Position numbers and translations under genes: made by a program. Source: Torymus aiolomorphi (taxonomy: Eukaryota > Arthropoda > Insecta > Hymenoptera > Torymidae). From it: DNA of 64,000 nucleotides. Under the pieces are notes generated by a model. The model made no database searches, had not been told where the DNA came from, and saw nothing but the letters and a program-made list of their open reading frames with translations. Below are positions 1 to 64,000 of this stretch, in pieces (positions within the stretch are counted from its first letter, which is position 1; the number at the start of each line of letters is the position of its first letter). Location of the stretch: NCBI GenBank assembly GCA_036365515.1, contig CM070874.1, positions 111,773,235-111,837,234 on the forward strand. The letters run 5' to 3'.

Positions 1-1328
1 CGTGAAAGCAAGCGGGTCGGTTTAATCTTTATTTGCAAAAGTTTGGTCTTGGAATTTTCAGGGATATAGAGTGTGAAATATATGTATATCTAGATATTTT
101 TTAGAAAACGTGTAAAAAAAGTGCAATATTACTGTTAGTATTTAAATACCTCCAATGATACCCTGGTAGAAAATAGACCAACTTCGTTAATCAAATGGAA
201 GCATTTATACTTAAGATTAACATTGAAATTTAGTTAAAACTATTTAAAACTATCACTATATTTTAAAGCATCTACAATATAATATTTCCACATGTATAAA
301 TAGCTATTCTTCGTCGACAATAGCAACATAATCATGGTGTGACGTTTTTAATTTAAAAATTGACGAACGGTTCACCAACCGTTGGTCAGCATTTCTACCA
401 TAGTATTTATTATTGAATGCACGTATAATTTCTCTGTAAAGTGTAACGGTTATACCCAATATTAACCGTTTCCGAATCAATCAAAACTTTTTCCAACGAA
501 CTGCTACAGTAAAATTCACACGACCATCATAAAAAAAAAAAAGAGATCGGGACAGACAGCAATGGCAATTTTTTTTTTCTATTTCCGACGGTTTATTTCT
601 ATTCATGAACTTTATCCTTTAGTATTCATTGTCCTCTTTCCCGAACCCAATTGACTTTACAAAAATTAGGTCATTCTGTATCGGCGAGCAGCCAGTGAGA
701 AAAAAAAATCCTCCTACACTATGACCCCAGCGTCGCGACGAGCGAAAAGATTGTACTCCACGTTCGCGCGCGTAAATCACTCTCTCGCGGGCGGGCGGAA
801 AAGTAACGAGGAGAAATTTCGAAAGTGGCATAAATCAGCGAATTAACGGGGCGCGCTCGCACGAAATCAATAAAGCGATAAAACATAATTGCGCCGGAGC
901 GCACGCGAGAGTTTCTGTCCAATGCATAAATTTCGAGCGCGCGCGCGTATAGGTGACGCCGTTCGATCGCGCTTTGGGAATCGACTAAAACCCTCGCCTC
1001 CCCCGCGTATAACCCGATTAATCCTCGCTCTCTCCCGCGGTGCTGAGGGGGTTATAGAGACCCAAGTTTCGGCTCGTCTGTCTCGCTCTCGCGAACACCA
1101 TAAGCTCCCTGCACTTAAGCGCAATCAAGAAGAATGTGGCTTCTTGCACGCACACGCACACCTGCGCTTATGTGTATCCACACGTATACATGTATATAGT
1201 GTACAGTCGACGGACTAAGTGTGGGGGGGGGGGGGGGGTCGATACCCGTTAAAACGAAAAAGCCGTGGTGTCAGGATCGCTATTCGTTGTCTCGTCACAG
1301 AACATTCACACACTCACACAGATGCCAA
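1..1328. other. Noncoding DNA, no gene recognised
   Basis: No open frame here resembles a known protein. Bases 1-700 are AT-rich. From about 720 to 1130 the DNA becomes CpG-rich with many CGCG steps, and open frames appear on both strands only because stop codons are rare there. A run of 16 G lies at 1223-1238. The stretch could be intron or upstream DNA of the RGK gene, but nothing in the sequence proves that. Confidence 0.6.
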
Positions 1329-2348
1329 ATGGGGAAAATGGACGAAAAGTAGTCACTGATTATGAGCCAATAGTAAGCTTTTAAATGTGCCAACAAATAT
1401 TACACAAAGAGATTCAAGCAGAAGAAAAGAGCTTTAATTTAAGCTAAAGATCGTTAAAATCGGTCGGTTCTGCGCAAAGGTACGTGCATTTGAAAATCGT
1501 GAAAAATGACCAAAAATGATTGAATTACGTGGGAAAAATCGCTCAATTTTGGTCATTTTTCGCGATTTTCAAATGCACGTAACTTTGCGCAGAACCGACC
1601 GATTTTAACGATCTTTAACTTAAATTAAAGCTCTTTTCTTCTACTTTAAGGATATGCCTTATACCGACAGAGTTCTCTGCCGTACCGACCACAATGTTTT
1701 TAATTATATATTAATTGTTATAAGCTTTTTCTTTAATTCTGAGTGTGGACACACAAAGGCAAACTTATTATCTAATTCCCGGTCAAATTTCAGATAGATT
1801 TAATGGAAAATAAAGACGAAATTTGAAAAATCGCAACGTCGTATAATATCACATTAACCCCAAAATACGACAACTTACGGTTTTTTAAATTTCGTCTTTA
1901 TTTTCCAATAGACTTGTCTGACATTTGAACAAGAATTAGATAATACATTTGCCTTTGTCGTCCACTCTCAGAATTAAAGAAAAAGCTTATAACAATTAAT
2001 ATTTAATTAAACATTGTAGTCGGTACGGCAGAGAACTCTGTAGGTATAAGGCATCCCCTTAATCGCATTTTTCGTGGAATATTTGTTGGCACATTTAAAA
2101 CCTTACTATTGGCTCATCATCAGTGACTACTTTTCGTCCATTTTCCCCATGTTAAATTTCCATAAGAAAAATGGATTTTTTTTGTTCTAAAACGGTGTCA
2201 CAAGACTGTTTTCTAATCTTCACGAATTTTTTCGAATATTTTATGACCTATAAAATGAGAAGAAACTTGTTGCCAAGATGTGCCTTCAAATTTTTTTTTT
2301 TTAATTTTTGAACCCTCTAAGTGTGGACAAAATAAAAATTTCCTCATA
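1329..2348. mobile_element. Hairpin MITE, family A copy 1, left end truncated, with nested insert
   Basis: The sequence from 1329 pairs as an inverted repeat with the sequence ending at 2150; both arms carry the same blocks in opposite order, for example ATGGGGAAAATGG against CCATTTTCCCCAT. An inner palindrome centred near 1525 pairs TTTGAAAATCGTGAAAAATG with its reverse complement. The right outer end runs on to 2348 and ends in GATGGAAATC-like sequence read as TTTCCTCATA followed by TA. The matching outer 200 bp on the left are missing, so the left end is truncated. A second copy at 14537-15217 keeps both ends. There is no transposase, so it must have been moved in trans. A second hairpin element is inserted at 1649-2059. 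Confidence 0.75.
1649..2059. mobile_element. Hairpin MITE, family B, nested in family A copy 1
   Basis: This 411-bp segment is a nearly complete palindrome. The left end reads AGGATATGCCTTATACCGAC and the right end, reverse complemented, reads AGGGGATGCCTTATACCTAC; matching continues through CAGAGTTCTCTGCCGTACCG and on toward a small loop near 1855. It is flanked by TA on both sides, which fits a TA target duplication. The uninterrupted second family A copy at 14537-15217 has CTACTTTAACC at the matching place, which marks the insertion point. No coding capacity is seen. Confidence 0.75.
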
Positions 2349-5300
2349 TATGGGGGAACGAGAAGCGCGCGTGTAAAATCTCTCGCAGAAGCGGTTAATA
2401 ATCCGTGGCAGCAATCTGTCGAGAGCCGAGTATCTCTAGCTCTGAATATAGAACCCGCAGTTCCTTGCGGGCGCGCTTGTTAAACGCCTGTGCGCGCGCG
2501 CGCGTCCTTTCAGTGAGCGCGCCGGTTATATTAGACTTTTGAGATATATCCGCTCTCGTATCTACGCCGCGCGCTCGCTCGCACTAAGAGATAGACGTCT
2601 CTTAGGCAGAGACGGGAGTAGTTTCGGCTCTTTTGTCCTCGCGACTAGTTTGTCAAGGAAATGGCTTGTTCCGCCCCCGGGGAAGAGCGGCAAGATGCTG
2701 CGCGCAGCAGTAGTACGTAGTAGTAGTTCGTTCTGTGGGAAGGATTCGCGCGGAGCGCGCTGGGGTTTAATTGATAAATAAGAGTTGGTTAGTTAGTCGA
2801 ACACGTAGCGCCGAGAGCTGGGCAAGTTGGAATAACCGTGGGTTGGTAAATATAGATGAGCGCTTTGGGGGCTTACCGTGGTTGGGGCTATGCAAAAATT
2901 ATATCGACGGGGTAAATTGTTAGAAGTATAAATGAGTACGGGGAAAGGAAGAGAGTCGGGTGGCAAAGGTAGCTGTGGAAATGAAGTGATGTAACGAAGT
3001 TAATTTATGAAACTTGGGGATATATAACTTTATGTAAATTTTCAGTTGTATAGTATGCGTAAAGTCGGATAATTGAAATAGTTTCGTTACGAGCAATATT
3101 ATATCTTTTAGTTGGTTTAGTGCCGCCTGAAATGCTAGGTCAATGATATATTACTAAAGAGAGCACGTAATAGTTGTTGGCAATAAAATTACGAACTTTA
3201 CATGCAATAAAATTCAATAATAAACTGTGTGCTTACATATATTCATAAAATTACAAACGCGCTACTGCGCTTTACCGTAAACAAATATGCAATCTAGCAA
3301 TCTGGGTCACCGACTCACTTAAGGAACATCCAATAAAAGCTTCAAGCACAATAAGAACCAAATTTGAAATTTCCCGAGGAGCAAGTCACCTCTTTACTCC
3401 TTCCACCTTGTCTTCCTGCACACGTGTGCACCCCATAAACGTGAAAGTCTAGCGCGGCATGATTGAAATCCCCGAGAAAATTAAACTTCGCAGATGCGCA
3501 GCGCGCGAAAAATTCACGCGTCTCTGGCCCCCTCGGCAAATGTGTCGCCGAAATTTACAGCGCATGCGCGCCGGGGGTGGCTGACTTGGAAACGGGAAGC
3601 TTTTCGTGGAGAAAGAATCACGGCGTAGAAACACAAGAAGGGGAAGAAGAAGCGGTTAGAAGTTTCTTGACCGAAGGGCTTTGCTTGCAAACGTCAGCGG
3701 TCGCGGCGTGAACTGTCCTGAACTGGGATTTTTTGGGCTTTAACTATTTGTGAGGTGAAGGTTGACGCTGTGATCTTTTGGCTCTCTATTCGTATATGTT
3801 CTTTCACTAAAAGCTTTAGATTGACGTTCTGATCAAATAAAGATGTAATTTACAGTTAAGAAGTATTATCCATACAATAAAGATCTTTTATCCGTCATTA
3901 AAAAATAATCAAAGTTAAATATGATTTAATTTGAAGTAAAATTGTTTATTTCTCAAAATTATATTATTATGTGAAACGTGATTTCTGTCGAAGTAGAGAA
4001 TGCACGAATTTAGTCAGACTAGGAACGAATGATTTTATCTGGAACAATGTCAAGTGACATTTACAGATTGGATGACATTAAATTTATAATACCCAAATTT
4101 AAAATGATATTTACAAACCATGACATTAACGTTATTGTTACACATTAAAATCACAAATTTTTAACATAATATAATTTTCTAAATAAATAAAATATTTGAC
4201 ATTCAAAATAAAATTACATTATAACGTATGTTGCGACATTTTACACTCGAGCGCTGAAATTTGCAATTATATACGAAATGAAATTGATACGATATTAAAT
4301 GCACGAATGGATTAATTATTAAAGATGTTCTATCGTGTCATTTCCAATATTCAAAAGGGTTTAGCGCTGAATATTCATGAGGTTTTACATGTTTTAGTTC
4401 GTAAGTACATTCAGGTGCTGTGTGCATTTGCGCGAATTCACATCATCCCGCTCTCGTCCCTGATGGATAATATTTCGGGAATTTCGGATTTTGTAAGAGG
4501 AATTCAGTCAATAAGTGAACAATGCTACGCCTTTTGTTTCAGAATTCATAGCCAATTTTTACTGTAATAAAAATTGTATTAAATTGACTCATCTACCTTA
4601 TAAATTATTCTCTTCACCCCTTCCAACAATAGAAACACGACAGAGTCATTTTACAAATCTTATAGATATTTCTATCTTTCTTAGAAAAAAAATAATCGAA
4701 GTCGACATTCCTCTCAAAATCGACAGCATCGCAAAATATTTAACGAAAACGCGCTAATAAAAAGAAAATTTGCGACACGCTTGACCCGCCACGTACACCC
4801 ACAGGACCCTGAATAACAAATCAACAAACTCACAAGCGAGCCAATACAAATCAGGATATATACCTTATTCGCCGAAAGGTCACGCAACAGCTCCCTCGCG
4901 AGGTGACTCGCGCCTCGAGAGAATGAAAATATACCGGAACGACTGGAAGTAGAATCATCTGCGCCCGCTAAAAGTCGGACACTGAGACTCCCCAAGCACT
5001 TATAAGTAGCTACCTCTCGACTCCCACCCGTAAAAGCCACTCGAATTGTACCTCGACAACAACGTGTTGTGCACGTGCACGCGCGTGAGAAATGTTGTGC
5101 AATATTCATCTCGCGCTTTGACCCTTTCTTATGCAGCGTTTTCATCGTTCGCCTTTTCATCTCTCGAGGCGGGCGCGTACGTCCACCCCATTTATGCTTC
5201 AGCGCCAGGCTTTCTTGTTTATTTCTTCTTGACCTGTGTTTTTACCCGTGAAGACGGCAAATTTTGTATAGAGTGCTACTGCTGTTGCTGTGTTGCTTGC

Positions 5301-5478
5301 GCGGGCTTGCGCTTTCATTACTCCGGTGAAATGAGGAATTTGTATAGGGGAGGTTGGCGTTACAAAACTTAGTTTCTCGTTTAATGAATGTTGTTGAAAG
5401 ATACGTGGATGTTAAATATCATAATTGTAAAAAGTTATTCATAATTGGTTTGGGTAGTAGTAAAGTGTACTAATTATA
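2349..5478. other. Noncoding DNA, no gene recognised
   Basis: CpG-rich islands at about 2360-2780 and 4860-5320 alternate with AT-rich DNA. The longest frame, a 148-codon frame on the minus strand at 4714-5160, has no recognisable domain and mirrors the CpG-rich island. No RNA gene or transposon end was seen. Confidence 0.55.
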
Positions 5479-7588
5479 GTCTAGGAGCTGGGTACCGTCC
5501 CGTATGCAATAATATGTCCCCGGATAAAAATTCGAATATCGAGGTCAAATTTCGAAAAAAAGTGGTAGAAATTGTTTTAAGTACAATTGTTTAAACAAAT
5601 AATAAAAAATATTTTTTTGTCCCGGAGTATTCTTTTTCCTGAAAATTTAGCTCATTTCAAGGAACACGTTTATTTGCAAAATCTCTATAAACTCAAAATT
5701 TGAAAAGTTATGAATTTTTCAAATTTGATTTTTGAACTTTGAAAAAAATGAACTTTTTTTTTAAATGAAAGTTTCCTCTTATTCTTTGAGATGAAAACTA
5801 CTATATTCATTTGCATTATTTTAAGTTTTCCGTTGTTAACTATTTATTTCGTTATTTAACAAATGCTACTTTTTCAATATTTCAAGCGCTGTTCCAGTAT
5901 ACGGTTAGAGTAATGCGCGCATCCAGGGCTTTTCAAAATCATTATATTTGAAAGTTAAACCAATACTTGACAATTGGTGCGAAGGCAAATCAATTTTAAT
6001 ATTTAATAAATAAACAACTTATTTTTTAAACAAAAACAAAATTATCAACATTTGACTTTTTAATACATAATAATATATTACAGTTCGTTTACTCAAAAAT
6101 ATAAAATTAAGGTAATAGCACGAAATAATTAAAACGTTAATAAAACATTAATAATTAAATCAAAAACAAATATTTAATTTAAAATAAAAAATATAAATAC
6201 ATATAAAAATGAATAACTAAGTAAAATACAATATTATTTGTATTTATTTTTACACGTTTCATTTTTTTGACTAACCAGGCATCTCTAAGCGCGCTTCGCG
6301 CGCCGTAATTTTGGTAAAACTTCGTACCACTTTTGTTTTTGTAACTTAGCAACCCATATGCTGCCACCAATCAAATCACGAATAAATTGATATCATATAC
6401 AAATAGGTTCATTTTTTAAAGATAGAAACAGAAGGAATGGCATGCAATCGCTGGTCGAATACAACAACATGAGGTTTAAACGCATGCTTTATAATGACAG
6501 TTCGGCACAAAATCACAAATTTTAATGAGCTTCTTAGTTTTCGATATTATTATTCTACGAATAATATCCTGTTATACGTTTTACCGCGTATACGATTTAC
6601 CGCTGACAACAAATGTTATAAAATTACACATCAAACGTGCATTTTATGTAACGCACTTACAAGTTAATTGCCTTAATGAATATGGTGAAAAATTAAATCC
6701 TCTTCTTTTTGGATTTGTTGAAGAAGATGATTTATTGATCCCCCAAAAAGTTTTAATTTTATTACCACCTATAGATGATTTTGTGTCGAACTGCCAATGT
6801 AAAGCATGCATCAAAAACTCATGTTGTTGTGTTCGAGCAGCAATCCCATGCTGTTCCTTCTGTTTTTGTCAGAAAAATGAAACTTGTAAAAATAAATTTG
6901 AAGAATATTATATTTTACTCAGTTATTAATTTTTATTCATGTATTTATATTTAAATAAAATATTGATTTTTTGTTAGTTTAAACAAGAAGTTGTTTATTT
7001 ATTAAACATTAAAATTGATTTGCCTTCGCACCAATTGTCAAATATTGGTTTAACTTTCAAATATAATGATTTTGAAAAGCCCTGCATGCGCGCATTACTC
7101 TAACCGTATACTGAAACAGCACTTGGAAAAATCGAAAAAGTGGCATTTGTTAAATAGCGAAATAAATAGTTAACAACGGAAAACTTAAAATAATGCAAAT
7201 GAATATGGTAGTTTTCATCTCAAAGAATAAGAGGAAACTTTCATTTTAAAAAAAAAAGTTCATTTTTTTCAAAGTTAGTGTTAATCAAAGTTGCAAAAAA
7301 ACGTAAAAATCAAATTTCAAAAATTCATAACTTTTCAAATTTTGAGTTTATAGAGATTTTGTAAATAGACGTGTTCTTTAAAATGAGCTAAATTTTCAGA
7401 AAAAAAATACTCCGGGGAAAAAAATATTTATTATTTGTTTAAACAATTGCATTTTAAACAATTTCTACCACTTTTTTTCGAATTTTGACCTCGATATTCG
7501 AATTCTACGGGTCAAAATCTATATAAGAAACAACTGTTTTTATCCGGGGACGTATTATTGCATACAGGACGGTACCCAGCTCCTCGAC
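5479..7588. mobile_element. DNA transposon with roughly 550-bp terminal inverted repeats and an internal ORF
   Basis: The left end GTCTAGGAGCTGGGTACCG and the right end, reverse complemented, GTCGAGGAGCTGGGTACCG match and continue as inverted repeats to about 6030 on the left and from about 6978 on the right, with small indels. Both ends are flanked by TA, so a TA target duplication is likely. The 950-bp interior holds a + strand cysteine-rich ORF that stops just before the right repeat. The superfamily is not assigned: TA fits Tc1/mariner-like integration, but no DDE transposase is visible. The interior is probably a deletion derivative of a longer autonomous element. Confidence 0.8.
6525..6929 (+). 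pseudogene. C-terminal remnant of a transposon-associated protein with a cysteine-rich tail
   Basis: The 134-codon frame lies inside the 5479-7588 element. Residues 1-25 look like random upstream sequence. From about residue 35 the frame reads H-I-K-R-A-F-Y and then G-F-V-E-E-D-D and L-P-P, followed near residues 88-122 by a dense cysteine cluster (CQCKAC, CCC, CC, CFC, C). This order, an HIKRA block, an acidic block ahead of the Pro-rich link, then a CxC-type cysteine tail, is from memory the layout of the C-terminus of a family of uncharacterised repeat-encoded proteins common in arthropods and cnidarians. It also resembles the CXC (tesmin/TSO1-like) cysteine pattern. Only the C-terminal part is present; the upstream part was not found. 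The internal methionine at 6525 is unlikely to be the native start. Function is unknown; zinc or DNA binding is an inference. Confidence 0.5.
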
Positions 7589-8857
7589 TAAATAGTAATC
7601 GAGCTTATTGGAAAAAAATATAAAAGGAATTGCTACCGATAAATGTAATACTAATTTCCATAATGGTATTCAAATTATTATAATAGACTAAAAGAAACTT
7701 ACAGTAACATCGAAAACTGATATTATCAGTACACAACAATACTTGCATCACACTAAACACACATCATCAATAAAAAAAACATCCAACCCCTTCTTCAAAA
7801 ATTCCACTCCCCTCTGACAGGAGAAACCCCAAAATTCCACCACACGACAATCAAGCCTCGTACATTGTTACCTATCCAGATGCTCCTGCAGTCAGCCTCA
7901 AGTTTCCACGTGCACCTAACGAAATCAACGCGCCGTTCGCGGAGCTGCTTAACGACGGGAGTTAACTCAACCTCCCCATAGCTAGGAGACAGGGAGAGTG
8001 TGAGCTTCCACTTCCGCTCGCTTAACTATGCATGAGACGTATTACGGATATCTCTCCGAGCTGGCGGCCCGCGGCGTCGGCGCAGCCGCATCGACCGATT
8101 GCTTGTAATTTCGCCGAGCGGAATCGAGCGGGTTTATTGTGCCGAGGTGTATTACCCGGGGGGTGGGTCGCCGCGGCGAAGGTAAACGATGTTTAACGCG
8201 CGCGAGCGCGCGGCTTGCAAGACGAGTCGCGTATTGTATCGAGCGCGTAAACGAGAAATCCTGGGTTTCATAGAGGATGGGATGAGTTCTTTAGTGTGGC
8301 TGCGAAAGGAGGAACTTCGGTTTCGTTCGGTGAGTGTTATGATACAGAATCTAGATATTCGTTCGGAGGTTGTAGGTGGTCGTTAGTTTTGGAAAAAATA
8401 TAACGCTGCACTTGACGTGAAAAAAAAATTTAATGCTGAAAGCTCGAGTTATAAAAATTTTATTACCTTTCCAGCGATGTGCGTTATAAGAATTTTCGGG
8501 GAAAAGAAATGTTTTATCTCGGGGCTTAATACTTTTTCGATGCTATTTCGGCAATAATACCTCAAAAATATTCCCGGTAAAGTGTAAACCCAATTACATT
8601 TTATTATTAAATACTGGAATACCGGACTGAAAATTTACTATGACCGTATTTCGTGGAAATGTGGTACGAGTTAATACGATTTTTATTTATCTTCTTTTCA
8701 AGCCCGTAAATTTAATGCTATAGAGCATTGAATTACACTCGACCATTTGTTGGGACGTACATTTTTAAGAAACGTAATAAAACAAAGCGGAAATAATAAA
8801 TATGCGGAATATCCGATTTTTACGTTCAAATAGCATATTCTGAAAATAATGTTAATA
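7589..8857. other. Noncoding DNA, no gene recognised
   Basis: A CpG-rich island lies at about 7980-8400, flanked by AT-rich DNA. The small + strand frame at 8189-8386 has no recognisable domain. Nothing else can be supported. Confidence 0.55.
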
Positions 8858-9636
8858 TATGAGTAAATCCCCACACTTTTTGTGTCACAAAACGGCCGAA
8901 ATTTTTTTTTAGAAGCACACTTCCCATACGTAATTTTGTTCGTTCTTTATACCTTAAATTATGTAAACGTAATGTTGAACAAATGAAAACACTTTTGTGA
9001 CACGGTTTTGTTTACTAAAAATTACTTTTTTAAATGATGATCCTTTTTCAAATCTCAACCATTTTGTCAGGAAAGATAACACGGAAATTTTGAAAAAAAA
9101 ACAAAAATTAAAAGAGAAAACCAGAGCTTTCAATAGCTTTTTTTAAAAATTAAAAAATATTGATTTCTTCAAAAGTTACCTAGCTTTGAAAATCAGGTTA
9201 AAATGCACAAAAAAACGTTGAAAAACGATGAAGACCGTGAAAGGCGAGATTCTGTACATCGACGTAGTATTTCCTGCATTTTAAGCTCATCTTCAAAGCT
9301 ACGTAACTTTCGAAGAAATCAACATTTTTTATTTTAAAAAAGTAAATGAAAGCTCTCATTTTTTATTTTAATTCTCTTTTTTCAGAATTTCTGTATTATT
9401 TTTCTTGAAAAAATCGCTGACAGTTGAAAAAGGGTAATTTTTCAGCATTTTTTATAAATCATTTTTAGTAAATAAAACCGTGTCACAAAAGTTTTTTCAC
9501 GTGTTCAACATTACTTTTACATAATTTAAGGTACATAAAGAACGAAAAAAATCATGTATGGGAAGTATGCTTCTAAAAAACATTTTCGGCAGTTTTGTGA
9601 TACAAAAAGTGTGACGATTTTGTGGATTTACTCATA
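8858..9636. mobile_element. Hairpin MITE, family C, with TATGAGTAAATCC ends
   Basis: The left end TATGAGTAAATCC pairs with the right end GGATTTACTCATA, and the arms keep pairing inward, for example AAACCGTGTCACAAAAG on the right with CTTTTGTGACACGGTTT on the left, and TTTCAAAGCTACGTAACTTT-like blocks near the centre. TA flanks each end. The element is about 779 bp, a fold-back with no coding capacity. Its ends resemble those of the 14537-15217 and 33481-33735 elements, which suggests one transposase once mobilised all of them. Confidence 0.8.
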
Positions 9637-11226
9637 TACAGGTGCGCATCGAACCGTCTTTCTATGGCTTTATTGTTTGATTTAGTAATAAACTTTTACT
9701 GTACATAAAAAAGAAAACTTTAATATAATAAAAATGTTTGTTTTTATGCATCAACGTTTTTCATTTTAGATATAGATTGATGGAATGCTCATTAGAAATT
9801 GATAGGTTTTTTTGACCACAAATGATCACCACGAGCCAGTCGTTTCTTCAAGCACTTTATTTTTCGACGTTTCGGCTCTCGTTTTTTCATTTTATAATAA
9901 AAATATACGAAAACAGAGTAAATAAGATTGCTTAACAACGTTTTACTTTAGTTTTAAATTACGAACTTCAATTCAAACACCAACTTTATTCCCATGAAAT
10001 TAGCATACCGAGAAACGAGCAAAAACTATTTTTCACACCAACCTAGAGAAAACCCGTACCGAAAGTACAACACACTATTCAACAACAAACGAACGTTAAA
10101 ATAATAGCCCTGCCACCGCGGACAAGCCAGCGGCGATACAAATAAGACGCCGCTTCATAAAAGAAAAATCCCTTTCTTCCCTCACTCTCTTTCTCGTAAT
10201 ATATTTTCGCACTTGCCGAACGAAAAAGCGCGTCTTTTCTATACACGAGCGGCGATAAGGCGCTCGCGAATCATAATCGCGTTTGCGCTGCGCCGATTTC
10301 GGGAAAGTGGGACACGCGCGGTCGGCAAAAAATAGACGAGCAGCCCCGCGATGGACCGTGAGCGGATTACTCGCGCGTCTGGGGACTTTGGGAGCTTGTC
10401 GTGGTACACATATATACATACACGCAGGTGAGGGACTTTCGAAGCTCTCGCCGTGGCGTGTTCCCGATCGGGCGGTTCCTTGGTGGGTAGAGGGAAAATA
10501 AGAGATTGATGCTGCGAAAGTTACAGATGGGAAGGTCGCGAGGTGGTTGGGAAGCGGTGAGGTCGTATGTAGTATGTAGGAATGATCTTACTCGTTGTTT
10601 CGAAAAGTTTTAGAACTATGATATGTTATACGTTTTAATTTTGAAATATACTAAAATTATTGTTTTCGTATCTGCTGAAGGCAGATTTACGTAGCAGTTT
10701 TAAAGTTAGCAATAAAATTTTTTTTTCACAGTGAAAATGATTTTTTATTTCAAAAATGTAGTTTCACGAAAAAATACCCGTTAAACGTGCAATAAGTTAT
10801 TATTACAGTTATTAGATATCAATTTAATTTACTCCGGAACTCCATTTAATTATAATGTTACATCAATCAATCAATTCAATGTGAACTATAGTTATGCTTT
10901 GCCATACACCAGCTTCAAAATAATCTTTGAACACAATACTGAAACACTATAAATTTGATGACTCATCAATAAAAGCATATTTTTTTATTTTTGACAATAA
11001 AATTTATTTTACATGTTCGCGGAAGCAGAAAATAAAATACTATGTAGGAAGCTGGCAGATTAAAACTACAGAACTCTACCTACCACAATCGAGATATATA
11101 TATTCCAACGCTCGCGTCACCGATTCTCAATCAGTTCCGCGTTCGTGCTAATGAATTTTCACTGTTCTGCTTTCTCTCTTCCTCTCTCCCGCTCTCTTTC
11201 CCCCCTATTCCTGACCTAATCGGTGC

Positions 11227-11329
<103 letters not shown>

Positions 11330-12798
11330 CTCGTTACAATTTGTGCTTTTTTCCTCGCGATAGTTAAAATAAATAGATTGAGGTCGCTTCGGAAACAATT
11401 CAGCGTTCCAAATTTAACTTTAATTAGACGTTAATCCTTGGAAACACGCACTAATGAGGGTATAGCGTTAGTTTGGCTTTAACGAGATGTAGGGTAAACA
11501 TTCTAGTTGACAGCTGCACTTATTTGCAGTGGTATTCTATAGTTGTTATTTTATGCGATGGGAAAAATAATTATGTATTGGTCTGTATAATAATCGTTAA
11601 CACGAGGTCTGCGCGTTTCTATTTTTAAAACTTTGTATTATAAGGTAACTGTTATATTTAAGAAAAAAAAATAACACTGTCATTCATTCATCAAGAGCAA
11701 AGCTATAGAATGCTGCTGATTGATTGGAAATTAATTTGAAACTGCAGTTATTTCAACTAGAAAAACAATAGTGTTCGCAAGTAAATTAGATTTATTCATA
11801 AAAATATCTACCTGACGTGCGTTTCAGAATCTAACTGCTCATGACAAATAATTCTCAATGAAGGTTCCATTTCACGTCATTGGATACGGTCTGATTAAAA
11901 TCCCTGACACAAGGATTCCAGTTTCCATCTCTTCGAGTTAACCTTATGTGTGCCGTGCTTCAAAGCGAAAAGAGAAGGCTACTTGCTCATTATTAATACT
12001 GCTGCAGTTGGCCGTGATTGACTAACCAGCAAATATTTAAACGCTTAATATAGAAATGATCACAAACAATGTTAGGAAGCATCCCCGTTTTAAAATTAAT
12101 TATAACGTTCACTCTGCAGGCGAGATTAAAAACTTTAGACCTCTCAAACAGCTCTTTGCTTATAAAACGTAAAATACTTCTATTTTTCGTGGAAGTTTTC
12201 CAAGTTTACACTTTTTTTATACATACTTTCCTTCATAAACATACTTTTACAAGTAAACTAGCCCTTTTAAAAACTCACGAAATTTCATATTTTTCCCGCA
12301 AAATAAGAGTCTTGCGCAAAATTACGCAGTCCCGAGCAGTCTTTCGCTCTGCGTACATCGCGTACAATAACGTCAATTTTTATACAAGCCCTCGTTCCCC
12401 GTTCCATCCTTCATGCTCCACTAAATCACAGTCCCCCTGCGCAGGGACACTTATTACCCGCATTCTCGACAAAACTTGAGAGCCAGCGTATAGTATATAC
12501 CTCATCGACCTCGAGCCTCATCCCCTCGCAGACCCTTGACGAAGCCCACCTTAATTTCTCGATACTCCCCATTATCCCTTTCCGTCCGCCCTCTCCACAG
12601 ACATACACGTACCCGTACAGGTATTCTACCTCCCCGCAGAAAAGAACTATGAAAATCTCTTGCTTGGCTGCGTCCTCCCGGTCACACAGCTTGCGCGCTC
12701 GCTCGCATACAGCGCGCGACTCTCCGTATACACACGACGACCAGTCAGCCATTAAGTGCGTCTGAGCGTGAAACGATCAATCCCCTTCCTCCTTTCCC

Positions 12799-12891
12799 TC
12801 TCTCTCTCTCTCTCTCTCACTCTCTCTCTCTCACCCTCTCTCTCTCTATTCGATATTTCAATGTACGCTGTACTGCACGTTGCGACGTTAC

Positions 12892-12927
<36 letters not shown>
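12799..12927. repeat. (CT)n and (GA)n pair in inverted orientation
   Basis: An interrupted CT run at 12799-12847 is followed, after about 45 bp of ordinary sequence, by a GA run at 12894-12927. The two runs are complementary and could fold into a hairpin with a 45-nt loop. The frames across it are low-complexity artefacts. Confidence 0.9.
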
Positions 12928-12930
<3 letters not shown>

Positions 12931-14318
12931 GCCGCTTCAAATGCCCAGCATGTCTGCTTGATACACAGAGAGTTGTTGCTGTCGCTGACCGGATGTGGGT
13001 AGAGACAGACTTTCAGCGAATGTGTGTATACGTGTGTGGGTAGATGGGGAAGGATAGAGACGAGAGCTTTTTACAGCGCGCGGGATTATTAGGTGCTGAG
13101 CGAGTGTCCCTCGCACGTAATAAGGGGGTTTCGTTGAGAAGATTATATGGGCTTTTTATGTGGATAAATTGTAGGTGTTTTATAAACGTGTTATTATCGT
13201 ACGTACGCGAAGTTGAAGGAGCTTGAAGGAATTAAAAGGAGAAGAGTATTTTGAAGTGACTAAAGAGGTTTGAATGTAACTTTATTAAATTCGCATAAAC
13301 CATTTCCTCTCACGTTGATTTTTAATTTTCATCGCGGAGCGTTTGTGGAAAATGGATATTCGAATTTTTGTTATACTAGTTAATTAGTGGTTATATACAG
13401 TTTAATGGATCAGCTGCATGTGGAAGTGGAGATTAATTGCCCGAGTAAAGCTCTTTTGTTGCAGAGCAAATGAGATTTGTACAATTAGTTAGATGTAATG
13501 AAGTAGACACAGAGCCAGCTATTTATATCAAAAGCTTTCTATTATAAATTAACGAGGGAATATCGATGAAATCGCATAGAATACATGAAAATGAATCCAC
13601 CGTAATGCATAACATATCGTAATTAGCAATAGATTAAAAACGTTTATTAAAAGGGCAGTCGATTTCTGCACGCCTGTGTAACACTCCTTTCTCGTAATAA
13701 CGGATTCTCGCCTGTGGAAAAGCATATGCATTTTTCATGCTTCATTTTCTACTCGCGACTTTATGGATACATACATTGACAGTATGTGTATAGTTATTGA
13801 TACTTTCGAGTTCGAACGCACCAATAGACTGTAACGCAAGGTAAATATTTATGTTTCCTGCCCAGCGTGTTCATATACTAAACGAATAGTTTACTTAAAT
13901 AAATGCCTTTTTCTTCCAGAGTGAATAATATCGAGATTGAATAAGTATGTAACTATCTCCCTTTTATTAAAACATTTTAACTATTTAACTTTTAAAAATA
14001 GATTATTTTTATGTCAAATACTCTCCTTTAAAATTTTAAAAATCCTATCCATCTGTTATCTCAAAAATAAAACATTGGAAAATGAAAAAATATTTCAATT
14101 CCTGAAAGGGTAGACTAGAAAAAGTGAAAATCATTTCTACCATACATCCCCGAAATAAAGCTTGTCTCGCCCACGACGCCGTATCATGCCGGTATGCACT
14201 CTAGCGAACAAATCTGAAAAATTCCCCGCATTAAAAAAACTATCAAACCTCGGCGGGTGCACGCGCGAAATAGTAAAATCTAATTCACAAAACCAGATTC
14301 CTATTCTATCGGCACTCT

Positions 14319-14324
<6 letters not shown>

Positions 14325-14364
<40 letters not shown>
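14325..14364. repeat. (CT)n microsatellite
   Basis: A CT dinucleotide run of about 40 bp just left of the hairpin element at 14537. Confidence 0.95.
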
Positions 14365-14367
<3 letters not shown>

Positions 14368-14536
14368 TCCTACAAAAGCCAAGCCTGAAGCGACAACCCA
14401 CTCACTGCTTTTTCAGAGCACCCATCCACGCATGAAACCAAATTTTACGAGCGCAGCATAAAACTCTCGCTGACACGCACGACGCAAAAACTGACATCCG
14501 CCATCAGGAAAACAGAAAAAAAGAATCCCCCGTGTA

Positions 14537-15217
14537 TATGAGGAAATCCATATTTTGTCCACACCTAGAGGATTCAAAAAATTAAAAAAGAAAAATTTAG
14601 AAGCACACCTCTGAAAAAAAAATTTGTTCTCGTTCTGTAGGTTATAAAATAGACGAGAAAATTTTTGAACAAATGGTTTTGTGATACGGTCTTTAAAAAA
14701 ATACAGAAAAATGGACGAAAAGCAATCCTTATTATTAGCCTATAGCGAGCTCTTAAGGTGACAACAAATATTTCACAAAAAGGTGATTAAAGTAGAAGAA
14801 TAGAGCTTTAATTTAAGCTAAAGATCGTTAAAATTCGTCGGTTCTGTGCAAAGTTACATGCATTTGAAAATCGCCAAAAATTACCAAAAATGAGCGATTT
14901 CTCCCGAATCCACGTAATTCTTGAAAAATCGCTCTTTAGCTTAAATTAAAGTTCCATTCTTCTACTTTAACCACTTTTTTGTAAAATATTTGTTGTGGCC
15001 TTAAGAGCTCGCTATAGGCTAATCATCAGGACTGCTTTTTGTCCATTTTTCAGTATTTTTAAAACTATATCACAAGACCATTTTCGAGTGTTCAAAAATT
15101 TTCTCGTCTATTTTATAACAGAACAAGAAAAAAATTTTTTCAGAGGTATGCCTCAACATTATTTTTTTTTTATTTTTTAAACCCTCTAAATGTGGACAAA
15201 TTATAGATTTCCTCATA
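14537..15217. mobile_element. Hairpin MITE, family A copy 2, both ends present
   Basis: The left end TATGAGGAAATCCATA pairs with the right end, TAGATTTCCTCATA, and the arms match inward through TTTTGTCCACA and the TTATAAAATAGACGAGAAAA block. TA flanks both ends. The interior matches the family A copy at 1329-2348, including the TTAAGCTAAAGATCGTTAAA block, but the right arm lacks part of the central palindrome that the left arm has, so the hairpin is asymmetric. Total length about 681 bp. Not coding. Confidence 0.85.
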
Positions 15218-17781
<2,564 letters not shown>

Positions 17782-18042
17782 CACTGAGAGAAGGATTTGT
17801 TTACTGTTAACATGGCATTGTAACTGTTAACATGCGTATATTTAAATATGACCAAATATAGGCATTGTAACAGTTAATATACCATATGTTACTGGTGAAC
17901 ATTGATATTGTAACAGTTACTATATTGGGTTTGACCGTCAAAATCTTCCCTATTCAAATATATGATATTGTAACAGTTACAATATTGCAATTCTAATCAA
18001 ATAGATAAATATGTTAACTATAACAATATTCTTCTCTCAGTG
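17782..18042. mobile_element. 261-bp MITE with CACTGAGAGAAG ends and an iterated internal motif
   Basis: The left end CACTGAGAGAAGGAT and the right end, reverse complemented, CACTGAGAGAAGAAT form short terminal inverted repeats, with TA on both sides. The interior is built from repeats of a core TTGTAACAGTTA or TTGTAACTGTTA, seen at about 17819, 17868, 17907 and 17970, plus inverted variants near both ends. It has no ORF. It shares the CACTSAGA start, TA flank and iterated-motif design with the element at 22951-23186. Confidence 0.8.
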
Positions 18043-21000
18043 TATAATGTTAAGTGTAGGTATATGACTGTATCCTAAGAGTTTAAATATTTATGTATGA
18101 TATAGTGAACTTGTGGCAAGTATTGGATTCCGGGAATTTATTTGGACCTTGATTTGTAAAAACTTTGAACTGAAATGTTTGTAACGACCGAAAATTCGAC
18201 GGATTACGTAGAATTTCGAATGTGTTTTACCATTAAAAAAACACTTTTGACGACGAATTTGTAATTAGCTTCGAAACTTTACTGCCGAACTTTTGAATAA
18301 AAGTTTTATGTCAGAGTTTTATTTGATTTTGAAAAGTTCCAATTTCATTTTAGATCTCTGCCATTAGCAGCTGAAAAATTTTCAAATTTTATTATGAAAC
18401 ATTAAAATTTATGACCTCGTAAACGTTATACTAACATCTGAAAAGTACTATAAAAAAATATGTTTTTTTTTTTTTTTAATCGAGTCGATTTCACTTCATA
18501 AATCGACGCACAACGCGAACTGAATGTCATCCATAAAATAAACGCAATGCGAAATAAATAATAGACATCAAAATTCGAATATACATCACGCATTAAACCG
18601 TCATATAAAGCATCCAATAACTCGGGACAATACACTGCTGCATCATAATTAAAAATCCCCGACCTCGCACACCTCCACTCCCGCGCTAATCTGCTTCTAT
18701 ACGTTACCCTGAGCCGCAAAAATTTTAATTAGAATACAAATCTCGTCACTCTAACCAACCTCGACTGGAGAAAAAAAGCTCGTAAACCGTCACCGAGCTA
18801 ACGAGAAATCCGCGACGGCCTCACGCTGAGGAAAAAAAAAGGAAAATAACGTATACAGCAGCGCCCAAAGACAAGACGAAAATCCCTCGTTAACTCCTCC
18901 CCTAATTCTTCTTTTTATACTGGCGCGCGAATTTGGCGCTCGCCGCGGTAGACTAACCGCGCCGCGTATTATATAAACTTCCCCCAACGAGCAAAGTTGG
19001 GTCGACGCACACACGCGCGACTGTTCATTAGGCGAGCTTCTATCTGTCATCAAAGTTTCCGAGAGCGAAACTAATCGCTCGATGGGGGCAGCCCAATAAG
19101 TCAAGTCCGATATATACCGTACGGAGGATGAGGGGGAGGGAAAAAAAACAAGACTAATCGCGTTTGGGGCTTGTCATAGCGCGGCGAATGGGACACAAGT
19201 TGCGGATGCAGCGGAAGAGGCCACTGAAATCGGAAAGTTGGAGAAACGCGCGATTAAAATGAACGCGGACGGCTAGCTATTAGGGGAAGTACCTGTGGGT
19301 GAGTTTGCTGGGTGTAATCGTTTGTGGGCGACGCTCAATGAAAGGGGGGATGTGGATTGGTTGCCGCGTCCAATCTGCAGGGAAGTTTGGAAGGAAGTTT
19401 GGATTAAGAGATTATCTTGGAAGATTAGCTAAATAAGCTTATTTTAATACGAGCTTTTTTTTTCGGAAAAATAAAGTGCATGGTGCGTGCGAAAGTAAAG
19501 GTAAAAGAGACCGCCCCGGGATGAAGTAATTATGAAAAAGATATAAAATTAATATGAGTATGAAGGTTCTATGAATACTTGAGCATTTAAACAAAAATGT
19601 ATTTATTTGTAATAAGGATAATTTTTAAAAGGTTTTTGTCTTATTGTCTGACTAAATATCAATTTTTCTACTTGTTTTATCGAATTTCATTCAATTGATC
19701 TTAGAAAATTTGTTACAAGACATTATACTTTTAATAATGAAATCAGCATTTTCTACCACCAATGTGCAGCTACAATTAATGCCTTGCGACAATTAATCAT
19801 TAATTATTTATTTGCTGTTTTATACAATCTTTTTTTTCAAGATCGACTCCAATTTTACATTCGAAATAAACAATTATTAATGAAACGAAACGCATAAAAT
19901 TAAGTTACGCACGGCACAAAGCCCAAACACATTTGTAATTACATCAGACATCCGGAATCAGTGCATCCGATCCGAGAGGCGAATTTGGCACTAGATCTAC
20001 GGAATTTCTCAATAAATAAAATATGAGAAGAATTTTTGTATTCACGCACTCGTGCCAAGGAATTCGCCCGCTCAAAGTTGTCGAGGGGTAGGACAAAACT
20101 GCAAACTGCTCCGGACTGCTGTCACTGCTGTGCTCGCTTTTATACGTGAGAGCGCCATTACTGCTTTTGTAATCGAGAAAGTCCGCGGAGGGAGAGTGGC
20201 AAAGCTTTGAAACATCATACTCCGCAAGCTTTGACCTACGGCAATAACCTTTTGACATTGTAGTTTTGAATTCGGCAGTGCTCCAGCTGCTGTAGCTACT
20301 GCTGTACGTTGCGGTTGATGGAATTTTTTTCGGTTTTGATCAGTTTACGTGTCCTTTTTTTTTTAGTGACTTTGCGAAAGTCACGATCCTGACACTATTT
20401 TATTGGAAAGTTAGGTAGATGAAAGTTGTTGATGGTCTTTATACAATACTATATTGCATCTTATTGCAAGATAAGGGTAATTTAACGTTTTTTTTGCTTC
20501 TTGGATTGCATGCATTTTTTTCAGTAATAACTTTAACGATATGTAATTTTTTTTCTTCTTAATTAATCGAATTTCTTAGTAAATGCATAAGTACATTAGT
20601 TTTGTACAAATACCATTTAATTATTCAATAAAAAAGTAAATTGAATATGTAATTCCGCCCAATTAAACAATTTCTATTAATAATTACTAAATAATTAACC
20701 GCTCCACATATTAATATGTATATTCGTAATTATCCAATCGTACATTAATTAACCACTTAATTCATTTTGCATTCGCTGTAACAAAGAACGTAAATTCAGT
20801 TACAGAAAATTACTAATTACTCCCTCCTGCCATTCAACTGCTATAATTCGATTATACAGTTTTCAGAAAAAAACTCTTCTCCAAACTTAAACATGCAATT
20901 AATCACGCAATCAAGCGTGCCAACCCTTACCCTTCTCGGCTACCCCCCTCCCCTCGCTTTGGAACGAATGTGCTCGCGCTCGCGTTAATCTCTGTACACA

Positions 21001-21077
21001 TACACACAACCGCCCGTAAGTGTAAATATGGATACATATACATAATGAAGCCCCCATTCTCTGGTTCTCTTTTACAG
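18043..21077. other. Noncoding DNA upstream of the RGK exon, probably intron
   Basis: The RGK exon at 21078 begins with a 3' splice site, so the DNA just upstream is intronic on the + strand. How far the intron extends to the left is not known. No P-loop (GxxxxGK) exon of the GTPase was found here. CpG-rich islands near 18890-19330 carry chance frames; the 104-codon minus frame at 19944-20258 has no domain. Confidence 0.6.
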
Positions 21078-21270
21078 CCGGAGCAGTGCATATCGACGTA
21101 CGAGCCGCACGGCTACTGCGTCGTCTACTCGACGACGGACCGAGCCTCGGCGCGCATCGCCGAGGAGGTGCTGCAGACCCTCTGGCGCAGCGACCGCATA
21201 CCCGCCCGCGCCGTCATCCTCGTCGGCAACAAGACCGACCTGGCGCGCAGTCGACTCGTGTCTACCGAAG
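21078..21270 (+). CDS. Rgk: RGK-family small GTPase, internal exon (G4 region)
   Basis: This exon encodes 64 codons beginning PEQCISTYEPHGYCVVYS and ending with a G of the next codon. It contains the Ras-like beta-strand YCVVYSTTDRAS, a helix with AEEVLQTLWR, and the guanine-specificity G4 motif GNKTD (NKxD) at residues 50-54, followed by LARSRLVSTE. The order and wording match RGK proteins (Rad, Gem, Rem and fly Rgk1-3), which bind voltage-gated calcium-channel beta subunits and reduce channel current. The 3' splice site is TTTTACAG just before 21078 after a pyrimidine-rich tract, and the donor GTGAGTGC follows 21270. The exon is much more GC-rich than its surroundings. It is partial: the P-loop and switch regions belong to exons not found in the window. 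Which fly paralogue it matches is unresolved. Confidence 0.9.
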
Positions 21271-22494
21271 GTGAGTGCTTGCTTGCCTGTATGCATCGAA
21301 CCGAATTGAATTGCAAAGTCCACCGTGGGATTATTGCGGCGAAGGAATCGAGGATTCCGATTCTGAGAAAACGAGTGGGCGCGCGTGGGTGGCACCTGTG
21401 TGTGCACGGAAGAATTGGAAAAGTAAAAATTAAATAAACGCAGGGTCTGGGAGAGGGGTAAATAAAATTGGGATGTGCGGATAGAGTTGGGAAGATATTA
21501 CCGTGAGATTCTATGTTTGCTTATACGAGCTCCGGGAAATGAATTCCTGGGATTTCTTCGTTTGTCAAGAGATATTGAAGAAAAATCAATATCTGTTGGA
21601 ATTCTATATAGTGAACCACATAACGAGGCTTTTTGTAACAGCTTTTTTTTATTAATTCTTAAAATTTGTTATAATACTAAAGACGACACGATAACGAGTG
21701 CAGTGTAATAAAAATGAAAATAATAGTATATCTAAGGTAGAATGGTAAAAACGAGAATGTGAAAATTAGGGTAAGAGATACTTTTCGGTCATGTAACAAT
21801 TATTTCAGTTAGCTGACATTTCATCCAGAAAAGAGAAAAGAAGAATGCACGTAGTTTCAAGCTTATACCGCTTAATTACTTAGCGTACAGCTATAACAGC
21901 CGTAATCCTGTAATATTTCATAAGACAATGATACAGTGACTGTAGTAATGAACATGGAAATCGTGATAGCCATCGACCGTATAAAATTAAAAATGACATG
22001 AAGAAAGTAATTTGAATTACTTTAAATAATACAGCATCGAAAACAATCCCTTCTTAAAAAAGTGATGAGCGGCCATGTTGAAGCATCTAAAGACTTGATT
22101 TTGATTGGTCGATAAGAAGAAAACGCGAGAAATTTACCGTTTGGAATTTAATGTTTGAATTTTTTAATGAAATTTTTACATTTAGAGTAGTATAAAAATG
22201 ATTAAGTCCTGACTTTAAAAAAATACTTAAATAAGTTAAAAGCAAAACGTAATGAAAATAGCATACATAACCTCAAAAACAGAAAAGTACGCGTGAAGCG
22301 CGTTTGAATATCGCTTGTTTAAAAAAGTTTTTAATTATATAACTTTTCTTATTTTGTACAATCGCATTTTTTTATTTCATTAACAATTGAAACCCTCCCT
22401 ATTCACTCAACTAAATAAAAGTACAGTCAAACCAAAACCAATAAAAACCCCCCAAACTACATTAAATCACCGGCAATTCTCACCCCTGTTGCAG
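21271..22494 (+). other. Rgk: Intron of the RGK gene (phase 1)
   Basis: A 1224-bp intron with donor GTGAGT at 21271 and acceptor CTGTTGCAG ending at 22494. The reading phase is consistent on both sides: the exon before ends with one base of a codon, and the next exon supplies two. The body is AT-rich with no gene seen. Confidence 0.9.
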
Positions 22495-22820
22495 AGGGCA
22501 AGATGATGGCCATTTCGTACGACTGCAAGTTCATCGAGACGTCGGTGGGCATAAACCACAACGTCGACGAGCTCCTCGTTGGTCTGCTCACCCAGATTCG
22601 CCTGAAGCTGGAAAATCCGGAGCGCAATCGCGATCTCTTCAGGCGCCGGTCGCGTCGCAACCGCAGTCGCTCGCCCCTCGGCTCCTGCTCCGAGAACAAC
22701 TCGCCGAAGAAGTACCGGGGCAGCCGTACCAGCGCCAGCCTCAAGGTGCGCAACCTGTTAGGCAAGGTCTGGGCTCGCGACAGCAAGTCCAAGAGCTGCG
22801 AGAACCTGCACGTGCTGTAA
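22495..22820 (+). CDS. Rgk: RGK-family small GTPase, last coding exon (G5 region and C-terminus)
   Basis: The exon completes a Glu codon split by the intron and then encodes 107 residues to the TAA at 22818-22820. It starts GKMMAISYDCKFIETSVG, where ETSVG occupies the G5 position, then NVDELLVGLLTQIRLKLE, the last GTPase helix. The tail is basic and serine-rich (RRRSRRNRSRSPLG), then an amphipathic basic helix VRNLLGKVWAR, and ends SKSCENLHVL. That end matches the conserved RGK terminal motif (SKSCHDLSVL in mammals). RGK proteins lack a CAAX prenylation box and use this basic tail for membrane and calmodulin association; that is family knowledge. RSRSP-type stretches are possible 14-3-3 or kinase sites, which is inference. 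Together with exon 21078-21270 this covers the second half of the GTPase domain and the whole C-terminus. Confidence 0.93.
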
Positions 22821-22885
22821 AAAAAACAGAACAAAGAAACAAAAACATGAACTCACGCGCGGAGGATCCAAGCTTTTTGTTATCA

Positions 22886-23420
22886 TTATTATTATCGTTA
22901 TAATTATGATTATTATATAGTTATGATTATGATTATTATACATACTCATACACTCAGAAAATGATCTTCCTGTATCAACGAGAATCTGCCTGTTGGAAGA
23001 GGATTTCCAATAAAAATAAGGCCAAGAGGATATCTTCCTACGGAAGGAGGAATTATCTTACAGCAGGAAGTCAATTTTCTTGTAGCGGAATGATGATTTT
23101 TCGCACAGGAGGAATCCTTTCTTGTCGCACGAAGATTTTCTGGGGAGGAGTTTTATTTCAAGACAGGAGGATCGTTTTTCTGAGTGTATAGTTATGATTA
23201 TGATTTATATAGTTATGATTATGATTTATATAGTTATGATTATGATTATTATGTATAGTTATGATTATGATTATTATATATAACTATATTATGATTATTA
23301 TATATAACTATATTATGATTATTATATATAACTATATTATGATTATTATATATAACTATATTATGATTATTATATATAACTATATTATGATTATTATATA
23401 GTTATGATTATGATTATTAT
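22886..23420 (+). repeat. AT-rich minisatellite downstream of the RGK stop, interrupted by a MITE
   Basis: Units of about 21 bp resembling TATAGTTATGATTATGATT alternate with units of about 22 bp containing TATATAACTATATTATGAT, at 22886-22948 and 23189-23420. The second type contains the palindrome TATATAACTATA-like core. The array begins about 65 bp after the RGK stop codon and is likely transcribed as part of its 3' UTR. A 236-bp MITE (22951-23186) separates the two parts. Confidence 0.85.
22951..23186. mobile_element. 236-bp MITE with CACTCAGAAAA ends inside the minisatellite
   Basis: The left end CACTCAGAAAATGATCTTCC and the right end, reverse complemented, CACTCAGAAAAACGATCCTCC form terminal inverted repeats, flanked by TA on both sides. 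The interior repeats a degenerate core (AGGAGGAAT, TTTTCTTGTCGCAC and variants). The frame that spans it is a chance frame. The design resembles the 17782-18042 MITE. Confidence 0.8.
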
Positions 23421-26400
23421 CCAAGACTGATGACTGTACCGATGTTGTACGCGCTGTATATCTTATGTATACGGCGACCCCCCGGCAGCCGCCCAGGCTG
23501 TCTTCATGATCTCTGTCTATGTATAATGGGTATATAGCCGTTTTCGTCTCGTTCTCCAGGTGGAGGGAGACCGAGACGCGAAGCTTTTGCGACGTGTGCA
23601 CGCGGGGAGATAACTTCTTCCGGGCGGCGGAGGGGGTGCGGGGGTTGAATAAGAACCACTTTGTAGAATCGATTTCGCGAGTATATTGTTACGCGTAATT
23701 CGCCTGGTCGCGTGCCAAAGATCTCAATAAGCGCGTAATTTATTTCTTATTTCTTGAGAAATTTTTCCTAAATTATCGAGTCCAATTATTATACGCGTGG
23801 CACGCTCAAAGTTGAAACTATAATTATATATACCGTCGTCGGGAAATCGTTATTATATTTACGCACAAAGAAAATAAAAGTTTTGGTTAACCCGATATCG
23901 CCTTGAGTAACGTTCCTCCGAAACTATTCTTATCAGCCGACGTATACGTAAAACAATACCCTTATAATCTCCAACGTGTACGCGCGAGAAGATGTACGAG
24001 AGTAGAGGGACTCTGACGTGAATCTGCCAAATTCACGAAAACACTTTTCTCGTTTCATCGCGAGCCCATTACGCGGAATCGATTCTGCATTGTATCCCCT
24101 CTGCCATCCCTCCACCCCTTCCTCACCTATGTACATGAGAGGAAAAAGAGGAGAGAATTTCGTCAAAGCGGAGTATCTCCCGCGTGTGCTGATCTTTCCT
24201 TTCAAAAAGTCGCGGAAAGTATTGTAAAATTTCGTAGGTACGTATATATAAGTGTACGCGCCCACGCGTATATATACATATATGCATACATTATACTCGA
24301 GGGTAAACGCGAAAATTGCTGCCACGAATAGCGGTAGAATTTCGTTCGGGGTTTGAATGAGCCGGCAACTTTTCGTTGAAACCTTTCCGCGCGCCGCCGC
24401 GGCTGGTCGAGCAAGCGATTATCGATTGTTCTCGTTTTCTTTTTCCTTTTTTCCTCTTGAGGATGCAGACGTTATGGTCGTTCCGGTCGCCCACTTGTTT
24501 CGCGATTAATGATGATCGTAAAGGATGAACGTAATCATCCAAGTTCTCGATTTAATAGAGTAGGTTTATCGAATTAATTTTCGTACACTGCAAATTGACG
24601 TGTTGTTATTGTTTTTCTTTCTGTAAATAATTTCGAGTTACGTGTATTAAGATAATGTCGAAGGCTAGTTTTGTGTTTAAGCATTCAAAGTTCTCAATAT
24701 TTGTATTGTCTCTTTTTACTTGTAAAGGTTAACGGTTTCGTATTCTAGTAAATTTAAGAAAGTATATATATACATATATATTCTTTTGTGAACCCACGAC
24801 TGACAAAGACTACTGAAAGATGTAAATTAACACGTTTCAATCAGAATGAATTGACCTGAACGCGGTGCGAAATATATGTAATTAATGCCGATGGAAACTG
24901 CTTTGAAAAGACGTGTTAGAGCCGCTTTGTTCTTTGCATCTCCGATCCATGAGAAATGTACGCTTGGAAATGTAAGAATTTTAACGTAGGTACTATTACA
25001 GTTAAATAGATATTCCACTCGTTATGTGTTCGTTCAAGCAGCGAAGCAGAAAGTACCAATTCAGCAAAAAAAAAAAAAAAATAATAACATTAAAATTCTT
25101 GAAGTCACACAAATAAGGCAGAATCCTAAAGAGAAAGTTTCGAGAGCAACTTTTTCCTTTGGTTCTGTCCTACATTATTGTAAAGAAGTAGATTTAGGGA
25201 AAATCGTGGAAGAGTCAGAGAACAAATTAAGACAAAAATTTAAAAAAAAAAAACAGAACAAAAAATGACGAGATTGGCGAGTAAGAGCAAGGAAAACTCG
25301 AGAGAGACTTTTACAAAATCAATAAGACACGACCACGTATCGATTTACACGATTTTTACATTAAGATTTTGTACGTTAACGGAGGTTAATTAAAATAATT
25401 CGTGAAATCAATACAAAAAAAATACAAAGCCCGTGACAAAAGATTTAAAAGGAGCTTAAAAAAAGTTTTTAAAAACAAATTCACGAATTGAACGTGTGTA
25501 TTCATTAAATTATAACGTTTTGGAACCCGAGAATAACATTGAAAGATTTTAGCGAATTCTATACATGTTTTAAAATATCCAATAGATTAATAAACTGCGT
25601 TTTAAATGCTAAACTATTATAACAGGATTTTCCACCATGTTTATTCACGGTGCTTTGAAACTTTTCATCCATTCCGAACATGTGAAACTGCATAGCAACA
25701 TATATATTTATATATATACAACAACAAGAACAACAACAAGAAAAAACAGCGCGATTGCAACAGTGAGTCTTTAAAAAGTCTCGGTCGCTTTAACGAGATA
25801 AAGCAAAATGTTCATTAATGATAAGAGCAATTTTAAATAAATATCAATGTACTGTGCTCGTATAGCTTCGTCACACAATACAAAGCAATCATGTAAATTT
25901 ATTCCAGCGATGATTGTTTATTTTGCATATACATCCTCGGATATACATTCCAGCGAGTGGATGATGGGCTCAACGAAATCGACGATTTTCCGAATGCAAA
26001 AGGACGAACCATATTTACATATTGTTTTCTCGGTCGTATGGAAATCTTGCGTTTTAAATCACATTAATGCACCACGTTAATGTGAAACCTTGCGTATTTT
26101 GTATAAATAATAAAAATTTTCAAACCCATGCAATAATATTACGAATAAACAATTTGAAATTCTTTATGAAAAAAAATTGTTTAACTCACTTTTCTCTACT
26201 GTTCAAAGCTACACAAATGGCCAAACAAAAACTGATCAGCACAGAAATTAGAAGCTCATCTCAGTTACCGCGAGGAATCGGAAAATTGGACGATTTTTTC
26301 TTTCAATAATTCGCGCAAGCTGCCCCACCCAATATTGTACAAAAGTATGAAACAACACCATAAAGTAAAGAAAACGCGGAGCAAAAAAGTAACAAAAACC

Positions 26401-29400
26401 GTTTTAACGTAATATTCGCCGCGAAACACTCGCGATAAAGTCCCCATAAGCAAATTGGGAAGTACCACAAGCACGCAGAGAGCAATTCGAGACGATTGTA
26501 TTACTTCGCAAAATTAAACAACGCGAATTCGATATGCAGTTACGTTTATATGCGCGTCTCATGTGTGCATCTGCATATGTATACCCCCTCGGGTGGAGAA
26601 TTAATGAGGACCCAGGTAGGACCCTGTATTCGATTTCGCGTGCGTCGGAGCGGTATAGAAACGAAAATAGCGGAATTAATATAGAGCCTAGTTAGGGACC
26701 AATCAGGATCTAGCTAATCTTCATATTATTAATGATACATCTAACGTTATATAAACCAAATAACTCTTATGAGCTTAACACAAACCTTCTTGGGAATTGT
26801 GAATTGTGACAATATAATCTCAAACATTCCTCCTTGATTAAAACAACATTATAACCATTTGATTTATTACATCGCCGTTATTAAGCAAACATTTATAACG
26901 TTTTTCTAATAAAAGGACACAAATGAAAAAATTCATCTACGAATATATCACGCTACTCTCGTTTTAATAATAAATGATAATTCTTATCCAAAGCAAACCT
27001 TGAAAGTCATCTCGCCGTTGATGAAAAAACTTTTAATAATATGGACTTTTAGTTAGAACCTAATAGGCTACGTATAGCATTTCTTTATTAAGACTCTGAA
27101 GAAGCTTCCAATCGTGAGCTTCTGCGAGAAGCTAACTAGATGCTCTTAACTGGGTCCAACTAGTTAAATTTCCACCCGTCGACGACTCCGCACACACACA
27201 TACACACACATGAATGTACGCGCGCGGTGTGTCCATATAAGCGAATAATTATGAAAAGTGTTAATGCCCCTGCAATCGATGATCCGCCATTTGATACGTC
27301 GTCGGTGCGAGAGTCAAGTCGGAAACCGCCAACGTAATTACGGGGTACACACACACACGCGCACGTACACACATCAGTATCACACGAAATGCAGTGTAAG
27401 TTGCGCGCGATTAATCAAACGCGAAACAGTAATTTTACTCCGGAGGTATATACGCGCGTGCGGAGTGTCATTTGTCCCCGCGCGGCGCGTCCCTCCGCCA
27501 ACAGCCATTTAACGAGCGAATTCCAACGTGTTTTATTATAACGAAGAATATATAATATAGTATACATTAATGAATTAATACTGCTGAATTATAAGAGTAA
27601 AAATAACTTTGTGAATTTTGACGAAGGCCAGAAATGTCGACGATGTGTTTTAGCTGACGAACTTTATGAGCCGGGACTATCCGAACGAGAATTTTAGCGA
27701 TTGAATATTCCGATTCTGAACTTATATAATAGGTATCCTTTTGCGTCCATCTGTACTTGATAATTCAATTCTTTAACGTGCTAAGGAAAATTTCGTTTCA
27801 AAAATGTATGTTCTCTGAGAAAATTCACTGTTATCGATGAATTAAATTAAACTTTGCGAGAATTGAATGGTTTTAAAATTGAAGCGACTCGATTGACGGA
27901 AATTTAATAATAGATGTAGTGGAAACTAGGAATTTTGAGCTGTCTAATAGAAAATAGTGGAATTCACAATTTTAATTATGTAATAATCTAAGAAAATTTT
28001 AATAATCCTTAAAAGGGTGAATTAAACTCGACGGTATTTCCAGTGCGCCGGAAACGTAATTGTTTTGAGATTCGAAGAATAGAAATTCATGCCAGTAATG
28101 AATGTTGAGATCATTTGAATAATCGGATTAAACAATATCGTCCTAAAATTTCTACAGGTATCGAAGAACCAATATATATTCAAGGATTTTAATGAATTTA
28201 GCGAGTACATTTTAAAGCACTGGAAATATTCGGATAATTAATTTTTTAACCACGACTTTTCTACATTAAGCCGAGAAAATACAAAAAATATAAAACTAAA
28301 AACAATTTAAAAATCTTAAAAATAAGTCTTAGTCCCACAGAATGAGTTTACAGCTTTAAAACTACAAGTTACATTCGAACTCTACAATTACAGATTACGA
28401 TGGTGAATTGCCGAATATTTTAAAATACATTTAACTGCATGTCGTTTCATGTCAAAACGTCAAATTACAAATTATTTTTTGTACTGTCAATTCAAAATAC
28501 CAACTAATAATGCAAGCATTTATCTTGTTAAAATAATAAAGTCCCTAAGGTGAATAATGGCTTTACGTTTAATAATTCGAAAAATTTTTCAAATTTGTAC
28601 TTTATTAAAAAAAAAGTCGATAAACGCACGTGAAACGCGAAAAACAAAATAAAATAATTGCGACTGAAGAGATCTGTTTTTGACATGAAAAGATGCGTTT
28701 ATAACGAGACACGGAACAAGCAATTTTTTCATAATGTAAATAAGTCCGTGTACACATAGAGCGCTTGCACGTGAAATTACGATTAAACACGCATTGTGTA
28801 TTTGACTTTATTGGTATTACTGTTTCTCTAATCCCCCATTGTACTGAACTCTTAATGATAATCACTCGATTCGTCTCGGTGTATTCATTAGCTCGTGTTA
28901 AGCTCGTAGGCGTTTTTTCGCGTCTGTATGGATGCGCGGTTACGTTTTTGATCAAGACCTAAAGGAGCTGAAAAAACGAACATATTTACACACACGAAAA
29001 AACCATTACCGACACCAGTTTGCGGAAAATCACGAATTTCTAGTTTTCATTTTTTTAAAAGTGTACGCGTGTTGAGAGAGTTGCAAGCAGCAGAGACAAC
29101 TCATTCATTCGTTTCGCTATCGTGTCCTCATCGAACCGCGCTCGTCCATTAGCTTATATGCGTCGCGTGGAGAAAGTGTTTCCGAGGAAAATTATTCCGA
29201 GATTTAGCGATACCAAAAGCTTGTAGAGTTTAAAATTTTTCACGTAGCATGCGCGAAATTTTTTTCCCGACACGAAGCTACTTTTTCAGTGATATTCAAT
29301 GTGGTTGGAAAATTTTTGAATGATTTATGACTGGAAAGCGGATGATTAAATTTTTCAAGGGAACAAAATTCTACCCAGCAGCGTTCTTTTTTCATTCCGC

Positions 29401-32400
29401 TCAAATTCAAAGAATGCGTTACTGAAAAATATGATAATTCTCGACTAAAACACGCCTTTCTCTTCTGACGAAGAAATCGAATTGTATTTTTTGCGACGCA
29501 AATTGGCGAATAAAATCCGCGGAAAAGCGCTGCTCTCCTTCTCTTTTTTTCCCCCCTGAAAATACTCGTTACCATACACCAACCGTATGAAACTTCACTT
29601 CGTCGCCAGAATTCAAGACTTATCGTACCAACAACGATTTAACAAGTATAAAAAAGCGCCTTATACAGCGGCGAGCGTATAATTTTTCCACCTGAAAAAT
29701 GACTCCGGAGAAAAATGCCCGAAGCGCTCGCGCTCGCGTAACATGCATCAGCCTCTGGGCAGAATCTATGAAATTTACAAATGCACCACTCGCGCTCGTG
29801 CGCGCGCACGCGGAAGTTTACGTATACACTGATAAGCAGATGCGCGCCGAGTTTACCAAGGCGTATCTCTCGCCCTAAACTTAGAGTGTACACCTCACTT
29901 ACGTGCTTGCTGGTATATATGGAATGTAAACACTAACTTCAGAGCCGTAAATTATTCTGCAAAAATCGCGATAATAACGTTACGGTCGGATAATAAACGT
30001 ATTGCAACGCACGCATTAATCAAGCAAACCGTATAACACTCGCAAGACTTTCGCCGCGCCGGGAAATACGGGGTAAAAATTACGGGGTTCTGGCTTGGGC
30101 ACGTTAACTAGTTATCGCCGCGAAGTTCTGGTTTTATTTGCGATTCCCAAGGCGATCGTTTCACATGTGCGAGCTGGAAAACCACTCACGCGCGCGGTTA
30201 ATGAACAATTTTTCACCTTTCAAAGTTAACGCATGACTGATATCCTTTTTTATTTCCTTTTTGCTTTTTGTTGCCGCGATGTAATTTTTTTGCGGTTGTA
30301 ATTCTTGGAAAGGAATTTAGGGCGATCGATAAGGCGTTACTCGGGATTTTTTTTTAATTGGTTTCAGTGTAAATCTTTGTAACATTCGAAGCAACGGAAC
30401 AAAAAAACTTTTAATTACTGTCGTTTAGAAGAGAGTTTGATCGAACCTTTTTTTACAGCTACAACACAGCCTGGAATTCAAATAAAATCAAAAAATAAAT
30501 TCAGAGATTTAAGGAGCATTAATGGCGAGGGCTCCAACGGTCCGAATTTAATCAATCAAACAAAAAAAGGGAGCTCGGACAGCTCGCGGGCGGCCGTCAA
30601 AGGCGAAAGCAATAAATGCGCTTCCTCGGTCACGGAAATTCAATTGCGCGCCGGACTCGCTCTATTTCAAAGGACAATTAATTTGTGTTTTTACGCGCTC
30701 ACTATCGAATAAACCGAATCCGCGCGTTTTTCAATTACCGCACATAATGTCCTACTGCCGCGTTGCACTTGCGCCCCCCTGAAACGCGATGCATATATTA
30801 TACGCGGAAAAAGAGAGAGGCTGAGCAGAGATAAGGCGCCCGATAAAAAAAATACATACAACACGACGGCGATGCTGTTGTCTTGAGTACGAAAATATTC
30901 ATGAAACTTTTAGCCGCCACAGCTCATTTTTATTTTACACTTTTCAGCGAGCATCGACACTAATATCCATACAAGACTCATCACGCGTGCGTACCGTCTC
31001 ACGATTTCGCGCGCCTCGTGTGCGCGATTGGGTATCGGTTTTGGGCCGCGGATGAAAGAAAAAAAAGTAGAAGCGTAGGCGTAAGGCTGTAATATCGGGC
31101 AAGGGCGATGGGCTGTACAGTTATTGACTTTCTTCTCGCGCTCCCGTGATTATTTTTTCCTCTCTTTCTCTTCTTTTATTTTTTGCCACGCGGACGCAGG
31201 TACGTGCGCGCGCTGTAAAGAATTTCGCGCCGCGCTCTACTACGTTGTCTGAATTTTCGATAAAGCAATAAGTTTAATATTCACCTGTGCTGGGCGCTTT
31301 TTGCCTGTATTTCATTAAAATTTCAATCTGTAATGTAGTAGACTATTTCCCCAAGATTTTGTTCCTTTGCACGATATTCCAATAGAATGTCATTTCGCGA
31401 AAAATAACACAAAAAAAATCGCATAGTGTATGATCATGAAAAATTTATTCGTCCGTTTTACTTTCCGTTTCACGTTACCGGCCCTTTCCGCGCCTGGTAG
31501 AAGAGCAATTATCCTGTATTTTCGCAGTTAAAAGGATCAATATTGCTTTAAGATCTTACATAAAACAAACCAAAACTTCCAGCAACACCTTTTTCCCATC
31601 AAGCGAGTAAAAACACTCGAACCTTTAAACCATCGGCAATGGAAATTAAGTCGCACCAAAATCTCTTTCAATTCTCTGAAACGCGAGCATTTTTTCACAG
31701 CGCGGGCTGATGGAAACCGATTGATTTCCAGGTGAGTAGCTATGCGAGAAGTAACCGCGTACATAATCGAAACCATTTGTCACGGCACATCCCCGCTCGG
31801 CCGAGAAGAAGTTTCGCGCGCGAAAACTTTCCGAATGAAAACGTTTATCCCCCCGGCAGGGGGAGTTTCTCATCCTCCCCTGCTTCTGTGCGTGTATATT
31901 TACATGTTCCTATATATAGAGTTATTTTTTTTTGCGTAGCCATCGGAGCGGACCGTGTGTAATAACGCATGAACCTTAGCGAATTGAATACGTCAAAGGA
32001 GTATAATATATTGTGTCAAATTGAGTAAAATATGTGGTAGTTTATAGTTTAAGGAACAGAGAAATTTTATTAGAAATTATTCTTTTACGTATTTTATATC
32101 TTATTGTGTAACCGTATATAATCCATAATATTGTTATGATTAATGTGACAATAGGTATATTACACAAACGATATGTGAATATTTTACTTTAGTTTAGTTT
32201 TAATACTTTATTGCAATATATTTCGATTTTACCGAAAAATCCCGTATTTTTGTGACATAGTATTTGCGAATGATCGGTCGAGTGAAGCGTTCATCGTTAC
32301 ATTTTACATCGCGGCTGCCCTTTACACTCTGTTCGGTTAGTTTTTTTTTAAACTTCACGAAATCACGAGGGACCAATGACTGCAAAGCTTGATCCATGCG

Positions 32401-33480
32401 AGTTATCGCTATAGATATATATACGTGCTGACAGTTCAGCGAAAACATTCACGAAGCGAACTAACTACTGACGGACGAAAAAACACCACTGCGGATACAC
32501 GCATCGCGGCGCCAGAACGTTATTAACTCGATGTACGAACAAACAATAACTATATTACAACCAGTCGAATCAATTTTCATCAATATTTCCAGCGAAATGG
32601 CACTCTGACGATTTGGTGCTGCCGGAAATTACGCTGCACCCGGAATTTAAAGAGAATTTTCGGTTACATCACGCGCATACGGAGGGCGTACATTCGATGA
32701 ATCACGATAGAGATATATAAAGGGAGGAGAGAAAAAAACGAGACTAGGCAAAGTGAAAGAGGACGATGGGAAAGAAACGGCCGGGGCGGAGACCAATATT
32801 ACGCATCCCTCGTTGCGCACAGCCGCACGACGCGACGATTTTGACGAGTGTTCGATTTTATTGCGATTCCGCGTGATGGTGCAGTGTGCGCACGAAAAAA
32901 GCGGCGGAATGAAAGGAGGGAAAGAAAAACGTCACGCACATACGTACATATATATATATATATACCTCTATACATATTACATATACATACCCCATACGTA
33001 TACTCGCATGTAGCTGTACCTATAAACTATACCTGTGCCGTTCATCAATTACGATGATTATCTCGTTGCGCTCGTTTTCCCCCTTTTTTTCTTCTTCTTC
33101 TCATAGTGTTCTTGGGTATATAGAGAGGCAGACAGAGAGAGAAAGTTTTGGGAAAAAAGTGAGCGTGTAGAGGAAATTGCGCGGGCGCGCGCACTACTGC
33201 GCCCTTTGTTTAGGAAGCACTCGAGGCATTTTTATCGTTTGCCAATTTGATCCCTTTTTGACGGACTGAGATATACGTAGTAGTACACCACACGAACAAA
33301 AACTTGGGATATATATAAGAGGCAGAGCAAACATCGCTTATTTACAGAGAGGAATAGAAGAAGAAAAAAAATGTATTTTCAGATTAACGTGTTCGAGTGG
33401 ATAAACGCGAATTGTTTTGATAAGGACCAGGACAAAGTGGACATGCGATTGTACTGCCTTTCACATTTTCTGGGGCAATA

Positions 33481-33735
33481 TATTTGGGCAAATCCACAAT
33501 ACTTTTAACGTAATTCATTGCTGTTAGTAGCTTGCCGTGCGAAGCACAGAAACTAGACTGGATGTAAAATCTTGAATGGAAACTAGAAAAAAAAGTCCTG
33601 TGATCGATATGAATGTACTACGCACTAGATTTACATCCATTCTAGTTTCTGTGCTTCGCACGGCTAATAGCAGCAATAAATTACTTTAAAAAAAACTCAT
33701 ACACTAAAGTTGAAAGTATTGTGGATTTTCCCATA
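33481..33735. mobile_element. 255-bp hairpin MITE, family with TATGGGAAAATCC-type ends
   Basis: The left end TATTTGGGCAAATCCACAAT and the right end, reverse complemented, TATGGGAAAATCCACAAT match, and the inner arms pair through CGTGCGAAGCACAGAAACTA with TAGTTTCTGTGCTTCGCACG, leaving a short loop near 33608. TA flanks both ends. The terminal consensus TATGxGxAAATCC is shared with 8858-9636 and 14537-15217. No coding capacity. Confidence 0.85.
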
Positions 33736-36700
33736 TATGTTGTTGGAATAAAGAGAAACTATATACATATAATTTTTCGAAAATATACCAGATGATAAAG
33801 CTATATAATGATAAAAATAAGGGTTAAACTCATGAAAGTAAACGGTTGATCGTTTAAGTTTGACAGTTATACGCATTTGAATCGTTCGCTTGTTATTGCT
33901 TCAAAAAGTGTGGAGGGCTTTGCATGAATGTTCGATATATTCACTTTGTCAAGTATCAACACTATATTTTTTATAAATGAAAATAAAAAAAAAATAAACG
34001 AGACAAACGAGTGTCGAGTCAGAAAGGGATAAGAGTGGCTCAGCAAACTGCATTTCTCCCGTCGATCGGTGTCGGCGGGAAGCTCATCTGATTGTTATAA
34101 TCTGTGAAACAACAAATGAGGGTTTATTCATGTAATTATACATACGATGATGCAAGTTTCGACCAATGCAATATTTACTGCAAAACAAAAAAAAAAGGAT
34201 TGATGAAACAGAGTACGAAAAAGGTGGTCGTAAACGAAGAAAAGCGTAGATGTGTTTAGCGAATTCCCAGTAACACGGAAAAAGCGGTAAAAACAAAAAA
34301 AAAAAAAGAAGTTTAAGAAGTATATAATAATTATTTAAGTGCGAATTGCGAGTCGACGACGACGAGACGGAGAACGTGTTACTACATTATATATCGTGTA
34401 GCGTCACACGATAATAGCGATACATGACTTTTAAGAAAACTCTTTAAGCGAAATCAATTTTGAATTAATCGTTCGTTAGGAAAAAATGGTGAGTGGATCA
34501 AGTAGTTAATATACTTAAAGGAACCTTTCAAACTTCCAAGTTGGTTGGAAGTGTGTGTGAAATAAGTTGGATCGAAATGTCGAGGGAGTATAGAAAGCGG
34601 GAGGGAGAAGGAGAAAAGGTTTGTCGAACGCTGGAAATTCTGCTGCCTTTTTCCTTTACACTATACATACATATACATACACACACACTTCGTGTACACA
34701 TACGTACCATTGTGCGTTCCATTATTTTCTCGTTTTCGTCATCTCCCGTTCCCCCGAGAGATTTTCCTTCGATTCCTTCGTACATTATAAAAAAAAAAAG
34801 GAAGCCGAGAAAGAAAGAGAGGAAGAATGTATTGCATTTTCGCAGAGGCGCCAACGATTTTCCGAGAGCGTGAAAGAAGTTAGCAAACACACGCGCGTGT
34901 GTACGTGATAGAAAGAGAGAGAGAAAGAAAAAAGGCGCCAGGAGACTGCGAATCGTATTTTTGGTCGGACTTTGGGAGGGTTGATGTGGAAAGTGCGCAA
35001 GTTCGATTGTGAGTGGCGGAGGAGATTGTAAAACAGTATTGCGTATGTATTTTTGTAAAATTTTCTGTATAATGGAGAATTGGTATTGTATAGGTATTTG
35101 CGTATACCTGATTGTTTTTGTATTAACGAGACGATGTGGCATATTTTGGCTGAAATATCAAATGTTTGTTGTTGTTCAATTTAATTCAAGCCTGAAACTC
35201 GCAATTTCGACATTGTACTGCGATTTGATTTGTAATTTGAAGAATTTCAAACGAATTCTCATGCTACAAAATTGCTTATGCAATAGCAAACACATTCCAT
35301 TGTTTCGGGAATTTAGCTTTTACCACACGTTGAATAATAAATATGAATTTGCACTTTTTTGTTACCGCCATATTATTCACCTATAACAATCATATAGGGA
35401 AACATGTGTTAACCACGAATAATAAAAAGAAAACAGCTTCAGGGTTTGATGAGTGTAAACATAATGTATGTGAAAATAATAATTAGCCGTGTTCTTTTTT
35501 ATATGACAAAAAAGACTTAAGTAACCGTTGATTGTATGTTCAAATATAATTAGAAACATTTCGTTGTCACTTATAAAGAAGACAACAAGCAATAAAAAAA
35601 AACAAATGATCATGCCAATGAAGCAAGCTTTAATAACCCATTATTCCCCGGACTTTCCGTCCGCCTTCTCATTGTATTCCATTGTATTCGACCCCCCCCC
35701 CCCTTACGCGCCGCATTATATAGCTGAGAAAGAAAGAGTGAGAGAGAGTGAGAGTATAAGGGCTGTGGTGAGAGAGCTTTCGACAAAAGTATAATGCTAC
35801 CGGAATCCGTGTTAATCGATATTTTTACTGAGAGAACGAAGAGCAAGAGAGAGAGAAATATAGCTAGAGAATGAGACAGAAGCGCGCATTAACCAAGTGG
35901 ATAATCAAACGACGTACGGCCGTTGTAATTATATACACGAGGAGAGAGACAGCAAGAGAGAGCACACTTTACGTAAAATCCAATTACCAATTCTTTCGTA
36001 TTATATAAATAAATATATATATATACACACACATTGTATTGTAATTTGCGCGCGCTTGAAAAGCAAAATGTTAGCGGGTTCGATTGTGCGCGTGAGAGAG
36101 AGAAAGAGAAAGAAAGAGTGAATGAGCCAAACGAGCCATGAGAGAGAGAATGAGTGACAGAGAGAGCGAATCCGGCTGCTGACGACCGACTTCGTTTTAG
36201 AGACGAATAGCGTTCGCGAGCGTTAAGCCTGCGACAGATGTTGGAATTAATAAATGGTAATAATGAAATATAACACGAACTCCTGGATCTTTATTCATTG
36301 ATCTGTCCACTTGACAATCCTTCTGATCCTTTTGTACCCCTCAAGACGCGCCTGATCCCCCCCTCCCCTCTTGTCCTAAACCCCATTGCGGCTGCATTGA
36401 TATAACGAGCGCATCCCGTATACTTGCACAATGGAGTCTACACTCTCTGACCAGTGCAGGTGACAAGTAAAGTACTCTGAAATCTCTTTGATATTGGTTT
36501 ATTTTGGTTTGCTACAGTTGTTTTTTCGTTTGTTTTATAGATAATCTGAACAATAAGCAAATAATTCTTATAACTACCCCGAAAAATCAAAATTTTATTA
36601 TTCTTTTCTTGCATAGAAATATATGCTTTGAAATAACTGCATTATCGAAATAATGTTTCTACATGCGAAGAAGAAAAAACAATTTTATTTTGCTGTTGTT

Positions 36701-38417
36701 AATTTTTAATTTATCGAACCTGTCAATCTATTTTACTTTTAAAAATAAATGCATTCGTAAACTATCGTCAAGCAAATCAATCAACGTTTAAATTGACGTT
36801 ATCTATCTATGCGTGTCTTCCGCTTTCAAATTATGATATACAGAAAAAAAGACAGCTTTCCCGGCTGCATTTCACGCACGATACGCATCATAAACAAAGG
36901 CAATTTTAATTCCCAAATTTCAGCGTGAACTGACGGGCAGGCAATCACGCGTGCTCTGAATCAGGCCTCATGATGCTGCAAGATTTTCAATAAATTCGGC
37001 TGGTAGATTATTGAAATTCAAACGAGTCGCACGTCAAGCGCAGCACAACTCTTCCCCGTAAATTCCAATACTGATGTTAAACGCAAAAAATATCGCCCAC
37101 ATTTAATTCACGTTTGCTGTTTTACAAGTTCAACACTTTTCGATGGAATCGCAGCTACGTCGTGGTTACCAGCTTGAGCGTTGTAATAACCTCGTTTGAG
37201 ACCTGCGGTTGGCCTCATTAAAAATAGGTGTATACTCGCAATTGATCGCGAGGTGCGGCGATACTGACTAATTTATATTCTCAACTCTTTAATCTCAATG
37301 GGTCCTAATTTCCAGCGCGCAAAGTTTGGGCCAAGTTGTGTGAACTAGTAAGCAAACTTATATTTAATTCAATTGCAGATGGAATCATGCGATATTTCAT
37401 TTAACAAAAGCTGATATACATTTGTAGGTTTGCACTTTTACAATTATTGATCGTGAAAACATAGATGTAGTTAATTATTCTGATAGTTTTTATGGTAACT
37501 TTTTAAATATAAGTTTGATTATTTTTAAGGAAAAAAGAACTTGTGTTTACAGAAATAAAATCTGCAAATATTTAAAATCAATAATTGTAGGAATATTTAA
37601 ACATATTTATACTATGAACTAGTTATTAAAAAATGCAAAACAAAGAAATTTATAAACTAATATTTTATCTTTAATATTTATAGTTTAAATCCACTTATTC
37701 GTTATTAGTATCTTTTATTGTAACTGCATAGTGTATTGTATTGCAAAATGCACGATTTTTACTTTTTATATCGAGTCAGTTTAAACTTCAAAATGATCAC
37801 ATTGCGTATACCTCATGAGCCAGCTACTGAACTGTCTTTATGATCGCACAGGTTATTTGTATATCCAACTAAATAGAAGAATTAAAGGCTCACAATTTGA
37901 AATAATGCCATATTTTTTATCTCTGTTAATTCTAATATTAGTGTTGTATATAAAAAATCGCTGCCAATTCATTGCACACTTAGCTTCCTCAAACATAATT
38001 TATTGTTCCATTACATTAATGATTAATGCCAATACTAGAGGTGTTGTTGAGTGTAAGGAGACGATGAAGAACTCGCCTGGTATATACTCTTAATGTGGTT
38101 CCGTACAGCATCGCTGATATGATGCAGGGTTACCTGATGTCGATCTTCTATCTTTTTCACTGACGTTCAAGTGACGTCACATTCTTTGAGAGTAAGTGAT
38201 ACAAAAAGTCGCCATCTGGCAACTCTGATGTGATGTACCTAAATCTTCTTTGAGATTTATTCTTAGGCCTAGAAATACGGTAGATAGAAGCTCGGTCTTT
38301 GGGTATTTTGGAACTGCACAGAAATGCGGCTTTAAAAATCTTATAGCACCGTTCGATTGTGGGTGGTATAGTGAGGTTTAAATAATGAGAGAAAAAAGAA
38401 AAGGATATATCGCCGGT
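33736..38417. other. No gene recognised; purine-rich stretch then AT-rich DNA
   Basis: At about 34550-36180 the + strand is rich in GAGAGA and GAAAGA tracts, and a run of C sits at about 35691-35702. The largest frame, a 204-codon minus frame at 34528-35142, is the low-complexity antisense of these tracts. An AATAAA occurs near 36250. The purine bias on the + strand would fit transcription in that direction but does not prove it. The minus frame at 38157-38450 is not recognised. An exact TGACGTCA lies at 38172-38179. Confidence 0.45.
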
Positions 38418-38822
38418 GCCGACAAAGACTATCCCGCTCAGAAATGCCATGAAGACTATCCCCCATCAGCATTTGCCACGAAAAGAATCTTAGTTAAAAA
38501 ACACCACGAAAACTATCCCCCATCAGCATTCGCCACGAAAAGAAACCCATCTACAAAAGTGCCACGAAAACTATCCCGCATCTATGTTCGCCATGAAAAG
38601 AATCTCACCTACAAAAACGCCACGAAAACTATTCCTCTTAAAAAGGTGTCCGCGAAAACTATCCCATATAGATATTCGCCACGAAAAGAATCCCACCTAC
38701 AAAAACACCACGAAAACTACCTCGCATCAGCATTCGCCACGAAAAGAATCTTAGCTAAAAAACACCACGAAAAGAAACTCAACAAAAAAAAACGACACGA
38801 AAACTACGCTAGAAATAATATT
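38418..38822. repeat. 29-bp-period array built on a GCCACGAAAA core
   Basis: A core RCCACGAAAA (with variants GCCATGAAAA, TCCGCGAAAA, GACACGAAAA) occurs at 38446, 38475, 38503, 38532, 38561, 38590, 38619, 38649, 38678, 38707, 38736, 38764 and 38794, with a diverged first unit at 38418. Spacing is 28-30 bp throughout. Two unit types mostly alternate: type A continues CTATCCC and type B continues GAATC. Because 29 is not divisible by 3, the same DNA is read in rotating frames by the 161-codon + strand frame at 38385-38870, so that frame is not evidence for a protein. Confidence 0.9.
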
Positions 38823-40026
38823 CGCATTAGATTTTTTTGGGGAATCATATTGGAAAAGGGACCCTTTTAACATATTCGCCAGGCCCAAAAATTGTGCATT
38901 ATTGTTTAAACAATTTTTTTTAAACAAATTAAGAAAATTTGAATTTTTTGAAAAAATTTTGGAAGAATCCTTCGAGATTACGAACAACTATGAATTTTTT
39001 CAGATTTTTTTATACATTTCGCGACGGATATATAAACAAAATTGTCACGATACTCATTTGTGCATATATGCTACAAAGCCAGTCAACCAGTTAAGAGTGT
39101 CATAAAAATTAGCAAATTTTTATTGCAATAAAATCCATATAAATTTCAGAATTTTAAATTGTATGTTGAACCGTGATATCTCGGTGCTACATCCTCCAAA
39201 AAAATTTTCCAAAAAAGCGAAATGGAGGCATTTTCTTCTAGTTTCATTATTTCATATTGTTCTTCTTCTCTTTTATTCTCTTCTGGAATAACCTAAGATA
39301 GGTAATATTATAATGTATTATAATATACTTTGTGTACACTCGACTGACGATTGATGTCTCTCATTGTGCTGGCGTATTCATTTTATTCAACAAATATGAA
39401 AGTGTAAGATAAACTCTCTTGTTTCATTTTTGCGAGGTTTTTGTAGCGATTCTACAGAGATATAGGTTAAATTTTGTTAAGGTTTATTAATACATTATTA
39501 AAGTATAAGAAAACAATTTTGTTATTGATTTTACATTATCATTGTTAAATAATAGCAGTATAAACAATGTCCGTAAAAAAAGTATACTCCTTGCATTGTA
39601 AATATTTCTGGAACCATTCGACCGATTCACAGTGGGCGAAAATTAGCGAATATTATACGTAAGCATAGCTATTATATATATGTTTATAGCACGTATTATA
39701 TATGCCACGCGTGCTGACTCAGATGTAGCTTATATTAACAATAAAAAACATACTATTAAATTAGAACATTTTTACTCCCTAAATCCTCGGCAATGCTGGC
39801 TCCAGTGGTTTGAGAATTTTGTCTCTCAATAAATATACTTAAGGCGATCTTACACCTATAGGCCTTTCTGGCAAAAATTACTTTAAAAAATGATAAAAAG
39901 TATTATTATAATAAAATAATGAAAACATATTGTAAATTATAACTTATTTTGAATAAAATGAGCCAAGACAAAGGTCCTCAAACTCATTTTATCCTCAGAT
40001 ATAGCATTTTCAAGAAAAACAGTTTG
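38823..40026. other. AT-rich noncoding DNA, no gene recognised
   Basis: No exon, RNA gene or transposon end is recognised between the 29-bp array and the retrotransposon fragment. Only short AT-rich chance frames are present. Confidence 0.55.
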
Positions 40027-40161
40027 CTCCTGAACATGCTTTTGGACTACATCGCGTAATTGGTGTGGGTACCAATATTGCTTTACGTTTATTGGCATGT
40101 TGTCTGTGGTCGATATTTTGCGACTAATCATTGATGTTTTACTCAATATATCACCTGGCAA
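40027..40161 (-). pseudogene. Truncated start of reverse transcriptase (second copy)
   Basis: The frame reads ISTTDNMPINVKQYWYPHQL, matching the PTTDNIPINVKQYRYPPHL stretch of the larger retrotransposon, which lies at the N-terminal edge of the reverse transcriptase. Similarity ends after VQEQ; the following codons are unrelated. The catalytic region with the YxDD motif is absent. A gap with stops separates it from the protease frame. Confidence 0.75.
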
Positions 40162-40289
40162 ATGAAATTGATAAGAAAATTAATTGCGCAACTAAATTCG
40201 TCACACTTTCTCGTTCCCTTGAATCAAGGTCAGCTATGATTAATAGGTCGATTATCTTTTTTATTCTACACTGAAATCCGGCTTCAGCC

Positions 40290-40922
40290 TCAGAGGTTAT
40301 ATATCGTAACCTTAATGGAACGCATGGGTTTAATAGTGTTATTGTATAATTCTAAAGTCAGAGGTGGAATAATAATATTGATATCTTCCGCGGTTGTATT
40401 TATCGCGAACAAATGAGCCTTGTAATTTCTGTTTGTGGCTAAACATTCGCCTATGAAAAGTCGAGGTCTGGCATTTACTCTGGGAATATAACCAGTAGAT
40501 CGTGTATTGTTCCGAATTTTAATTTGAACAAGGGTTTTTGTCCTGGCTGGTAGATAAAAGGCGTCATGGTTTATAAATATTACAGTTTCTTGCGGATTCC
40601 TGAAAGAGATTGCTCCGTCCCTGAAGGATAGAGTTGCCTTCTGTTCTCTTAGAAATTCTGTACCGAGAATCCCATCTGCGTCTACCGGGAGGTTGTCTGA
40701 TACGATGTTGAGTCGACATTTAATATCCCCGAGACTTATATTTACGCATCCTAGAGTATCGATTACACCGTCGCTTATTCCGGCCAGGCGATAAAGAACA
40801 TTTGGTTGAATGGTAACGTGAGATTTGAATAGAGATGCTTTAATAATATTTAATTCGCACCCGGTGTCGATAAGGAACCGCGGTAGGGGTTTTGTTAAAT
40901 CTTTGCTTTTAAATATTACCAC
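40290..40922 (-). pseudogene. Retrotransposon aspartic protease domain (second copy)
   Basis: This 210-codon frame contains LIDTGCELNIIK near residue 18, with the catalytic D-T-G triad of retropepsins, RLAGISDGVIDTLG, and the ILGTEF motif that follows the flap near residue 90. After about residue 120 it continues into the linker toward reverse transcriptase (LPARTKTLVQIKIRN). In retrotransposons the protease cuts the Gag-Pol polyprotein. The counterpart at 45835-46398 lacks about a dozen residues between RLAGI and the ILG motif that are present here, so this copy keeps the more complete protease. No methionine start is expected, since protease is normally translated as part of a polyprotein. 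Confidence 0.85.
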
Positions 40923-41001
40923 CGAAGATTTAGACCCATTAGCGGCGGCAAAGATGATGATTTTTAATTATCTATTAATTTAATTTAATTAATTTAATTA
41001 T

Positions 41002-41158
41002 CTGTAATTATCTATTAATTTATCGGATTATTGCTTGTTATTTCATGGGAATGTGCTTATTATTTAATCGGTTCTTTCATTTTTTTAGATTTGGGATTTT
41101 CATTGTAAAATGACCCTAAATATAGCGTTGTTCGTCCATGAGAATGCAGTTCATAACA
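41002..41158 (-). repeat. 3' LTR remnant (inner 157 bp)
   Basis: The 157 bp match 53093-53249 of the right LTR with two differences seen by eye and end in the same TTCATAACA. The remaining 1.2 kb of this LTR is absent; the sequence to the left is AT-rich and then belongs to the second retrotransposon fragment. Confidence 0.95.
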
Positions 41159-41175
41159 GTCCCCCCCATCTTTTA
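41159..41175 (-). other. Polypurine tract next to the 3' LTR
   Basis: On the minus strand the LTR is preceded by a purine run containing AAAAGATGGGGGGGA. In LTR elements this tract primes plus-strand DNA synthesis and lies directly next to the 3' LTR, as here. It sets the orientation of the element. Confidence 0.85.
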
Positions 41176-42628
41176 AAACACGGACCTATGGTTCGGGCTT
41201 TTCACAAATTTGGAATTTCAAATCTTCGCGTGCTCGGGAGGTTCGTAATAGACTCGATCGAAGCCAACGGATGGCGCCACGACTCGGTGGAGTTAGCGAT
41301 TCATTCAGAGTCGCCGTCACCGTCTGCTAGCTGTCAATACATGCTGGTAGGATTCTTTATTGTTTATGTTTTGAAGCTACATATGTAGAATAGATTACCT
41401 GTTTTTTTTTAAGGAGATTTAAAAAGGAGAAAAGAAGATGCTACTAGGTATACAATTTCTTGGGGAGGAGTTTAATTGGAATGCGAATTCTTTGTAAAAG
41501 GATTTTAATTTATATTTCAGCCTGCTGAAGAAGGACTTGTATCTGGGGATTCAAAGAGAATAATTAAGATATTCGATATTCGACTACTTATATTTGACAA
41601 GGCGTCTTCTTGCATTCATTATAAGATGAGGGTTACGTGATCAGCTTGAGTAATTTGTTGCATTATTATCAAGGTATTCAGATTTTGTGAGGCGTTTTAA
41701 AGAAGAACAGTAGCAATTCTACTGATTGAATGAAAACAAACACATACATTTTATGAGAAAGATGAATGTGAGATCACTGAGTCTGTTCAGAGTAGCACAG
41801 TATTCAATTCCAAAGGGCTATACACTACAACGAGTGTCAAGATACATTTGCATTTAAAAGCAACACGCCTTTTTGGAACAATAATAAATATATAATACAA
41901 GCTTGAGTTCAGGGTGTATGCAATAAATAATTATTGAAAAAGAAAAAATAAAATGGTTTTATGGATCTGTAATAATGTTGGCTTTTTAAGTTTTTATTGC
42001 GGTCTCGCACTTTATATGACCTGGTGCATATTCTACATCTCTCCTAGTAGTAAAACTCATTGTGAGTGGGACGTGTTAAAAGGTGTCTTATCAGTGGATG
42101 GATTAAAAGTACAGAGGAAGGACAGGTTGTTAGCAGCAGTTTTGTGCGAAACGGATGATACTAGTATTACCCTACTGTCACTATTTTGGCCAGAAGGGCT
42201 TATAACTATAGAACCGTCTTAAACCAAATCCCATCCTTGTGTAGAAAGGGAAACAAAAATACTTCACACTCAATAGTTGCTTTTTCTTTTCTTTTATAAA
42301 AAAAAATATAAAATTTATATTAAAATTATAAAAACAATCAGGTATTCCATATCCTACAGAATTTGCTCAGTAATGGCTCAGTGCTCTTCCTTCAGCAAAA
42401 ATTCTTGATTGGGTCCGGATCGTTGACAGAGTTTTCTGCATCTTATCATATAGGGCAGGAGAGGTATACTTCGCCCAATCTTACCTCCTCCTCGTGTTGC
42501 AGCAACACGAAGGCACATTGCCTACATCGTGCAGCTTTTATCGATCTGAAGGGATTCTCCAGGCATGGACCTGGGCAAGGAGGAGTTTGTAGACTGGTCG
42601 TGAGTCCAGTCATATGGAGGTATCTGAA

Positions 42629-43117
42629 TCACCAGTTAGCCTCCATGTCTGAGTAACACCTGAGACATCGCCAGGTAGATCTATCTGGGCTCTCAAAGTA
42701 AATCAGATCAGTGTGGGAGCATCTTTCCAGAAATACGCTTCTTTTTGGAGTACTCCCGGGCAAGAAACTCCTTTCCAAACTTACAGCTTCCTCTTCATTT
42801 ACGGGAGGTTTGGGGAAATGATGAGGGAGTCGTTCCTGAACAGGGGCTCGTGCTCTCGATTCCCTGCTTATGAAGAAACAGGGCGCTGGAGGTGCAGGTG
42901 TTGTGGCCGTAGGCACTATATTTACAGGTGCCACTGCTGCAGATGCTATGGTGGTAGGCGCCACATATACTGGCGAGACCGGAGGAGGCAAATAATACGT
43001 TAGGCAGCTACCAGTCACAGCCTGAGGGTTGGCGTAGTACAGCATCTGGCTTTGCACTCCTTCACCGGTCATGTTATCTTTCACCGGCTCCTCCTTTATG
43101 GTTATCTCGGGGTTCAT
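42629..43117 (-). CDS. Unidentified proline-rich ORF with cysteine pairs, behind a possible 79-bp intron
   Basis: The 162-codon frame begins MNPEITIKEEPVKD, where IKEEPVK resembles a sumoylation site of nuclear regulators, continues with a proline- and alanine-rich stretch at about residues 45-85, and ends with ERCSHTDLIYFE and WRCLRCYSDMEANW. After the TGA the same frame stays open for about 60 more codons and contains CRQC and a further Cys, so the TGA may be a mutation that cut a longer protein. Directly before the ATG, on the minus strand, is CATCTGCAG, and 79 bp upstream is AAAAG followed by GTAAGGCAGG, a good donor. No frame joins cleanly across, so the upstream exon would be 5' untranslated. 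I do not recognise the family. It could be a host gene fragment carried by the retrotransposon or an accessory ORF of it. Confidence 0.4.
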   Translation of the reverse strand: MNPEITIKEEPVKDNMTGEGVQSQMLYYANPQAVTGSCLTYYLPPPVSPVYVAPTTIASAAVAPVNIVPTATTPAPPAPCFFISRESRARAPVQERLPHHFPKPPVNEEEAVSLERSFLPGSTPKRSVFLERCSHTDLIYFESPDRSTWRCLRCYSDMEANW

Positions 43118-43196
43118 CTGCAGATGAGGGTTTTGGGTTAAATTATAGTTTCTCCCCCTTTTTCATTATAGGATATTCCTCCCCTACCTGCCTTAC
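43118..43196 (-). other. Possible 79-bp intron before the proline-rich ORF
   Basis: On the minus strand the segment starts GTAAGGCAGG and ends CATCTGCAG, with a T-rich stretch inside. The size is typical for insect short introns. The frames do not continue across, so it is only supported as a 5' UTR intron. Confidence 0.4.
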
Positions 43197-43925
43197 CTTT
43201 TTATGACAGGAAGTAATGCTGGCTTCTGGAGGAGATCCTCTTGGAGAGCCCTATGGCTTTTGTCTTTTGCGTGAGGTGTGATCACTCCGGTAGCAGTTGG
43301 TGGAATGGCCCATGGCGCGCGCGGAAAAAAAACGGCGGGGTCAACGTTAAAAACGATGTTACCAGTATACCTAGCATGGACTGACGGTCGTCGATAAAGC
43401 AAAGCGCAATTTTGCCAGACTTTTGTTAAAAACTGCCTTGAGACAAATTGATTGTAATTACGTGATGGTAGCTCATAATTAACTACCGATAAATACTATT
43501 AGCTTAAATTGTTCAATTTTGATAATAGTTAGTAATAATAATTATGGGCAAGAAAAATAAAGAATAAACTAGGTCAAACGCACGTTTCGCGTGCGGAGAT
43601 AAACTGAGCCTTACATACATATAGCTACAGCTGTGGCAGATATGACTATACTCCCGACCAATCAGATTGCGAATAAAAAGTAAAATAACATTGCCATCAA
43701 TTTTAATAAAGGGGATAATATCTCTGGAGAAGGTTACCAAATTCAAATACATTGGCCGCGTTCTGAGTTGAGAGAGCGCAATACGAGCGAAATGCGTTAG
43801 ACAAGGACAGAAATTACTGGCCAGCTGCTGGCAGCAGTAACGCACCCATTATCAATGAATGGAAGTGAACGTTGAACAATATTTGATTACTAGCCATCAG
43901 CAATTACCCTATTCCCCTTTTCTTG

Positions 43926-44210
43926 TACGGAGCGTGGTTCTTTGTGAATAAGTTAATTTGTAAGGGTGAATCGCGTACAGAGCGTAGTTTTTTTTTCTTT
44001 TAAATAATTTAAATTTTTAAGGGTGAAGGGTTTTTTAAATTAAATTTTGTTGTCTGCAATTTTATTATAGAGCGCGGCCTTTAAGAGGAGGGAAGTTTTT
44101 AACGAATTTATTTTTGAGAGAAATTAGTAAATTTATTGTCCTAAGAGCGAGGGGTGTACAAAGCGCGGTTCTTTTAAATAATTTAAATTTTTAAGGGTGA
44201 AGGGAGCCCC
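43926..44210. repeat. Diverged tandem repeat, period about 90 bp
   Basis: Blocks beginning TACGGAGCGTGGTTC, TACAGAGCGTAG, TATAGAGCGCGGCC and TACAAAGCGCGGTTC occur at 43926, 43976, 44066 and 44157. Blocks two and four are followed by AATTTTTAAGGGTGAAGGG. It lies downstream of the integrase gene in the retrotransposon. Confidence 0.65.
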
Positions 44211-44463
44211 TGCCGTCGCTCCCTTCTGTGAGATGCTTCCTATGGCTCGCCGGGGCCCATCCTGTTACAGGGTATCAGGATTACACCCGGTTTCCCATCT
44301 CCAGGGCAGAAAAAGGAACAAGATTTTAATTTAAAACATTTTTGAATTTTATTTTTACGAGCCCTGGCCATCTCTCCTATGACCCTTATTACCATATCAT
44401 TTATTTATAACAAGATACATACAATTTTTAGCTTAATCGCACGCATACAATAGAAAATTATAT

Positions 44464-44968
44464 TCAGTCTGGTCGCAAACACGCATGTTTTAATTTATCC
44501 AAGTGAACTACCTTAGTTTTATTATTCCCCAGATCTATTTTCGCGTTTCTATCGTCTATTAACTCAAGTATTTTACACCGACCCGCATATTGCTCGTCGA
44601 ATTTTCATACTTGCGGTTCTTTTAACAAATATACGCCTTCACCGACCTTAAAATTTTTCGCGTTTAGTTTCTGGTCATAATATCGCTTAGATCGCTCCCT
44701 CCAACAATTGTGCATTCGCCGTTCTCTGTGTATCATTAAGTTTAAATATTAATTCGTCTAGGTACATTTCGTAGGTTTTCTCGACATTTTTCGTTTCGAA
44801 CTCTGAAGGCAACCGCGCTTTTTGTCCGAAAATTAATTCATGGGGAGTGAAACCGTGCGCTGAATGAACTGACGTGTTATAAGAAAACATAGCCATTTTA
44901 ATCCACATATCCCAATCGGTTTTGTCAGTGTACATTTTAAGATATTCGACAAGGGAGTGATGACTTCT
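44464..44968 (-). pseudogene. Integrase C-terminal part, broken
   Basis: After the stop at 44969-44971 the same minus-strand frame continues RSHHSLVEYLK and then the frame at 44687-44935 (DWDMWIKMAMFSYNTSVHSA, GFTPHELIFGQKARLPSE), which is the conserved end of the gypsy integrase core. A frameshift near 44700 leads to ERSKRYYDQKLNAKNFKVGE, the C-terminal domain, with an in-frame TGA at 44605-44607 and then YAGRCKILELIDDRN, where a GPY/F-type motif would sit. The frame ends at 44464-44466. At least two breaks plus the upstream stop make it non-functional. Confidence 0.85.
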
Positions 44969-45826
44969 TTATAAACCCATGGTTTGGGAATGGAAAGAGG
45001 TAGATCGCAACTGCCTAATTTTGAATATCTTAGCTACCTTTTGCATTAAACTGCTCTGAAAATTGCTGCCCTGATCGGCTTTAATCGCTTCGGGACAGCC
45101 GAATCTAGTAATAAAATCGTGAACTAACGCGGTGGCAACCATCTCAGCGGTCATATCGGAAATAGGAAGGGCGTCAGAATACTTAGTTAGGTTGCACTGA
45201 AGGGTTAATATATATTTATTCCCGGCTATAGTTACAGGCAAGGGCCCTACGATATCCATTCCTAAGACTTCGAACGCTTCACTAGGGGTAGTGGTGATTC
45301 TCATAGGTTGCTTTGTTTTTACTCTAACCAATTTGCGCCTTTGACACTCCTCACACGCTCGCACATATTCGGAAATATCTTCATTTATTCCGGGCCAAAA
45401 GTATCGTTCGCGTACGCGATGATAAGTTTTCGCGATGCCTTTGTGGCCCCCAATTACTGAATCATGGGCTTCATTGATAATTCCTAACCTATCATTGGGA
45501 GGTGGAATAATTACTTCGCCTGTGCATATAGTTAATTTTGGAAACCCGGTTTTCATACATAAAGACGAATTATAGGGTGACTCAGATTCTTCTACTATGT
45601 CATTATTAATTAAATCTTGAACCTGTTCTCGAACCGCTTCGCGTAAATGAGGTGGGTAACGATATTGTTTTACATTAATCGGAATGTTATCCGTGGTGGG
45701 TATTTTGTGAGCAATTTTGGAAGTTTGGGTAAGTTTATCTTTCGGTAAATGAAACTTGCAAGGAAACTGAGAAACTAATTTTATCACGCTATCCTTTTCT
45801 AGCTGATTAAGCCCTTCCAAGTTCAA
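44969..45826 (-). pseudogene. Pol fusion: start of reverse transcriptase joined to integrase, middle deleted
   Basis: The 285-codon frame begins upstream of reverse transcriptase and reaches NNDIVEESESPYNSSL, the conserved early motif, at about residues 74-89. It then jumps directly to integrase at about residue 90. All catalytic reverse transcriptase motifs (such as YxDD) and RNase H are absent. The integrase part has the HHCC zinc-binding region (HDSVIGGH, then CEEC) and the core residues D in LGMDIVGP and D in KADQGSNF. The frame stops at TAA 44971-44969 within what should be the conserved LER motif carrying the catalytic Glu; spacing from the second Asp is one residue shorter than the usual DD35E. 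The element cannot supply reverse transcription or integration. Confidence 0.9.
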
Positions 45827-45834
45827 TAATTCAG

Positions 45835-46398
45835 TTATTTTATTAATTCTATGTGAACTATTCTAATTGAACGAATTGGTTTTATTGTACCATCATAGCT
45901 TTCTAAAACAATAGGGAGTACGATTAATCTAATGTCCTCCGTCGTTGATTTAATTGCGAATAAAGTAACTTTTCCGTTATTATTGGTGACTAAACATTCG
46001 CCCAAAAAGACACCCGGATCTGTTTTTACTCTCGGAACGTACCCGGTCTGACGCGCAGGATTTTGAACTGCGAGATGAATCAAGGTTTTTGTTCTAGCCG
46101 GTAGATGAATGATATCGTGTTCAAGAAAAGGGGCAGCTTCCCATGGTTGACCCCAAGTAAGCGTAGAATCTCTAAAGGATAAGGTAGCTTTTTGCGTTCG
46201 CATGAATTCTACACCGAGGATTCCGTCAGTTTTTATAGGAAAGTCGTCAGATACCCAAGAACATTGGGTTTCGATTAACCCTTCGCCAATTCCAGCTAAT
46301 CTATACAAGGTATCTACAAGAATAGGTACACTACCTTTTAATAAATCTCGCTTTATAATATTCAACTCAGAACCTGTATCCAAAAGGAATCGCGACAT
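45835..46398 (-). pseudogene. Retrotransposon aspartic protease with internal deletion
   Basis: The frame has SRFLLDTGSELNIIK with the retropepsin D-T-G near its start and DGILGVEFMRTQKATLSF with the ILG motif near residue 70. Compared with the second copy at 40290-40922 about a dozen residues are missing between GEGLIETQ and the region before the ILG motif, which should remove part of the flap. The frame is open further upstream to about 46560, where an in-frame stop separates it from the second zinc knuckle of gag. A stop at 45835 separates it from the Pol frame, though in this family such domains are normally one polyprotein. Confidence 0.85.
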
Positions 46399-46559
46399 AT
46401 CCTTAACTAAATTCTCGCTCGCGAATGCAACAATGGGAGATTTTATGTCCTGCGGGGTGGTGACGGCAAGGATAATGGCGCGAGTATGGACATTAAAGCC
46501 GGAGGGGCTCGGTGGTTCACCGGTATTATTATTACTATAAGGATACGGTCCCTGATATT

Positions 46560-46640
46560 GATTTGTTCATTTCCTACATTCATCAAAATTATGCCCAGAG
46601 AATTTGCAGTAATTACAAAATTTAGATTTCCGTTTTTCTA
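46560..46640 (-). pseudogene. gag fragment with the second CCHC zinc knuckle
   Basis: On the minus strand, directly left of the transposon insertion, the frame reads CNYCKFSGHNFDECRK, a CX2CX4HX4C zinc knuckle, followed by a TGA stop. It belongs to the same gag as the first knuckle at 51117-51346. The frames of the two parts agree when the inserted element and one TA copy are ignored. Confidence 0.9.
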
Positions 46641-47276
46641 TATACACGGTGACCCATTTTAATCGCTACACCCGGATTTTTCGGATCCTAAGACAGATAG
46701 GAAAAAATGATTCAGACAAAAGTTGTAGGGGACGAAGGGGGCCAAACGATGGTCCTAACAGCTTTGACCTTGAACTTGACCTTCAAGGTTATTTCAAGGT
46801 CAAGTGGTTTTTTTTAATAGGAACACCTATTTTTGACCCCGGATTCGGAAAGAGCGGGAAATTTTACGTTCAAAATCATATTGAGACATTTTTTTCAAGG
46901 TCATTTCAAGGTCATTTCAAGGCCAAATGAAGGTCGAACTCCGAAAAATCCATTTTAAGTCGTTTTTTCCATGAGTCACAGGCTTAAGTGGTTCAAACTG
47001 ATCGTAGATTTAATAGGGAAACCCACACACCCAAAACTTTCACATCCTAGTAAACAAATATCAAACTTGCACATCCGAACCCCATGCTCTTCATAGCCTC
47101 ACATGCTAAACTGTTACACCAGACATCCCCCAGTCCCACACATCTCTACCCCATGTCTGATGTTTGTTTAACGGAAACTTCAAGATCATTAAAGCTTCTG
47201 TTGTAAATGTGTCAACCTTACGTTTAGCGCTACCCAGAAACAACGACGTGGACGTAGTAAGGATTGTTTCCTTTGG

Positions 47277-47522
47277 GGTGCTTGATTAAAGTGAGTCCCC
47301 TTGCCTCTCACTGTTCAGGGTGCTTGATTTAAGTGAGTCCCTTCGCCTCTCACTGATCGGGGTGCTTGATTAAAGTGAGTCCCCTTGCCTCTCACTGTTC
47401 AGGGTGCTTGATTTAAGTGAGTCCCTTCGCCTCTCACTGATCCGGGTGCTTGATTAAAGTGAGTCCCCTTGCTTCTCACTGTTCAGGGTGCTTGATTTAA
47501 GTGAGTCCCTTCGCCTCTCACT
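47277..47522. repeat. 41-bp tandem repeat in the left arm, 6 units
   Basis: Units begin GGGTGCTTGAT and alternate between a TAAAGTGAGTCCCCTTGCC type and a TTAAGTGAGTCCCTTCGCC type, each ending CTCACTGTTCA or CTCACTGATC. Each unit carries AGTGAG near one end and CTCACT near the other, so single units could fold. It lies just downstream of the transposase stop. Confidence 0.93.
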
Positions 47523-47533
47523 TATGTGTTTAT

Positions 47534-48597
47534 CTAACCTCGAAGAAAATGTTCGAAATTACGACCATTTGCTTCCAGGCACATAGTCAAACGCCTTTGG
47601 AAGTGGCGAACGGTGTTTAGCAAAGTTTGCCTTGGAATGGCAGCGCATGCTCGACGAATTCTGTCCATCATGTCTACTCTTGTGGTGGGCCTTTCCTCAA
47701 AAACGGCATTTTTTAAATACCCCCATAAGTAAAAATCTGGTGATGTAAGATCTGGTGAGCAAGCAGGCCATTCAACCGGACCACCTCGACCAATCCATCT
47801 GTTACCATACTGCTCATTCAAAAAAGTCCTGACAATTCGAGCGAAATGTGGTGTTGCGCCGTCCTGCTGGAGCCACATTCTTCGTCGCGTTTCTAAGTCA
47901 ATATCTTCCATCAATACAGGTAGTTCATCTCTTATTAGCGTTAAGTACGTGTGTTGATTAACATTTTCTTCGAAAAAATAAGGGCCAATCACACATCCAT
48001 TAATAATCCCACACCATACCATAATACTCCATCGTCTTTGATGGTTTACAGTTCTGACCCAATGAGGATTAACATCAAACCAGTAATGACAATTATGTCT
48101 ATTCAATTCCCCATTACTTTGAAATTTTGCCTCATCAGAAAAAAGAACAAAATTAAAAAAGTCTGGATCATTTTCTATCATTTGTAAAGCCCATTGGCAA
48201 AACACAATACGCTGTTGAAAATGAGCAAACTGTAGCTCTTGGACCAGAGTAATATGATACGCATGATATCTAAGCACCTTCATAATTCTTAAAAATGTAC
48301 TTTTGGAAGACCGATTTCCCTTTCGATTCGACGAGCGCTTATCTGTGGGTCAAGATGAATTATTGCCAGAATAGTCACAACCCGATTATCATTTTCATCA
48401 TATTGATGGCGCCTACGTTGACGAACCATGTGTCCACCACGAGCTCTTTGAGTTAAACGTCTGATAGCCATAGCGTCAGGGTGTCGTCTGTCTGGATAGC
48501 GTTCAGCATAAATTCTTGCCGCAGCACGATAATTACTTCGGCTTTCTCCTAAAGCCAACATCATGTCAACGATCTCGTTGGGCGGATAGTCAGCCAT
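47534..48597 (-). pseudogene. DD41D mariner-type transposase, left arm copy
   Basis: The gene is in two frames. 48597-48289 (102 codons) begins MADYPPNEIVDMMLALGESR and holds a helix-turn-helix region (YPDRRHPDAMAIRRLTQRAR) of the DUF4817-like kind. 48283-47534 (249 codons) is the DDE core: D50 in LFSDEAKF, D141 in WLQQDGATPHF, and D183 in SPDLTSPDF. Residues 141 and 183 have 41 residues between them, which is the DD41D (rosa-like) spacing. The linker WIGRGGPVEWP and the WG motif are present. One missing T in a T run at about 48293 separates the two frames; otherwise the gene would be about 353 codons, normal for the family. Only this one break was seen. It transposes DNA by cut and paste in the nucleus; this copy is broken. 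Confidence 0.9.
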
Positions 48598-48742
48598 TTC
48601 AGAGCCAGCTATTAATTACTATTAAATTTGAATAGTGAAATGGTATAAAAAATATTAATAATTATAATATTTGCCCGTTTACGGTCGCGACCAAAAAAGA
48701 AAAATGTTCCTAAATTATGGTAACTTTATCTGACTAAGTGTA

Positions 48743-49101
48743 TTTGCCAAAAGTACTCCGATTGTCACACTTTTGTAATTGTAAGTTTTATAATAAAGTA
48801 ATAATCATTAAATTATTTCTAATTTGAACTGCACATAATACTAAAACTTGCTTTTATTTTAAATATTGTGAATTATTGCCGTTCAAACTTGAGAAATACT
48901 AATATTGATAATGTAATCATTAAAGGCACATTTACAAATAATTTCTGTTCCGTCAAGATTTTTGTACAAAAAAGAAATGTTGTATCTTTATTCTTTTGAA
49001 AGTTATGACTTTTCTTTTTAAACAATGACATTTTTTTACAGCTCATATCTTTAATTTACTCATAACTTTCAAAAGAATAAAGATACAACATTTCTTTCAA
49101 C
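48743..49101. other. Unique spacer at the centre of the palindrome
   Basis: This 359-bp AT-rich spacer separates the two arms. It contains a smaller inverted repeat: GAAATGTTGTATCTTTATTC near 48975 pairs with GAATAAAGATACAACATTTC near 49078. Both transposase genes start on either side and face outward, so any promoter for them lies in the inner arm or here. No ORF. Confidence 0.85.
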
Positions 49102-49246
49102 TACACTTAGTCAGATAAAGTTACCATAATTTAGGAACATTTTTCTTTTTTGGTCGCGACCGTAAACGGGCAAATATTATAATTATTAATATTTTTTATA
49201 CCATTTCACTATTCAAATTTAATAGTAATTAATAGCTGGCTCTGAA

Positions 49247-50308
49247 ATGGCTGACTATCCGCCCAACGAGATCGTTGACATGATGTTGGCTTTAGGAGAA
49301 AGCCGAAGTAATTATCGTGCTGCGGCAAGAATTTATGCTGAACGCTATCCAGACAGACGACACCCTGACGCTATGGCTATCAGACGTTTAACTCAAAGAG
49401 CTCGTGGTGGACACATGGTTCGTCAACGTAGGCGCCATCAATATGATGAAAATGATAATCGGGTTGTGACTATTCTGGCAATAATTCATCTTGACCCACA
49501 GATAAGCGCTCGTCGAATCGAAAGGGAAATCGGTCTTCCAAAAGTACATTTTTAAGAATTATGAAGGTGCTTAGATATCATGCGTATCATATTACTCTGG
49601 TCCAAGAGCTACAGTTTGCTCATTTTCAACAGCGTATTGTGTTTTGCCAATGGGCTTTACAAATGATAGAAAATGATCCAGACTTTTTTAATTTTGTTCT
49701 TTTTCTGATGAGGCAAAATTTCAAAGTGATGGGGAATTGAATAGACATAATTGTCATTACTGGTTTGATGTTAATCCTCATTGGGTCAGAACTGTAAACC
49801 ATCAAAGACGATGGAGTATTATGGTATGGTGTGGGATTATTAATGGATGTGTGATTGGCCCTTATTTTTTCGAAGAAAATGTTAATCAACACACGTACTT
49901 AACGCTAATAAGAGATGAACTACCTGTATTGATGGAAGATATTGACTTAGAAACGCGACGAAGAATGTGGCTCCAGCAGGACGGCGCAACACCACATTTC
50001 GCTCGAATTGTCAGGACTTTTTTGAATGAGCAGTATGGTAACAGATGGATTGGTCGAGGTGGTCCGGTTGAATGGCCTGCTTGCTCACCAGATCTTACAT
50101 CACCAGATTTTTACTTATGGGGGTATTTAAAAATGCCGTTTTTGAGGAAAGGCCCACCACAAGAGTAGACATGATGGACAGAATTCGTCGAGCATGCGCT
50201 GCCATTCCAAGGCAAACTTTGCTAAACACCGTTCGCCACTTCCAAAGGCGTTTGACTATGTGCCTGGAAGCAAATGGTCGTAATTTTGAACATTTTCTTC
50301 GAGGTTAG
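49247..50308 (+). pseudogene. DD41D mariner-type transposase, right arm copy
   Basis: The sequence mirrors the left arm gene. The first frame, 49247-49555, is identical in translation to that of the left copy, including its stop, so both copies share the break after GLPKVHF. Two further breaks are found here: a T run in the SDEAKF region near 49704 is one base shorter than in the left arm, and the A run near 50130 is also one base shorter. The visible frames are therefore 49737-50168 and 50072-50308, overlapping. The catalytic residues D141 and D183 (left-copy numbering) are both encoded. All three breaks are single-base differences in homopolymers. Confidence 0.9.
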
Positions 50309-50317
50309 ATAAACACA

Positions 50318-50487
50318 TAAGTGAGAGGCGAAGGGACTCACTTAAATCAAGCACCCTGAACAGTGAGAGGCAAGGGGACTCACTTTAATCAAGCACCCCG
50401 ATCAGTGAGAGGCGAAGGGACTCACTTAAATCAAGAACCCTGAACAGTGAGAGGCAAGGGGACTCACTTTAATCAAGCACCCCAAAG
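50318..50487. repeat. 41-bp tandem repeat in the right arm, 4 units
   Basis: The same repeat as at 47277-47522, reverse-complemented, with four units instead of six (AGTGAGAGGCGAAGGGACTC and AGTGAGAGGCAAGGGGACTC types). The two-unit difference explains nearly all of the length difference between the arms. Confidence 0.93.
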
Positions 50488-51115
50488 GTAACAATCCTTA
50501 CTACGTCCACGTCGTTGTTTCTGGGTAGCGCTAAACGTAAGGTTGACACATTTACAACAGAAGCTTTAATGATCTTGAAGTTTCCGTTAAACAAACATCA
50601 GACATGGGGTAGAGATGTGTGGGACTGGGGGATGTCTGGTGTAACAGTTTAGCATGTGAGGCTATGAAGAGCATGGGGTTCGGATGTGCAAGTTTGATAT
50701 TTGTTTACTAGGATGTGAAAGTTTTGGGTGTGTGGGTTTCCCTATTAAACCTACGATCAGTTTGAGCCACTTAAGCCTGTGACTCATGGAAAAAACGACT
50801 TAAAATGGATTTTTCGGAGTTCGACCTTCATTTGGCCTTGAAATGACCTTGAAATGACCTTGAAAAAAATGTCTCAATATGATTTTGAACGTAAAATTTC
50901 CTGCTCTTTCCGAATCCGGGGTCAAAAATAGGTGTTCCTATTAAAAAAAACCACTTGACCTTGAAATAACCTTGAAGGTCAAGTTCAAGGTCAAAGCTGT
51001 TAGGACCATCGTTTGGCCCCCTTCGTCCCCTACAACTTTTGTCTGAATCATTTTTTCCTATCTGTCTTAGGATCCGAAAAATCCGGGTGTAGCGATTAAA
51101 ATGGGTCACCGTGTA

Positions 51116-51346
51116 TATTGGACAACGTCGAAACCTATGACCTGATTTACCGCATTCGTAGCATTTAAATTTTTTCTTTTCCGGCTCTTCTTGTGTTTCC
51201 GTTTCCGCAACGTGACAGTAAACCCGTTTCCTACTGTCTATATCTAGTGCTTCTATAACGTCAGGTAAACTACTACTTCTATCCCTTGGCCTAGAATTCT
51301 CCGAAATTACCCACGAATCGGACGCTTGCTTGCTATTAGCCGACAT
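51116..51346 (-). pseudogene. gag fragment with the first CCHC zinc knuckle, cut by the transposon
   Basis: The frame begins MSANSKQASDSWVISEN at 51346 and reaches CYECGKSGHRFRRCP, a CX2CX4HX4C nucleocapsid zinc knuckle, close to the insertion point. The open frame runs on into the transposon end as a chance chimera. An in-frame stop lies about 13 codons upstream of the ATG, after an open frame (51388-51645) that may be an earlier part of gag. The length from the LTR to the knuckle is short for a gypsy gag, so part may be deleted. Gag forms the particle and the knuckles bind RNA in this family. Confidence 0.8.
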
Positions 51347-51881
51347 TTTGCAATAATCGTTCGCTCGCTCGCTCGGGTTACTTAGCTTTAATCTTCCACA
51401 GGTGGCCTTGGTGGTTTGGGCGGCTTGGTGGCTTGTGGCTGGGGCTTGTGTCTGGTGATTGATGCTGGTGTCTGGTGATTTACTGCTGGTGTCTCGTGAT
51501 TAATGCTGGCAATGCTTGCAAGCCGTCGGTGTGGAGAGGCAATGTCTCGATCGTAGATGACGCCTAGAGCGAAGCTGATATGGACTTCCTCTGTTGAACG
51601 TTCGTCGTCTGGGAGTTGGCCTTGGGGCTGCGTCGTCAGTTCCACTATCGTATCCTGAGTCGGGAGTGCCTTCTCTTGAATTACGTCAATACGTCGTTGT
51701 TCATGAAGTCTTCTTCGATTGATTTGAGGATTTCTCTCTTTGGTATAATTGCCGTGGACTCAATTCTCAATCGGATCCGGCATTCGCCCGTGTTCCAGGG
51801 GAAACCACAGCTCAAAAACCCTGGACGGAACACTATAACTTCACTTTGTTCAGTCTTTTCACTCGCGAACTCCTTTGAAGA
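51347..51881 (-). other. Retrotransposon leader and possible gag start
   Basis: Between the primer-binding site and the gag frame. On the minus strand an 85-codon frame at 51388-51645 begins MELTTQPQGQLPDDERS and ends PPVED. It is near-repetitive in TPA and PP-type segments and is not recognised; it may be the degraded N-terminal part of gag. Confidence 0.5.
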
Positions 51882-51899
51882 ATCCCACCGCTGTCACCA
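51882..51899 (-). other. Primer-binding site of the retrotransposon
   Basis: The + strand reads ATCCCACCGCTGTCACCA, which looks like the 3' end of a tRNA including CCA, with a 4-base gap to the LTR edge at 51904. In LTR elements the minus strand here is the primer-binding site. A leucine-type tRNA is my guess from memory and needs checking. Confidence 0.75.
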
Positions 51900-51903
51900 A
51901 AAA

Positions 51904-53249
51904 TGTTACGACCCAAGTCGGGGTCTTTTAGTCGAAAGGTATTTCTACAATGGTCGCCGCGTTGACCAATTAGATTGTGGAATTCATTCGTTCAATTAAG
52001 CGCTGAAGCGCAAGGAGTCGCGGGAAATTTGAAATAAAGACTTGAACTCGAGAGAATAACTTTAACTTGATTTTTATTGAATTAATTAAGAACTTTGTTA
52101 ACTTTGACAAACAATGAACTTTAGAACCGTGACTCTATACAATTCAATATCGACTGACACTATGACGTGGTCAGGGTGCGTGCACTAGTGCAATGGAACA
52201 AACTACGAAGCTTATCATGTGCTTGGTAGCGACTGCTCGAGGCCGGCGGTGAGGCCCAATTTATATTCTGGGTCGTAGGTGGAGCTTCAGGTTGGTAGTG
52301 GGAGGCAGTATAGTGTAGAGGTTGTAGGGCGCCAGGTTGCTTCAGAGATCCTCTCCCCACTCCTAGGTAGGAAGAGCGGCGATGGAGGGGCCCCAGTTCA
52401 GAAAGCAGGGTCAAGAGTGATGATCAGCGGGTGATGGACCTCCTCCTTCGGTGGCGTGAGGCGCTGCTAGTCCGTGATTGGTTGTTGACGATGGCACAGA
52501 CCGTTAGGCTGTTGGGCTCCATTGCGCAATAGTGTTTGTCCGTTGACTTGCCCTTAAGGTGACCCTTGTTGTCGATCGTCAGTTGTCCTCCTCGCTAACC
52601 GTTTTCTCGACCTTTCACCCTTGAAGGCAGGCTAAGCTGCGAGATCGTGTGTTGTTTGACCTTCCGTCCTTGAATAGAGCCTACGCTGCTATTTACGTCT
52701 TCTCGATGCTGTGGGATAGTAGGCTGTTTGACCCTTCAACCTTGGCTACAGGCTACGCTGCTGTTTGTGTTTTTCGTCCTTGGGGTCGCTTGCGCTAGGG
52801 ACCGCTTGTGTTGTTGTCTGTCGCTCGTCCTCGGGATGGCTCCTGTTGTCATTTTATCGATCGCCCTTGAGATGACTCCTGTAACAGAGCTTTTCCTACC
52901 CGACGCGAGCGAACTTCCTTAATTAATTATTGCTACGCACTCTCGTTAATTTAATTATTAGTTATTGTTATCACGTTTATTCCATTATTAATTATAAAAT
53001 TTCGATCATTGGTCTATTATTTAATCAAAATCATTTATTTCCATTCGATTTGTCTATTTATTACTTAATTATTTATTTATTTGTCGAACCGACTGTAATT
53101 ATCTATTAATTTATCGGATTATTGCTTGTTATTTCATGGGAATGTGCTTATTATTTAATCGGTTCTTTCATTTTTTTAGATTTGGGATTTTCATTGTAGA
53201 ATGACCCTAAATATAGCGTTGTTCGTCCATGAGAACGCAGTTCATAACA
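51904..53249 (-). repeat. 5' LTR of the retrotransposon, full length
   Basis: The 1346-bp LTR starts TGTTACGACC and ends GTTCATAACA on the + strand, with TG...CA ends and short terminal inversion. It is next to the primer-binding site on its inner side, and its outer 157 bp match the remnant at 41002-41158. The small + frames starting in this LTR are shadows. Confidence 0.93.
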
Positions 53250-54787
53250 GTACCTATGTAGCAGCAACGCTGCGTACATACACGGATTTGGTCAACGCGG
53301 GCGCCGAGGAATGCGGCGCGGTGAGGGCACTGCTGTTAAGCGTCACATATTATACAAAAAATACAATCACACATGAATATATTAGTTTCATAAAAATACA
53401 ATATTTAATACAGACAACAAGATAAATAAAATCTATTAAGAATTTGGTCGAAAATTTACTCCAATTAGGAAGAGAAATGAAAGCTAGATCTCTTGTCAAA
53501 AGCTACGCTTACAAAACCTATGGGTCGAATTCCATCATCCTCATCACAACAGTCTAAACCATTTTTTAGCAAACCTAAGGTAAGAACCATCACGCTTTCT
53601 AGTAAAAAAAAAGTTGGCAACAGAAGGACGGCGAAGATATCAAGATGAGAGATGAAATGGAATAATCCGCAGACAGGGCCGAGGCGAAAGATAAAACGTA
53701 CGGGCGCACGAAAGGGAATTAAGGGAACAGAGCGGGCGCATCAGCGCACGCGTGTGTATGCCCGGCACGTGATATAAAAGGTGGGCCATCGTCCACACGT
53801 CGGCATTCGTAATGCGTTTCCATATGAGAGCTATTAGCTTTTTCCTCGTACGTTGGTACTCGACGGGTGGTATGAACGTTTAATTTTTCTTATACTGGAT
53901 GGAGAGCCTTTGTTTGTACTTATCGTGCTGCACGATAGGAAATCATTGCATAATTTTTATCACTAGAAAATCGTGGTCATCGAGCGGATTAATTGGGTTA
54001 ATTGTGAAAAATACTTTTAGAAAACGAATTACAAAAATTTGATTAACGTAATAAAGTATATGTTTGTGAGTTCACAATTACTTATGTATTTATTTCTAGA
54101 GAATAAGTATTTCGTTATTTCGTTGGGATATCCTCCCACTGCAGATGAGAACTACGGTAGGTATTTAATGGTATTTTATTTAGTTGGTATTTTCTTGATT
54201 ATATACATATAATAATATTGAGTTAAGTGCAATATTAGATTTAATTTATTTTATATTTTTACCGGTAACTCAAAAATCAAAATTTTCTAGTCTTACACGA
54301 CAATGCCTCATAAATAGTATCTGAGCCATTAATACAAGATAGAACATGGTGCGATCTATACAGCTCATTTCATCAATAGTATGACACACCCAATATCAAT
54401 ATCGGTAAAGCTCACTTTATCCTGCTAGTCACCTGACTTTGACATTATTGAAATCGGCTGATATAAAAGTGAAGCATGTTTTAAAATGTTTTCCAACATG
54501 AAACCATTATTTTATTTTAACACACTGCGTTACAAAACTCTATAATACATTATAATTGAGTAAAATGCATAACATTTTATCGGCCTGTAAAACGCCATGA
54601 ATCAGTATAGCGCAGGTATCACTACCAAGTAATATCTCAAGTACGTTTTCTATAACGATATACATATAATAATATTTATAATATTCGTTTCAATTTAAAC
54701 TCTAATACACTAGTTTATAAAAGATTAAAATATGATTTACAACGTAGGCATACCTACTTTATCGATAAACATAAGCAGATATTCTAC
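53250..54787. other. Noncoding DNA, no gene recognised, with a TATA-like motif
   Basis: A CpG-rich segment at about 53690-53780 precedes a TATAAAAG at 53773-53780. If this is a promoter, initiation would be some 30 bp downstream. No ORF follows that I recognise. The rest is AT-rich. Confidence 0.45.
53773..53780 (+). promoter_or_regulatory. Possible TATA box
   Basis: TATAAAAG in a GC-rich context (GCACGTGA just upstream, GTGGGCC just downstream). No gene start follows, so support is weak. Confidence 0.25.
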
Positions 54788-55469
54788 TGTGAAGTCCGGA
54801 AATAAGTGGAAATAAATAGTAATTGGTTTTATGTATGTTTATTATATAAAATACAATAATTTATTTACCAATACAAGTTGCTGGCTTCTGGTAGATCGAT
54901 GCGTTGTAATTTTACTTACAACTCTTTTTCTATAATTGTTCTTTACGTTTAGAATTTGCACTTGCTTTTATAAATTTACTATAAATAACTTATAAGATCT
55001 GCTTACTAGACGAGTAAGGCTTACGATTACAATTTCAATAATTTATAAGATCTGCTTGCTAGATGAGTAAGGCTTACGATTTCAACTTCCTCTATGTCGT
55101 CGAGGTACACGGAGCTCGCCAGGTTTCTTGTACGCTATGACTGACGTGCGTGATGCATTTCGCAGTTTTATTATGCGGTTTAATTGGGTTATAGATGATA
55201 AATTGAGATCATCTTTATTAAGAAATTTTCGGTTGCGGCTTATACGCGTAGCATTTAAGTGGTAGCATTGCGAAATGCTGATTTGTTAAAAAATTGCACG
55301 CCACTGTCTTCTGGAGGTCGATGGCTCTCTACGTCACACGCTCTACGCGTACGATGCCTGAGCGAAATGCTGCGTTGCATTCTTGCGTTTATATGTCAGG
55401 AAATATCTGATGTGAATAAACTTTCAGAATGAAATTCTAAATCTCCATAATACGTCTCCGGACGTAACA
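54788..55469. repeat. Solo LTR, 682 bp, with 4-bp target duplication
   Basis: The segment starts TGTGAAGTCCGG and ends CCGGACGTAACA, so the ends are inverted and have TG...CA. CTAC lies immediately outside both ends (54784-54787 and 55470-55473), a 4-bp target duplication. No internal retrotransposon genes remain, which fits LTR-LTR recombination. It contains a two-copy tandem repeat of 53 bp (TATAAGATCTGCTTRCTAG) beginning at 54991 and 55044. It differs from the 51904-53249 LTR. Confidence 0.8.
54991..55086. repeat. Two-copy 53-bp tandem repeat inside the solo LTR
   Basis: TATAAGATCTGCTTACTAGA at 54991 and TATAAGATCTGCTTGCTAGA at 55044, each followed by GAGTAAGGCTTACGATT. The second copy is incomplete at the end. 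It probably duplicates a regulatory part of the LTR, which is inference. Confidence 0.85.
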
Positions 55470-58400
55470 CTACTTCTTAAAACTCAAAATTCAAGACATT
55501 GTGTTGCGCAGCAATAAAAGTCCTTCAAAATACAAAAACGAATTCATCGCAATATTCAATCACTCATCTCAATTAACAATGTGACCTAACTTTCGCGGAA
55601 TTTCACATGAAAGCTTCCAAACCACCAAAATTGTCGATCAACCTGCTCGACACACAATACCCCTACCACACTATATAACAAAAGTTAAATTATGTCATAT
55701 CCCTTCTATACCCCGAAAAAGACGCTTATACATATTATACATACACACACAACCCCACGTGATTCTTCCAATAAGCAAGAATAATACACCGCAGTCGGGT
55801 CATTATTATCGACGCGCTAAAACTCGCACCTGCCTCGCGCACGCAGAGCCCATTTCGAAAACACACACACACACACACACACATGCGGCAGCCGATAATT
55901 ATACCTGGTTTCGGCCGATAATTTCGCCGCGACAAAGAACCTCGAAAATGTCGCACCTGGCAATGCGAAATTCGTCAGTGAAACTGGTATGATAGCGCGA
56001 ACGCGCGCAAAGCTAAATGAACGCTCTGCGCGGGCGCGCGATTTCAATTAAAGTGCATCCGCGTGCAAACGGGGCGTGTTTTTGATTATACGCACACGAG
56101 CGTATGCGTGGGTGTTTAATGGGAAATTGAGAAAATCGTCGGCGCGCGTTCATCGCCGAGTGCATGAAATAGTTTTTCATTGTGCGCGGTTAATTGACGG
56201 TGACGCTGTTGATTGAATTCTTCGATTGCGCTTAGCATTATACGGCATCAGTCGGTAGGTAAATGGATGGTTAAATGTTTTTAGATGGATTTATCTCTAA
56301 TTTCAAAAGGATAGTGTGAGTGATTCATTGGAATCATTTTTGAGTTAAATGATTCAGTATAAATATTTTTTTACTTTTTCACTCAACGACCGATATCAAA
56401 ACTTTTTCAAAGCGCAGCATTCGTAATTGTTATATTTAAATTTTTTTTAAATCTTCAACCGCTAAAAAACACTTCAATCATTGAGAAGCTGCATACAATT
56501 TTTCGCGATAACGGCGAACTTCAAATATGAATAAAAAAAAGTTCTACAAAAAGATTCAAAATGGAAACTGAAATTAGGGAAAACATGCTTTCGGTTTAAA
56601 TTAAAAATTGCTATCTCTTCCAACGTTTCATATAACTTCAAAGTGAAGAATGAAAGTACGCTACAACTTCAGGTTCTAGTTTGCGTGATATTGTTTGAAT
56701 TTTTAGTTATATAACATTTAAAATTTTTAGTTCAGCATAGAATAAATGCTAGTTAATTTTATATTATGTTCTAACTTTTTAATTTATAACATGTAAAACT
56801 CTTTCTGATGGTCATTGGCGTGATGCAATTTATTTTTTTCAACTTATTTCATTTTCAATATTACTATTTCGACTTCGAAATTTGAATGAATGATTTTTAT
56901 TCCGAATAAAGATATTTTATAAAAGAATATATTTCAAAAATAATACTGGTGTCAAGCAAATCTATTAAAAAATCTTATTATGTATTTGTTTGTTTATAAA
57001 TTAAACGGGCTAGTGAAAGAGAAAATATGCACAAATATATACGCACGCTAAACGTTAATAAATGAATGTTGCACTCTACTAATAGGTGAATAGAACCTAT
57101 GGTTGGAACCAGTAACCACTAATGTTGAAGCAGAGGGTTCTATGATTACGAACTGAATTGTTTAAATTTCTTATTACAAATAAGCTACATATAGCACACT
57201 GATGATAATAACCCATACAGAATCTTAGAGAAGGGAAGAGAATCGTGTTAGTGATAAGTTGATACTTACTTTAAATATTAACATCGGTTCCACAAGGATC
57301 CGTTGTACCAAATACATCATAAATATTATTAAAATCGTAAAAAGAAATCTGACTTTCATTTGAAATACATAAAAATTCAGAACTTTTACGGTTTCGTGTA
57401 TTTTGATATTTGGTTAGGGTAAAAATTTCGTTTTTTTATTTACTTTGTAACATACAAAATAAAAATTCAACTATTATTCAAGTATAATTTTCATAAAACA
57501 GTGAAAAAATAAAAAAGAAAAAATAATTATTGGTACGGTTTTCCTATGCAATTTTTTAATTTAAGATTAGTTTACATTATTTTCTATAATAGTAGTCAAT
57601 ATAAATAAATAAACAGTAAGTAATAGACATTTTTTCGTACACAATATATAAAAAGTTTAAAAATTTCATTTTCAAACATATATTTGCATAAAATAAAAAA
57701 TATATTTGCATAAGATAAAAATATAATTTTCGCTTATCATAGAGTGATGCGGTGCTCCTAAGACAAGTATATCACGAAGCCTGAAGAGTAACTGCTCTTT
57801 TCATACGACAAAGTTTCTACTTAATGTTTATAAGTATGCAAACAACATTTTATTCAACCCACATAATTAAGAAGTATGTAAATGTTTAATGACACATTCA
57901 TAATCTGAATTGAAATCTATACAATTTAAATTCACACCTACTTCTTGAATTGAAGAAAAGAAGTAAATTAAAATTAAATAGTTGGCGTAAATACTGTAAA
58001 AAATTAAAACGAAATAAGGATACTGAAGAAGAAAATGCCAAGAACTACGTACAATTTTTTGAGATCTTTTATTCATCAGGTTTAAACATACAAAAGGTTA
58101 CGCAATGCGAAGTGTATGCAATCGAATAACGTTAAACGCACAAGTTATAATCATTCACTTTTCCTCATTACAACGAATACTACCTCGTAGTTTCTCACTC
58201 TATCTATCTCTCCGAAACACACGCAATAAGACACTCCACAGTCGCAACGAAAAGGGAAATATGTGTAACTTGTGTTTATATATTCAGATCGTATAAATAA
58301 GGCGACAATAAATCGTAAAAAATACGGCATAATCATTTATATACGCAACGAAGCACGAAACTGAACTTGTTACAGGTCCACATTTATATATATACAACTT

Positions 58401-61400
58401 TCCCCCTAATCTCTACCTCTTTCCCCACACGAGCTCTTCGATGTTTCTCGATTTTCCTCGAGGGGAGGGAGGCTCCGTTGCTATATTCTTCCTCTCACAT
58501 ACACACACACTCTCTTCCGGAGCAGCGAAGAACTCGTTACCTACGCGCGAGAAAACGCAGTTTGCACGCATGGCCGAGTCGGCGCCTCGCTAGCCCGGAG
58601 TTCGCCCGCCTTTTTTGCGCTTCGAGCTGACTGAACTTCAGGGAAGATTCGAATTGTGTATGCGAAAAGGTCTCTCTCGTCGGTGGACGGTGAAAACTTT
58701 GAAAAAGATTATCCCTCCGACACAATAAAACGTAATTGTAAATTGTTTATACATATCGCAATCAGATTGGGTAATGTTTCACTTTAATGAGTAATTGATT
58801 TTGAAATAGAAACATGACTGACTATGTATGTTTAATAAGTACGCAATGAAATAAATAGTTGTATAAAAAAATGATAAATGTAAATTCAAATATGAGATTT
58901 TTTCAAAGTATTTACAGCCGTTTTCTTAAAATCTAATTTATAAAAATCTGTTAGCGACTAGTAGAATAAGCGGTAAGAAATGAGCATCACGAAGCGTCGA
59001 CTCGAATTTTGCTGATGATTTGATCATCTACATATGAGGCAGTTACGTAAAAATTTACAATCGAATGCAAAGGGCTGGCGTGCAATTAAGAGAATTGTAA
59101 TGAAAATGATAATTGTCAATTTCCGCTCTCTTTTGCACTCTGTTTTTCCCTACTTCGCATTCTTCGCTCAAAGCTTTCATAACGCGCACACATTATATAC
59201 CTTTATATTTATAAATATACTTGATTGCAGAAATTTGTGCGACGCCCGAATGTCAGAGGAACTTAAGTAGAAAAGGAAAATATCGTCCTTTGCAGCTGTT
59301 TCTGTTTAAAAGACGATGTTTCATCTACTTTTCGGTTCCATTTGAAATTTTAATTCACAGTTTTGAATGTAATAAGCGCTCTTAAAGTTTCATTCGTTTA
59401 TATACATTTTGTTATTAACACTGTGTTTACATTTTTATAAGAAACTATGTGATTAATATAATATTGAGAAATGCAAAAATAAAAATTTCAAATAATAAAT
59501 AATGTCACGTAGACAGATTTGCAGTCTGCCGGCAAGTCAACCTACGTCGGTAACAATAGTTAATGATTGTAATAAAACAAAAATTTGATTTTTCACTTTT
59601 ATTTTATAATTTACGAGGACTTGAAAATTTTTTATTTCAAGAATAAATGGATTAAATTTACTTTTATCAAGATTTATACGAAACGTAATATAATTTTGAA
59701 TAGAAAAAATATTGAAATTATTACTTTATATTTAGAATATAAAATATTGAATAGAAATATTGTACATGCAATAATAAATAAATTTTCATTGAATTATTAA
59801 TCTGTCTAAAACTTGATTAAAAATATTTTCTCTTAAAAACGATTTCTAGGTATTCAATTAAATATTGATCGACCTCGTCAGTTCTGTCATAAAATTTCTC
59901 GAAGTTCTCATAAAACGAAATTAAAATGGGTTTAGTTTAAAATGTATTTATATCATAGAGAAAAAACGACTTTAACTTTAAGCGTGCTCGTAATCTGCCT
60001 AGCGTGTATCCTTTACGTTACGAAACACTTAATCGAAGACCTTATGTATAGAACATTATAAATCTGCAACTACGGAGGTATTATTTGCTTCATTGTACAC
60101 TGTCATATTATATTTGTACATGTCTATAGCGTATTTGTCACGCCTTCGGAGTTTTCGCCAGTATTGATTTAACTTTTTAATAAAAAAAACTTGTTTGTTT
60201 TCGGGAATAAATAACGATGATAATAAAATATTTTCTATTCGATTTCAAAACTAAATGTAATAACGTATGCTTTCAAAATAATGCAACGTAGTAGGAATTC
60301 GATTGAATATAGCTGGTTGATGTCTACCACATATCTACAAGGACAAATACAATTGGTTAACGATGAAATTTTTTTTTATTCAAATAATAAATAAATTACT
60401 GACAAATAAAAAGTAAAAACACTTGTACGCGCTTGTCAGCATGTCGTTTCAGCAGAAATTATTGACAAATATAAATTCTGACACAATTGATACACAAGCT
60501 TTCATTCATTTAAATAAAATATATTTTATATAATATAATAACGCATCGCGAACGTCATGTGTATGTGAATGTGTTTATCTCGGTACAAAAAATACTTTTA
60601 CAACATAAAATAATTGATTTTAATGTAAAATCATTTCGATCTGTATATAACATTATACATTTCGAAAATTGCAATTTTTTTCATTTTCTCTACTTCCTCT
60701 GTGGCTAGGAGAAAAAGTTGAAATTTATCTACTACAACAGTATAATATATTTACAATTCTGATGTGAAAAACGCGGATGTTTTGTGGGCCCTATTAAAAC
60801 TTCATTAACTTCGTTATTATTTCTTGCATTATGCACTTTTTTCTTTTTATTTAATACTATTATTATTAGTTTTCTTTTCTATGCTCCGGATATGTACAGA
60901 CTTTATTCCGAAACTGTAAAAAATTTGGGAGCATACAAGGTTTAGAGAAAAACAAAGAGATCAACGCTAGTCGAATTGAAAAAGATTTAAAGAGCATAAA
61001 TCTTTACAAGGCTGTGGTGAAACGATTTTGTTTGCACAATGCAGATTCTCCTTAATTATCTAAAGTGTCAAAGCGTAGATTTCTACTCCTTTATATTATA
61101 TAATAGATTTTATACGACACATAAAAACGGAGTAATTACAATTTTTATAAAAAGTACAAATAACAAAAATCATAAGCTTGAATAATTTCTGTAACTATAA
61201 ATGACAAAATATAACTGTGAACAAAGTATATACTCAAAAAAATTCATGATATTGTCGGAGTAAGAATGATGCGATAACAGTAATGTATACAAAAATTCAA
61301 ATTATTTTGAAACAATGGAGTATCGGTATGTTAAACGCACACGTAAGAGTCATTCATTACATTATACGATTAAATAAAAAATCATTCGACCACGCCTCCG

Positions 61401-64000
61401 CAAGCTTCACAGAAAAACAAGGCGCAAGTAGAGAAGCCTCGGTTCAAACGTGGTGCTTGACTGGCAAAATGTTCATTGCCGGCAGATTAAATTGGAGCAC
61501 TTATGGGGGAAAGTGCCATGGCTACGTAGAATTGAACTAACATATTTGCTTAACTCTTATTTTTTTTTTATAATTTTCCGTCGATTATTCGCGCATGTCC
61601 ATCACTTTCAGAGGACACAAATGTATCAGACGTTGTGCATTACTTTGGAAATTAAATTATTCTTGATTTGTTGATGCGCTATATTTATATATATGTATGT
61701 TCCTATATTTTTATATAGACAATTAAAATTTCGTATCTGTTAGGAAAGTCATAGCACGCTATAATTAATTAGTTTAACTACATAATAAATATAATCATAT
61801 ATAAATTCATCATTAAAATAAACTAAATAATTATTATAAATTTAAAATAAGTATATTTACGAACCATAAATATATTTTATATACCCTGCAATGTAATTCA
61901 TAAATTTAATTTGTATTTTAAAATTAATAAAATATAATTAAGAGATTTTTAAAGTAACATTTTATTTGATTAGTAATTTTTTTTTTGCATTTTTGCATTG
62001 CTAATAAATATACAATCATTTATTTATTTTTTTTTACGGCCCTTGCTAAATGTCCCAGCAGATTGCAACTAAGCATATTTTTTTCTTGGTTTCATAATAA
62101 TTGAGTTTGGCGTTATAAGCCAAATCTTACGATTATAGCAATCCACAGGACAATTATCACAGCCTTTTTTACTTATAAAGTAATAAAAGCTACCGATGCT
62201 TACATAAAGCTTATTTATTTGATTTAAATACAAAAATCAAATTTTTTTTACCTTTGGTACAAAGGATTTTCATCTTGGATTTTCATTTAAAATGTTTCTA
62301 ATGTAATTATTATAAAGAGTACGACGAAGTACAGTAAAATTTAAAAATATAATGATAAAATATAATAGAGTTTTAAAATAACGGTGAACTTTGAATAACT
62401 TTTGAAAGAGATCTTTTCTTAAAAATAGCGCATAAACAAACGCAAAGAATAGTCTTTCCAAAGTAAATAATAACGCCGAACAAGGGGAGGATAAGGTCAA
62501 CGAACTCTCGACGTTATATCACACGCTTCTAATGAACACTGGATTTCGAATACAAAAGAAAGAGGAAAAAGAGGGAAAAGTGACAATAATACACCGTACA
62601 TGTCTATATCATCTTTTGTATCACTGAAACTTTGAAACCTTCGATATCCATAATCAATCTTTAGCTTCACGCTATTATATCCTGCGAGAAAGAATTATTG
62701 TCTTATTTAATTTTCAACTTTATCCTGGAGTTTGAAAACTTAATGTATGGTGAATGCTATTTTCTCGCTCTTTTTCTCGCTAAATGTTTCTAATTCTTAG
62801 ATTTCATTTTCATACCTTTCGAATTCTATCTTGCGTTATATGCAACGAGTGTGATTTCAGTCCAAAAGTCTTATCACAAAATAATTCACGCATGCTCGCG
62901 TACGTATTTTACCTTTGTGATTAACTTTTTTGTTTATATATTCTAAAAGTGTCTTGATTCGCGTTCTCACGAATCTCACGTACGATTTATCATTAACAAC
63001 AACACTCCTACAAGGATGAATTAAAAAAAGTCGTTTTCTTTATATAAAAATATTTCTCTTTTCACGTGTCTCCAGTTTTTGAACTTATGAACTGAAATCA
63101 CACTCCTTAATTAATTATAATATCAAATATCATATTTTATATATATTCAAAAAAATAATAAAATATCACTTAACGTTTACACTTCGCCTGACCTGTTTAT
63201 AATCACTGACCTTCTTTTTAATGATATTGCCAATAAACGTCATTTTACTCAACCTTAGATTACAAAATGTCCTACGTCGATATTACATATTATGATTATC
63301 ATTATCATTTACCACTTGTCACAGTTATTACACTCATTACTGACTTGTCCTTTTTTCTTATTGAAAAATTTTATTACTTTCTGTCTTTTAGTTCTAACGT
63401 TCGCCGAGTTGAGTTTTGTCGCAAAGTTCTTATTTTTATTCCTTTTATCACTATTTTGATATTTAATACAGACATTATTGAGCGTTTGCGTCAAGATCGC
63501 AGTTTTTTTATTCGGCACAAGCACTCGAAAAATATTAGGTCATTGAGTCGATACATAAATGACTGGATTTATAAGGTCTGTCACTCAAAAAACTGGTGAA
63601 TTGTTTTATAAAGCACGTGTACAGATTAGCAGGAGTGAAAATCCATTTGAAATTTTATCAAGCGTATACACTGTAGTAAAATTTTTTATGTAAAATAAAT
63701 ATACAAATATTTTTGGGGTTTAAAAATTTCAAAATCGATAATAAATTTTTAATATTTCAAGGACCAAGGTAACTCATATAGGAGTAATCCGAAAACTGGT
63801 ATATTGCATGGAACACGAACATTTTTTATATTGACAAACTTTTCACAGAAAAAAGGTCGATTTTTTTAGCAAAAATGCCGGTTCTCAAAAGATTAATGAA
63901 GATTAAACGTATAGTAAGATGATTTATTCCGAAAAATTCTGATCAGAAAGTTAATAAAAGAACTATTTAATTCATTACTGTTAAAAATTCTAAAATAAAA
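55470..64000. other. AT-rich noncoding DNA, no gene recognised
   Basis: CpG-rich islands occur near 55780-56180 and 58370-58680; the rest is AT-rich. A short AC run lies at 55860-55882. The open frames (such as 58367-58630, 61283-61540 and 63267-63599) show no recognisable domain, biased codon use or splice-site support. No RNA gene was identified. Confidence 0.5.

Follow-up and report, generated by a model that had tools for sequence, protein, structure and literature searches.

Can a DNA transposon that is itself one long palindrome, with a transposase gene in each arm, move as a single unit? Autonomous cut-and-paste transposons are usually described as one transposase between two terminal inverted repeats (TIRs), and ordinary members of the mariner/Tc1 group likewise carry one transposase. 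The question is raised by an element of 4469 bp (positions 46645-51113, TA adjoining both ends) in a 64,000-nucleotide stretch of the genome of the wasp Torymus aiolomorphi, hereafter the window. We consider it highly probable that this element is a copy of a recently amplified Tc1/mariner-type family, the complete form of which is a palindrome of ~4.78 kb that is mobile as a unit.

Architecture of the element

A first-pass annotation, made from the letters of the window, described two inverted arms with outward-reading transposase genes around a spacer. The palindrome is real: the arms (Table 1) pair at ~99%, except for one 84-bp difference within a 42-bp tandem repeat, and chance could not plausibly produce a 2-kb inverted repeat at 99%. 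The unpaired middle is also present, at 351 bp (48747-49097) rather than the 359 bp first given, and part of it is a hairpin. While the gene in each arm is of full length, as had been claimed, neither is intact, as an A-run short of one base makes both stop past codon 102, and two more 1-base losses affect the right-arm gene. The outer TIR, CACGGTGACCCATTTTAATCG, is found at both outer ends. That this is the only TIR pair, outermost and beside TA, agrees with a search around the palindrome centre, in which no TIR was found (best local score of 7 versus a shuffled median of 9). The window copy is without 224 bp of one inner arm, namely the right-hand partner of 48747-48970. Complete copies carry this stretch on both sides, so that it is arm and its reading as spacer is ruled out.

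Table 1. Coordinates of the palindromic element and of its host retroelement in the window.
Feature	Position	Strand	Basis or remark
Left target-site TA	46643-46644	.	Sequence; 31 of 32 two-ended copies flanked by TA at each end; empty sites
Left arm, 2102 bp, outer TIR at 46645	46645-48746	+	Pairs with 49098-51113
42-bp tandem repeat, left arm, immediately 3' of transposase stop	47275-47525	+	Sequence; self-comparison
Left-arm transposase gene, outward-reading, frameshift stop past codon 102	47534-48597	-	ORFs 48289-48597 and 47534-48283
Inner left-arm part, right-hand partner deleted in window copy	48747-48970	+	Complete copies such as L040 have it on each side
Palindrome centre: 38-bp perfect stems (48971-49008, 49060-49097), 51-bp loop (49009-49059)	48971-49097	.	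Inverted repeat
Right arm, 2016 bp, outer TIR end at 51113	49098-51113	-	Pairs with left arm
Right-arm transposase gene, outward-reading, three 1-base losses, stop past codon 102	49247-50308	+	ORF reading
42-bp tandem repeat, right arm, two units fewer than left	50317-50483	-	Sequence; arm comparison
Right target-site TA	51114-51115	.	TA flanks in copies; empty sites
Host LTR-type retroelement, probable extent, inferred from direct repeats	41002-53254	-	162-bp direct repeats at both ends
Host retroelement integrase	44969-45826
Host retroelement zinc-knuckle ORF	from 51346		Interrupted by window element

The family in the genome

The same 1.08-Gb assembly was searched for further copies, and 36 loci, the window included, were chosen for a full-length arm. 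Since loci were ranked by whole-arm match, with 40 of 2187 candidates scored, copies missing a section of the arm are underrepresented. An inverted second arm of at least 156 bp, complete or cut back, was found in 34 of the 36 (at least 1 kb in 29), and the remaining two have neither a second arm nor a second end, though an inverted inner arm or the centre hairpin persists. Both outer TIRs were located in 32 loci, 31 of which are flanked by TA at each end. Palindromic copies with TA flanks thus occur at unrelated sites, as the first-pass annotation had predicted for a mobile unit; its alternative, that all other copies would prove to be ordinary single-transposase elements, was not found, although just one gene start is kept in 19 of the 36 loci. 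Four copies are complete palindromes of 4781-4783 bp with a 51-bp loop and a self-complementarity of 98.0-99.0%. Across the genome there are 586 exact 33-bp TIR ends and 208 palindrome centres (matches to a 73-bp core with at most two mismatches), versus 0 in the control for each. Among the first 100 TIRs listed, all on C1, there are 32 TIR pairs, and 13 of these span 4.70-5.61 kb. Beyond the 36 loci, 30 further TIR pairs were recorded, of which five were read. The four pairs of ~2.2 kb, which match a single-gene element in size, are palindromes that have lost the centre. A second family, ~78% identical, has long inverted arms as well, as judged from one copy (L031/L065), one right end (L066), and the coordinates of 10 inverted pairs.

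Shorter derivatives also occur. A few of the copies with one gene start, such as those of 2568 and 2619 bp with second arms of 199 and 156 bp, come close in look to single-transposase elements, and one of 342 bp (L064) is a MITE-like derivative; the window element itself, at 4469 bp and coding-derived, is not the short, non-coding derivative that defines a MITE.

Two or more gene starts are found in 17 of the 36 loci, and two loci (C4_108814560 and C4_130654122) have no centre and retain 1.19-kb inverted ends alone. Taken alone, the copies with one gene start and the two without a centre could be named long-TIR single-gene elements. The strongest rival explanation, unlikely in our judgment but a serious contender, builds on such copies and holds that the family is an ordinary long-TIR mariner with grown TIRs, in which symmetry is biologically irrelevant. 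Long or expanding TIRs have precedents in the excerpted accounts of Galileo (PMC4168063), Tm1 and Mcmar (PMC3169594), and aphid elements (PMC5490172), and centre-deleted forms with second arms of 0.16-2 kb are common, some of them able to transpose. However, inverted repeat makes up ~99% of the complete form, which has two whole genes, variants are common to both arms, and the diverged family too has long inverted arms.

Transposition of the whole palindrome

The case for movement as a unit is carried by a sister copy of the window element on another chromosome (C5:98987652-98992123). The two share the 224-bp deletion junction, three symmetric SNPs, and six arm-specific SNPs, the window left arm matching the C5 right arm and the reverse, so that the palindrome must have transposed whole, with both arms and in its deleted form. 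Six deletion junctions are each present at two genomic sites.

Mutations have apparently also been copied from arm to arm within elements. Of 69 variants with two carriers, 25 are shared by the two arms of a single element, versus 0.92 expected (2000 random draws, maximum of 4), which argues that sequence has passed from arm to arm. Over 2060 sites in 31 elements, the arms showed no fixed difference, and one element carries a nonsense codon in both arms. One-arm variants are mostly absent from the partner arm (305 singletons), and mean divergence within an element, at 0.88%, is near the 1.03% between elements. These symmetric variants, the nonsense codon among them, and the lack of fixed arm differences would also be expected were the palindrome rebuilt from one arm at each transposition, through fold-back or hairpin replication, rather than carried as double-stranded cargo. 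This explanation is improbable, because six arm-specific differences survived transposition in the window/C5 pair, and because C2_223751800 and C3_48389100 share variants at arm positions 404 and 590 that are on the long arm and absent from the readable short arm of both.

Far less credible is the insertion of a single-gene element followed by inverted duplication in place, which would likewise leave a single TA duplication and no TIR inside. The same centre occurs at many other loci, and the recurrence of the deletion junction and arm-specific SNPs on another chromosome, in the C5 sister copy, refutes it for the window copy. In-place duplication may nonetheless have been the origin of the first ancestor.

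The insertion site provides further evidence. The element interrupts an LTR-type retroelement, the zinc-knuckle frame of which reopens once the element and one TA are omitted; the corresponding empty site is seen in 14 other copies of the retroelement, with exactly the expected 4-bp gap in 10 of the 14. The element was thus inserted as a unit into a TA with TA duplication, as is characteristic of Tc1/mariner. The same data leave an assembly or library artefact, such as an inverted chimera or a missed sequencing adaptor, scarcely believable. Sequencing error could account for the missing single bases in homopolymers, but in the assembled sequence the differing flanks join into one continuous retroelement frame, empty sites exist elsewhere, private SNPs differ between the arms, and TA adjoins both sides of nearly all two-ended copies. 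Finally, the side-by-side pair of inverted transposase genes could reflect two ordinary mariner copies that happened to insert as neighbors in opposing directions, but this can be dismissed, as the centre is without a TIR, a second arm is nearly always present, one insertion suffices for the empty site, and one identical centre recurs 208 times, at unrelated sites. That the palindrome is one mobile unit, and not two neighboring copies, is accordingly borne out by the empty sites, the shared deletion junctions, the recurrence of the family, and the C5 sister copy.

The transposase

An open transposase frame of 354 aa was found in 21 of the 54 gene copies examined, 20 of them with an ATG. Stop-free frames were counted in 85 of 115 scored genomic ORFs, a figure biased to unbroken frames because these were the best 115 of 8004 candidates. 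In a domain profile search, the DUF4817 helix-turn-helix (HTH) was above the cut-off; DDE_3 was found in the C-terminal piece (E 7.6e-5, below the curated cut-off), while the whole transposase gave no DDE_3 match at E <= 0.01, and two of three relatives did match. There is also similarity to the Sleeping Beauty chain 5cr4_A (3.7e-8). D155 and D246 are invariant in nine of nine aligned transposases and D283 is found in eight; by analogy, we take these residues to be the catalytic triad. An HTH DNA-binding domain together with a DDE/D catalytic domain is the arrangement of Tc1/mariner. DUF4817-HTH Tc1/mariner-type transposases of Phymastichus coffea (LOC131672314, 67% identity) and Monomorium pharaonis (LOC118646659, 62% identity) belong to the same transposase family across their full length, these relatives being known here from proteins alone. 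No relative was found in the viral contigs scanned with the transposase.

Proposed mechanism and significance

The complete form consists of two inverted half-arms of ~2.37 kb around a 51-bp loop, each half-arm with a TIR end, an outward-read gene for the 354-aa transposase, and the 42-bp tandem repeat. In the mechanism that we propose, transposase from any intact arm would bind the two outer TIRs, and the whole palindrome would be cut and pasted into a TA. Arm copying could proceed by gene conversion within the palindrome or by use of one arm to restore the other during excision-gap repair, and deletion of the centre may stem from the instability of long palindromes. The first palindrome may have arisen when gap repair copied in from the same TIR side at both ends of a break.

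It is conceivable, and we offer it tentatively, as less likely than not, that the palindromic layout is ancient and has been maintained. The case for an older origin draws on the one copy, one right end, and 10 inverted pairs of the ~78% identical family. The mirror image would provide a backup of transposase and TIR, conversion would keep the arms matched, as in the palindromes of the Y chromosome, and loss of the centre would leave a mobile and potentially autonomous element. If true, symmetry would help a lineage of DNA transposons persist.

This is a successful palindromic family, with hundreds of TIR ends and many open frames, and it demonstrates that an animal genome can accommodate both the replication and the reinsertion of a multi-kilobase palindrome. 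Its many related copies make centre deletion, arm conversion, and the effect of a second transposase on spread amenable to testing. If transcribed through, the palindrome would also give rise naturally to long hairpin RNA, a matter of relevance to silencing.

Comparison with known systems

Tc1/mariner elements in general have a TA target and a short outer TIR, as does the window family. One gene between short TIRs is usual for the group, if not strictly defining, and complete copies here have two; the family is an extreme variant of Tc1/mariner and not a new class. Palindromic repeats linked to Tc1/mariner include Tc6 of C. elegans, a non-coding element reportedly described by Dreyfus and Emmons in 1991. 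Palindromic elements are also stated to occur among the mariner elements of An. gambiae in the excerpted text of PMC3212995, which cites Bigot et al. 2005, a paper with a title about motifs within terminal repeats. While these elements are likewise palindromic and Tc1/mariner-related, each arm of the window family encodes a transposase. No autonomous palindromic Tc1/mariner was found among the titles and abstract openings listed, at most 20 papers per search, a scope that excluded most subscription journals and Repbase; given this scope and the palindromic mariners cited in PMC3212995, the evidence for novelty is weak.

Galileo, of the P superfamily in Drosophila, has long, structurally dynamic TIRs that are able to take in the last section of the transposase ORF. 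It belongs to a different superfamily, with 7- or 8-bp target duplications versus TA alone here, and no functional copies were found; unlike the window family, its description, as excerpted, includes no palindrome of two whole genes (PMC4168063).

Long TIRs are also known from Mcmar, a Tc1/mariner-like element with a 355-bp TIR (PMC3169594), and from the LTIR-like mariner elements of aphids (PMC5490172), according to excerpts of both sources. Foldback, Tm1, and Tetris, as excerpted, have very long inverted repeats, some with internal tandem repeats (PMC3169594, PMC4079207), much like the window family, which is mostly inverted repeat with tandem repeats inside. In the same excerpts, duplications of 9 bp are given for Tm1, a transposase-encoding form of which was found a single time, in M. 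incognita (PMC3169594), and Tetris has three structurally complete copies without conserved ORFs (PMC4079207). The inverted repeats of foldback elements are characteristically non-coding, whereas the arms of the window family hold open transposase frames.

Structure of the window element

The window element is a palindromic Tc1/mariner-type transposon with TA on both sides, and its two arms are, as the first-pass annotation had claimed, near-identical inverted copies (~99% alike outside a 42-bp tandem repeat, where they differ by 84 bp, or two repeat units). In each arm one transposase gene runs outward from a start near the centre, in agreement with the earlier description; the complete length also ascribed to these genes does not extend to intact frames, as a 1-base loss in an A-run makes both of them stop after codon 102 and the right-arm gene has two further 1-base losses. 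The A-run loss occurs in both window arms and in no gene of the sister copy C5:98987652 (C1 to C5 being contigs of the same genome), and, judged by stop position, three other copies each have one gene whose first stop likewise follows codon 102; the loss may reflect slippage at a hotspot, an error in sequencing or a further symmetric event.

TIR copies lie at the outer ends, adjoining TA, and a search for a TIR near the centre found none (best score 7 versus a shuffled median of 9), so that the single outer pair proposed earlier holds. The middle, previously taken purely as spacer, needs to be redrawn: since complete copies of the family are palindromic throughout, 224 bp of it are arm sequence with a deleted right-hand partner, and beyond these lies a hairpin centre whose loop is 51 bp long.

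Elsewhere in the window, inverted self-complementary stretches of 0.2-0.8 kb (78-88%) at 1413-2062, 5477-7590, 8856-9638 and 14535-15219 look like older palindromic repeats.

Features of the window element and deletion junctions found at two genomic sites (L0xx, individually read genomic stretches)
Feature	Location	Remark
Left arm	46645-48746	inverted partner of 49098-51113
Right arm	49098-51113	inverted partner of 46645-48746
A-run with 1-base loss	48289-48310 and 49534-49555	both arms
42-bp tandem repeat	47275-47525 and 50317-50483	directly after transposase stop
Junction pair 1	window and C5:98987652	
Junction pair 2	C4:108814801 and C4:130655624	
Junction pair 3	C1:186202676 and C5:112406571	
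Junction pair 4	C2:223753262 and C3:48392112	
Junction pair 5	L060 and L061	
Junction pair 6	L062 and L063	

Insertion and transposition as one unit

The element interrupts a zinc-knuckle ORF (zf-CCHC, E 0.00047, just under the cut-off) of a minus-strand LTR-type retroelement, with an integrase and 162-bp direct repeats at 98%, and removal of the element plus one TA reopens the frame, which then has two CCHC motifs. When the right and left flanks were queried separately against the genome (96-98% over 116-121 bp and 75-78% over about 248 bp, respectively, in the copies used), they were adjacent in at least 14 retroelement copies among the matches listed. The gap between them was the 4 bp expected once the element and one TA are removed in ten copies, 6 bp in three and 5 bp in one; this adjacency fits the whole palindrome being one insertion with TA duplication.

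Six deletion junctions were each found at two genomic sites (table), and comparison of 240-bp flanks revealed no similarity within pairs 1-4. The two copies of pair 1 further have in common three SNPs in both arms (arm positions 1258, 1434 and 2035) and six one-arm SNPs (212, 364, 625, 911, 1471 and 2099), with those of the window left arm in the C5 right arm and vice versa. Such arm-specific variants indicate that both arms moved together, bearing out the earlier suggestion of a single mobile unit. Whole-unit insertion at TA is thus shown, as is the transposition of lineages that have deletions at the centre and still retain both arms.

Copies elsewhere in the genome

A search of 1.08 Gb (21 contigs) with the left arm gave at least 55 matches among the best 40 of 2187 candidates scored, and 39 full-arm matches in that set represent 36 loci, window included. 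An inverted second arm is present in 34/36 loci (at least 1 kb in 29, 156-773 bp in five). The other two, C1_9881700 and C2_33076200, retain inner arm sequence in inverted orientation or the hairpin of the centre, and no second arm or second TIR was found within the DNA read. Both TIRs were located in 32 loci, 31 of them with TA at both ends. Palindromic copies with TA flanks, which the first-pass annotation had named as support for a mobile unit, therefore exist at other sites, and its refuting outcome, that all other copies be ordinary, did not materialize, yet 19/36 loci have a single gene start (two or more in 17). Four complete copies (4781, 4782, 4783 and 4783 bp) are 98.0-99.0% self-complementary end to end, and C4_108814560 and C4_130654122 lack the centre, having only 1.19-kb inverted ends.

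Several copies are unusual. The 5602-bp element at 573-6174 of L042 (C1:146813500-146821100) is a more complex palindrome rearrangement, with a second centre, repeated inner arm and three gene starts. Mutually inverted flanks (99% over 240 bp) surround the element at 1477-6283 of L035 (C3:140151600-140159200), as if it had inserted into the centre of another palindrome. The copies at C3:123376156 and C5:112406571 differ in their central deletions, and their similar 3' flanks (97.5% over 240 bp) and common variants suggest that the region was duplicated or that both lie in the same kind of target repeat.

A search with the TIR gives a less biased view than the arm-match sample. The exact 33-bp TIR has 294 + 292 genomic matches (control pattern, 0), and the first 100 listed, all on C1, form 32 facing pairs that measure 342 to 5606 bp, with 13 at 4.70 kb or more and 36 ends unpaired at exact-match stringency. 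Two pairs were already in the 36-locus set, and five of the other 30 were read: the four whose length, near 2.2 kb, would suit a one-gene element are palindromes with arms trimmed to 0.80-1.44 kb, and the 342-bp pair bounds a short derivative whose inverted ends measure 92 bp. The 73-bp palindrome centre has 208 genomic matches at up to two mismatches (control, 0).

Long inverted arms with gene sequence are not unique to this family, as a second, older family, ~78% identical in DNA, has such arms including transposase codons. One copy (C1:183831637-183833525) has 534-bp arms, 96.6% alike, and a search with it gave at least 53 matches, ten loci as inverted pairs, among the best 40 of 1556 candidates scored. 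In another of ~3.47 kb (C1:153978935-153982401), the right end is ~1.15 kb of arm sequence, including the last 100 transposase codons, and the left end matches the corresponding arm stretch. The exact 45-bp TIR of this family has 396 genomic matches (control, 0).

Transposase

The frame stays open to codon 354 from 21 of the 54 gene starts, 20 of them with ATG; at least one such open ATG gene occurs in 18/36 loci, and two in C2_26727900 and C3_53153500. Of the best 115 ORFs from 8004 first-look candidates, a list biased towards good frames, 85 lack a stop and 30 have one. The protein has DUF4817 above cut-off; DDE_3 was seen only below cut-off, in the C-terminal piece, and not in the whole protein at E <= 0.01. 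A window fragment matches Sleeping Beauty in sequence, and there are 1430 homologues at E <= 0.001, the species-named ones among 120 listed being from wasps and ants. All nine aligned proteins have aspartates 155 and 246, and eight have D283, with 36 residues between D246 and D283; by analogy with mariner, we take these to be the putative catalytic triad.

Copying between arms

Across 71 readable arms, 69 variants have exactly two carriers, 25 within one element and 44 across different elements. The 25 far exceed the 0.92 expected (maximum of 4 in 2000 random draws), and the arms have been copied onto each other. Several higher-frequency variants are likewise symmetric (e.g., arm positions 943, 1038, 1347 and 1450 in both arms of C1_186201174 and C5_112406300), and a private nonsense codon (codon 85), identical in both arms of one element, indicates that copying can also propagate damage. 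No fixed differences between arms, polarised by loop direction, were found at 2060 sites in 31 elements. Continuous homogenisation is disfavoured because 305 singletons whose partner arm is readable are confined to one arm and mean divergence is nearly equal within (0.88%) and between (1.03%) elements, although lower within in 29/35. The pattern fits recent amplification of a source whose arms were near-identical, after which the arms decayed mostly independently.

Mechanism and comparison with known elements

The family transposase would act on the outer TIRs and could mobilize broken copies, such as the window element, in trans. Centres may be lost through palindrome instability, arm copying could proceed by gene conversion or repair synthesis, and the first palindrome conceivably arose when one end was copied twice during gap repair.

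No autonomous palindromic Tc1/mariner element was found among the titles and abstract openings listed from an open-licence library. Excerpts of published work describe LTIR-like mariner elements in aphids (PMC5490172) and mention, by citation, palindromic TEs in C. elegans, in D. melanogaster and among An. gambiae mariner elements (PMC3212995). Further excerpts offer contrasts: in Galileo, the last part of the transposase ORF can be drawn into the TIRs (PMC4168063), whereas the arms here hold the whole gene; Tm1 makes 9-bp duplications, and its transposase-encoding form is rare (PMC3169594), whereas this family duplicates TA; and complete copies of Tetris lack a conserved ORF (PMC4079207), whereas these arms encode a transposase.
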